Below, in pieces: positions 1 to 44,264 of a DNA stretch of 44,264 bases; within the stretch, counting starts at the first letter, position 1; each line of letters begins with the position of its first letter. The notes below the pieces were generated by a model. That model had not been told where the DNA came from, searched no databases, and was given only the letters and a program-made list of their open reading frames with translations. The position numbers were made by a program, and so were the translations under genes. Source of the DNA: a virus; IMG/VR virus record IMGVR_UViG_3300042868_002664, positions 1 through 44,264 of that record; one strand, written 5' to 3'.

Positions 1-183
1 AATTACATTTTTATTATCTGCAATTGAATCTAAAATACTTTTAACCTCTTTTTTATAGATTGGTTTTCCTTGGAAATATTTCATTCCTGTTTTTACCAAT
101 TCATAAAAATAATACATCAAAATCCTGCCTAATATTGCACTACCCAATATGGTTAGTATTCCTATTGCAATATTTTCATTTAC
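1..183 (-). CDS. Partial membrane protein, no normal start codon visible
   Basis: Reading the minus strand from about 183 to the window edge gives an uninterrupted frame of about 61 codons with one strongly hydrophobic segment (IAIGILTILGSAILGRI) followed by a charged region. It lies directly after the 104-aa gene but in its -1 frame. No ATG precedes the hydrophobic segment in this frame. In-frame alternatives are ATT at 169-171, TTG at 145-147, or an ATG at 115-117 that would remove most of the helix. The frame opens next to an 11-nucleotide A run (minus strand; 184-194), so it could be reached by ribosomal slippage from the upstream gene, or a homopolymer error may have split one gene. The 3' end is outside the window. 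Coding looks likely; the function is unknown. Confidence 0.5.
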
Positions 184-494
184 TTTTTTTTTTTAACCAC
201 TTCGTTTTTAGCTCTTAATGCTGCTAAATCCGAACCTTCAATCTCACCATCACCATCAGTATCTATTTTCTTTTGTCCTGCAGTTAATTCGGCTTCGTTA
301 TATCCTGTTAATCTACCTTCCGATTTTGCTTTTGAAGCTTTATCTACTGCATTAAAAAAAGTTTTCTTTTCGTCATCAGACATATCTGCCAATGATTTAC
401 CAGTCTTATCCAACATATGTTTAAACAATTGTTGGTAGTCACTTTCTTCTTTTACTACTTGTCTAATAAGTTCTTTTAATTCTGTATGTTTCAT
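180..494 (-). CDS. Small protein with an EF-hand-like calcium loop
   Basis: 104 aa, mostly helical and charged. Residues 78-89 read DTDGDGEIEGSD, which matches the 12-residue EF-hand loop at positions 1, 3, 5, 6, 8 and 12 (Asp, Asp, Asp, Gly, Ile, Asp). Ca2+ binding is therefore plausible, with a single loop and no second hand. The N-terminus (LKELIRQVVKEE) resembles a helix in the next gene upstream (KEKIRQLVREK). The start overlaps the stop of that upstream gene as TAATG, which suggests translational coupling. The C-terminus is encoded by a run of 11 A followed by G and ends in four Lys, immediately before a TAA. It sits at the end of the late-gene run, so a virion or head-assembly role is possible. 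I do not recognise a named family. Confidence 0.75.
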   Translation of the reverse strand: MKHTELKELIRQVVKEESDYQQLFKHMLDKTGKSLADMSDDEKKTFFNAVDKASKAKSEGRLTGYNEAELTAGQKKIDTDGDGEIEGSDLAALRAKNEVVKKKK

Positions 495-1090
495 TATTCC
501 GATATTTGTCTGATTTTTTGGTCTAATTTTATCAATCTCTCTTTTATACTATAAATATGACCATTTGTTCTTTTCCAGTAAGATTTGTTATCAACACCAC
601 TTTCATTTTTAATCTTACCATACCAATTAAGAAATCTTTCCATTTCTTTTAATTGTTTATTGATGTTAGATATACCTCTACCTATTTTAGCTTGTGCAGT
701 TGATTCTTCGTTTTTTAAATCTAACCAACGATTCTCACTCACTACACTATATCCGGTTAAATCTGCCTGTTTTTTTCCTTTTGATTTTTCGTCTCCTCTC
801 TTACTAAATGCATTTGGAGTATTGTATCCCTGTACATTGCCCGTTACGTTCATCTCACCCATCATTTTTTCTCTTACAAGTTGACGAATCTTTTCTTTAA
901 GTTGTTTGATTTGTTCATCTTTTTTATCAGGTAATCCTTTGTGAGATGTTGATGCAAAATCTTTAGCATCTTTATCAGACATTGAGTCTGCTGCTTTGGA
1001 AACTTCTGGAGATGGATTTTCTATATCACCCTTTTGAGCGGCATGAACCATACCCATAAATCTTTGTTGTGCTTTTGATACTGCTGGCAT
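494..1090 (-). CDS. DUF3008-like phage protein
   Basis: 198 aa, no Cys. The N-terminus (MPAVSKAQQRFMGMVHAAQ) matches the opening of the small phage family I know as DUF3008 (PAxSKAQQRxxGM), whose function is not established. After about residue 40 come charged segments, then a middle helix around residues 60-75 (KQLKEKIRQLVREKMM) shared in style with the downstream 104-aa protein, and a C-terminal helical part around residues 130-198. It is therefore longer than a minimal family member. Its stop codon overlaps the next start (TAATG) and it follows the 75-aa gene by about 10 bases, so it belongs to the same late transcript. No catalytic motif is visible. A structural or scaffold-associated role is only an inference from position. 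Confidence 0.75.
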   Translation of the reverse strand: MPAVSKAQQRFMGMVHAAQKGDIENPSPEVSKAADSMSDKDAKDFASTSHKGLPDKKDEQIKQLKEKIRQLVREKMMGEMNVTGNVQGYNTPNAFSKRGDEKSKGKKQADLTGYSVVSENRWLDLKNEESTAQAKIGRGISNINKQLKEMERFLNWYGKIKNESGVDNKSYWKRTNGHIYSIKERLIKLDQKIRQISE

Positions 1091-1100
1091 TTTGATAATA

Positions 1101-1328
1101 TTAAGCTAATACATAAACAGAACCACCATTGGTTACTGAAATACTTTTTACATAACAAGGAAAAGGTTCTCCTGCTGTTAAATGTGCCAATGAAATGGTT
1201 GTATTACCTTCTAAAGTAATTGTACCGGTCACACCACTCACAGGTAACACACCCCACACTCTATCTATTAATGTGGCAGAACCAGATGTTACTAATTTTG
1301 CGTTATATGCTCTATAATTTACACTCAT
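1101..1328 (-). CDS. Small beta-rich hypothetical protein
   Basis: 75 aa with alternating hydrophobic and Ser/Thr/Gly residues (SGVTGTITLEGNTTISLAHL), which suggests a small beta-sandwich or beta-barrel. There is no signal peptide and no membrane segment. Such compact proteins next to head genes can be decoration or fibre-like pieces, but nothing here proves that. The start at 1328 is supported by the A/T-rich leader and the 4-base gap from the preceding gene's stop. I do not recognise the family. Confidence 0.7.
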   Translation of the reverse strand: MSVNYRAYNAKLVTSGSATLIDRVWGVLPVSGVTGTITLEGNTTISLAHLTAGEPFPCYVKSISVTNGGSVYVLA

Positions 1329-1332
1329 AATT

Positions 1333-2205
1333 TTATTTTTTAATCGATTGTTTTAATTCACCTAATAGTTCATATGTCATCATCATTGCAGATAAATGTT
1401 GTTCTTTAATCTTTTTTACAGATTTAATTTTTCTAACATTTGCAATTGTTTCTGCTAATTTAATTTTAGTAACTTTGTCAGAAATTTTAGAACCAACTTC
1501 TTTTAATGAATCTACCAATTTAGTTACTTCTTCATTAACATATTGATTCAATTTACCTGTGTTATTGATGTTGTTAATATATTCTCTCAATAATCCTTTC
1601 TGGTCTTCGGTTAGATTTTTGTATTTACTATTAAAAGATTCTACTAATAATTTATATGATACTGCTCTTAAATCATCATCTTGTTTTCTATATTCTTCTA
1701 AAACTGCATCTTTTACCTTTGCATCTTTATTTTGAATAGATGAATTGATAATGTTTTCTGCAATAGTAAATCTAGATGAAACTATATCAGTTGGGTCAAA
1801 TGATTCTTCGGATGTAACAGTTTCAAATATCTTGTAAATAGATGCAAGAGTTTTGTAGTTTGATATCGGAGATTTAATAAACTCATCCAAATTATAAGTT
1901 TCCTTGATTTCTTTAATAAGGATGTACTTTTCTTTTGTAAGTTTTTTTTCGTCAATTTTTTTACGAGCTTCTAATATAGTGTTGATAAATTGATTTGCTT
2001 TTGATTCTGAATTATATTTTTCATTTATCAAATATTGGTATAATTTTAATTCTTTAGATAATTCTTTTTTAGAATTAAAATGTTCTTTTAAAATCTTTTC
2101 TGCAATTGATTTATTAGCAGACATGATTTCAGACGTAATTTGTCTTACTAATAATTCAAATATAAATCCAGTATTTTTGAACTTCGAATGTTTTATTTTT
2201 TTCAT
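1333..2205 (-). CDS. Helical late-region protein next to the portal gene
   Basis: 290 aa, almost entirely helical and rich in Lys and Glu, without Cys. I place the start at the ATG at 2203-2205 (MKKIKHSKF) rather than the TTG one codon upstream. The conserved-looking N-terminal stretch KNTGFIFELLVRQITSEI is followed by long amphipathic helices and ends in a positively charged tail. In T4-like phages the genes after the portal encode prohead core and protease proteins. This protein has no protease motif. Its helical content would fit a scaffold or core component, but that is inference from position and composition. It is separated from the portal gene by a 47-base AT-rich gap. Confidence 0.75.
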   Translation of the reverse strand: MKKIKHSKFKNTGFIFELLVRQITSEIMSANKSIAEKILKEHFNSKKELSKELKLYQYLINEKYNSESKANQFINTILEARKKIDEKKLTKEKYILIKEIKETYNLDEFIKSPISNYKTLASIYKIFETVTSEESFDPTDIVSSRFTIAENIINSSIQNKDAKVKDAVLEEYRKQDDDLRAVSYKLLVESFNSKYKNLTEDQKGLLREYINNINNTGKLNQYVNEEVTKLVDSLKEVGSKISDKVTKIKLAETIANVRKIKSVKKIKEQHLSAMMMTYELLGELKQSIKK

Positions 2206-2226
2206 CAATTTGTCTAATTTGTCAGA

Positions 2227-2235
2227 TATAAATAT
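2227..2235 (+). promoter_or_regulatory. TATAAATAT motif in a late intergenic gap
   Basis: The 9-mer TATAAATAT lies in the short gap upstream of the minus-strand gene ending at 1333. The same 9-mer occurs in the gaps at 5232-5240, 12273-12281 and 12442-12450. It matches the T4 late promoter core TATAAATA, but on the plus strand, which is the wrong direction for the gene beside it. It may be an unrelated promoter element read as ATATTTATA on the minus strand, or just AT-rich sequence. Confidence 0.2.
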
Positions 2236-2252
2236 GTTTTTATATTACTTTA

Positions 2253-3995
2253 TTACTCTTTTGTTAAATCTTCCGTTAAAATAGTTTTTTTATTACCATC
2301 CATATCTTTAAATATTTCTTGATAATTGTTTCTTGGTTTATATTTTACCGACCCTTCTTTTTGTTTAAGAGTCTTAATACCCAATGGGTCTCTACCTTCC
2401 GGATGGTCGTCTTTACCATATCTAACAGGGTCTTTTGGTCTACCTATATTACCATCTTCTTCTAATTCCGACTTTAATTTAGTTAATTCTTCTTCAATAT
2501 TAGTTTGTCCTTCAGTTCCAGTTTCTTTAGCTGGGTCAACACCCTGTGTTTCAATTGATGTTAATCTAAATGCTTGTTTTGTATCATCTAATACTGCAAG
2601 TGTTAATTCATCTTGTTCATCTTTAGCCATTTTCATTACCGTCTCATACATCCACTCTTTAGAGAACATTTTAGTTTGTTGCATTTGTTGAATTAATGCC
2701 ACTTTTGAAGTATATAATTCTACTTGTTCTTGTTCGTATATTTTTGATGGAATAGTTAATTCTAATGTAAAATTAGTCAAATTATCATCATCAATTCCTT
2801 GTGCATATAAGTGAACGATTGCAATTTTAGTTAATTCTGAAATTAAAACTCTTTGAACTCTTTCAATTGTTTTTGCAAATCTAACATCCATTGATGCAAG
2901 AGTCGCTTTACCATTTGTTTCTTCCTCATATCCTAAGAATGCTTTTGGAATCTTTAAAGCTGACATTAACTTACCTTTTAAGTAGTTAATATCATCAATC
3001 ATATTATATTCCAATCCTTTTAGAGTATCGATAGATGTTCCATTATCATTACCTCTTACAGGCATGTAATAATCTTCAATTAAGTTTTGAACATTATATT
3101 TTAAATTATACTCACCAGTTCTTTCGTCAACAAATGGAACTTTTTTAGATGAGTTAATAATTTTTTGCATGTAGTTATCCACTTCGTTTGGTGGAATATT
3201 ACCTACATCAATTTTAAAAATTCTTTTTTCAGGGGCTCTCATTACTCTATGAATCAACATAGCATCTTCCATTAACATCAATTGTTTCCAAACTCTCCTT
3301 GCACCTTCTATCATTGATTTACCATATGGTAAAAAGTTTGAATCCGAATTTAAACGGAAGTGGGCCATTTCATAATTTTCAAATTCTTTTTTTGCACTTT
3401 GACCATATCCTCCTAATGGGTTTTGATATGGTGCGTATACAAACTTAACTCTTTGTGGGTTTTGTAAATCAAACCCTTCTACTCTACTCACTTCATAAGT
3501 AGATAGTGGCATCACATTAACGATACCAACATTTTCTGCCATTTCTAATTGTAAAAAGAAATCACCATACTTTACCAAATTTCTTGTCCATGGCCATAAG
3601 TTAAATTCAACATTAAGAATATCATAAAATAAATTTTCTAATATTTGTTTAACATTATCATCGTCGTGATGTATCTTTAATACATTTCCTTGTTCGTTTC
3701 TGGCAGTACATTCATCTGCATATACATCCAATGCTGATGATAGTATTGGGTCGGTGTCCATTGAATCGTAATCTCTAAACAAATCAATTCTAACTTGTTG
3801 ATAGGCCATTGACGATTCTACTTGTCCTGTTCCATAGTTTGTTACCTTCATTTTCATAAAGCGGTCAACTAAATTTGTGGTCATATTTTGCCACTCATCT
3901 GTATCGACTACTTTTATACCATCGGAAGTTTTTCTAACTATGGTATTTGTTGAAAATAATTTTTGTAACCTACTAAATATTGATTTATCTGCCAT
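2253..3995 (-). CDS. gp20: Portal vertex protein, T4 gp20 type
   Basis: 580 aa, a usual length for the T4 gp20 family (T4 gp20 is about 520 aa). It forms the dodecameric ring at the unique head vertex through which DNA is packaged and ejected, and which nucleates prohead assembly and docks terminase and neck. Recognisable stretches are YADECTARNEQG near residue 95, NLWPWTRNLVKYGDFF near 135, RVMRAPEKRIFKIDVGNIP near 255, EDYYMPVRGND near 310 and LKIPKAFLGYEEE near 350. These follow the gp20 order, including the APEKR...IDVGN segment that I recall from T4. The C-terminus (about residue 480 onward) is charged and low in complexity. It follows the Cys-motif gene by 55 bases. Unlike T4, no sheath or tube gene lies between terminase and portal. 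Confidence 0.96.
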   Translation of the reverse strand: MADKSIFSRLQKLFSTNTIVRKTSDGIKVVDTDEWQNMTTNLVDRFMKMKVTNYGTGQVESSMAYQQVRIDLFRDYDSMDTDPILSSALDVYADECTARNEQGNVLKIHHDDDNVKQILENLFYDILNVEFNLWPWTRNLVKYGDFFLQLEMAENVGIVNVMPLSTYEVSRVEGFDLQNPQRVKFVYAPYQNPLGGYGQSAKKEFENYEMAHFRLNSDSNFLPYGKSMIEGARRVWKQLMLMEDAMLIHRVMRAPEKRIFKIDVGNIPPNEVDNYMQKIINSSKKVPFVDERTGEYNLKYNVQNLIEDYYMPVRGNDNGTSIDTLKGLEYNMIDDINYLKGKLMSALKIPKAFLGYEEETNGKATLASMDVRFAKTIERVQRVLISELTKIAIVHLYAQGIDDDNLTNFTLELTIPSKIYEQEQVELYTSKVALIQQMQQTKMFSKEWMYETVMKMAKDEQDELTLAVLDDTKQAFRLTSIETQGVDPAKETGTEGQTNIEEELTKLKSELEEDGNIGRPKDPVRYGKDDHPEGRDPLGIKTLKQKEGSVKYKPRNNYQEIFKDMDGNKKTILTEDLTKE

Positions 3996-4050
3996 TTTTA
4001 TATAATTCTATTTTTCTAAATATACGGAAAATATTTGAGTTTACCAAATA

Positions 4051-5214
4051 TTACCATTTCCTACAACTCCAATAGTTTGCTTTATGTCTTGGGCCTGGAC
4101 TATCACAATTCATTCTTGCTCTAAAAGATTTTCTTGCTTTTGGATTTGATTTTCTTATTTTCATTCCTTTTTGTCCAAAATTTACTTTAACAACATTGCC
4201 TGCAGGATTCTTTACATATACTTTGAATTTCTTAACATCACCTTGCATTGGTTTACCTAGTTGTACTTCTCTACCTTGATATTCCGCTTCTCTTAAACAT
4301 TGACAACCTTCGTTTAGGTTTTTATCATATGTTCTCATAAAAGAAATAAAGTCTACCATATCCTCATCTTCCACATCATATTCTTCAGGTTCAACTAAAC
4401 CATAATTCACATCATCATCACTATTGATATCTTCACTTATAGGAACACAATTTGGAACCATTTTACCATTTTTCATTTTGCCACCAACTTGTTTATATCC
4501 ATCCCAACAAGCTTCGTTTACTACACCCTCTCCAAACATACCTACAAAATCACCTTGATATTTATTACCAGGTCTACCCGACATTGCGGTTGCGAAATCT
4601 TTTCTAACTTTTTCTTTTCCTTTAGCTATAAAATTAAAAAGGTTTTTAGCATTCAAATTAAAATCATCTATAAACTTTTGTACTATACTATCACGTGTAC
4701 CCGTCAATCTAGCAATTTCTTTTGCTTCTTGGCCCGTTGCTTCACTTACTACATTTTCATTACACTTTTTCCATCCACCACCTTTTGATTTGTAGTTTTT
4801 TGCAGCCCAGCCATTTGCGTAGGCTGATGGGTATACATCAAACTTAGATTTTGCTGCAGCTTTTGATGCAGACCATTTAGCCGAATCGGTTGGACAATTC
4901 TTTTCTAAAAATAGATTTATTTTTTCTTCTATGTTCATAGTTTCATTTTTTGGTTTAGTTGAAACATATATTGGTTTTTTACCTTGTCCACTACTATTCT
5001 TACCACCTCTTCCTGCATCATTTTGTGCATCTCTTTTTCTACGAGTTGCACTTTCTTTTTCTTTTTTACTCATTCCGGCAGCTTTTGCAGCAGGAACACA
5101 TTTAGCATATCCTTTCTTTTCTCCCGAAGTTCCACATGGGGGGTGTTTACCATCGACTTTTTTGCCGATGTTTACCCACTTTTCTTTAAACCATTTATTC
5201 AAATCTTCGTTCAT
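4051..5214 (-). CDS. Modular Cys-containing phage protein, unknown function
   Basis: 387 aa made of at least four short blocks that look like separate small modules. Residues about 8-50 have the pattern EKWVNIGKKVDGKHPPCG followed by KCVPAAKAAGMS. Residues about 106-150 have a KWSASKAAAKSKFDVYPSAY ... GGGWKKC block. Residues about 235-260 have ACWDGYKQVGGKMKNGKMVP with NCVP. The C-terminus has FKVYVKNPAGNVVKVNFG, then RKSFRARMNCDSPGPRHK and a final YWSCRKW. From memory, such blocks recur in proteins of T4-like marine phages, often annotated as structural or hypothetical, but I cannot name a function. An internal Met near residue 93 starts another plausible protein, so this may be a fusion. 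The gene sits between terminase and portal genes, which supports a head-related role. Confidence 0.75.
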   Translation of the reverse strand: MNEDLNKWFKEKWVNIGKKVDGKHPPCGTSGEKKGYAKCVPAAKAAGMSKKEKESATRRKRDAQNDAGRGGKNSSGQGKKPIYVSTKPKNETMNIEEKINLFLEKNCPTDSAKWSASKAAAKSKFDVYPSAYANGWAAKNYKSKGGGWKKCNENVVSEATGQEAKEIARLTGTRDSIVQKFIDDFNLNAKNLFNFIAKGKEKVRKDFATAMSGRPGNKYQGDFVGMFGEGVVNEACWDGYKQVGGKMKNGKMVPNCVPISEDINSDDDVNYGLVEPEEYDVEDEDMVDFISFMRTYDKNLNEGCQCLREAEYQGREVQLGKPMQGDVKKFKVYVKNPAGNVVKVNFGQKGMKIRKSNPKARKSFRARMNCDSPGPRHKANYWSCRKW

Positions 5215-5231
5215 CTATAAGAGTTTCAACA

Positions 5232-5240
5232 TATAAATAT
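5232..5240 (+). promoter_or_regulatory. TATAAATAT motif in a late intergenic gap
   Basis: A second copy of the TATAAATAT 9-mer, 18 bases upstream of the minus-strand start at 5214, in the 33-base gap after the terminase stop. The minus strand here reads TTTATATTTATATGTTG. The distance to the start is almost the same as for the copy at 2227-2235, which argues weakly for a real signal. Confidence 0.2.
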
Positions 5241-5247
5241 AAAAAAA

Positions 5248-6855
5248 TTACTTTAGTAACCAAGTTAGGTTTTCAATTTCACCTTTACCTAAATCCATTT
5301 CATATGGGTTTTTTGATAAATGACCCGTTGATATAATTCCTTCGTATTTACTTATTTGTGCTGAGTTTAACATTTGTTTTGTCAAATCTATTCCTTCTTG
5401 TTTTAATCTCAATGCAGTATTACGAACCCAAAGTCCAATACCCAACGCCATAATAAGGTCATCATTATATCCTTTCATTGCTTCTGCTCTACCATTTTGC
5501 CAAATGAACGTAAACATTTCATCTATCAATCTACTTGAACGAATTAGAATATCTTTTTCATTCATATATGTGTCTAATGCTGAAATAATGAGTGGACGAG
5601 TTTTAGATGTTGTTGAAAATCCGGCAACCATTTGTCTTTCGTCTCTATAATATTTGTTTGACATTTGTCTTTCGGTATCAATATATTTCAAATCATTACT
5701 CATATAAAATAAGTTTTGATATCCTCTATTGATAATTTGTTGAATACATGCCCAACCGACATTCGAGTTCTCTACTACTAAAAGTGCGTTATTATATTCG
5801 GTTGCCAATGCGGTTAAGAAGTTTCCAAAATCTTTTGTGTCAATTTTACCTCTATATTCTGCAACTTGTGAACTATCTTCAATGTCTATAACTTGTGCAG
5901 TAGAATAGTCAGCTCCGTCACCACGTGCAACGTCCGCACATACCATATATGCTCTATTGTAATTTGGATGTTCCCATACCCAAAGATTATTATCAAATCC
6001 TCTTTTTTGTGCAGGTTCCATCACATATGTATCTTTATACCATGTCAATAATGCCGGTTCAAATACCGTATCACCTGAACCAACAAAGTCACAATCACAT
6101 TCTTGTGCCGCACCTTTAACTCCTAAGATTTTGGTTTGTTCATCTCTCCATGCCTGATTCCTTTCTGGGTGAACTGTCCAATGTAGATTGATATTATTAA
6201 ATCCATTTTGTCCACTTTCTCCGTCTACCCACATTTTATGAAACCAGTTACCAATACCATTTGGAGTTGATAATACGATTGCAGCACCACCTGTTGATAG
6301 AGTTGATTGTGCTGATAACCAAATCTCATCAATATCTCTAATGAATGCCGCCTCATCTACAACTAATAGGGATAAGGCTTCAGAACGACCTGCGTCTGGA
6401 GAACTTGCGATTGCTTTTACTTGTGAACCATTTTTTAATTTAAGAGAAAGTTTATTATCTTCTACCGATGAACTACCACCATCTCTTAACCAAATAGGAA
6501 GTAAGTCGTGCATAACTCTTACCTTCTCTACCAGATTCTTTGCAACAGTGACTTTAGTTGCGATTACTAACGCATTGAAGTCTTGATTGAATAACATCTT
6601 CCATAAAATGTATCCTGCAGATAAGGTCGATAGACCCAACTGACGAGATTTAAGAATAATGTTAAAACGATTATCTTTAAAGTCAGTTAAACAATTTTCC
6701 TGGAATGGATAAAGGTGAAAGGGTATTTTTCCTCTCACCGGATGCTGAATGACACAATACTTTTTCATAAAGTAAATTGGGTCTAACGCACACTTGCGAT
6801 ATTCTTCAGCAATTATCTCTTTTAAGGTTTTCTTAGGTTGCCCTTGAACTCCCAT
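5248..6855 (-). CDS. gp17: Terminase large subunit, T4 gp17 type
   Basis: 535 aa. This is the ATP-driven DNA packaging motor with a headful nuclease, which docks on the portal. Visible motifs in order are Walker A KSRQLGLST (69-77), Walker B LLVVDEAAF with Asp167-Glu168, the coupling motif LSTPNG (195-200), and the RNase H-like nuclease acidic residues Asp308 (CADVARGDGADYS), Glu362 (VVENSNVGW) and Asp465-Asp466 (YNDDLIMALGIG). Length and order fit a complete, active enzyme (T4 gp17 is 610 aa). Its start codon overlaps the stop of the upstream membrane-protein gene as TAATG. No small terminase could be identified; the zinc-ribbon gene two genes upstream is only a positional candidate. Confidence 0.97.
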   Translation of the reverse strand: MGVQGQPKKTLKEIIAEEYRKCALDPIYFMKKYCVIQHPVRGKIPFHLYPFQENCLTDFKDNRFNIILKSRQLGLSTLSAGYILWKMLFNQDFNALVIATKVTVAKNLVEKVRVMHDLLPIWLRDGGSSSVEDNKLSLKLKNGSQVKAIASSPDAGRSEALSLLVVDEAAFIRDIDEIWLSAQSTLSTGGAAIVLSTPNGIGNWFHKMWVDGESGQNGFNNINLHWTVHPERNQAWRDEQTKILGVKGAAQECDCDFVGSGDTVFEPALLTWYKDTYVMEPAQKRGFDNNLWVWEHPNYNRAYMVCADVARGDGADYSTAQVIDIEDSSQVAEYRGKIDTKDFGNFLTALATEYNNALLVVENSNVGWACIQQIINRGYQNLFYMSNDLKYIDTERQMSNKYYRDERQMVAGFSTTSKTRPLIISALDTYMNEKDILIRSSRLIDEMFTFIWQNGRAEAMKGYNDDLIMALGIGLWVRNTALRLKQEGIDLTKQMLNSAQISKYEGIISTGHLSKNPYEMDLGKGEIENLTWLLK

Positions 6856-7496
6856 TATTTTTTGAATTTAATCTTCCAATAAACACCAGCTCCAATATAT
6901 GGTGATAATGTTCCATTAGTTCCATCGGTTACTCTATTAGCAACACCAATACCTAAATTATAGATTTTGTCTTTTTTAGTTTTTATAAGTAATCCTGCAC
7001 CAATATTTGAAACTACATCTTCTTTGTTAAATCCACCAGTTAAACCATAATATACTTGTGTTTTTGGTAATTCCTTAACAATCATAGTTTCTTTAATGGT
7101 TCTTTGTTTAACACTTGCATTGAAAGTTCTACCCAATATTTTATTTTGAGTAATTGTATCAATCATTGCAATTGTTCCTAAACTATCTGGTAATTGTAAT
7201 GTATCTTTGTAAACGTTCTTTGCGAAGAAATCTTGCAATAAAGCTTGAGTATCTACGATTGTAGGAATAATTACTTCCTTAATTGTTTCGTGATAAATAT
7301 CTTCACCCTTTTTAGTTACTACTTTTGTTTTAACTATATCAATTGTATCAATTTCGTGTTTAATCACTTCGTATGCCTTTCCTTCAATATAAACTTTTTT
7401 ACCTGGCATAACTCCACCTGGGTTAAACCATTGTAATAAAACAAATAAGATTAATGCAACGATTGTAATGTTTTTAAAATTCAATAATTTTTTCAT
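6855..7496 (-). CDS. Membrane-anchored protein with periplasmic C-terminal domain
   Basis: 213 aa. The N-terminus is positively charged (MKKLLNFK) and followed by one hydrophobic helix at about residues 9-25 (NITIVALILFVLLQWF), so it is a signal anchor with the rest outside the cytoplasm. There is no lipobox. Residues about 35-125 are a charged, probably extended or coiled stalk. Residues about 145-213 alternate in a beta-type pattern (YYGLTGGFN, LGIGVAN, YIGAGVYWKIKF) reminiscent of a small outer-membrane-like beta domain. The arrangement could suit a spanin-like or envelope-interacting protein, but no lysis partner is seen. Its stop overlaps the terminase start and it follows the zinc-ribbon gene by 5 bases, so it is co-transcribed with packaging genes. 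Confidence 0.75.
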   Translation of the reverse strand: MKKLLNFKNITIVALILFVLLQWFNPGGVMPGKKVYIEGKAYEVIKHEIDTIDIVKTKVVTKKGEDIYHETIKEVIIPTIVDTQALLQDFFAKNVYKDTLQLPDSLGTIAMIDTITQNKILGRTFNASVKQRTIKETMIVKELPKTQVYYGLTGGFNKEDVVSNIGAGLLIKTKKDKIYNLGIGVANRVTDGTNGTLSPYIGAGVYWKIKFKK

Positions 7497-7501
7497 AATT
7501 T

Positions 7502-8170
7502 TTATTTTTTAATTAATTCTGGATGATTTAACTCAACCAATTTTTCTTCTAATAACCTTTTTCTTTCTATTAATAATTCAATGGCCTCATATGCTCCATC
7601 AATGTCTTTTTTCAAATCTGTTTTTACTTTTTCAATATCTACTTCCCATGTCCAAGTTTCAGTTCTACCATCTTCGGTGATAATTTCCATTTGTTTTTTT
7701 ATACCACTCAAAGCTTCTTCATATCTATCCTTTAATTCTCTAACATAAGCAAGTTTGTTTCTTGTTATCTTATAATCTTCATAGAATGGATATGTTCCAT
7801 CTTCTTTTAAACCATGTTCAAACTTTGCAAGACAAACAATACACATTCCTGTTTTACGAATTAGTTTTTTGTCTGCATTACTATATGATTCCGTTTTACA
7901 ATCTTCATTTGAACATGTACTCAACTTTTGTAAAAATTGTCTTACATCGTCCATTTGAGTGACTGCAACTTTAAATCCTTCTTTTTGTTCCCACTCTTTT
8001 CCGTCTTTGTCAGTCCATCTTTCACCAACCTCTCTCTTTTCTTCAACCTCACCTTCATAACCAAAATGAGTTTGATTATTATCTGTTCTTCCAAAAACCG
8101 TGTCTATGATGAGTTTACGAGATTTGTGCATCCCTTTTGATTTCTCATCAAAACTTTTTCTTTTTGCCAT
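7502..8170 (-). CDS. Zinc-ribbon-like protein with C-terminal coiled coil
   Basis: 222 aa. Cys86, Cys91, Cys110 and Cys113 form a CxxxxC...CxxC set typical of a zinc ribbon. A basic N-terminus and a short W-rich region (RWTDKDGKEWEQKEGF) precede it. From about residue 135 the protein is helical and heptad-like, ending in a long charged helix (about 180-215). Nucleic-acid or protein binding is a reasonable inference. Position two genes upstream of the large terminase makes a packaging or small-terminase-like role conceivable, but T4 gp16 has no zinc ribbon and I cannot claim homology. The start at 8170 follows a 46-base AT-rich gap that probably carries a promoter or processing site. Confidence 0.75.
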   Translation of the reverse strand: MAKRKSFDEKSKGMHKSRKLIIDTVFGRTDNNQTHFGYEGEVEEKREVGERWTDKDGKEWEQKEGFKVAVTQMDDVRQFLQKLSTCSNEDCKTESYSNADKKLIRKTGMCIVCLAKFEHGLKEDGTYPFYEDYKITRNKLAYVRELKDRYEEALSGIKKQMEIITEDGRTETWTWEVDIEKVKTDLKKDIDGAYEAIELLIERKRLLEEKLVELNHPELIKK

Positions 8171-8216
8171 ATTTCTATACTTTTATAACTGTTTCTTTAT
8201 AGTATATATATCAAAA

Positions 8217-11200
8217 TTATTCGTAAAAAATACCCAATATTTGATTTAATGGTGCAAATGAACCTGTAAGTTTATAAGTTTTTCCATTATAAAAGAACAC
8301 CAATCCTTCGGTTGCAACTATTTTATCAATACCACCTAATGCATTTAATCTACTTAATTCTTGTTTCAATTTTTGAACTTTGGATTGGTCTCCACCACTT
8401 CTAACTTGTGATGCAACAGATTTAAGTTTTTCCTTCATTGACCTAATTGCTTTATCAGGATGAACAGTCAATACCGAACTTACAAATTCTAAAACATCTG
8501 CACCCACTCCTAAAAATAATTCTTCGAATGGTCTAATATTATCTTTTTGTTGCTTTATAACATTTACCTTATCTTGTGCAATTGCCCATTTTTGTAATTC
8601 TTCATTTGATATTGTATTCAATCTAAGTGACTTATCTCCAAATGCCCATCTTCTAATCAATGATTCTTTTGTAAGTTTATCAACTTTTACAGGTGCATTT
8701 GATGTAATCCACCAATCCCACCAACTTTGATGATAGTCTGCAACATTATCGGAATCACTTAACCCAAATTCACTTTGTAATTTATTTAATTTAGAAAGAT
8801 ACTTATTTTGTTTAGAACTTAAGTTATCGTTTTTAGGTATACTTGTAATTGGTGGGCCTTGTATTGTGTATTTAGATTGAACATCTGCGTTTACTTGTTT
8901 AATCATTCCTGCTAATATATTCTCTGCACCATCAACTTGTCCTATTGCAGTACCACTTTCGTTATACTGAATACAATTATGAAAAACTAATAAAGCTTGT
9001 CCGTAAGGAATTACATTTACCGATGTTGGCCAAATAACTTCAATATTCATAAAGTTTTTACCTTCACCAAAAATCTTTTCTCTTTGTTTTTGAGATAGAG
9101 ATGATATTGCGGCCGATAAATCTTTCATTGCGAAATTATATGCATCTGTCAATCCACCTCTTCCGGCAAATTTAGATGCAACACCTTCGATACCCAATGC
9201 ATTTGCTCCTGCATTTTGTAGATGCCCTTTATTTCTTGCTGCAATCAATCTACCATTTTTCCAACTTATTGCCAAAGCTTGTCCGTCAGTTTTTTCTCTA
9301 ATCACTCCTAACTCTCCGGTAAGTGCTTTTGTGATTATATTTTTCAAATCACCAAAAGTTAAATCCATATCATCAAACGGATGTGACATATGCCCATATG
9401 CTCCACCTTCTAATAATAAACTTTCATTTAAATTGGGTTGGATATTTAACTCCTTTTCCATTTGGGTTATCTCATCGTATCCCATATTACGAAGTGCTCT
9501 TGCAACCATATTTGGATTTGCTGGCATATTTGCTCTACCAAAAAGATATGCATGGATTCTTTTTCTAAATGTTGAATCTCTGTATAATTTTATAATATTC
9601 ATAAAATGGACATCTTTATTACCCATTTCGTATATGTTTTGTCCTTTTTGACCCAATCTAAATGTTGTTGCCTTTTTACCATTTATAGTTGGCATCCCGT
9701 GGTCATCTTTACCAATGTCTTTAACAACAACTTTTTTGTTTTTGAATTTACCCATCAAAACTTCATCACCCGTATCAACATCTATATTGATATCTTCATT
9801 GTAAATTTGTTTATTGATTCTACCATATTCTCTCATTAAGATTCCTGCTACGGCATGTGCTTGATTTTCTATTGGAGAACCATCTGCACCATCTTTCATT
9901 GGATTTCTAACCAATCCCAATTCATCTTGCTTTCTATGAACCATTTCGTGTGCAAGAGTTCTCAAAATATCTGCCGTTAATCTACCTTCGGTTGCTACAT
10001 ATATTTCTTTTGTCATTGGGTCAAATCCACCTAAACTGGTTTTTACTTCCGCGAATTCTCTGCCACGAACTAAACTTATCTTTGGATTTTCTTTTAATTT
10101 TAATCTTTTAGTTGCAAACTCTACAAAATGTTGAATAGATTGTTGTTTTGATTCGGAAATGTTTTCTTTCATCAAATTAGCTGCTGCATTTTTTGGTTTA
10201 TCTTTTTTATAACGTTCTATTGATTTCAAAAGTTGTTCATTGGACATTTTATATGTTTCCATTTTTTTCAAAATAGTCTCTGTATAATTTTTTATGAATG
10301 TATCTTTATCAAATTCTTCATTAGTATTTTCAAATATTTTTGCAACACCCAATGCAACACCACCGACTGCTGCTTGATTTTGGTTAAGACCCAATGATTC
10401 AAGTCCAAGATGTTTTACTATGTCTCTTAATACATACCCACCAATGTTTTTTGCACCAAATTTGTATGCAATTTTTGCACCTGCACCTTTTGCCATAGCC
10501 GTTAAACCACCACCTGCTGCAGCTGCCGTACCCGCTCCCATTATTGCACCTGCTGCTGCAACACCACCTAAAATGTATGCACTAAATTTAACCAAATCCC
10601 ATCCTGCTTTTGTTTGTCTTTCACTTTCTTTCCAAGACTTTTCTGCTAATTCTCTTTCTTCGGGTGTCAAATCTTCTCTATATACGGGTTCTTTTTTTGT
10701 TTTTGGTCTACCCAACAAATCTTTTTCTTGTATGGGATTGCCATCTTTATCCATTACATTATGTCCATGTTTATCTTTTTTATAGACAGGAACTTCTTTC
10801 ATTTTAGGTTGTATTACTCCGTTTGAATTTCTTTCACCCGGTTCTGTAAAATCATCCCAATGTCTATTTTTACCATCTTTATCTTTTACACTACCAATTT
10901 TACCAGTAGTTGCTATTGATTTTATCATACTACCCACACCACCAAACATTTCAGTATTGTGGTCCCAGACATGCTTAATTGCGTTACCTATATGGTTTCC
11001 AATTTTTTTAACATAATCCATCAATCCTTTTCTTTCAGGTGATTGTGGGTTATTTACACTATCTACATGTTCATTTTCTTCATCGGTTAAATCCTTTCTA
11101 GCTGTATTTAAAGCTTGATTTACTTTTTCTTCTTTTTCTGCTGCTGCTTTTTCTTCAGGAGACATTTCAGCTGAAGATTTTAATTCGGCTCCACCCAATT

Positions 11201-12269
11201 TTTGTTCCGGTGGTGCTTCTTGTTTTTCTTCTCCAGGTTTATTTTCTGTACCCTTTTCTTTTTCAGTATCGGTTTTACCCTGTGCAGTTGCTCCTTTATT
11301 AACAGGTTGACCAGGTTGAGATGGTTTTGGTTCGTTTGCCGGTGCATCCGATGGGCCTTTAGACATCTTTTTTTCTTTTTCAGCAGCTAGTTCTGCGGGT
11401 GTCAATACTCTTATATTACCATCATCGGATTTATGAGTTGCTCCTTGTTCTTTATTTTTTCCATAATATCCACCACCTAAGTGTACTAGTCCCATTTTTT
11501 CTGCATCAGATTCTTCTCCAAAGTATTGTTTACTAAACTCTTCAAATAATTCTTCAGTAATTACATGATTTATTAATTCCATAATTGGGTCGTATGGATT
11601 CAATTCATAACCACTAACCAATTCCGTTACTGAACCTGTTGGTGCACCATTTATATATCCTCCAGGTAAATTTAATCCAACTCCTATTCCTCCTGGAAAT
11701 CCCTCACTTAATTTTGTTGTTATCATTTTAAAAATATCTTTATCAAATTTTGGGTAAGCTTTAAGAAAAAACTTTTTAGCTTTTTCCTTATCACTACTTC
11801 CCAACCCCCTTCTTACATCCGTTCCACTTATTGGATTTTTTTCTGCAGGTATTGGATATGTATAACCTATTTCATCATAACCATATCCGGCTTTACCTTT
11901 ATATGGTTTAAAATATTTACCTTGCAATCTAGTTGCATCCTTATCACCAACTGCAGCAATATATGCAATAGTTTGTCCGTCATATTTTTTTAATATTTCG
12001 GCAGGTCTATATGGATTATTTACTTTTACAAACTTAGTAGATGGAACACCAAACATCTTAGTTGCAATTTCTTTTTTTTCATTAAAAGAAAATGGAGATT
12101 TATCAGATGATGTATCGTTAGATGTTGCAATGTAAACATTTGCAGAACCAAATTCATCCACTAGTCTTTGGTACGCATCATAATGTCCTCTGTGAAATGG
12201 TTGGAACCTACCACCATATACTACAACTTCACCTTCTATAATTGGTTTATTTACTTCGTTTAAATTCAT
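8217..12269 (-). CDS. Giant fusion: nucleotidyltransferase, metallopeptidase, ligase-like domains
   Basis: 1350 aa with three enzyme-like domains. Residues 1-190 form an adenylyl/cytidylyltransferase (NMNAT-like) fold with GGRFQPFHRGH (HxGH at 26-29) and ISGTDVRR (148-154). Residues about 290-540 are low-complexity, Lys/Glu/Pro-rich linker. A Gly/Ala-rich hydrophobic stretch at about 563-600 could cross or insert into a membrane. Residues about 730-815 contain HEMVH (774-778) with a likely third ligand Glu801, the pattern of a zinc metallopeptidase. Residues about 955-1350 resemble a covalent nucleotidyltransferase (RNA/DNA ligase superfamily), with KTDG motif I at Lys993, a MNIEVIWP strand around Glu1077, EGLVF motif IV at 1321-1325 and YKLTG motif V at about 1332-1336. 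Its position among late genes suggests a virion or injected protein, but that is not shown. Confidence 0.85.
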   Translation of the reverse strand: MNLNEVNKPIIEGEVVVYGGRFQPFHRGHYDAYQRLVDEFGSANVYIATSNDTSSDKSPFSFNEKKEIATKMFGVPSTKFVKVNNPYRPAEILKKYDGQTIAYIAAVGDKDATRLQGKYFKPYKGKAGYGYDEIGYTYPIPAEKNPISGTDVRRGLGSSDKEKAKKFFLKAYPKFDKDIFKMITTKLSEGFPGGIGVGLNLPGGYINGAPTGSVTELVSGYELNPYDPIMELINHVITEELFEEFSKQYFGEESDAEKMGLVHLGGGYYGKNKEQGATHKSDDGNIRVLTPAELAAEKEKKMSKGPSDAPANEPKPSQPGQPVNKGATAQGKTDTEKEKGTENKPGEEKQEAPPEQKLGGAELKSSAEMSPEEKAAAEKEEKVNQALNTARKDLTDEENEHVDSVNNPQSPERKGLMDYVKKIGNHIGNAIKHVWDHNTEMFGGVGSMIKSIATTGKIGSVKDKDGKNRHWDDFTEPGERNSNGVIQPKMKEVPVYKKDKHGHNVMDKDGNPIQEKDLLGRPKTKKEPVYREDLTPEERELAEKSWKESERQTKAGWDLVKFSAYILGGVAAAGAIMGAGTAAAAGGGLTAMAKGAGAKIAYKFGAKNIGGYVLRDIVKHLGLESLGLNQNQAAVGGVALGVAKIFENTNEEFDKDTFIKNYTETILKKMETYKMSNEQLLKSIERYKKDKPKNAAANLMKENISESKQQSIQHFVEFATKRLKLKENPKISLVRGREFAEVKTSLGGFDPMTKEIYVATEGRLTADILRTLAHEMVHRKQDELGLVRNPMKDGADGSPIENQAHAVAGILMREYGRINKQIYNEDINIDVDTGDEVLMGKFKNKKVVVKDIGKDDHGMPTINGKKATTFRLGQKGQNIYEMGNKDVHFMNIIKLYRDSTFRKRIHAYLFGRANMPANPNMVARALRNMGYDEITQMEKELNIQPNLNESLLLEGGAYGHMSHPFDDMDLTFGDLKNIITKALTGELGVIREKTDGQALAISWKNGRLIAARNKGHLQNAGANALGIEGVASKFAGRGGLTDAYNFAMKDLSAAISSLSQKQREKIFGEGKNFMNIEVIWPTSVNVIPYGQALLVFHNCIQYNESGTAIGQVDGAENILAGMIKQVNADVQSKYTIQGPPITSIPKNDNLSSKQNKYLSKLNKLQSEFGLSDSDNVADYHQSWWDWWITSNAPVKVDKLTKESLIRRWAFGDKSLRLNTISNEELQKWAIAQDKVNVIKQQKDNIRPFEELFLGVGADVLEFVSSVLTVHPDKAIRSMKEKLKSVASQVRSGGDQSKVQKLKQELSRLNALGGIDKIVATEGLVFFYNGKTYKLTGSFAPLNQILGIFYE

Positions 12270-12272
12270 GTG

Positions 12273-12281
12273 TATAAATAT
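12273..12281 (+). promoter_or_regulatory. TATAAATAT motif before the giant fusion gene
   Basis: A third copy of the TATAAATAT 9-mer, ending only 4 bases before the start at 12269, in the 21-base gap after the 41-aa gene. It is too close to the start to be an ordinary promoter for this gene on the minus strand. It may act in the leader or be chance. Confidence 0.15.
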
Positions 12282-12290
12282 CCTAAAATT

Positions 12291-12416
12291 TTAGAAATTC
12301 TTGTAAACAAATGGGTCTCTCTTTTTTAATTCTTCTAACTTTTTTTTAAATTTCTTTTTTCTTTGATAATCTTCATATTTTCTAATGAAGAATGAAATAA
12401 TAGGTAATTTTTTCAT
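12291..12416 (-). CDS. Small basic protein, 41 aa
   Basis: A short frame from ATG at 12414-12416 to TAA at 12291-12293 encodes 41 aa, starting MKKLPIISFFIRKYEDYQR and ending in KKRDPFVYKNF. It has a short hydrophobic start and a very basic central helix. It lies alone between the giant fusion gene and the divergent control region, fills an otherwise unexplained gap, and has the same A-rich leader before ATG as its neighbours. It would be the first gene of the leftward late run. The function is unknown. Confidence 0.65.
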   Translation of the reverse strand: MKKLPIISFFIRKYEDYQRKKKFKKKLEELKKRDPFVYKNF

Positions 12417-12465
12417 AATTTATAGTGTATTATTATATATATATAAATATAAATTATCATTTTAA
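12417..12465. promoter_or_regulatory. Divergent AT-rich control region
   Basis: This 49-base stretch separates the leftward late genes from the rightward sugar genes and is almost pure A/T, with a TATATATATA run and a TATAAATAT element at 12442-12450. That element is on the plus strand and ends 15 bases before the ATG at 12466, so here its orientation would fit a T4-late-like promoter for the rightward operon. A promoter for the leftward 41-aa gene must also lie here or further upstream. Confidence 0.45.
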
Positions 12466-13437
12466 ATGAAAATATTAGTTACTGGTGGTGCTGGATATTT
12501 AGGTTCAGTAATCACAAAATCATTATTAGAAAGAGGATATGAGGTTATTGTATTAGATAAATTGACATTTAATCAAACTTCGTTATTACAATATACTTCA
12601 AATTCAAAGTTCAAATTTATTTATGGAGATGTTCGTAATGAACAACTATTAGAAAAACTTTGCAATGAGGCCGACATTATCATTCCTCTTGCAGCTATTG
12701 TAGGATTTCCTGCATGTGCACAAGACCCACAATTGGCAAAAGAAATTAACTTTCAACAAATAGTTAATATTGTTAAATTTACAAACGGAAAAGGTAAAAA
12801 GATTTTATATCCAAACACAAATAGTGGATATGGTTTAAGTACGGGTCAAATAGAATGTACTGAAGAATCACCACTTACACCAATATCGGTTTACGGACAA
12901 ACTAAATGTGATGCGGAAAACTTTTTAAAAAATTGTACGGATGCAATCATATTTAGATTAGCAACCGTGTTTGGTGTTTCACCAAGAATGAGGACTGACT
13001 TATTGGTAAATGACTTTGTTTACAAATCAATAACGGACAAATATATTGTTGTATTCGAAAAACAATTTAAAAGAAACTTTATTCATATACAAGATGTAGC
13101 ATTTACTTTTTGTTTTATGATTCAACATTACGACAAATATAAAGGTGAAATTTTTAATGTAGGATTGAGTAATGCAAATCTTTCAAAACAAGAGTTATTA
13201 GAAAAAATACAATCGCATGTAAAGGACTTTGCTGTGGTCTACGATGACTATTATGAGGACCCAGATAAAAGGAACTACATTGTATCAAACGATAAGTTAG
13301 AAGCTACAGGATGGGGGCCACAATGGAATTTAGATAGAGGTATTAAAGAACTTATAATGGCATATCAAATGATAGTTCCAAAAATGGGTGCGGAATTTAG
13401 AAATGGTTTTCCTTTGGGATACGCAAATCAAACATAA
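12466..13437 (+). CDS. NAD-dependent sugar epimerase/dehydratase (extended SDR)
   Basis: 323 aa, normal for the family. It acts on nucleotide-linked sugars in the cytoplasm. The Rossmann dinucleotide motif GGAGYLGS is at residues 7-14, and the catalytic pair is Tyr143 and Lys147 in YGQTK. Further signatures are FRLATVFG near 160 and the C-terminal NVGLSNANLSKQELL around 217-231. Substrate cannot be read from sequence; UDP-, GDP- or dTDP-sugars are all possible. It is the first gene of the rightward operon, directly after the divergent control region, and its stop is followed after one base by the RmlC-like start (TAATATG). Together the two could run an epimerisation/reduction path to a deoxysugar. 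Confidence 0.92.
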   Translation: MKILVTGGAGYLGSVITKSLLERGYEVIVLDKLTFNQTSLLQYTSNSKFKFIYGDVRNEQLLEKLCNEADIIIPLAAIVGFPACAQDPQLAKEINFQQIVNIVKFTNGKGKKILYPNTNSGYGLSTGQIECTEESPLTPISVYGQTKCDAENFLKNCTDAIIFRLATVFGVSPRMRTDLLVNDFVYKSITDKYIVVFEKQFKRNFIHIQDVAFTFCFMIQHYDKYKGEIFNVGLSNANLSKQELLEKIQSHVKDFAVVYDDYYEDPDKRNYIVSNDKLEATGWGPQWNLDRGIKELIMAYQMIVPKMGAEFRNGFPLGYANQT

Positions 13438-13438
13438 T

Positions 13439-13984
13439 ATGAGTAATAAATGGGATGAGTTTCAAATAACTCCATCAAAAAAATTTGGTTATGAAGTACC
13501 AATATATACTCCATCAATTTATAGAGAGTATAGAGGTGAAATATTTACAACTTTTCATTCAGAGGAACATCCTGTAATGAATCAAATACATTATGACAAA
13601 AATGAAATCAGTATACATGGTAGATTTTCAAAATCATATAAAGGTGTATTAAGAGGATTACATTGGGATAGTAAAACATGGAAGTTGGTACAAGCAGCAG
13701 TGGGTGATATTTATTTAATCGTTTTAGATATGAGAATGGATTCACCAACATCGGGAGAATGGGAGTCATTTATTATATCCGAAAGAAATAGAAATCAAGT
13801 ATTAGTTCCACCTGGTTTTGCAAATGGACACTACGCATTAACCGATTGTATGTTTCATTATAATTTATTTTATAAAGATGGTTATGTTGATGCAGATGAG
13901 CAAGGTGTAGTTAAATGGAATGACCCAGAATATCAAATGGAATGGCCAACGACAAATCCTATATTACAAAAAAGAGATAGATGA
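13439..13984 (+). CDS. RmlC-like 3,5-epimerase (cupin)
   Basis: 181 aa from ATG at 13439, chosen because it gives a TAATATG junction with the upstream stop; an earlier in-frame ATG at 13388 would overlap by 50 bases. The family (dTDP-4-dehydrorhamnose 3,5-epimerase) inverts C3 and C5 of a 4-keto sugar nucleotide. The signature GVLRGLHWD is at 69-77 with the catalytic His75. VLVPPGFANGHYALTD (121-136) is the cupin strand usually read as PxGFAHG, and tyrosines at 141 and 145 lie where the catalytic Tyr is expected. The length fits the family. It ends TNPILQKRDR, and the coding bases for that tail are duplicated 660 bp downstream. Its stop overlaps the next start as ATGA. Confidence 0.9.
   Translation: MSNKWDEFQITPSKKFGYEVPIYTPSIYREYRGEIFTTFHSEEHPVMNQIHYDKNEISIHGRFSKSYKGVLRGLHWDSKTWKLVQAAVGDIYLIVLDMRMDSPTSGEWESFIISERNRNQVLVPPGFANGHYALTDCMFHYNLFYKDGYVDADEQGVVKWNDPEYQMEWPTTNPILQKRDR
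13952..13977 (+). repeat. Upstream copy of 26-bp direct repeat
   Basis: The 26 bases encoding TNPILQKR at the end of the RmlC-like gene recur at 14617-14642. The last 17 bases (atattacaaaaaagaga) are identical and 7 of the first 9 match. The two copies bracket the sulfotransferase-like gene. Confidence 0.85.
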
Positions 13985-14580
13985 AAATATTAATATTATA
14001 TGTACCACGCAGTGGAACTAATTCAATAACAGATTATTTTTTGAAACAACATCCAAATTATGAATATTTTAATCAACCATTTACTCGTTACAAAGAAACT
14101 GGAATTAAAAAAACAAAATACGAAGAATGTATCAAATATGAAAATGTTTTGGTAAAAAGTGATATAAGTAATTTTACTTTGCTAAAAATTAATAAAGAGA
14201 AAATTATAAATGACTTTGATAAAGTGTTATTAATATCTAGAAAAAACAAAAGAGAACAGGTCATTAGTTCTATTATTGCACAACACAATAAAAATTTTTT
14301 AGATAAAACCAAAAGAAAATATCACTTAGATGGAATAAGTGAAGAAAGGATAAAAGAACAAGAAGAAATGTTTGTATCTTTTGAAAATATATTATTTGAA
14401 TTAAAAGACCCATTATTTCGTTTTTTTTATTATGAAGATTTATTTTATGGAGATTTTTCTGAATTATTTGATTATTTAAATATTAATTATATCGATGAAG
14501 ATTTTAAAAATATTTTAGATAAAAGTAATAAATATAATGTAGGATATCATCCTAGTAAAACCAACAAAACAATACTTTAA
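13981..14580 (+). CDS. Sulfotransferase-like P-loop protein
   Basis: 199 aa. The N-terminal ILYVPRSGTNSITDYFL (4-20) is the 5'-phosphosulfate-binding loop of PAPS-dependent sulfotransferases (PRSGT). KVLLISRKNKREQVISSII (about 82-100) fits the second element, where an Arg and a Ser bind the 3'-phosphate. It would transfer sulfate to a sugar or other acceptor in the cytoplasm. The C-terminus is degenerate relative to typical enzymes, so activity is not certain. The gene overlaps the RmlC-like gene by 4 bases (ATGA), is more AT-rich than its left neighbours, and is bracketed by a 26-bp direct repeat, so it looks like a later insertion between the RmlC-like gene and the E1 alpha gene. Confidence 0.78.
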   Translation: MKILILYVPRSGTNSITDYFLKQHPNYEYFNQPFTRYKETGIKKTKYEECIKYENVLVKSDISNFTLLKINKEKIINDFDKVLLISRKNKREQVISSIIAQHNKNFLDKTKRKYHLDGISEERIKEQEEMFVSFENILFELKDPLFRFFYYEDLFYGDFSELFDYLNINYIDEDFKNILDKSNKYNVGYHPSKTNKTIL

Positions 14581-14598
14581 ATTAAACATTCAAAAAAT

Positions 14599-14649
14599 AT
14601 GTTTAAATATACAAATACAAACCCCATATTACAAAAAAGAGAAAAGTGA
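14599..14649 (+). pseudogene. Remnant of an RmlC-like C-terminus
   Basis: The frame ATG...TGA here encodes MFKYTNTNPILQKREK. Its TNPILQKR core equals the end of the RmlC-like protein, in frame and with its own stop. That TGA overlaps the GTG start of the E1 alpha gene (GTGA). This is what remains if an RmlC-type gene once ran straight into the E1 alpha gene. It might now act as a short leader that couples translation. Confidence 0.6.
14617..14642 (+). repeat. Downstream copy of 26-bp direct repeat
   Basis: Partner of 13952-13977. It lies just before the E1 alpha gene and keeps the same reading frame (TNPILQKR). Confidence 0.85.
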
Positions 14650-15281
14650 TAGAAAATTTAGAAAAATATCCAATTGTATCCGAAGCTAGATTTACAGCTG
14701 ATGAATTAGTTAAGTACGAAAGAATGATTGCAGACCATTGGGAATCGGGTAAAATTAAAGGGCCTGTACATCTTAGTGGTGGTAACGAAGAACAACTAAT
14801 TGAAATTGGTAAAAGAATTAAAGATACGGATTGGGTTTTTTCAACTTGGCGTTCTCACTATCATGCGTTAATTAAAGGTGTTGACCCTAAGTGGTTAGAA
14901 GAAGAAATATTAGCAGGTAGAAGTATTACTATTGTTAGTGAAGAACAACGATTCTATGCATCGGCAATTGTAGGTGCAATTATACCAATAGCAACGGGTG
15001 TAGCAATGGCAAATAAAAGAGATGGTAAAGATGATAAAGTATTTTGTTTCATAGGTGATATGGCGTTTGAGACCGGTGGGTTTTATGAAATGCACAAATA
15101 TGCACTTAGATATGATTTACCCATTGTATTTATAGTTGAAGATAATGGAGTATCAACAAACACACCAACGGAAGCAACTTGGAACGGAGAAAAAAGAGAA
15201 GTTCCATCACAAAAAATTATTTGGTATTCATATGAAAAACAGTGGCCGCACTACGGAACAGGAAAATGGGTGATATTTTAA
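14646..15281 (+). CDS. TPP-dependent enzyme, E1 alpha-like subunit
   Basis: 211 aa from a GTG start (MIENLEKYP) that overlaps the stop of the RmlC remnant by 3 bases. The fold is the pyrophosphate-binding half of thiamine diphosphate enzymes of the pyruvate/acetoin dehydrogenase E1 alpha and transketolase type. RSHYHAL (69-75) gives the E1 alpha-type histidines. FIGDMAFETGGFYEMHKYAL (135-154) followed by VEDNG (164-168) is the GDG...NN metal/TPP site, with Met in place of the third Gly. It is much shorter than bacterial E1 alpha (about 350 aa), as small phage versions appear to be. The matching beta-like partner is at 21181-21726. They would form a heteromer acting on an alpha-keto acid or ketose, perhaps for a branched or amino sugar. 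Confidence 0.87.
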   Translation: MIENLEKYPIVSEARFTADELVKYERMIADHWESGKIKGPVHLSGGNEEQLIEIGKRIKDTDWVFSTWRSHYHALIKGVDPKWLEEEILAGRSITIVSEEQRFYASAIVGAIIPIATGVAMANKRDGKDDKVFCFIGDMAFETGGFYEMHKYALRYDLPIVFIVEDNGVSTNTPTEATWNGEKREVPSQKIIWYSYEKQWPHYGTGKWVIF

Positions 15282-16516
15282 ATTTAGTATTTGATGAATG
15301 GAATGGTGATAAACCATTACCTAATTTAAATTTTTTAAATGAAAAATTAGGCAACGAATATTTGTTATTACCAGAGTTTATTTTTAGTTTAGAATCAAAA
15401 GGACTATTAATAAATAAATGTACATTAAACGATGTCAAATTAGATGATAATTTTTATTATATAATATCTCATAGATGTACATTGGAAAGTATATACAAAT
15501 ATAATGAAAATAATATTTGGGAATTACCCATTGATGTTGAAAATTCTATTAAATATAGAAATTTAAAAATTATATTTTTAAGTGAACACGAAAGTTTTAA
15601 AGGAATACATAATTCATTAAAAGAATTAAAAGATATTATTTTAAAAAAAGAATTGAATGAAAATCAATTTTATATTATAAATAATAATTCATTATTAAAT
15701 GATGCCAAAGTTTTTGCAGAATCAAATATAAATGTGCACAAAATAAATTTTTTGATGGATTCTGTAAGTTGTGGGTTGAAAATAAACTTATCCGAAGATG
15801 ATTTTATTGAAGATAAAAAATTTATATTTTTATGCCATAATAGACGACCAAAAATGCATAGATTATCTATATTAACTCATATGAAAAATATGAATTTATT
15901 GGAAAATGATATAACTGATTGGTCATTAACATATGGAATTCATAATAACAAATTGAGTGATATAAATGAATTTCAAACATATGTAAATTTTGAAAATAAT
16001 AAAAGATTATTTGATGATTACAAAAGCATATGTAGTAAACCAAAATTAAGCTTTTATGAAAATGATAAAAATTGGTTTGATACGGAAGATGTTTACGATG
16101 TTTGGAATCATCATTTGTTAACTACATATCAAAATAGTTACATAAATATTATAACAGAATCTCACTTTGATATATTAGATATACATATAACCGAAAAATC
16201 GTTCAAACCCTTTTATTATTATCAAATACCTTTATTTTTAGCATCTCAAAATCATATTTTAAAAATGAAAGAAGAATATGACTTAGAGTTTTTTGATGAT
16301 TTGATAAACCACTCATATGATAAAGAAGTAAATGATATAAATCGTTTACATATGGTTTTATCCGAAATAGATAGGTTGTCAAAAATAAAAGATGAAATAA
16401 AATTATATTATAAATCTAATAAAAATAAATTTATAAAAAATCATAATTTCATTAAAGAATTTTATCACAAAGGATTAATTTTTCAATATTTTAATAATCT
16501 CATAAATAAAATTTAA
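15266..16516 (+). CDS. Glycosyltransferase-like protein, family copy 1
   Basis: 416 aa from ATG at 15266 (MGDILNLVFDEW), which overlaps the E1 alpha gene by 16 bases. The earlier GTG at 15242 would overlap more and adds a basic, unlikely start. The C-terminal half carries FLCHNRRPKMHRL, then NIITESHFD, ITEKSFKPFYYYQIPLFLAS and FFDDLINHSYD. This order (IITES, TEKSFKP, PLF, L..HSYD) resembles the C-terminal nucleotide-sugar domain of phage-encoded GT-B type transferases related to fucosyltransferase-like families. The same block occurs at 16518 and 23642, so there are three copies in the window. Donor and acceptor are unknown. It is very AT-rich compared with the E1 alpha gene. Confidence 0.7.
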   Translation: MGDILNLVFDEWNGDKPLPNLNFLNEKLGNEYLLLPEFIFSLESKGLLINKCTLNDVKLDDNFYYIISHRCTLESIYKYNENNIWELPIDVENSIKYRNLKIIFLSEHESFKGIHNSLKELKDIILKKELNENQFYIINNNSLLNDAKVFAESNINVHKINFLMDSVSCGLKINLSEDDFIEDKKFIFLCHNRRPKMHRLSILTHMKNMNLLENDITDWSLTYGIHNNKLSDINEFQTYVNFENNKRLFDDYKSICSKPKLSFYENDKNWFDTEDVYDVWNHHLLTTYQNSYINIITESHFDILDIHITEKSFKPFYYYQIPLFLASQNHILKMKEEYDLEFFDDLINHSYDKEVNDINRLHMVLSEIDRLSKIKDEIKLYYKSNKNKFIKNHNFIKEFYHKGLIFQYFNNLINKI

Positions 16517-16517
16517 T

Positions 16518-18650
16518 ATGAAATTTTATTATGAAAATAAATCATTAATAGGAGAAGGTGAAATATTAAATGAATATTTTATGATTTCTGAATTTGATGA
16601 AATGTATGGATTAAAAAATCCAATATTTGAACTATCGGATTATGATGATATAATAATATGTTTAAAATCAAACCAAAGGCCGTTTGATGAAAATTTTTAT
16701 TTTGCAAATGAAATATATTTTAATAACTTGTTTTCAAAGATACAAAATAAACCAAATATAAGAATTATTTTAACAAATAGACACGAAGGTGTTGATTTGT
16801 ATTATTTTTTAGAAAAAATAGTTGATTTAAAAAATAAATATAATTTAAAAAAATGGCAAATTATAATAATAACTTTGAATGATATTGTTAAAAAATTTGA
16901 GAAAGATATAACATTTATATATCACCCATTTTTATTGTATGACTTAGCAAATAATTATAATGAATTAACTACTAAAGAAATTTTACACAAAAATGAAATA
17001 GTAAAACTATCCAATACATTTGATTATTTAAATACAAAAAAAGATAAATTTTTTTTGAGTTACAATAAAAATTGTTTAAAATTACACAGAACAAAATTTA
17101 TTTTATGGTTAATAAAAACAGGAATTATAAATGATACATTATATTCTTTATTAATTAAAAAATCAAAATCAGAAGAATTTATTTCTGATTTTTTATCGGA
17201 CCCAGAATTTAATGAATTGATTGGATTGTGGAAATATTATGATGAGTATGAATCGTTAGGATATAATATATTGGATTGGAATTATTTAGAAAATAAAAAC
17301 GATGTATATTCAAATACAACATATACTTCATATAAACATTACGCAACCACTCTATTTAATATAATAACCGAAACATCTCACGATAAATTTAGTTTAAATC
17401 TAACAGAGAAAAGTTTTAAAGCTATTGCCAATTGTCATCCATTTTTAATAATAGGTGATTTAAGAGTAAATGAAAAATTAAAAGATTTTGGATTTAAATT
17501 ATATGATAATTTAATAGATTATTCATTTGATTCAATATATGATAATAGGGGACGATTGAATGGTGCTTTAAAAGAAATTAAAAGAATATATAATTTAGGT
17601 GAAGAATATATAATAAATTGGTATAAAAATAATATAGAAACCATTGAATATAATAGAGATATGTTTTTATCATATGGTAAAATTAACATATTGGAAAAAA
17701 CATTAAATAATTTAAAAATGAAAAAAATTCTAATAACAGGTTGTAGTGGATTGGTAGGAATACATCTTGTAAAAAAATGTATAGAAAATGGATACAAAGT
17801 GATTGGTGTAGATAAAACAAATCCCAGTGCCCATTTATCGGATTTAAATTTTAAATATTATAATTTAGATTTAACTATTGAAGAAAATATTAAAAATATA
17901 TTTGAATTTGAAAAACCCGATGTTGTATTTAATTGTTTTGGAATAAAGGGTTCACCATTAAAAGCAAAAACACAACCGGTAGATTTTCTATACCCATCTT
18001 TTAAAATTAATACTGAAATTATTAATCAATGTGCAAAAAACAACATATATTTATGTTTTGTAAGTTCGGTTGGTGTTTATGCACCTGCTGAAAAGTTTGT
18101 TGAAGATAGTGTATGGAAAACATTACCATCGGAAGCTGATTGGTTTCCTTCTTGGAGTAAACGAATGGGTGAAATTCTTTTGGAATCATATAAAATACAA
18201 TACGGATATAATAACTGGTCAATTATAAGACCGGCCAATATTTTTGGTGAATACGATGATTTTGGTGGAAATGGTACAGTCATTGCAACTCAATGTAAAA
18301 AAATATCGGAAGCTACAAATGAAATTGAAGCATGGGGTGATGGAACTCCAATTAGAGATTTTGTATATGCAGGAGATGTTGCTGATGCTATTTTGGATTT
18401 GTATGAACGTAATTTACATACTACAATTAATTTTGGTGCAGGTGAAGAGATTACCATTAAATCTATGATTGAAGAATTGATAAAAATTAGTGGTAAGGAT
18501 ATATCCATAAATTGGGATACATCTAAACCAAATGGAGATATGCGTAGACAAATGGATACTACAAAACAAATTGAATTAAATTTATTACCAAAATTAGGAT
18601 TTAAAGAAGCATTGGAAAAAACATATAATCACTATTTAAAAAATAAGTAG
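16518..18650 (+). CDS. Fusion: glycosyltransferase-like domain plus extended SDR
   Basis: 710 aa. Residues 1-400 are glycosyltransferase-like copy 2, with FNIITETSHD, LTEKSFKAIANCHPFLIIGD and LKDFGFKLYDNLIDYSFD. Residues 401-710 are a GDP-fucose-synthase or epimerase-like SDR, with ILITGCSGLVG (404-414), FVSSVGVYAP, RPANIFGEYDDFGG and WGDGTPIRDFVYAGD. The junction is at an internal ATG (17718-17720, MKKILITG), so the SDR could also be made alone, or two genes have fused by losing one stop. The SDR catalytic Lys548 is present, but the residue four before it is Pro544 (FPSWSK) instead of Tyr, so catalysis may be altered. The gene lies one base after the previous stop. Confidence 0.83.
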   Translation: MKFYYENKSLIGEGEILNEYFMISEFDEMYGLKNPIFELSDYDDIIICLKSNQRPFDENFYFANEIYFNNLFSKIQNKPNIRIILTNRHEGVDLYYFLEKIVDLKNKYNLKKWQIIIITLNDIVKKFEKDITFIYHPFLLYDLANNYNELTTKEILHKNEIVKLSNTFDYLNTKKDKFFLSYNKNCLKLHRTKFILWLIKTGIINDTLYSLLIKKSKSEEFISDFLSDPEFNELIGLWKYYDEYESLGYNILDWNYLENKNDVYSNTTYTSYKHYATTLFNIITETSHDKFSLNLTEKSFKAIANCHPFLIIGDLRVNEKLKDFGFKLYDNLIDYSFDSIYDNRGRLNGALKEIKRIYNLGEEYIINWYKNNIETIEYNRDMFLSYGKINILEKTLNNLKMKKILITGCSGLVGIHLVKKCIENGYKVIGVDKTNPSAHLSDLNFKYYNLDLTIEENIKNIFEFEKPDVVFNCFGIKGSPLKAKTQPVDFLYPSFKINTEIINQCAKNNIYLCFVSSVGVYAPAEKFVEDSVWKTLPSEADWFPSWSKRMGEILLESYKIQYGYNNWSIIRPANIFGEYDDFGGNGTVIATQCKKISEATNEIEAWGDGTPIRDFVYAGDVADAILDLYERNLHTTINFGAGEEITIKSMIEELIKISGKDISINWDTSKPNGDMRRQMDTTKQIELNLLPKLGFKEALEKTYNHYLKNK

Positions 18651-18652
18651 TT

Positions 18653-19426
18653 ATGGTATTACATGCATATGGATGTAGTTGGACTGCCGGCGAGGGGTGT
18701 GATAGAGTTATAGAAGATACTCTAACCGGTGAGGAAAAATTAAAATTCCAAAATAAAAATAGTTGGGTTAAATTACTTTCAGATAAATTAAATATTTCCC
18801 ACATCAATAATGGTATATGTGGTAATTCTAATAATAAAATATTTAATAAATTAGTTGAAGATATTAGAAATGAAAAAATACAAAAAAATGATTTTGTTAC
18901 AATAATGTGGAGTTCATCTTTGAGAGATGTAGTTCCATTTTTACCAAATGGTGAATGGGTAACTTGGTCGATTAAACATTTAATAGAAGAACCTCATAAA
19001 TTCATAAATGCACATAATACTGAAAATGTGACTTATGATTCTTTTTTTACAAAATATAAAGAGTTCTTTATAGGTGAGTTATTTAATCAAAATTATTATA
19101 ACATTGTTAGTCAAAATTACATCATATTCATTCAAAAATTATTACAACATTATGGAATAAAATACATCATGTGTGATTCATTTGAAAGTATGTTAATTGA
19201 TTTAGATAAAAAGGATGATGTGAAACATAATATAGATAAAACATATTATTGGAATTTTGATAAAAAAACATTTAGGGATTTTTTAAATGAAACGAATGAA
19301 TTGGATATTTGGGAATACCAAACTGCAACATTTAAAACAAAAGCAAGTCAACATCCTAATAAAAAAGGATATGAATTAATTAGTAAAGAATTATATAATT
19401 ATATTAAAAGAAACAAATTGTTATGA
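18653..19426 (+). CDS. SGNH-like protein 1
   Basis: 257 aa. It opens with LHAYGCSWTAGEG, a GDSL-type block I with Ser9 as the possible nucleophile. NGICGNSNNKIFN (near 56-68) fits blocks II/III with Gly and Asn, and HPNKKGYELISKELYNYI near the C-terminus supplies a block V-like His. In known SGNH enzymes these residues make an esterase or O-acetyl transferase/hydrolase acting on glycans or lipids. The Asp of block V (DxxH) is not obvious here, so activity is uncertain. It follows the fusion gene by 2 bases and overlaps the next epimerase start by 4 bases (ATGA). Five relatives are in the window. Confidence 0.78.
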   Translation: MVLHAYGCSWTAGEGCDRVIEDTLTGEEKLKFQNKNSWVKLLSDKLNISHINNGICGNSNNKIFNKLVEDIRNEKIQKNDFVTIMWSSSLRDVVPFLPNGEWVTWSIKHLIEEPHKFINAHNTENVTYDSFFTKYKEFFIGELFNQNYYNIVSQNYIIFIQKLLQHYGIKYIMCDSFESMLIDLDKKDDVKHNIDKTYYWNFDKKTFRDFLNETNELDIWEYQTATFKTKASQHPNKKGYELISKELYNYIKRNKLL

Positions 19427-20400
19427 TAAACAAAGATTCAAAAATCCTTATTACAGGAGGTTCCGGTTTAGTTGGACAAAATTTAACTAATCGATTGGTT
19501 AAAGAAGGTTATACAAATATTAGAGTCAATCTACATAAAAGAAATGTAAGAACTCCAATTGATTTAATAGATTATACCCATTTTGATTTACAAACATATG
19601 ATGGTTGTTTACAAGCAACAAAAGATGTAGATGCAATTTTTCATTGTGCAGCTCAAACATCAAATGCGGTAGATACGATAGATGACCCATTGGCACATGT
19701 TACACCAAATGTATCTATGAATAATTTTTTAATAGATTCGGCTTGGAGAAATGGTATAAAACATTATATTTTTATTTCATCAAATACAGTCTATCCACCA
19801 AAAGGAGATGAACCGGTTATTGAAACCGACTTTTTGTTTGATGAACCATATCCAGTATATTTTCCAGTTGGTTGGATGAAACGATATGCGGAAGTACAAT
19901 GTGAATTATATGCAAAATATTTACCACGTAAAATGAAATGTACAGTTATTAGACCAGCTAATTTATTTGGGCCACATGATAAATATGACTTCAATAAATG
20001 CCATGTTACACCTGCAACAATACGAAAGGTTGCAGACCAAATGAATCCGATTCCGGTATGGGGTGATGGAACTGAATTGAGGGATTTACTTTATATTGAA
20101 GATTTTGTAGAGGCTCTACAATGTGTATTAGAAAAAGAAATTAAAGATGGTTTTGAAGTTTATAACATTGGTTCTAATAATGTGTATTCGGTTTTAGATG
20201 TATTGGATAAAATGAAAAAAATTGCAAGTTATGAGGCTCCGATTGAATTCATAAACGGTAAACCATCGATGATACCGACTCGTAGAATCGATTCAAATAA
20301 GATTTATGATAAGTTGGGTTGGAAAGCAACTACCTCTCTGGAAGATGGTTTAAAATTGGCATACGATTGGTATTTAAAAAATAAAGAAGAATTCAAATAA
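19423..20400 (+). CDS. NAD-dependent epimerase/reductase, GDP-fucose-synthase-like
   Basis: 325 aa, the usual length. Residues 9-18 carry ITGGSGLVGQ (Rossmann Gly motif). ISSNTVYPP near 120 is the active-site Ser/Thr strand, RPANLFGPHDKYDF near 177 and WGDGTELRDLLYIEDFVEAL near 217 are typical of GDP-4-keto-6-deoxymannose epimerase-reductases. The catalytic Lys is Lys153 (VGWMKRYAE), but the position of the conserved Tyr four before it is Val149. The sister SDR domain at 16518-18650 shares the FPxxWxKR type of sequence and also lacks Tyr. It overlaps the SGNH-like gene by 4 bases and precedes the next SGNH-like gene by one base. The reaction is likely nucleotide-sugar epimerisation or reduction; the substrate is unknown. 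Confidence 0.9.
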   Translation: MINKDSKILITGGSGLVGQNLTNRLVKEGYTNIRVNLHKRNVRTPIDLIDYTHFDLQTYDGCLQATKDVDAIFHCAAQTSNAVDTIDDPLAHVTPNVSMNNFLIDSAWRNGIKHYIFISSNTVYPPKGDEPVIETDFLFDEPYPVYFPVGWMKRYAEVQCELYAKYLPRKMKCTVIRPANLFGPHDKYDFNKCHVTPATIRKVADQMNPIPVWGDGTELRDLLYIEDFVEALQCVLEKEIKDGFEVYNIGSNNVYSVLDVLDKMKKIASYEAPIEFINGKPSMIPTRRIDSNKIYDKLGWKATTSLEDGLKLAYDWYLKNKEEFK

Positions 20401-20401
20401 T

Positions 20402-21175
20402 ATGAATGGTATTATTTTTGCGGGAGATAGTTTTACTTGGGGACAAGGATTATATTATTATTCCAAACTTCCCGGATTAAAGATACCCGAATCGGGTCAG
20501 TATATAGATACATATGTCACTCCTTCTCATAGAAAATTTTTGGAAAGTAAAAGATTTGCAAGATTAGTTGCCAACGAATTTGAAACATTCGAATTAGTCA
20601 AAACCGGTAATGGTGGTAGTGATTATGAATCATTGAAATTTATAGATAATGTTTTTCAAAAAAATGGTTATAAATATGAAGATATAAGTTATCTTATATT
20701 TCAAGCTACCGAATTTATGAGAAGTCCGTTTGAATTAGAATTCGAAGATAAATCCAAAGAATTATATTTTAATCATAGTATTATGAAAACACAGGATATA
20801 CATAATGTTTTTCTAAAATGGTTAAATAAAAATAATTATACATTAGATGATTACGAAAAACTTCACTTAAATCAGGTTTTTAATAAAATAAAAAATAAAT
20901 TTAAAGAATTGGAATCACATGGTATAAAATGTAAAATAATATGCTGGCCTTTGGAATATGTTGATTTAATTAAAAACGATGACTATATGTTTGATAAATT
21001 TATACCCATTTTTTATGATAATAAAAATATAGATTGTTTTGAAACATTTATGAAAGATTATCCAGAAATGATGATTGAATCAGACCCATATTTTAAAAAT
21101 CCAATTAGGGATGGTCATTTGAGTTTAAAAGCACATAAAATAGTTGCAGATAGTATTATAAATAAAATAAAATAA
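20402..21175 (+). CDS. SGNH-like protein 2
   Basis: 257 aa. IIFAGDSFTWGQG (4-16) is a clear GDS(L/F) block I with Ser10. KTGNGGSDYESL near 62 fits blocks II/III, and RDGHLSLKAHKIVADSI near the C-terminus gives a DxH pair typical of block V. This is the most complete SGNH set in the window, so hydrolase or acyltransferase activity on a glycan is plausible. No signal peptide or membrane segment is seen, so it acts in the cytoplasm or as part of a complex. It sits between an epimerase and the E1 beta-like gene in the rightward operon. Confidence 0.85.
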   Translation: MNGIIFAGDSFTWGQGLYYYSKLPGLKIPESGQYIDTYVTPSHRKFLESKRFARLVANEFETFELVKTGNGGSDYESLKFIDNVFQKNGYKYEDISYLIFQATEFMRSPFELEFEDKSKELYFNHSIMKTQDIHNVFLKWLNKNNYTLDDYEKLHLNQVFNKIKNKFKELESHGIKCKIICWPLEYVDLIKNDDYMFDKFIPIFYDNKNIDCFETFMKDYPEMMIESDPYFKNPIRDGHLSLKAHKIVADSIINKIK

Positions 21176-21180
21176 GTTAT

Positions 21181-21726
21181 ATGAGTTCACCACAATATAC
21201 TCCATACAAAGATGCATTAACAACTGCGATGACAAATTTAGCTGAATTAGACGATTCGGTATTTATTGGTCAACAAATTGTATATCAAGGAAATCCTATG
21301 AGTACGACATTGGGAGGAGTTTCAAAAGATAAAATGATTGAAGTTCCAGTAATGGAGGAATCTCAAATGGGAATGAGTTTGGGAATGGCAATGTCAGGTA
21401 AAAGAGTTATTACATTCTATCCTCGTTGGGATTTCATTATATGTGCAACAAATCAATTAGTAAATCACGTTGATAAAATTGGTTTAATGAGTGGTGGTAA
21501 ATGGAAACCAAATTTAATTATCAGATTGGGTAAAGGTTCGGATAAACCATTAGACCCAGGACATCAACATAGAGGAAATTATTTTGATGAATTTAAATCG
21601 CTTTGTCCTAATATAGAATTTCACGATTTAAAAACAGCTGTGGATATTGAATTGGCCTATAAATATGTAACCAATGAAGGTGGTATTCATTGTTTAGTAG
21701 AATATCCGGAATTATATTATGTATAA
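21181..21726 (+). CDS. TPP-dependent enzyme, E1 beta-like (pyrimidine-binding) subunit
   Basis: 181 aa. YTPYKDALTTAMTNLAELDD is the opening helix of transketolase central/E1 beta domains. VPVMEESQMGMSLGMAMSGK (52-71) contains the Glu that activates the thiamine aminopyrimidine, and YPRWDFIICATNQLVNHVDK matches the region after it. The C-terminal transketolase domain is absent, so this is a minimal subunit. Its partner is the alpha-like subunit at 14646-15281; together they make one active site at the interface. The two genes are separated by five unrelated sugar-modification genes, which suggests those were inserted between an originally adjacent pair. It is the last rightward gene, facing the leftward operon across 21 bases. 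Confidence 0.87.
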   Translation: MSSPQYTPYKDALTTAMTNLAELDDSVFIGQQIVYQGNPMSTTLGGVSKDKMIEVPVMEESQMGMSLGMAMSGKRVITFYPRWDFIICATNQLVNHVDKIGLMSGGKWKPNLIIRLGKGSDKPLDPGHQHRGNYFDEFKSLCPNIEFHDLKTAVDIELAYKYVTNEGGIHCLVEYPELYYV

Positions 21727-21747
21727 AAAAGATAATATTATATTACA

Positions 21748-22590
21748 TTAATCAAATGTAGTTATAAATTCTTTTTTTTCAAATTTAATTCTATCTAAAG
21801 TTTTATCAAATATAGTTTTATAATTATCATTATAATACGGGCCGATATTACTTTTTATAGTTTCATCAAATAATACTGCATTATAGTAATTACCATATTG
21901 GCCGAAATGGCCATCATCAATTACATTTAAAGTTTCTTCTCTAATTGAAAAATTTTTTGGTAATTTAGAAAAAAAATTATCATACGAAAATTGATTTTTT
22001 ATTGAAAAATTCCATTTTTGTTTTTCAGTAATTTCATCTAAATCGGAAAATGGTGTCCACATTATTGGTTTATATTTTGAATGTAATTCCACAATATATT
22101 CCATAAATGATAATAAATTTTTATTTAAATAACCATTATCAAAAAAACTAATTTCTCTATTTACTGTTTGATATTTAAATAATTCTTTTGGTAAGTTTTG
22201 TAACGATGATGTATTGGAATGAATAAACATACAATCCAAATTATCGGTTATCCAATTAAATCTGCTTGGGTGTGTCCAATTTATTATAATTCTATCACCT
22301 TCATTATAATCAAAATCTTTTATTTTTGAAAATTGATATATTATATCCTCAATAGAACACCCACCTTTACCAAAATTATATACATCATATCCCCATTCTC
22401 GTAACCAATCATCGAACCATTTAGCGGTATAATTTATATTTACTTCATTTAATTTTAATAAATACTGGCCGATTGGATTTGCCATAATCCATTGCATTCT
22501 ATTTTCATAAATTTTTGATTCTTCTATTGCATCATATTTTTCTTTAAATAAATTACATGTAAATGAGTCTCCTAATAAAAATATTTTCAT
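21748..22590 (-). CDS. SGNH-like protein 3
   Basis: 280 aa. It begins MKIFLLGDSFTCNLFKEK with Ser9 in a GDSF block. NFGKGGCSIEDIIYQF near 92-107 is block II/III-like, and DDGHFGQYGNYYNAVLFDETI gives a C-terminal Asp-His pair near 225. The middle contains IINWTHPSRFNW, close in style to other phage GDSFT proteins. Its start overlaps the preceding stop as ATGA, so it is the last gene of the long leftward run. A carbohydrate esterase or acetyltransferase role is an inference from the family and from neighbours. Confidence 0.78.
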   Translation of the reverse strand: MKIFLLGDSFTCNLFKEKYDAIEESKIYENRMQWIMANPIGQYLLKLNEVNINYTAKWFDDWLREWGYDVYNFGKGGCSIEDIIYQFSKIKDFDYNEGDRIIINWTHPSRFNWITDNLDCMFIHSNTSSLQNLPKELFKYQTVNREISFFDNGYLNKNLLSFMEYIVELHSKYKPIMWTPFSDLDEITEKQKWNFSIKNQFSYDNFFSKLPKNFSIREETLNVIDDGHFGQYGNYYNAVLFDETIKSNIGPYYNDNYKTIFDKTLDRIKFEKKEFITTFD

Positions 22591-23660
22591 AATAAATTGT
22601 ATTTTTTAAGGTATTTATTATTTAATTGTTTAAATGAATTGGTAACAAATTCAATATCTTCTAATTTATTTTTTAATAATATTTCCGAACTTACATCGGA
22701 AATCAATTCATTATCGGACTGAGGTATGTTTAATGTATTCATAAATTTAATGTATTCAAAATGAAATATATCTGTAAATAAAATTATATTTTCTAAATTT
22801 TCTGCAGTATCGGATAAGATATTATTATCAATGAACCATTTTTTTATTATATTTTTATAAAATATATAATAAGAATGTGAACTTGGATGTGGGTCTGTTA
22901 TCAAATTATATCTTCTGCCAATAGATAAATTATCTCTAGCATATTCACTTATACCACCAAATTTACCCGATGGGGTGTTGTATGTTTTTAATCCAGAAAT
23001 TAATTTAGAATTTAAATTTGGTTTTTTTCCAGCACAATACGTTTCCATCTCATCATTTGCACTATTATATTCATAAAAAGTTACTATTTTTTTTAAATCA
23101 TCTATTTTATGAGTTATATTGTATTCAACAAAATCTTCTACAAATAAATTTGCCCAACCAAAAAATATTTTATTAATTACACTATTTTCTTTACAAAAAT
23201 CATTTATATTTTCAATATTAGAGATATGTTTTAAAAATATATTTTTTATAGATTCGTAATCATTTAGATTTTCTACACCATAGTCATATGGATAATTATT
23301 TACATCTATATCCATATTATTCATTTTTACAGAAGGCCTTAATAATGCAGATAATTGTATTATTGCATATATTTTATCATTTGGATAATTGGATTTGATA
23401 TCAATAATTTTTTGTTTTAATTTATCAAAAATAACATGATTCCCATATGAACCTCTTGCAATTGTATAAATTTTAACATCATCTATTTTATTTTGATTAA
23501 TTAAGTCTAATGCAAGATATTTATGAAGTTTTATTGTATTGGGAGCTCTTAATGTTTCATATGAAATAGTATTCTTTAATAATTCAACATTAAAATTATC
23601 TTCAAAAACACCTTCATCTGAAAATGAACAACCCGCAAATATTATATGATTTTTTTGCAT
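22587..23660 (-). CDS. SGNH-like protein 4 (divergent)
   Basis: 357 aa. HIIFAGCSFSDEGVFEDNF (5-23) is a GCSF variant of the GDSL block with Ser13. ARGSYGNHVIFDKL near 68-81 fits block II/III, and TDPHPSSHSYYIFYKNII supplies a DxH motif near 256-260. A further about 80 residues after it form a helical tail not present in the shorter relatives. The start overlaps the stop of the glycosyltransferase-like gene by 19 bases. Function is inferred from the shared pattern only; sequence identity to the other five looks low. Confidence 0.72.
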   Translation of the reverse strand: MQKNHIIFAGCSFSDEGVFEDNFNVELLKNTISYETLRAPNTIKLHKYLALDLINQNKIDDVKIYTIARGSYGNHVIFDKLKQKIIDIKSNYPNDKIYAIIQLSALLRPSVKMNNMDIDVNNYPYDYGVENLNDYESIKNIFLKHISNIENINDFCKENSVINKIFFGWANLFVEDFVEYNITHKIDDLKKIVTFYEYNSANDEMETYCAGKKPNLNSKLISGLKTYNTPSGKFGGISEYARDNLSIGRRYNLITDPHPSSHSYYIFYKNIIKKWFIDNNILSDTAENLENIILFTDIFHFEYIKFMNTLNIPQSDNELISDVSSEILLKNKLEDIEFVTNSFKQLNNKYLKKYNLL

Positions 23661-24787
23661 ATTGATATTGGGTTTGCCTCATCTTCACGTTGTAAAAATT
23701 CTTTTATTTTATCTTTATGGTTGGTAAAATATTGTATTAAAATTTTAGAATTGTTTTCATATTCATAGATATATTTAAAATAGATATCATGTAATGTTTC
23801 TATCTTTTCAATAGATTGTTGAGTGATGTGGCCATATCCTTCTCTGCAACTATTATCATCCGTTATATCGTAAAACCCATATAATGGAGATGTGAATCTC
23901 ATACCGATTGATTCAAATACGTGTTTTAAATTTTTTGGGCCAAAGACTATAAATGGTAAACACGAAACGATTGGTTTTATTAATTTTTCGGTTATTGGAC
24001 AACTATTTTTTAAATTTTTTATATCTCTAAAAAAATAAGATTCGGCCACTATTTCAAAATAACACAAAAATTGTGGTAAATATGTATGTTTTAAATTTAT
24101 AGTTTTTTCAGAATATCTGTCAAATGAATGTGGTATAATTCCCTCATTGTCTTTAAAAAATGAATCCAAATTGTGTTTTTCTGCAGAATAATATACCAAA
24201 CTATCATTGAAAGACCACATTCCATTTTTTAAATTATCGGTTGCTTTTAATATATTAAAAATATCAATTCTAGTTGGGCTAACGTGGTTTGAATAAAAAG
24301 AGTATTTATAAGGTTTTATTAAATCATAATATTCTCTATTCATATTTTCTAAAAAGGTTCTAGCATTAAGATAGTCGTTTAATATTAACCAATCTACTTG
24401 TGTATACAATGATAGTGGTAAAAATATTTTATATTCGTTTTTTGTAGAATACATATCAAAATTGGCATAATAACATTTTTTACCTATATCTTTTGAGAAA
24501 TTAATAAATTCTGTTTCGTCATTTACTATGATTTCATTTAAAATAAATAAAGCTTTATTAAAATCACCATATAATTTAATATATTCATTTATAGCACTTT
24601 TTAATTTATCGGAATTGTGTATTTTTTCAAATTCAAATCCAAACGAATTTACTACAAATATAATACAAGTATTATTTTCACTTTGAAAACCAAAACCAGT
24701 TGGCATATAATATCCATGTGCATAATTAGTTTCAGGTGTTAAAACTTCTATAATATCACCATCATCTTTATATAATATTGCTTTCAT
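23642..24787 (-). CDS. Glycosyltransferase-like protein, family copy 3
   Basis: 381 aa. The C-terminal part has YSNHVSPTRIDIFNIL, YFEIVAESYFF, ITEKLIKPIVSCLPFIVFGP and LKHVFESIGMRF, the same order of blocks (AES, TEK..KP, PF..G, L..G) as the proteins at 15266 and 16518. I therefore place it in the same probable GT-B glycosyltransferase family. The N-terminal third (ILYKDDGDIIEVLTPET) is not recognisable. It overlaps both neighbours, an SGNH-like gene on each side, by about 20 bases. That glycosyltransferase/SGNH pairing recurs on the plus strand at 16518-19426. Confidence 0.65.
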   Translation of the reverse strand: MKAILYKDDGDIIEVLTPETNYAHGYYMPTGFGFQSENNTCIIFVVNSFGFEFEKIHNSDKLKSAINEYIKLYGDFNKALFILNEIIVNDETEFINFSKDIGKKCYYANFDMYSTKNEYKIFLPLSLYTQVDWLILNDYLNARTFLENMNREYYDLIKPYKYSFYSNHVSPTRIDIFNILKATDNLKNGMWSFNDSLVYYSAEKHNLDSFFKDNEGIIPHSFDRYSEKTINLKHTYLPQFLCYFEIVAESYFFRDIKNLKNSCPITEKLIKPIVSCLPFIVFGPKNLKHVFESIGMRFTSPLYGFYDITDDNSCREGYGHITQQSIEKIETLHDIYFKYIYEYENNSKILIQYFTNHKDKIKEFLQREDEANPISICKKII

Positions 24788-25538
24788 ATTTTATTAAATG
24801 TTTTACAATAATTTCCGATATCTTTTTATGTCCTGAAATACCTGGATGAGTATCTTCTATTCCATTATTTAATTCATCACCTAAACTTAATTTTTCATTT
24901 TTACACATATCTTGTATGAAACTATATTCTTTACAATTGAATGTGGAATCCGATAATTTTATTATATTTCTATCCGTTACTATTCCCTTATATATGTTGT
25001 ATTTATTTATAATATCATATGGTTGTAGTAAATAAATATTATTTGTATGTTGTTTTATATACGAAATTAATGACATCAAATTTACATATTCCTTTTTACC
25101 AAATTCTTCAAAATTACAAAAATTATAATAGGAATTTATTACATCTTTTTTTATATCATGCCATTCGGCATTATCTTCTGTTAAATCATTTGGATTTGAT
25201 AATAAACCACCCGTTATATTAAAATATCTACCTATTTTATTTGAATATATCTCATCTCTAAATCCATTTGGTATTTCCAATATAAAAGTTGTATTAGATA
25301 TATTATTGGTCATTATATATTCCCAACACATTCTTACAATTCTATTAATAGAGCCACCATATCTAGAGTCATCTTGTAATTTTAAATTAAAATGATTTGC
25401 AACTAAAGTTGGATATGAATAATTACGCCCTTTACCAGGTATATTACAAGTTTTTATTAAACCATTTACATCCAATGTGTCACCATCCGTCCAACTACAA
25501 CCATTTATATATAAATTTTTTATTTGAACATGTCCCAT
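24768..25538 (-). CDS. SGNH-like protein 5
   Basis: 256 aa. LYINGCSWTDGDTLDV (9-24) is the GCSW version of block I with Ser15, matching GCSWTAG of the protein at 18653. RYGGSINRIVRMCWEY near 59-74 fits block II/III, and DTHPGISGHKKISEIIVKHL near the end gives a DxHPxxxGH block V, the clearest in this set. The first ATG (MGHVQIK) overlaps the stop of the upstream SGNH-like gene by 19 bases; no later ATG is suitable. Hydrolase or acyl-transfer activity is plausible; the substrate is unknown. Confidence 0.8.
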   Translation of the reverse strand: MGHVQIKNLYINGCSWTDGDTLDVNGLIKTCNIPGKGRNYSYPTLVANHFNLKLQDDSRYGGSINRIVRMCWEYIMTNNISNTTFILEIPNGFRDEIYSNKIGRYFNITGGLLSNPNDLTEDNAEWHDIKKDVINSYYNFCNFEEFGKKEYVNLMSLISYIKQHTNNIYLLQPYDIINKYNIYKGIVTDRNIIKLSDSTFNCKEYSFIQDMCKNEKLSLGDELNNGIEDTHPGISGHKKISEIIVKHLIKYESNII

Positions 25539-26545
25539 TTTAAAATTATTTCTTCTGTAAATTTTTTATAGTTTGTATGTCCAACATGTCCCCAAGAACC
25601 CGCATTTCCTTCTATAATATTACGATGTACTTCTGATTGAGAACCATATTGCCAATATTCTTGATATAATGGATTAAAATCTTCATCTGTACTTGGTATT
25701 TGATTTCTAAGAGCCCATTCTAATACACCCCCATTTTTGTGTAATCCCTCTTCTTCAAAAAACCAACAATATTTTTTCCAATCGATTTGTTTATATAAAT
25801 TAGCTCCCCAAGGAAATCTATTTATAATATCATCTTCGGTTTCATTCCAAGTATTATGTATTTTTCTATCAACAAACATACCTTGTATCATTTCATGCCC
25901 GTTTTTATAATCGGATGGTAACATCCCATAATGATATGCAGAAGAAAATGGATTATGCATAAAAAAACATTTTAATTTTATATTATGTAATTCACAAAAT
26001 GTTATAACATAATCAAAATAATCTAACCATTCTATAAATCGTTCTTCATCATTGTATAAAGTTTCTAAATATAATTGATTGAATTTAAACATCTTTGGGT
26101 TTAAATCAACAAAAGAAGATTTATCCATATCAGGACATGCCATTGTTAACCAATATCCTTTTTCACCATTATAAGATTTATCATTTATAAAATCATTTGC
26201 ATAATTTTCATGTGTATCAATTGGTGCTTTGTGTTTTATTTCATTTGATACAAAATAACTTTTTCTATGGAAATTAGACCATTGAATTATTATTGATATT
26301 TCCGAACCATCTACCCCACTATTAAGTAATTGTTTTGCTTTATATAAAGCAGAACGTGCAATGGTTAAATTACCATTTCCTGGACTTCCCATATTAAAAA
26401 CTTCTAATTCCGGTCTTAATGTTTTAATCCAATGGGTATGATACCAAAATTGTAAGTGGTCTTTTAAAAAATCAGATTCACCTCTTTGTAGATTTACTCT
26501 TTCGTGTGATGTAAAAGAACATCCACTTGTTATTAAATATTTCAT
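25520..26545 (-). CDS. SGNH-like protein 6
   Basis: 341 aa from ATG at 26543-26545 (MKYLITSGCSFTSHERVN), preferred because it gives a TAATATG junction with the radical SAM gene; an ATG 18 bases upstream would overlap it. GCSFT (8-12) is block I with Ser10, FNMGSPGNGNLTIARS near 50-65 is a good block II/III with Gly and Asn, and WGHVGHTNYKKFTEEIILKW near the C-terminus holds a possible block V His. No Asp precedes that His at the usual spacing. The gene is the first of four SGNH-like genes that end the leftward run directly after five radical SAM genes. Confidence 0.78.
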   Translation of the reverse strand: MKYLITSGCSFTSHERVNLQRGESDFLKDHLQFWYHTHWIKTLRPELEVFNMGSPGNGNLTIARSALYKAKQLLNSGVDGSEISIIIQWSNFHRKSYFVSNEIKHKAPIDTHENYANDFINDKSYNGEKGYWLTMACPDMDKSSFVDLNPKMFKFNQLYLETLYNDEERFIEWLDYFDYVITFCELHNIKLKCFFMHNPFSSAYHYGMLPSDYKNGHEMIQGMFVDRKIHNTWNETEDDIINRFPWGANLYKQIDWKKYCWFFEEEGLHKNGGVLEWALRNQIPSTDEDFNPLYQEYWQYGSQSEVHRNIIEGNAGSWGHVGHTNYKKFTEEIILKWDMFK

Positions 26546-26546
26546 A

Positions 26547-27737
26547 TTATTTACATTTTCCACAAATGGTTTTACACATTTTTAGTGGTGTTTTATTTAC
26601 TAAATCATCATATACAAATTCATGTAATACCCCACTATTAAATACATTTTTTAATGTTGAATTATTTAAAGAAAATTTATCAAATCCTATTTCTAGCATT
26701 TTATTTAAAATTTCTTTTTGGTAAGGAGATTCTTCACCACTATGATGGTGTATTGAATTTGAAATGTTTGGTGGTATCATACAACATGGCATTAACAACT
26801 TATCATGTGTTATGTATACATTAAATTCACTATCTAATAAATTGGATGGGTTTGTAAAATTTTTAGAATAACACGTTTGATTTGTTATAGAATTAAATTT
26901 ATTAATATCTTTTTCTGAAAATGTTACATCGTTTTTTTTGTAGGGATTTTTTTTGAAACTTCTTTTTGGTTTTATTAAAAAGTTACTTAGTTCCAATGGA
27001 GATTCTGACAAATCTATTTCGGATAATTCTGCCTTTAATTTATCCAATTTATTAAAATCCCAAAATGTTTCTAAATATTTTTCTAATTCAGGTTTTTTTA
27101 TTTCAGTTAAAAAATGAGTTGATTGGCCTTGTATATTATATACTTCCGTTTTGATTCCGGTTGTATATGGTTTTCTTAAAAATAATTTACCAAATCCAAT
27201 GGATTGTATAAAATCAATCATTGGTATAATTTGGTTAGTGGTTTCGGCCCACATTATAAATTGTATTTCAAGTTGATGTGGAGAATTTACCTTTGTTACA
27301 AATGAATTTAAATTTTGAAGTATCTTATCCCACTTAACATTTACTCTATATAATTCATTAGATTCTCCTAACCCATCTAATCCAAATATCATATGAACAC
27401 CAAGTTCTGCCAATTTGGCAAAATCTTTTGCATCACCAATTCCACCATTTGTGTTTATATGAATTGGTAAATTTGGATTATTTTCTCTAAAATATTTAAC
27501 TATTTTTACAACATCGGGATTTCCCATGGTGTCTCCAAAATTACCACATAGAATTAAATTTTTTAAATTTTTAATTATTTCCAAATCAATGTGATTTTTT
27601 ACATCATCCATTGACCAATAAGTTTGTGAAAATTCACTATAATGGCCATCTCTTCTACGCATACACACCGAACACCCTGCATTGCATATAGATGATATTT
27701 CAAAATCTAAACAAGTTATTAAATTACTCAATTCCAT
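26547..27737 (-). CDS. Radical SAM protein 1
   Basis: 396 aa. ISSICNAGCSVCMRRR holds the CxxxCxxC motif (Cys18, Cys22, Cys25) that binds the [4Fe-4S] cluster and S-adenosylmethionine to make a 5'-deoxyadenosyl radical. HINTNGG near 94 and FGLDGLGE near 118 are typical barrel strands. Further Cys appear near residue 288 (NQTCYSK), in LMPCCMIPPN (near 315) and in a C-terminal KMCKTICGKCK, so a C-terminal SPASM-like auxiliary cluster is likely. The family modifies peptides or small molecules. It differs from the four other radical SAM proteins nearby, whose extra Cys are N-terminal. The start overlaps the preceding stop (TAATG). Confidence 0.92.
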   Translation of the reverse strand: MELSNLITCLDFEISSICNAGCSVCMRRRDGHYSEFSQTYWSMDDVKNHIDLEIIKNLKNLILCGNFGDTMGNPDVVKIVKYFRENNPNLPIHINTNGGIGDAKDFAKLAELGVHMIFGLDGLGESNELYRVNVKWDKILQNLNSFVTKVNSPHQLEIQFIMWAETTNQIIPMIDFIQSIGFGKLFLRKPYTTGIKTEVYNIQGQSTHFLTEIKKPELEKYLETFWDFNKLDKLKAELSEIDLSESPLELSNFLIKPKRSFKKNPYKKNDVTFSEKDINKFNSITNQTCYSKNFTNPSNLLDSEFNVYITHDKLLMPCCMIPPNISNSIHHHSGEESPYQKEILNKMLEIGFDKFSLNNSTLKNVFNSGVLHEFVYDDLVNKTPLKMCKTICGKCK

Positions 27738-28942
27738 TAATTAAAATATTTTTTCCATTCTGGTAAATAATCACCTATAAATACATTTCTTTGTAAATCT
27801 AATAATTTCATAAAATTTATAAATTTATTAAATCCATCTTCAATTGGTTCACTATATAATTCGGCTTTTAATCTTTCTTTTTCATAATTGTCTAAATGTT
27901 CAATATTATTTAATATTTCTTCTTTCATTTCGTTTGGAATAATAGATACATGATGAAATGATGGATGATGTACATAATTATGAGCTACAATTAAATTGTG
28001 TTTATTTGTAAATTCTTTAAATTTATCAATATTTGATACATTTAAACAACTAACCGTTTGACAAACTTCAATTCTAAATATATTTTTGTATTTTATAATT
28101 TTTAAAAAATTTGCATAAATATTTTCCCACTTAGAACCGGTTCGGATATAATCATTTCTTTCATCTAAATCATCTATCGATAGGTGTAATCTAACATTTT
28201 TAAATTGTTTCCAAATGTTTATAAAATCATCTGGTACATTAGTCATATTTATTGAATAATGTATGTTTATATTTTTAGAGCGGCCGGAATCAATTAATTT
28301 TTGTAAAAAATATGCATGTTCTCTGATTAATGTTGGTTCTCCACCATTAATCCATATTTCTTCTAATAATGAACATCTTTCATATAACTCATCATAGAAT
28401 TTTGTACTTCTAAACCACTCCGTTCTAATATCACATTTAAAATAATTCTTTTCAAATTCGGTTCCTTTGAATACTTTTACATCTTCATTCCATCTATTAC
28501 TACTAAATGGATTACAAGTAACACATTTTAAATTACATACAGTACCTAAACGTAATTCTATGTATCTGTAATCTAAATCTTTTAACGAACCATCCGAATT
28601 TGTATTTGCATAAGCATGGTCTATTAAATGTTTAAATTTAAGATTGCTCTCCATTCGTTTACTATACACATTACTTTTTTCGTGAAAATAACAAGTCTTA
28701 CATTCGGAAGGAAATTCACCTGCAATCATTTTTTTTCTGATAGTGTTAAAGTTTTCAGAATTTGTAATATCAAATAAAGAATCTTTATCCAAAAATAAAT
28801 TAAATCCATCTTTCTTTGCAGTACTCATATCATTTGTCATATCGGTAATACAACAAGGTGTCGATGTTCCAATTGGGTGTGTTGCTAAGTGTATGAATGG
28901 TAGTGTACAAAATGGCTTACCATCAAATTCTGGGTTATTCAT
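27737..28942 (-). CDS. Radical SAM protein 2, N-terminal twitch type
   Basis: 401 aa. The radical SAM motif is Cys136, Cys140, Cys143 (GTVCNLKCVTCNPFSS), followed by EEIWINGGEPTLI near 195, the usual GGEP strand. Before the barrel is a Cys-rich part with FCTLPFIHL (Cys12), STPCCITD (Cys30, Cys31) and ECKTCYF (Cys81, Cys84). This matches what I know as twitch-domain radical SAM proteins, common in environmental phages and without a known reaction. The auxiliary Cys could bind a second Fe-S cluster. It lies 2 bases after the next radical SAM gene. Confidence 0.9.
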   Translation of the reverse strand: MNNPEFDGKPFCTLPFIHLATHPIGTSTPCCITDMTNDMSTAKKDGFNLFLDKDSLFDITNSENFNTIRKKMIAGEFPSECKTCYFHEKSNVYSKRMESNLKFKHLIDHAYANTNSDGSLKDLDYRYIELRLGTVCNLKCVTCNPFSSNRWNEDVKVFKGTEFEKNYFKCDIRTEWFRSTKFYDELYERCSLLEEIWINGGEPTLIREHAYFLQKLIDSGRSKNINIHYSINMTNVPDDFINIWKQFKNVRLHLSIDDLDERNDYIRTGSKWENIYANFLKIIKYKNIFRIEVCQTVSCLNVSNIDKFKEFTNKHNLIVAHNYVHHPSFHHVSIIPNEMKEEILNNIEHLDNYEKERLKAELYSEPIEDGFNKFINFMKLLDLQRNVFIGDYLPEWKKYFN

Positions 28943-28944
28943 AA

Positions 28945-30282
28945 TTAAATTTTTATACTATTCCACCATTCTAATAATGGTTTATAATTAGAAAATATCT
29001 CTTCTATTTTTCCTTCGTTTCCTCTAAAAGCATCAATCATTTTTAATCTAGCCTTTCCTCTTTTCAATCCTTGTTTCCAATCGGGGTATTGTTCTTCAAA
29101 TGTTTGTTTCTTTTTAATATCTTCAAAACAAGTTACATAATTTTGAATTTTAGGATTATATTTTGATTTTCGTTTTGCATATTCAATGATATCATCTAAT
29201 ATTGGTTCAAGTATGTGTCTAGGAATCATCATAGGTGACATTACAATACTACTATCAAATGAGAATGTAGTTTTAATCAATGTGTGTACATCTAATTTAG
29301 AGGTTATGTCAATCATTTCTTTCATTGAAAATAATCCAGGAGAGGTTACGGTCAAATCAAACGATATACCATACTCACCAAATTGTTTATTTAAAAATAA
29401 TCCATTTTGAAAATTTTCAAACCATTGGTTCCATTTAATGCCATGTCTAACATATTCAACCACATTACCAATACCATCAATACTTGCACATATTTGAACA
29501 CCCTTAAAGTGTGGAAGTAAATCATATAAATTAGTTCCTTTGTAAGCAACTCTACTTAAATTTGAATTATATCTAACTATAACATCTTTAGATTGGCCGG
29601 TTTCTACCAATTGTTTCATAATATCCCAATGGATATCCCACATCAATGGTTCTCCACCTACCCAATAAATTTCTTCAATTCTTTTTTCATTAACCGCATC
29701 CCATAGTTCTTTTTCCGCTACTTCTTTCTGAAATTTTTCTATGATTGGTTTAAATTGTTTACTGGCCCATGCATCCGTACCATTATCATAATTACCCATC
29801 ATTCTATTTTCAGCTTCCCAAGAAGATGATAATTGGTCTCCACACATTCTACATTTAAAATTACAAAGATTACTAATCCTATAATCAAATGATATTGGTT
29901 TCATTTCGGTATAACCATCATCATTTGTTTTTTCAAAAGCTTCTTCGATTTTATGTGGAAATAATGTTTTTGTAAAATAATCTCTATAAATGTGTATATT
30001 TAATAGTTTATTATTACAGACATTACATTGTGGAATTTCTTCACCTGCCATTAATTTTTTACGAATATCCATCATATATGGACTATTCCAATGTTCATCT
30101 AAACTAATTGGTGTATATTCGGAGTTTGTATCGGCTTTTTGGGCATCAATATATTGAGTTGCCCAACTGGCTTTTTCTCTACTTGCACAACACATTCTTC
30201 TTTCACTTTGTGGTGAAAGGTATGTATGTGCAAAAGGAGCCATACAAAATGTTTTATTGCCTTCGGATGGTTTAATTTTCAT
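28945..30282 (-). CDS. Radical SAM protein 3, N-terminal twitch type
   Basis: 445 aa from ATG at 30280-30282 (MKIKPSEGNKTFCMAPF), which gives a TAATATG junction with the upstream SDR; a start 48 bases earlier would overlap that gene. The radical SAM Cys are 140, 144 and 147 (SNLCNFKCRMCGDQ), and IYWVGGEPLMWD is the GGEP strand. N-terminal Cys are in FCMAPF (13), RMCCAS (31, 32) and QCNVCNN (86, 89), the same arrangement as radical SAM protein 2. The two are probably diverged copies. Substrate unknown. Confidence 0.92.
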   Translation of the reverse strand: MKIKPSEGNKTFCMAPFAHTYLSPQSERRMCCASREKASWATQYIDAQKADTNSEYTPISLDEHWNSPYMMDIRKKLMAGEEIPQCNVCNNKLLNIHIYRDYFTKTLFPHKIEEAFEKTNDDGYTEMKPISFDYRISNLCNFKCRMCGDQLSSSWEAENRMMGNYDNGTDAWASKQFKPIIEKFQKEVAEKELWDAVNEKRIEEIYWVGGEPLMWDIHWDIMKQLVETGQSKDVIVRYNSNLSRVAYKGTNLYDLLPHFKGVQICASIDGIGNVVEYVRHGIKWNQWFENFQNGLFLNKQFGEYGISFDLTVTSPGLFSMKEMIDITSKLDVHTLIKTTFSFDSSIVMSPMMIPRHILEPILDDIIEYAKRKSKYNPKIQNYVTCFEDIKKKQTFEEQYPDWKQGLKRGKARLKMIDAFRGNEGKIEEIFSNYKPLLEWWNSIKI

Positions 30283-30283
30283 A

Positions 30284-30859
30284 TTAGAATTTATCTCCAC
30301 CTCTGATACTATACATTTCACCGTTTTCATAATTTTCTAAATTATGAACAATATCATACATTAATTTACTATGATATTCATATTCTTCATCATTTCTCAT
30401 AGGTCCTGGATTTAAACTAAACATTTTAATATGTTTATATTTTTCTTGACAAGATAATCTAAATATGTGGTTTGTTAATAATTCTTTACCAAAAACATAT
30501 GGATACATTTCACCAACTCTATCTTTTTTTATAATTAATCCGGTTGATAATGCTATAACAAATTTTAAATTTGGTAAATATTGTTGTATTAATTGTGTCG
30601 GTGCTATAATATTAAAATCAAATAATTTTTTAAATAATTGAATTTGATTTGTATCAAACCAATCATTTGGTTCCGGACTACCCGTATTACCATTTAATAT
30701 GATACCATCCACTTCACTTACTAAAGAAGCGTAATTTTTAATACTTTCTGGATTTAACAAATCTAAAGTATCTTTTCCTGGTGTATGATATAAATCAGGA
30801 TTTTGTTGTTTTAATTTTGTAGCAAATCTACTATTGCCCCCTGTTACTAAAATTTTCAT
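30284..30859 (-). CDS. Short-chain dehydrogenase/reductase-like protein
   Basis: 191 aa, short for the family. MKILVTGGNSRFATKL gives a Rossmann start with a TGGxxR/F variant of the Gly-rich motif. VIALSTGLI (Ser105) and YPYVFGKELL (Tyr121, Lys125) give the catalytic Ser-Tyr-Lys set at good spacing, and FSLNPGPM follows as the usual Pro-Gly strand. It is thus likely an active NAD(P)-dependent oxidoreductase. It is not one of the extended sugar SDRs of the rightward operon. It sits between radical SAM protein 3 and the 2OG oxygenase, so it may oxidise or reduce the same product. Confidence 0.85.
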   Translation of the reverse strand: MKILVTGGNSRFATKLKQQNPDLYHTPGKDTLDLLNPESIKNYASLVSEVDGIILNGNTGSPEPNDWFDTNQIQLFKKLFDFNIIAPTQLIQQYLPNLKFVIALSTGLIIKKDRVGEMYPYVFGKELLTNHIFRLSCQEKYKHIKMFSLNPGPMRNDEEYEYHSKLMYDIVHNLENYENGEMYSIRGGDKF

Positions 30860-30864
30860 TTTTT

Positions 30865-31464
30865 TTAATTTATATAAAAGTATAACGAAACTCTATCGAA
30901 CCCATCGGGTACAGGTATCGTCATACCATGTCGTATTGTATTTGTATTTTTAAATAAATACCCGGTATTTTGAATATATGGTAGTGTTAAAAATGGAAAG
31001 TTATGGTTTTTGGAATCACTATTTGCATATGCAAATGCCGTACCTAAGTGGTTGTGGTTTACTCCGGTTACATATAATTGCATAGATGTATCAATTTTTG
31101 GATTGTCTACATGCATACCAATGAAATAATCCGCCGTATCCCACCATACTCTAAAACTACACGATGTATAATTTTCATCCATAATTTTATTAATATAACT
31201 TAATAATTCTGATTCTTTAAGATTGGTATTTATATCTCTAATTAATTTAGATGCATCAACTTTTAAAACTTTTCTAGAACGATTTTCTTGTTTAGTTACG
31301 TTTTCCCAATTTTCTGGATTCTTCATTGCATTTAATATTTCCAATTGTAATTTATTAAAAGTATTATCATCAAATAAATTTTTAATTAAACATAATTTAA
31401 TATCTTTATATTGAATTTTTACAATATTTTCTTCTAAATTATCATTAAAAAAAATAGTATCCAT
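30865..31464 (-). CDS. 2-oxoglutarate/Fe(II) oxygenase-like protein
   Basis: 199 aa. GMHVDNP gives the iron ligands His118 and Asp120, RHGMTIPV the distal His179, and DRVSLYFYIN a likely 2-oxoglutarate-binding Arg191. This HxD...H...R order over about 75 residues is the signature of the prolyl-4-hydroxylase/2OG-Fe(II) fold, and the length is normal. It would hydroxylate a protein side chain or a small molecule using O2. Many T4-like phages carry such genes near structural genes. Here it sits among radical SAM genes, which suggests combined oxidative and radical modification of one target. Confidence 0.85.
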   Translation of the reverse strand: MDTIFFNDNLEENIVKIQYKDIKLCLIKNLFDDNTFNKLQLEILNAMKNPENWENVTKQENRSRKVLKVDASKLIRDINTNLKESELLSYINKIMDENYTSCSFRVWWDTADYFIGMHVDNPKIDTSMQLYVTGVNHNHLGTAFAYANSDSKNHNFPFLTLPYIQNTGYLFKNTNTIRHGMTIPVPDGFDRVSLYFYIN

Positions 31465-31469
31465 ATTAT

Positions 31470-33038
31470 TTAATTATTTTTTATATAATCTAAAACATCA
31501 TCTTGAATATCTGGTTCAACATAATCTTGTGCACCTGGGTTTGCCCATTGTGGATTTAATACCCAACCTTCTTTTTTAGCAGTTTCCATAACTTCATCAA
31601 CGTATCTATTTGATTTAGCGTCATCACCATCTACCACACCTTTCAGTGGTCTAATGTTGGTTTCAGGAATACTATCCCACCAATCTTTTAACATAGGAAA
31701 TGTTTCTACAAAGTTTTTATTTCTTCTGATATCATATTGAGAATAGAATGATTTAAAATCTCTTTCTCTTGTTTGTAAAGAAGATGTGTGATTGTGTCCT
31801 GTTTCTATTTCTCTTAAATATACAACAAGTCTTTCCATACTTTCTTTTTCCCAAGCAATAAAACCATTTTTTTCATCATCCCAATTCTTATTAATCCAAT
31901 TTTCAATAGCCGTTGCTCTTTCTAATCTAACTTCTTTAGGAAGTGTTACCAATGATTGAAAAGATGGAAAACGAAGAATATTAAACGAACAAACAGGTGA
32001 TTGTGATTTATGTTTTATTTTTAATTTTAACATTTCATCCATAAATTCTGGTAATGTAAACAAACATAATGCATTTATAGTCATCATACAATTTACAGTA
32101 GTTACTTTACCTTCGGTTAATATTCTATCAACATTATGTAACCAACTTTTAAAAACTATACCATCTCTAATATACTCAGCGTGTGAATCCATAGCTTCAC
32201 ATGATGTATATAAATGGAATGTTTTAAAATTATGTGTGGCTTTTAATAATTGTTCAAATAATTCCTGTTTTTGTCCTAGGTTTGAGTTCATTGCAAACTC
32301 AGTTTCACATTCAGGATGATTTTCCCACCATTTCATCAACTTCCAGAAGTCTTGTGACATAGTTGGTTCACCACCAGTTACTCTTAATTCTCTCAAAGTA
32401 TGTTGTAATTCTGCCTCCCACCATTTCCAAAATGCTTCAATATATGGATTACCTTCATTTTTTCTACCATATGGCATTGAGTGGCCACCATCATGTTGAA
32501 ATGCACCTGCACCATCACTAACTAAATTTTGATACGGGCCGTTTTTCTTAATGTCATTTTGCCAACTTGTAGAGAATGAAGCATTACAATATGAACATGC
32601 AAAATTACAATTCGGGTCAAACGCAATTTCTAAAGTTTTTAAATCAACATCCTTTTCCCAACCATACATAGCTCTACATTGTTCCAATTCTTCATCGGTA
32701 TAAATTACAGATTTAAAAACTCTATCTGAAACTCTATCAGGACCCAATCCTTCTATTTTCCAACAATAATCACATTCTTTTGGTTTTATACCCTCAAGCA
32801 TTTGTTTTCTAATCAACTTTTTATATTGAGTATTATGAATTGCTTTATAATTCATAGCGACTTCGTTTAAAGGTATTTTGTGTGCTGGTGGGTGATGACA
32901 ACTGGCAGTTGTTCCATTCCCTAACCAAATTGTCGCGTTAAACCATTTAGCACCACAAAATGATGGTGATATGGAATTTATAGCTCTATCTCTATATTCT
33001 TGATATGTTTCATCAAGTTTTTTTGCAATTATTGCCAT
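31470..33038 (-). CDS. Radical SAM protein 4, N-terminal CHHP type
   Basis: 522 aa, the longest of the five. The CxxxCxxC is Cys144, Cys148, Cys151 (DPNCNFACSYCNASF), and LRVTGGEPTMSQDFW follows. The N-terminus carries FCGAKW (Cys28), SCHHPPAHKIP (Cys47 with two His) and ECDYCW (Cys89, Cys92), separated by LHNT-type and RKxMLEGIxP stretches. The same signature is in radical SAM protein 5, so these two form a subfamily distinct from 2 and 3. FDPN-type substrate strands and a long C-terminal region (about 400-522) are unique to it. Function unknown. Confidence 0.92.
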   Translation of the reverse strand: MAIIAKKLDETYQEYRDRAINSISPSFCGAKWFNATIWLGNGTTASCHHPPAHKIPLNEVAMNYKAIHNTQYKKLIRKQMLEGIKPKECDYCWKIEGLGPDRVSDRVFKSVIYTDEELEQCRAMYGWEKDVDLKTLEIAFDPNCNFACSYCNASFSTSWQNDIKKNGPYQNLVSDGAGAFQHDGGHSMPYGRKNEGNPYIEAFWKWWEAELQHTLRELRVTGGEPTMSQDFWKLMKWWENHPECETEFAMNSNLGQKQELFEQLLKATHNFKTFHLYTSCEAMDSHAEYIRDGIVFKSWLHNVDRILTEGKVTTVNCMMTINALCLFTLPEFMDEMLKLKIKHKSQSPVCSFNILRFPSFQSLVTLPKEVRLERATAIENWINKNWDDEKNGFIAWEKESMERLVVYLREIETGHNHTSSLQTRERDFKSFYSQYDIRRNKNFVETFPMLKDWWDSIPETNIRPLKGVVDGDDAKSNRYVDEVMETAKKEGWVLNPQWANPGAQDYVEPDIQDDVLDYIKNN

Positions 33039-33046
33039 ATTATTAT

Positions 33047-33703
33047 TTATATTATTTTATGTAAAAAGTTACAATTTTCAGATATATCATATATTTTGTA
33101 ATCGGTATGTTTTTTAAAATCATACAACCCAACAATAGTATCATCTAAAATTAAATTATTCTTTATATTATATATTTCAAAAATTGATTTATATGACTTA
33201 GATATCATTAAAAAATCTATGTCATATTCACAATAGTTTAAATTAAATGCATTTGTTGGAAAGTTTCCTGAACCAAATATTATGTGAGGTTCGTGTCCTA
33301 TACTAAGTGATTCATCATTTTCTAATTTATATTCTATTGCAATAGTATCATTAACTAATATTTCTAATATTTTTTTAGTCTTATCAAATCTGAATGTTAG
33401 TAAATTAAATTCGTATCCGATTTCTGTTTCTGAAAATAAATATTTCCATTCGGTTTCACCATTTTTGTTTAGATTTAAAATCAACATAAGATTGTTATTT
33501 TCTTTTTCAATATCCAATCCCATATAATTTGGTAACTTTGCAAATATAGTTCTTTTATCGTTTGATTTTGTTAAAATTTTAACATACATAGATAATGTAA
33601 AATCGGTATCCCCTTCAAATGTTTTTCCTATCTCACCGGTATTTATATCATACGAAACCATACTTGGCCATAATAACCAAGGTTCACCATTTTTAATTAC
33701 CAT
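33047..33703 (-). CDS. LamG/concanavalin-like domain protein
   Basis: 218 aa. The protein alternates in beta strands. FTLSMYVKILTKSNDKRTIFAK, then LLTFRFDKTKKILEILVN and later YDIDFLMISKSYKSIFEIYN, follow the LamG order seen inside the two GT7 proteins at 35065 and 36540 (a central strand pair, then a near-C-terminal strand and an EI..-type helix). LamG domains bind glycans or proteins. No enzyme motif is seen. It overlaps radical SAM protein 5 by 11 bases and precedes radical SAM protein 4 by 8, so it is embedded between the two CHHP-type proteins and may present their substrate. Confidence 0.6.
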   Translation of the reverse strand: MVIKNGEPWLLWPSMVSYDINTGEIGKTFEGDTDFTLSMYVKILTKSNDKRTIFAKLPNYMGLDIEKENNNLMLILNLNKNGETEWKYLFSETEIGYEFNLLTFRFDKTKKILEILVNDTIAIEYKLENDESLSIGHEPHIIFGSGNFPTNAFNLNYCEYDIDFLMISKSYKSIFEIYNIKNNLILDDTIVGLYDFKKHTDYKIYDISENCNFLHKII

Positions 33704-35084
33704 ATTTAATTTTTTTATAGAATTCTTCTAATTCTGGAAAGGTTTTTAGAAAATCAGTACCACGTCTCTTATCATGTTCATCTACAAATTTTACAAAATT
33801 ATTTCTTTCAACTAATAATTCTTCTTCTTGTGTAGGTGATATTGACCAGTCGTATATTCTTTTTATTTTTTGAGTTTCTACTTCCGTCATTCCCATATGT
33901 ATATTATCAAATATAGGTACTCCTAAAAACAATGCATGTTTTGCATTTCCTAAAATTAACTCCTTATGTTCTTCAAATAATAATTTTACGCTTTGATGCT
34001 TTGGAAATCTTAAATAGGATGTATCTAATAAAATCGGATGTTGCCAATATCTTTCTGAGTTTTGATGTTCTCTTTTTATATCGTATATATCTTTTATTAA
34101 AGTATTATATCCAAAAGGACTCATCAAATTATATGTAGACATTACCGTTATTGTCAACTTAGGTAATTTATATAATAATTTGTTTACATTATTTAAAAAT
34201 CTACTATATTCAAATCCATGTCTAATATATTCAGCTTGTTTACCAAATGTGTCTGATGATGTAAATATTATTATTTCTTTTACTCTATTTTCCGAAATAA
34301 TTTTATCTAATTTTTCAATTAGTTTATCAACTAAATCATCCGTTACTCCCAAATTTGAATTGATTGCAAATTTTAATTCTCTATTAGGATTTGGTTGTTC
34401 AATTATATAATCTAAAACTTTCCAAGTATCTTTAGATAACAAAGGTTCACCTCCGGTAATTCTAAATGTATTTAAATCTCTATATAATTCTGGCCACCAC
34501 TTCCAAAATGCATCTACATATGGATTGTATTCGCTTTGTAATATTGGTAATTTATTTTTGTTAACAAGTTCATCATAACTATTAAATTCACCAGTTGTTG
34601 GATATCCTCCAAATTGTTTTACTTCCTGTAACCATTGTGAGGAATATTCAGGTCCACAATATGAACATTTAAAATTACAAGTATTTGAAAAACTAACTTC
34701 AACATATCTTGGATTAAAATCGTCTCTCCAATTAGATGATGCAATTTCTTCAAAATGTGGGGCCGACCAAGGCTCAGTAGATTTGTAAGTTCTATCTGAG
34801 TATGAATTTGAATTATCTTCTACATTCCAACAATAATCACACTCGGTTGGTCGTATTCCTTCCAACATCTCCTTTCTTTTAAACTTTTTATATTTTGTAT
34901 TATGTAAGGCCGACGGGTTTCGTTTTATCTCCTCTACTGGTATAAAATGTGGTGTTGGGTGGTGACAACTATGATTTAATCCGGTCTGTAAATGCATGGT
35001 AACTTGTGTCCATTTTGCAAGACAAAACCCACATCCAACCGAATTTAGTTTACTTAAAGTTTTATCAAATACTTTGTTGTTCAT
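33693..35084 (-). CDS. Radical SAM protein 5, N-terminal CHHP type
   Basis: 463 aa. The cluster motif is Cys136, Cys140, Cys143 (SNTCNFKCSYCGPEYSS), with FRITGGEPLLSKDTW after it. The N-terminus has FCLAKW (Cys21), SCHHPTPHFIPVEE (Cys40), LHNTKYKKFKRKEMLEGIRP and ECDYCW (Cys82, Cys85), closely parallel to radical SAM protein 4. The two probably arose by duplication and diverged, with the LamG gene now between them. The start overlaps the stop of the GT7-LamG gene by 20 bases. Confidence 0.92.
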   Translation of the reverse strand: MNNKVFDKTLSKLNSVGCGFCLAKWTQVTMHLQTGLNHSCHHPTPHFIPVEEIKRNPSALHNTKYKKFKRKEMLEGIRPTECDYCWNVEDNSNSYSDRTYKSTEPWSAPHFEEIASSNWRDDFNPRYVEVSFSNTCNFKCSYCGPEYSSQWLQEVKQFGGYPTTGEFNSYDELVNKNKLPILQSEYNPYVDAFWKWWPELYRDLNTFRITGGEPLLSKDTWKVLDYIIEQPNPNRELKFAINSNLGVTDDLVDKLIEKLDKIISENRVKEIIIFTSSDTFGKQAEYIRHGFEYSRFLNNVNKLLYKLPKLTITVMSTYNLMSPFGYNTLIKDIYDIKREHQNSERYWQHPILLDTSYLRFPKHQSVKLLFEEHKELILGNAKHALFLGVPIFDNIHMGMTEVETQKIKRIYDWSISPTQEEELLVERNNFVKFVDEHDKRRGTDFLKTFPELEEFYKKIKYGN

Positions 35085-36543
35085 TTAAAAGTTTTACATT
35101 TAACATAACCGCGGTATCTGTTATTTCGGTTGTGTCTATTTTTTCAAATTTAACAGAATTTATACCATCGGATTTATAATCTATTTTGTCTTGTTGCATT
35201 TGTAACACATATCTTCGTTCATTTCGTGCAGTAGTTACACCTTTTGCCCACTTATCAATTCCTCCTTCATTTATCAATCCCTCAGTTTGGTGTGGTAAAC
35301 AAAAAAATCTACCATCTTTTCTATGTGGTATGATTACATCTGGTATAGATATCTTTTCTTTTTTAAAATTTATATTATAAAAAGTTGCCTGATTATTGGA
35401 AATATTTTCAATAATTTTTTTATTTTCTAAATCTACATTTTCAAAATCATAATGTAATACCAAACCATTTGTAGAAAAAGTATTATGTAATTCTTTTATT
35501 TCATTTTGTTTTAAAGCTCGATTCCATAATTTTAAATCTGCAATTTGTCCTTTAAATAACAAATTTGGTTGACCTATTAATTGTGTAGATGTTCTACCTA
35601 ATAAAAATGGTTCACTTCCATATTTTTTTAATAAACCGGTTAACTGAATTGGTGATTCCGTTCCTGTACCATTTCTAGAACTACTTTCTCTACCATTTAA
35701 ATATAAATGCATTTTACCCTTTACAGTATCAACAACCATTGTAACCCAAGTCCATTCGTTTTCATATCTTTTAAACCATTGATATAATTGTTCTTTTTTT
35801 TCAGTCCATAACATTGCAGTATATGCTCTACTATTATTAAAAGATAGTCCCCAATCATATCCAGGTTTTCTAAATATAGGATATTCAACAAATCTACGTT
35901 CCGTATCACCTATTAACCAAATTGGAACAACTTCTAATTGTTGAAATGAGTTTACTAAAACCGATATACTATGAGAACCATTTAATATGTGTCCGTATCT
36001 ATTTGGAACTTTTGCAAAAGAATCTATTCCATTAAATTCTGCAATTTGTTTTTCTTTTACATAATTTAAAATTTTTCTGTTAACCATATCTTCTTTTACA
36101 CATCTCCAAAATAGGTCATCATCTTCCATACCCCAATCCCAATAATCATTTGAGTAACCATTAGTTTTTTCAACTTGTTCTTTTGAAAATACAACTGCTC
36201 CACCAAAGTATTGTTCATATTTTAAATTATAATCACTTTGAGATATACTAACGGCAATGTGTTGTGGATTATCGGTTGGAAATGAATAGTCACACGTATC
36301 ATCTTCTGGTACCATATCAATATCATGCCAAACAATATAATCACATCCGTCTTTAAAAGCTTCAATAGCTGCAATATTTTTCATTGCACCTCTATTAAAA
36401 AGTTTATCATCACATTGATGTGCAAAATATATTTTGTAATCAATTCCTTGTGATTCTAAATATTTAGATACTATTGGAATAAATTCTTTTAAATGTTGTT
36501 CTCTATTTCTGTATGGAACACATACTCCTAATTTGTGACTCAT
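35065..36543 (-). CDS. GT7-type galactosyltransferase with inserted LamG domain, copy 1
   Basis: 492 aa. Residues 1-165 follow the beta-1,4-galactosyltransferase (GT7) plan: VPYRNREQHL (9-18), FNRGAMKN (49-56), WHDIDMVP with Asp74/Asp76 as the DxD metal site, and WGMEDDDLFWR (137-147), the acceptor and catalytic loop. The C-terminal DGINSVKFEKIDTTEITDTA (from 459) equals the GT7 ending known from beta4GalT (DGLNSLTY...). Between them, about 170-400, lies a LamG-like beta domain with LFKGQIADLKLWNRAL and a helix. So a lectin-type domain is inserted inside the catalytic domain rather than added to an end. It probably acts on cytosolic nucleotide-sugars. It overlaps its tandem paralog by 4 bases (ATGA). 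Confidence 0.87.
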   Translation of the reverse strand: MSHKLGVCVPYRNREQHLKEFIPIVSKYLESQGIDYKIYFAHQCDDKLFNRGAMKNIAAIEAFKDGCDYIVWHDIDMVPEDDTCDYSFPTDNPQHIAVSISQSDYNLKYEQYFGGAVVFSKEQVEKTNGYSNDYWDWGMEDDDLFWRCVKEDMVNRKILNYVKEKQIAEFNGIDSFAKVPNRYGHILNGSHSISVLVNSFQQLEVVPIWLIGDTERRFVEYPIFRKPGYDWGLSFNNSRAYTAMLWTEKKEQLYQWFKRYENEWTWVTMVVDTVKGKMHLYLNGRESSSRNGTGTESPIQLTGLLKKYGSEPFLLGRTSTQLIGQPNLLFKGQIADLKLWNRALKQNEIKELHNTFSTNGLVLHYDFENVDLENKKIIENISNNQATFYNINFKKEKISIPDVIIPHRKDGRFFCLPHQTEGLINEGGIDKWAKGVTTARNERRYVLQMQQDKIDYKSDGINSVKFEKIDTTEITDTAVMLNVKLLNEQQSI

Positions 36544-37961
36544 ATTGATACTGTAATGTGTGTTTGATTTCCTACACTCGCTTTATTTAATTCTTTAAAT
36601 GTTAAAGTAGATAGTCCATCATGTTTTGTATTTTTGTGACCTGGTGTCACTTCATTTATATATTTTAATTGATTATATCTAGTTGTAATATTTTTCCAAG
36701 AACCATTTACGAATCCATTTTCTTCATGTGGAATTAACTTAAAAGTACAATCTCTTCTATGAGGAATATAAATTGGTTTTGTATCTTCTATTTGATATCC
36801 AACAATTTCACAATTCATTATTTTTCCATCATTTCGGTTACCACTTAAATCTATTAAATTATATGATTTTATAAATTTTGCATCATAATATAATTTTAAA
36901 CTATCTGCAGATTTATAATCACCAAAATCTTGTGTTAGGCCGAAAAATTTATTATTTGATATTTCTTTAATTTCTTTATCGTTTAATATGGTATTGTATA
37001 TTGCAACTGAACTAATTAAACCTTGGAAATATTTTTTATCACCGTCTCTCTTTGGGTCTCCTGCACCTAAATATAATTTAGTTTGTCTCCTATAATTATA
37101 CACATCATTTGATAAAAATTTTTTATCAATTAAATTACCATCTTGGTACATTTTAATTTCTTTTTTATCTGGATTGATTGTAGCTACAATTGTAGTTTTA
37201 TAATTTGGTTTTATATCAGAATTTATGTAATTAATATTTTCAAGTTCATCATATATTTCAAAATTATATCTTGAATATGAATTAAAGTTAATATTTAAAT
37301 CTAAACCAGGAATACTTAATACAGAAAAGGTATCATCATATGTTTCAGTATTACAATGTAATTCATCAGGATAAAATGATACAAATATACTATAACAATC
37401 AATTGGTTCTATTACATTTTTACACTCAACATAAGAATTATGGCCATTGAATTTTAAAGCTGCCGTATTAGTTGCAGGTTGAAATATTTCTTTCCTATCT
37501 AAACTTACATTAAATTCTTTACACCTGTGTAATAAATCATTATCTTCGTATCCCCATCCCCAATATTCATTTGAGTAACCATTGATAGCTTCAAATATTG
37601 AACTTGGAAATATTGTTACTCCGCCAAAGTATTCATCAAATAAAATTCTATTAAATCCATCTGTACCGGTTATAAAGTTAGAGGCTATATGTACAGGATA
37701 ATTACAATAAGAGTAATCTACTTCAATTGGTATCATATCCACATCATGAAATACGACATAATCACATCCTAATCTTTTAGAATATTGAAACCCTATATTT
37801 AATAATTTTCCTCTATTAAATGTTTTGGCATCATCTTGTTCAACTATTATCATTTCATAGTCTATATTTTTACTTTTTAAGAAGTTTAACATAGATTTTT
37901 TAAAAAGTAACAAATGGTCGGGTCTATCTCTATATGGTACTATTATACCTAACTTATGCAT
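36540..37961 (-). CDS. GT7-type galactosyltransferase with inserted LamG domain, copy 2
   Basis: 473 aa. GT7 elements are VPYRDRPDHLL (8-18), FNRGKLLNIGFQ (48-59), FHDVDMIP with Asp73/Asp75 as DxD, and WGWGYEDNDLLHR (134-146). The C-terminal DGLSTLTFKELNKASVGNQT (from 448) aligns with the end of beta4GalT. The LamG insertion, about 165-385, includes YFQGLISSVAIYNTIL and DKEIKEI. It has the same architecture as its neighbour but low identity, so the duplication is old. It is the first gene after the 58-aa gene in the leftward run; the two genes are separated by only 3 bases. Donor sugar and acceptor are unknown. Confidence 0.87.
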   Translation of the reverse strand: MHKLGIIVPYRDRPDHLLLFKKSMLNFLKSKNIDYEMIIVEQDDAKTFNRGKLLNIGFQYSKRLGCDYVVFHDVDMIPIEVDYSYCNYPVHIASNFITGTDGFNRILFDEYFGGVTIFPSSIFEAINGYSNEYWGWGYEDNDLLHRCKEFNVSLDRKEIFQPATNTAALKFNGHNSYVECKNVIEPIDCYSIFVSFYPDELHCNTETYDDTFSVLSIPGLDLNINFNSYSRYNFEIYDELENINYINSDIKPNYKTTIVATINPDKKEIKMYQDGNLIDKKFLSNDVYNYRRQTKLYLGAGDPKRDGDKKYFQGLISSVAIYNTILNDKEIKEISNNKFFGLTQDFGDYKSADSLKLYYDAKFIKSYNLIDLSGNRNDGKIMNCEIVGYQIEDTKPIYIPHRRDCTFKLIPHEENGFVNGSWKNITTRYNQLKYINEVTPGHKNTKHDGLSTLTFKELNKASVGNQTHITVSI

Positions 37962-37964
37962 ATA

Positions 37965-38141
37965 TTATTCTTTACCCTGTGGTGTGGTTTTATACCATTC
38001 TGCAAGATAATATTGAGTTCTATCACTCCACTCTTTTTTGTCAATTTCTTCAAACCAAACAGTAAGGGCGTCTAATGAGTTTGCAATTTTCTCTAAAGCT
38101 TTAATTTTTCTATTTTCTAATAATAATTCTTCGTCTGTCAT
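37965..38141 (-). CDS. Small helical protein, 58 aa
   Basis: A short frame from ATG at 38139-38141 to TAA at 37965-37967 encodes 58 aa: MTDEELLLENRKIKALEKIA and then NSLDALTVWFEEIDKKEWSD with a TPQGKE end. It is acidic and helical with several Trp. It fills a gap between two glycosyltransferases, has the leader pattern of other genes here, and ends 3 bases before the start of the GT7 copy 2 gene. Coding is likely; function unknown. A partner or adapter for the adjacent enzymes is possible. Confidence 0.7.
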   Translation of the reverse strand: MTDEELLLENRKIKALEKIANSLDALTVWFEEIDKKEWSDRTQYYLAEWYKTTPQGKE

Positions 38142-38189
38142 AACTTATTAATTTTTATAAATGTAGTATTTTTATTTGATATTACCAAA

Positions 38190-39038
38190 TTATATTGATA
38201 TTATTTTTTTGAATAATTTATTCCATTGTTTATAATCAATTTCTTTACCAACATATTCAAACATATATTCCATATTAGTAACATCAATTTCAAAATTATT
38301 ACTTCTTAAAGATTGATACATTTTTAAATATTCGTCTGAAAATGAATAATCTTTTCTAATATCTGCAACTTGTTTAATTCTTTCCACACAAGTCGAATCC
38401 CACTTAAAGTGGTGTACCTGAACATTATATTCATCAACAGGTGCAATCAATGGATGATTCCAACCCTGCCATCTCCATGTAGTATGGCCATCTATTTTTG
38501 CGTAATGTTGGCCAGGTGTTATTTCTATATAACCCCTCATTATACAAATTTTATTAGGACACGCCCCACTCATTGGGTATCTAAAAAATCCTGCAACTGG
38601 AAATTGTTCAAATATATTTTCTTTCTTATTTATTTTAGGAAAATCTCCTGTTTGTCCTATTCTATCAATAAAACCACCTCTTACCAATTCCCAACCATTT
38701 CTTTCACAGGCTGATATAATTTCATTTAATGGTTTTGAATAAATGTGAAATTCATCATCATCGGAAACTATCCACCAATCATTAGGAAATAACATTTTAG
38801 TTTCATTATATAATTGAGTAACATATTCCCAATTAAATTTTTCTTTTGTTACTCTTTCTACAATTTTAGCTTTATCAAATTGTTTTGTTATTTTTAAAAC
38901 TTCATTATAAGTACTAGAACCTTCCCACTCATAAACTACTACATACATTTCGTCTACTAAATCTTTATAATGATTCAGCATATGCCATAAAGTTTCTACT
39001 CTGCTACCAGTAACTGTAACTAATCTTATTTTATTCAT
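38190..39038 (-). CDS. GT-A-like glycosyltransferase
   Basis: 282 aa. RLVTVTGSRVETLWHMLNHY begins like GT2-type family proteins, and WWIVSDDDEFHIY (residues about 87-99) gives an Asp-rich metal-binding site. GHTTWRWQGWNHP and VQVHHFKWDST are further conserved-looking stretches with His residues that may serve the acceptor site. It probably transfers a sugar from a nucleotide donor in the cytoplasm. The gene is 48 bases upstream of the 58-aa gene and 21 bases after the methyltransferase. Confidence 0.78.
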   Translation of the reverse strand: MNKIRLVTVTGSRVETLWHMLNHYKDLVDEMYVVVYEWEGSSTYNEVLKITKQFDKAKIVERVTKEKFNWEYVTQLYNETKMLFPNDWWIVSDDDEFHIYSKPLNEIISACERNGWELVRGGFIDRIGQTGDFPKINKKENIFEQFPVAGFFRYPMSGACPNKICIMRGYIEITPGQHYAKIDGHTTWRWQGWNHPLIAPVDEYNVQVHHFKWDSTCVERIKQVADIRKDYSFSDEYLKMYQSLRSNNFEIDVTNMEYMFEYVGKEIDYKQWNKLFKKIISI

Positions 39039-39059
39039 TTAATTTTTTATTAATCTTTT

Positions 39060-39821
39060 TTAAAGCTTTTTTGTTAGTAAAGCTAAACCAGTGCTTGTAA
39101 CTTTTTTATCAAACATACGAAAATTTTTTAAATTTACCAAATTCCATTTTTTATCCTCTTCTAATTCTTTAATAAATTTACATGGGCCGTCAAAAGGAAC
39201 AAAATCTTCTTTAGAATTTTCAGTAACAACAAATGTGTCATGATAAGTTTGGTCGGTATCGTGAATTGTTATAATACCATTTTCAGACATAATAGTTGAA
39301 TATAATTCAAAATCTTTTTTAACTCCTTCGTATGAATGGTCTCCGTCAATATGTAGATAATCTATTTTAATATCTTGTCTTACAAAGTAATCGTAAAAAA
39401 CTTTTTCCGATGTATCTAAAATAACTTGTGGTGAAAAGTGTTGTCTTAAAAAACTATTCTCATTTGTCCAATCGGTAAACCCACCAACTCCATTGGCAGC
39501 ATCTATTATTATTGTAGTCCCAATATCACCCCATTCTTGTTGATTATTTCCTTCAAATATTTTTTGACCATGTAAATCCCATCTAGCTTGTGTCATAAGA
39601 CGGGGTATAAATCCACCTCCTGACCCAATACAGACACATACCTTTGCTCTAATAAATTGAATGAATGAATACACCAAAAGTCCATCCCCTAAGTGTAAAT
39701 CACTCGCACCATGTGTCCAACGATATTTTACAGGGTCTAATATTGTATCACCATCCGAATCTATCGTATAGTTATTTGTTAAAAAAGTTTTAACATAATT
39801 TAAATTTAAAAGAGATTCCAT
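39060..39821 (-). CDS. Class I SAM-dependent methyltransferase
   Basis: 253 aa. VCVCIGSGGGFIPRL (57-71) is motif I for S-adenosylmethionine binding. DYLHIDGDHSYEGVKKDFEL and the following GIITIHDTDQ match methyltransferase family 24, which includes many sugar O-methyltransferases. Asp residues in HIDGDH are the likely metal or catalytic sites. Lying between a GT-A-like and a GT-B-like glycosyltransferase, it probably methylates a sugar or a glycan end. It overlaps the upstream gene by 16 bases. Confidence 0.85.
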   Translation of the reverse strand: MESLLNLNYVKTFLTNNYTIDSDGDTILDPVKYRWTHGASDLHLGDGLLVYSFIQFIRAKVCVCIGSGGGFIPRLMTQARWDLHGQKIFEGNNQQEWGDIGTTIIIDAANGVGGFTDWTNENSFLRQHFSPQVILDTSEKVFYDYFVRQDIKIDYLHIDGDHSYEGVKKDFELYSTIMSENGIITIHDTDQTYHDTFVVTENSKEDFVPFDGPCKFIKELEEDKKWNLVNLKNFRMFDKKVTSTGLALLTKKL

Positions 39822-40780
39822 ATTTCTTTAATCCAATTTTGTTTATTTGTATATTTTGTCAACCCATCTCTCAATTTACAAAATTCTAAATTTACTTTTT
39901 CAAATCCATCCTCTTGTATTTCTAAATATCTTTGATGAAATTCACCTTTACTATTTGCTCTATATTTGTAATCAATGTGTTTCATCCAATCGGTATGTAT
40001 AATTGGAACTTTACCATTATCAATTGCATCAAAGATTGCATATCCAAACGGTTCTTTTATATAACATCCGTGAAATATTTGAAAATTACTTTCGAAAAAT
40101 TTATTATGAAATGTATAATCAAATTCCATAAACCTATGATAGTCGGAATTGGTTTTTGACCCTTCTAACATTCTTTTGTAATCATATTTGTTTGAAAATA
40201 TAATTGATGGAATGTAATCTAAATAATGTGCATTCTTTCTGGTTTCACATCTTGCAGCATATCCAATTTTATTAGTTATAATTCCTGTAAATGGTTTATT
40301 ATGTTTCCACTCATAATAATTTGTAATAGTTTTTGTTTTTGGATATTGATTGTGTATTGTATCGTTTTCATAACCTATCCAAACTATATTGTCGGAATTA
40401 TCTAATATTTCTTTTTGCCATTCCCAATCTATTTTTGTCATTAAATTTTCATAATCAGAATTTAATCCCAACATATCAGGAATAAAAGCATGAACAAATG
40501 TAAGATGTGTTTTGTGCAAATAATTTTTAATTATAGGATTTGATTTATAAGAGTGATGTAAGAATACAATCTTATCACATTTGTTTAATATTTTATCAAC
40601 TTCTTTTTCGTTTCCAAAAGTATAGATTGCATCAATTTCTCTAACCAAAGGTCTACCATCAATTATAATTTTATAATCTTCTTTGACTAATGGTAAAACA
40701 TTTTCTATAAAGTTATTACACCAAATATCGGCACCACCAATAACATTTTTTCCATAACCTGTTGTAATAAAAACTATCAT
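39806..40780 (-). CDS. GT-B type glycosyltransferase (GT4-like)
   Basis: 324 aa. The N-terminus IVFITTGYGKNVIGGADIWCNNFI has the GGA-type loop of GT4 enzymes. KIGYAARCETRKNAHYLDYI is the donor-domain start, and GCYIKEPFGYAIFDAIDNGKVPII carries the EPFG...E/D motif, in which the second Glu is replaced by Asp or Ala. The product is a glycan bond made from a nucleotide sugar. Its start overlaps the stop of the tail-fibre-like gene by 4 bases (ATGA), so it is translated right after the fibre and may act on it. Confidence 0.82.
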   Translation of the reverse strand: MIVFITTGYGKNVIGGADIWCNNFIENVLPLVKEDYKIIIDGRPLVREIDAIYTFGNEKEVDKILNKCDKIVFLHHSYKSNPIIKNYLHKTHLTFVHAFIPDMLGLNSDYENLMTKIDWEWQKEILDNSDNIVWIGYENDTIHNQYPKTKTITNYYEWKHNKPFTGIITNKIGYAARCETRKNAHYLDYIPSIIFSNKYDYKRMLEGSKTNSDYHRFMEFDYTFHNKFFESNFQIFHGCYIKEPFGYAIFDAIDNGKVPIIHTDWMKHIDYKYRANSKGEFHQRYLEIQEDGFEKVNLEFCKLRDGLTKYTNKQNWIKEIWNLF

Positions 40781-43700
40781 ACAGAACCCGTTATCATTAA
40801 ACTATCACGAAATTCTCTTTTCCACTTTTCGGTTTTATATTTACCATCACCACCATATGTACCACTCGTCAATATTTCATTATCACATCTTTCAGCAATA
40901 ACTGTCCAATCCACCGATGCAGATGAATTTTGATTTTCACTAACAACATATACATTTCCATTTTCAATTTTACCTTTTATTCTATCAAATGAATCATTGT
41001 TTTGTAAAAATAATTGTGGATTTCTTGTTAATGAATTAAATGTTCCATTTGTTAATCTTGAAGAAATATCTATATTAGAACTACCCTCACCATTTATTAA
41101 ATTTAATTTACCTCTATAAATCAAATCTGCTTGTGGGCCCTCAATTGCAGTGTGATATAACCATTTATTTTCATTTAATGGATGTGTAATTTGGAATTGT
41201 TTAGTAGACGCAGAAAACGTACCATTGACAGCTAGTCCTGACAAAAATTGAGACTTTCCTTTTACTTCAAAAAAGTTTTCACCGGATATAGCCGACACAG
41301 ATGCGTTCATATAATTTCTAACACCTGTATACACTTGCAATCCTGCAGGTGCCAATTGTGAAAATCCATTATCTACTCTACCAAACTGTACTTTTACAGT
41401 TGAACCAAAATCATTCATATAAACTAATGCAGAGTCTTCTTCTGGTACACCATTGGTAGTTGCGCATTGAACATATTGTTCTAAATAAACATAAAACCAG
41501 TTTTGATTACTATCTACTTGAAAACCACCTCCAAAAATACCATATGAATAATCAGCATAACTGAATGTGTTACCTGCTAGTTTTACTAAATTATTTTCAA
41601 CAATAGTTGACCTATATGTTTGAATTAAATTTGTTCTATTGGCAGCGTGTGTATAAGATGCATATTTTTCTGCAACCAATGTTAATTGATACTTTGCACG
41701 TACTCCATCATCATTATTAATCGTTCCACCACTAACCTGAATAGTAGCAAGGAATTGTAATAAAGTTAAACCATTTACCCCATCAGCATCAACCCAAATT
41801 TCTTCGGTAGGATATTGTAACCATATTATACCTGTACCCGCATTACCAATACCAGCATCGGTATCACCCCTACCACTTGTTGCGGTTAATGTTCTAGTTT
41901 CACTTTGAGAACTATCACCGGTAACCGTCAATCTTGTAGCCGATGCATATGTAAAATTAACAAAGTCAAAATCAGCAACAGTTATTGCCGGAATAGTTAT
42001 GGCCGGTGATATTTTTACTTTTACTTGATTGGTACTATTTCTTGTAATATAATACGCGGTATCTGTCGAATTTAAACTAATGGTATATGTACCATTGGAT
42101 TTAGATAATGCAGTTTCGGTGATTGACCATCCAGCTATCGTACCGGCATTTGCAACAACACCCGTTGTGGTTAAACTGAATCCCGCTCCACTCAAACCAC
42201 TACTATTTAATGTAACACCATTACCCAATGATATAGATGAACCGGCATTTGTTAAACTTAATCCCGAATTATTTAAACTATATCCTGTTCCTGAAACTCC
42301 TCCTGTAAATGTACCAGTAGCTGCTGATATGTCACCACTAAATGTTCCTCCACCATTTATAGTTAAAGATGTCCCATTCCATAATAAAGAATTACTGGCA
42401 GATTTTAAAGACAATCTATACACAGGTGAATCACTAACATTGACCACTCCAATAAAAATACCATTTACATTGTATCCTTGTTCACCTGCAGTTGAACTTT
42501 GACCGATGGATATATACGGATATGCACTACCACCTGCCAAAGTAATATTTGCGGATGACAACGCTCCATTCGAATTCGTACCAATGTTTAACGTTTTTTG
42601 AACAAAAGAATCTTCAAATATACCTATTTTAGCAGCTACAAAAAAATCTTGTGCACCTAAAGAAGTCCAAGCCGTTTGTGATGGCTGATGTGGTGCACCA
42701 TTTATTACGTTACCTGTTGCTGAAAGATGTCCTCTAGTAGTTGCGTAGTATGTATTATAAGGTGCATTTCCTGTTGAACTCCACAAAACAGTATCTCGTC
42801 TACCAGTACCATCCGTTAAACCATCTGAAAATTGGTATGTTCTGCCACTTGTCCAAACTCCCGTATGAACCACACCAGGACCAGTTACACCGGTACTGCC
42901 GGGTGCACCGGGGTCACCATTCGTTCCATTCGTTCCGTTAATTGTTACATTTACTTTATGTTCTTTTGTTAATGTACCAGTAGTTCCCTCTGAATTTACA
43001 TATGTTATAGTAATAGCCACAGTCGTACCTGCATCAGTAGTTGGGGTAGTTGGTGTTATGGTTGTAGTTCCAGTTCCACCTGTTAATGAAATTTGATAAG
43101 TATTTACTGCACCGCCTGTTGAATATGTATAATCAGCACCTCCTTCATTTACACTAATTGTAAATGTAGCAGGAGTACCATATACACCAGTATTTGTTTT
43201 TGTAATTGATTGACCATCTTTTGATAAAGTTGCAACTACCACCGGTGCAGCTTTTTTAACTTTTGATAAACTTAACGTATCAGTTAAAGTTCTACTTGTT
43301 CCTTCTGAATCAGTTACAACTGCACTTATATTAACAGTTGTAGAATTTACTCCAACTGCTAAAGTTTGATTACTTAAAGTTACTACTCCGGTTGTATTAT
43401 TTACTGTTAAACTTCCACCGGTATCCACTCTAGTCGCAGTTAATGTTACTGGTAAAGTGGTAGTAGCTCCATTGTAAGTTTCCTTTACGACTATTGTTGC
43501 ATTTGCAAATGAATCAATTTGTGCACCAGTTGATTTAGCGGTTACACTTTGGTCTTTTGGTGTCGATGATATAGCTAAAACAGGTGCTGCTTTTTTATTT
43601 TTAGTGTAAGTTGCCGTTTTAACAATACTCGTTGTATCACCCGCACCATCTTTATAACTAATTGTAATGTCTAATGAACCTGAATCTGCTGTAAGATTTG

Positions 43701-44264
43701 TGATACCATATCCATTTATAGATGGATTAGAATTATTACCACCATTTGGAGTACACCCCGTTCCACTTAAATTGGTTATTGCAAAAGTATTATTTGCTCT
43801 AACACTATCGTTATCATCATCAAATGTAATTGTTTCATTTCCAACTTTTACATTTATTGAACCGGATGTAAACGCAAATGAAGCACTTGCTACAAACCCA
43901 TTTGATAATGCTGATAATGTTGCGTTATCATTTGTAAGAGTTGCACTTAATCCATCTAATATTTTTACAGGACTTATTTTAATTGCATCGGAAAATTCAT
44001 TACCAAATTGGTCAGAACCTGAAATAAAATAAGAGGTTTCACTCGTTGAGAATGGATATGATGAACCGGCTATTGTATAAGTATCAACCCCATTAGTTGC
44101 ATTTGTAGATACCAATGTTAATGGTGGTTTACCGCTTCCAGAATTTACCGTTAAAGGTGTAGTTGCCGATGCTAAGTTTTTACGTTTAGCTTCTATTGTA
44201 ATAACCTGTCCCGTTGGATTGAGAGATAAATCAGTTGCTTTGTAAATAAATTGATTTGTGTTTG
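40777..44264 (-). CDS. Large tail-fibre-like protein, 5' end cut by window
   Basis: At least 1162 codons. The frame is open to the window edge, so the TTG at about 44115 is not the start. The visible N-terminal half consists of Ig-like beta repeats of about 110 aa separated by KKAAPV linkers (two seen, near 43590 and 43250), then a short collagen-like GTNGTNGDPGAPGSTG run (near 42900), then a Gly/Ser-rich beta-helical part with repeated GTFSGD and TFTGG units. The C-terminal part contains QITHPLNENKWLYHTAIEGP and later VYVVSENQNS, FDRIKGKIENG and a WTVIAERCD stretch. I remember this HP..E/W(R)LYH..(I/L)EGPQ end as common in phage fibre and baseplate-associated proteins. It likely carries host recognition. 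It heads the leftward accessory run. Confidence 0.85.
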   Translation of the reverse strand, partial: NTNQFIYKATDLSLNPTGQVITIEAKRKNLASATTPLTVNSGSGKPPLTLVSTNATNGVDTYTIAGSSYPFSTSETSYFISGSDQFGNEFSDAIKISPVKILDGLSATLTNDNATLSALSNGFVASASFAFTSGSINVKVGNETITFDDDNDSVRANNTFAITNLSGTGCTPNGGNNSNPSINGYGITNLTADSGSLDITISYKDGAGDTTSIVKTATYTKNKKAAPVLAISSTPKDQSVTAKSTGAQIDSFANATIVVKETYNGATTTLPVTLTATRVDTGGSLTVNNTTGVVTLSNQTLAVGVNSTTVNISAVVTDSEGTSRTLTDTLSLSKVKKAAPVVVATLSKDGQSITKTNTGVYGTPATFTISVNEGGADYTYSTGGAVNTYQISLTGGTGTTTITPTTPTTDAGTTVAITITYVNSEGTTGTLTKEHKVNVTINGTNGTNGDPGAPGSTGVTGPGVVHTGVWTSGRTYQFSDGLTDGTGRRDTVLWSSTGNAPYNTYYATTRGHLSATGNVINGAPHQPSQTAWTSLGAQDFFVAAKIGIFEDSFVQKTLNIGTNSNGALSSANITLAGGSAYPYISIGQSSTAGEQGYNVNGIFIGVVNVSDSPVYRLSLKSASNSLLWNGTSLTINGGGTFSGDISAATGTFTGGVSGTGYSLNNSGLSLTNAGSSISLGNGVTLNSSGLSGAGFSLTTTGVVANAGTIAGWSITETALSKSNGTYTISLNSTDTAYYITRNSTNQVKVKISPAITIPAITVADFDFVNFTYASATRLTVTGDSSQSETRTLTATSGRGDTDAGIGNAGTGIIWLQYPTEEIWVDADGVNGLTLLQFLATIQVSGGTINNDDGVRAKYQLTLVAEKYASYTHAANRTNLIQTYRSTIVENNLVKLAGNTFSYADYSYGIFGGGFQVDSNQNWFYVYLEQYVQCATTNGVPEEDSALVYMNDFGSTVKVQFGRVDNGFSQLAPAGLQVYTGVRNYMNASVSAISGENFFEVKGKSQFLSGLAVNGTFSASTKQFQITHPLNENKWLYHTAIEGPQADLIYRGKLNLINGEGSSNIDISSRLTNGTFNSLTRNPQLFLQNNDSFDRIKGKIENGNVYVVSENQNSSASVDWTVIAERCDNEILTSGTYGGDGKYKTEKWKREFRDSLMITGSV

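Follow-up and report, generated by a model that had tools for sequence, protein, structure and literature searches.

A conserved set of N-terminal twitch radical SAM genes inside the carbohydrate island of T4-like phages

Why would a phage encode five radical SAM enzymes side by side, and on what kind of substrate would they act? The window analyzed here, i.e., the entire stretch of 44,264 nucleotides, belongs to a marine or freshwater T4-like phage, whose terminase and portal are nearest to those of Flavobacterium phage immuto and Microcystis phage Mel-JY01 and not to those of pelagiphages. A 28 kb carbohydrate island, flanked by packaging genes on one side and a fibre-like gene on the other, encloses the radical SAM genes. 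The original prediction of a run of five such genes is borne out: the ORFs at 26547, 27737, 28945, 31470 and 33693 (each named by its first coordinate) are intact, tightly packed and on the minus strand, their products all match Pfam Radical_SAM (PF04055, E 4e-11 to 2e-5; three above the curated cut-off and two just below it), and all five keep the CxxxCxxC motif of the SAM cluster.

The prediction distributed these proteins among three architectures, of which inspection recovers only two. The first protein (26547..27737, 396 aa, Radical_SAM E 4e-11) carries six SPASM-type C-terminal cysteines, and the auxiliary set anticipated there can be read directly from the sequence (TC, PCC, MCKTICGKC). 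Against the NCBIfam model NF033640 (N_Twi_rSAM, for N-terminal twitch; curated cut-off 170 bits) it reaches just 43 bits over the radical SAM core and is thus not a member; its close relatives occur in 6-7 viral loci, with more distant ones in protein clusters 51, 80 and 145. The other four match this model over nearly its full length and constitute a single family: the types PCCa (27737..28942, 401 aa, 331 bits) and PCCb (28945..30330, 461 aa, 314 bits, with the true start probably at 30282 instead of 30330), and the CHHP types HH2 (31470..33038, 522 aa, 295 bits) and HH1 (33693..35084, 463 aa, 333 bits). The N-terminal cysteine sets that had been noted in the two gene pairs, FC..PCC..C..C and CHHP..ECDYCW, are indeed present, but they represent the same four auxiliary cysteines and differ in a cysteine versus a histidine beside the second ligand. 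Together with the model scores and an end-to-end alignment of the two types (hhalign E 1e-46 over 398 columns), this leads us to reject PCC and CHHP as distinct architectures. Within the family, 33693 and 31470 fall in separate clades, the latter with 140 viral relatives, and the 28945 clade unites 54 viral sequences (support 1.0) with no bacterial member in the sample. AlphaFold2 models of 27737 and 31470 have pLDDT values of 93.2 and 87.2, respectively.

The CxxxCxxC motif is retained in all 367 non-redundant viral relatives, and the four N-terminal cysteines in 98.6% of these 367 sequences, so that four conserved cysteines mark a twitch-like domain. Further, a profile built on the 27737 N-terminus finds BtrN's C-terminal twitch (4m7t, E 2.5e-6), as well as BlsE and 7wzv, the twitch dehydrogenase SpeY. 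The near-invariant cysteines and the BtrN match support the predicted second Fe-S site in each enzyme, which, judged from sequence, would be a twitch-type auxiliary cluster. In BtrN the auxiliary cluster is held by four cysteines and has been proposed as an electron acceptor (PMC9012708). The twitch/SPASM auxiliary domain is described as a C-terminal extension (PMC9012708), whereas in four of the five window proteins the twitch domain is N-terminal. In the literature searched we found neither a function for N-terminal twitch enzymes nor a substrate established for a member of NF033640, and the family model itself carries no assigned function.

The clustering of these genes is not due to chance, because the set recurs, with its gene order kept, in dozens of non-redundant viral loci. 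All three N-twitch subtypes are present in 35/35 of the non-redundant viral loci seeded with 28945 that have enough context, and in 31 of these 35 they are accompanied by a gene for sugar metabolism, such as a carbamoyltransferase, a UDP-sugar dehydrogenase, an epimerase or DegT. On 30 large contigs, NF033640 is present in 3-12 copies apiece. In many relatives the cassette comes after fibre genes or stops at tail sheath/tube genes (labels assigned by inspection); in the fibre-type loci, the CHHP pair has directly upstream of it a family without a Pfam or PDB match, a putative glycosyltransferase by inspection. The search of phage genomes that the original prediction had called for hence recovers the set in related uncultured viral loci, with no equivalent among 50,697 phage records; searches of INPHARED with 31470, 33693, 36540 and 38190 gave no match, and those with 27737 and 28945 gave weak matches only, nearly all to Vibrio phages. 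What recurs is a conserved N-twitch set of two CHHP and two PCC types lodged in the carbohydrate island of T4-like phages.

The genes interspersed in the run, all likewise on the minus strand, had been read as an SDR, a 2OG oxygenase and a LamG protein, and these readings hold to different degrees. The first (30284..30859, 191 aa) is consistent with an SDR, its own matches being weak (adh_short E 0.045; NCBIfam SDR models E 0.001) and its related proteins matching adh_short. The second (30865..31464, 199 aa; two homologues) is a plausible 2OG-Fe(II) oxygenase: the HxD...H...R residues (H118xD120, H179, R191) can be read directly and, although the window copy lacks a Pfam match, other proteins in or near its position in relatives match 2OG-FeII_Oxy. 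The third (33047..33703, 218 aa), standing alone between the two CHHP genes with homologues in the same slot of 35 viral loci, has no Pfam match and is LamG-like by profile comparison with GT7-LamG proteins (hhalign 94%, E 1e-7). Such fusions of a GT7 glycosyltransferase to LamG follow immediately on the same strand at 35065..36543 (492 aa; Glyco_transf_7N 9e-21, 7C 2e-19, Laminin_G_3 5e-13) and 36540..37961 (473 aa, by Pfam), the latter matching animal beta-4-GalT7 and GalT1 in the PDB (E 1.8e-30). Beyond these, also on the minus strand, lie a GT2-like glycosyltransferase (38190..39038, Glyco_tranf_2_4 E 0.0013; the same model is matched, at best with 1.4e-6, by four members of a mixed set, A11, in which four homologues of 38190 were included) and a methyltransferase (39060..39821, Methyltransf_24 E 3e-10) that most close relatives keep next to their GT2-like gene.

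On the other side of the run, a sugar-nucleotide block on the plus strand (12466..21726) encodes epimerases (12466, the C-terminal half of 16518, and 19423) and a dTDP-sugar isomerase (13388), with Pfam matches to sugar enzymes at E 5e-31 to 1e-43, a split TPP enzyme (14646 and 21181) with weaker matches (6e-20, 3e-7), and SGNH-like proteins (18653, 20402). Between this block and the run are five minus-strand ORFs (21748..26563) without Pfam matches and with homology within phage islands: 21748, 22587, 24768 and 25520 appear SGNH-like by motif, from directly read GCSxT-type N-termini, and 23642 is related to the family typified by 15242, for which a PDB search gave no match. The gene at the end of the window (40777..44262, minus strand, open at the window end) codes for a repetitive, Gly/Thr/Ser-rich product with weak PHROG matches lacking a function, and is a putative fibre-like structural protein. 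Thus, gene order in the window and its relatives places a variable carbohydrate-gene block among structural genes beside fibres, the window's own fibre assignment being weak.

Do these enzymes then act on sugars or on proteins? The nearest solved structures in fold searches mostly belong to peptide-acting enzymes (SkfB, anSME, CteB, SuiB and EpeE), several of which are RiPP maturases, and together with the nearby fibre genes this could be taken to mean that the radical SAM proteins directly modify a fibre, another virion protein or a RiPP-like peptide. The same searches also list sugar enzymes, with DesII among the top matches of 31470 and AprD4 lower, and do not favour sugars; all matches have TM <0.4 on the query, so that only the common core is matched. 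A RiPP-like substrate would call for a precursor, and intergenic gaps of at most 8 bases from 26547 to 35084 leave no space for its gene. Among clusters of small ORFs (40 aa and longer), none is co-conserved with the set: the commonest (c11, c12, c20 and c21, in 28-37 loci) mark sub-lineages. The original prediction had discerned no short precursor, and while nothing fitting a RiPP precursor emerged, nor any nearby small gene that relatives always keep, it had overlooked a conserved 58-aa ORF (37965..38141, minus strand, 28 loci), coiled-coil-like by eye. This ORF is evenly conserved along its whole length, unlike a leader with a variable core, and is missing from many loci that retain the radical SAM set; it is unlikely to be a precursor, and we rejected it as such. 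As the neighbouring genes moreover serve sugars, direct protein modification appears improbable.

The bacterial relatives also point to glycans. The N-twitch islands of Bdellovibrionota are rich in glycosyltransferases and sugar aminotransferases, with 10 GT2, 5 DegT, 4 GDSL and 3 epimerase genes among 104 neighbours. A near-versus-far control in bacterial loci showed no gradient, genes more than 6.5 kb away being equally glycan-rich, which ties the enzymes to the region and not to an adjacent gene; genome-wide GT2 density (~3.6 GT2 per Mb) was therefore adopted as the comparison. This location in glycan-gene islands also speaks for the main rival explanation, namely that the same sugar chemistry serves a host-surface glycan (LPS O-chain or capsule), thereby altering the receptor and shutting out rival phages. 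The host-recognition island of pelagimyophages likewise holds radical SAM cassettes, and its glycosyltransferases are read in this manner, as altering the host surface glycan (PMC7029224). However, the phage set adjoins structural genes, and proteins with at least four predicted TM segments, counted by crude hydropathy, number 3/2658 in the viral loci versus 63/677 in the bacterial loci, a scarcity that is usual for phages. With almost no polytopic membrane proteins, the phage would have to rely entirely on its host to export a glycan. Hence, we regard a host-surface destination as rather unlikely, if to be taken seriously.

Two further proposals fare much worse. Phage glycosyltransferases can act on DNA (cited in PMC12619734), and the island might accordingly hypermodify DNA bases; the set nevertheless lies within the structural region, and in the window we saw packaging, structural and sugar genes but none for base modification (of the thymidylate or dCMP hydroxymethylase types), making this hardly credible. 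Alternatively, given that phage radical SAM genes have been discussed among Fe-S-related genes (PMC5332604), they might be auxiliary metabolic genes taken from hosts, enhancing cofactor or Fe-S metabolism without a joint pathway. This is very improbable in light of the fixed order and joint retention of the subtypes, the virus-only clades and the lack of any known cofactor pathway matched above curated cut-offs.

We therefore modestly favour the view that all five are tailoring enzymes of a phage glycan pathway, which would oxidize or rearrange sugars in the manner of BtrN, perhaps with the virion as destination. The predicted sugar target, as opposed to a ribosomal peptide, is supported by the island as a whole, by the bacterial relatives and by the fact that no small gene is co-conserved; the set probably makes unusual sugars, whether for the phage particle or for the host surface. 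A 5'-deoxyadenosyl radical formed at the CxxxCxxC cluster would abstract hydrogen from a sugar or nucleotide sugar, and an electron would then pass to the four-cysteine auxiliary cluster, as proposed for BtrN; with that cluster as acceptor, the usual reaction would be a two-electron oxidation of a hydroxyl to a ketone, or a rearrangement. The product may be processed by the epimerases, SDR, 2OG-like oxygenase, methyltransferase and SGNH-like proteins, and attached by the GT7-LamG and other transferases. Least certain is the acceptor: as multi-spanning membrane proteins (flippase, polymerase or ligase) are nearly absent around the phage set, it would be a soluble protein made in the infected cell, perhaps of the virion and most likely the neighbouring tail fibre. 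A glycan on a structural protein would fit both targets originally named, the sugar and the structural protein. The fullest version, a multi-enzyme phage pathway in which permuted N-terminal twitch enzymes, including the virus-only 28945 type, make an unusual sugar that glycosylates the phage's own tail fibre, is offered tentatively, as a possibility well short of an even chance.

A compact, fixed-order phage set located beside genes for sugars and fibres restricts where NF033640 substrates need to be sought. If the glycan reading is true, radical chemistry directed at glycans is encoded by abundant uncultured phages, which would matter for the choice of receptor, for competition among phages and for the enzymology of glycans, and the set would provide a tractable test for the role of N-terminal twitch enzymes.

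Similar cassettes are already known, with no function attached to them (PMC5332604, PMC7029224). The pelagimyophage host-recognition cluster likewise forms, in T4-like phages, an extensive and variable island containing fibres and sugar genes, and the available portion of its description reports the radical SAM cassettes while proposing no function for them (PMC7029224); the window phage differs in that its terminase and portal are nearest to other phages. The uncultured T4-like genome TARA_ERS488813_N000010, with its 12 radical SAM genes, similarly gathers many such genes in one phage, but they were treated under Fe-S metabolism and not as a conserved glycan-associated set (PMC5332604). BtrN, the radical SAM dehydrogenase acting on an aminocyclitol in butirosin biosynthesis, shares the radical SAM core and four-cysteine twitch; its twitch is C-terminal whereas that of the phage enzymes is N-terminal, and the match is confined to the twitch and implies no common substrate class. 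Closest of all is the NF033640 model itself, which four window proteins match nearly full length and far above the cut-off; here, in distinction to it, several diverged subtypes occur together, two of them with CHHP replacing PCC.

The record is linear, with 44,264 bases at 28.7% GC in IMG/VR, and its left part holds the packaging genes, namely the portal (2253-3995) and the terminase (5248-6855), whose nearest relatives, with identities of 46-52%, come from Flavobacterium phage immuto and Microcystis phage Mel-JY01. A fibre-like long ORF is truncated at the right end of the window, with a carbohydrate island (12466-40780) separating it from the packaging genes. In the middle of this island are the five radical SAM genes, designated by their left coordinates 26547, 27737, 28945, 31470 and 33693, all on the minus strand, with gaps of at most 8 bases across 26547-35084. 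Within the packaging block, the ORF at 8217-12269 encodes 1350 aa and is nucleotidyltransferase-like at its N-terminus.

Profile searches place four of the five window radical SAM proteins in NF033640, the radical SAM family with an N-terminal twitch domain (hereafter N-twitch), with scores of 295-333 bits (cut-off 170 bits); the 26547 protein scores 43 bits and represents a separate, C-terminal type. The four comprise the subtypes PCCa (27737), PCCb (28945) and CHHP (31470 and 33693), and a profile-profile alignment joins the CHHP to the PCC types across 398 columns (E 1e-46). Beside the second ligand, the CHHP types display a histidine and the PCC types an extra cysteine. In the non-redundant set of 367 viral radical SAM proteins, the CxxxCxxC motif is present in every one (367/367) and the four N-terminal cysteines are kept in 98.6%; this near-equal conservation indicates that the auxiliary site is constrained nearly as strongly as the catalytic site. 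The C-terminal type contributes 5 of the 367, from cluster 51, one of the viral protein clusters with more distant relatives of 26547, and these members would explain the remainder without the four N-terminal cysteines. The annotated start of the PCCb gene (28945-30330) is probably 16 codons early, as the alignment of its closest relatives begins at about residue 16-17.

The recurrence of this set was assessed by two scans of viral contigs, which produced 140 and 86 confirmed relatives, with some contigs common to both; 160 loci were kept, and locus counts were taken after redundancy removal and with genomic context required. All three N-twitch subtypes, together with at least four radical SAM genes, occur in each of the loci seeded with the 28945 subfamily (35/35), while those seeded with the CHHP family contain at least two CHHP genes in 30 of 31 cases and all three subtypes in 18 of 31. 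The commonest gene order is an upstream gene, CHHP, either a LamG-like or an SGNH-like gene or neither, a second CHHP, PCCb and then one or more copies of PCCa. On the upstream side, the immediate neighbour of the first CHHP gene is c3, a protein cluster of fibre-type loci, in 33 loci and a GT7 glycosyltransferase fused to LamG in 13. Each of 30 large viral contigs carries 3-12 NF033640 genes, and none of the 14 control genomes yielded a match above the cut-off. Searches against 50,697 phage records recovered weak matches only for 27737 and 28945, nearly all to Vibrio phages, and no match for 31470 and 33693.

The genes sharing the island with the radical SAM set point to sugar metabolism. Pfam identifies two GT7-LamG proteins in the window, with the domains fused at 35065-36543 and 36540-37961; the N-terminal part of the latter matches animal beta-4-galactosyltransferases (E 1.8e-30), and this protein has no match in the 50,697 phage records. 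Additionally, three domains of epimerase type are encoded in the island, along with a dTDP-sugar isomerase and a TPP enzyme that is split in two. The halves of this TPP-dependent (transketolase/E1-like) enzyme, at 14646-15281 and 21181-21726, lie 6 kb apart in a plus-strand block. The 710-aa product of 16518-18650 joins a domain akin to the phage-island family of the ORF at 15242 to a C-terminal NAD-dependent epimerase, and a conserved 58-aa ORF (37965-38141) is found between GT2-like and GT7-LamG genes in 28 loci. Further genes in the relatives include carbamoyltransferases, UDP-sugar dehydrogenases, DegT aminotransferases and a sugar nucleotidyltransferase; many of the GT, fibre and SGNH labels in these relatives were assigned by inspection because the proteins are without a Pfam match.

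A comparable association extends to bacteria. Genomes of Bdellovibrionota contain 5-33 NF033640 matches each, and dense N-twitch islands are frequent in them (loci L231-L240, genomes G031-G048), one genome, G042, having about 13 within 30 kb. In the Bdellovibrionota N-twitch islands, GT2 enzymes constitute 10 of 104 neighbours, compared with a background of about 0.4% of genes (245 matches over about 67 Mb in 18 Bdellovibrionota genomes, assuming one gene per kb). Further, glycan functions are as frequent in bacterial loci among genes lying over 6.5 kb away from the CHHP gene as among nearer ones, and hence the glycan link is a property of whole regions rather than of single neighbours. Bacterial loci were sampled by CHHP patterns only, and the restriction of the 28945 subfamily to viruses is therefore provisional; some loci from bacterial genome records, which resemble phage contigs binned with the genome, were excluded by eye.

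With regard to the acceptor of such a glycan, proteins with at least four predicted TM segments number 3 of 2658 in the viral loci versus 63 of 677 in the bacterial loci, a scarcity that fits attachment of the glycan to a soluble protein, possibly the fibre. Alternatively, the glycan could be destined for the host O-chain rather than the virion: a phage could use the export machinery of its host, and PMC7029224 interprets similar islands as altering the host O-chain. On balance, the virion holds a modest lead over the host surface as the likely acceptor.

Regarding the reaction itself, a profile of the N-terminal region of 27737 matches BtrN in its C-terminal twitch domain; the Aux cluster of BtrN is ligated by four Cys and has been proposed to act as an electron acceptor in aminocyclitol oxidation (PMC9012708). 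By analogy with BtrN, we infer that the N-twitch enzymes might oxidise or rearrange sugars. AlphaFold2 models of 27737 and 31470 are confident (pLDDT 93.2 and 87.2, respectively), and fold comparison of both returned sugar-acting and peptide-acting enzymes alike among the matches; a literature search found no experimental study of NF033640 members. The likeness to BtrN resides in the twitch domain, which is, however, C-terminal in BtrN and N-terminal in 27737. Many radical SAM genes per phage were reported earlier (PMC5332604), as were radical SAM cassettes within host-recognition islands (PMC7029224). The present analysis adds that these genes form a set of subtypes, all from one N-twitch family, whose composition and order are conserved, and that this set is tied to sugar genes in both phages and bacteria.
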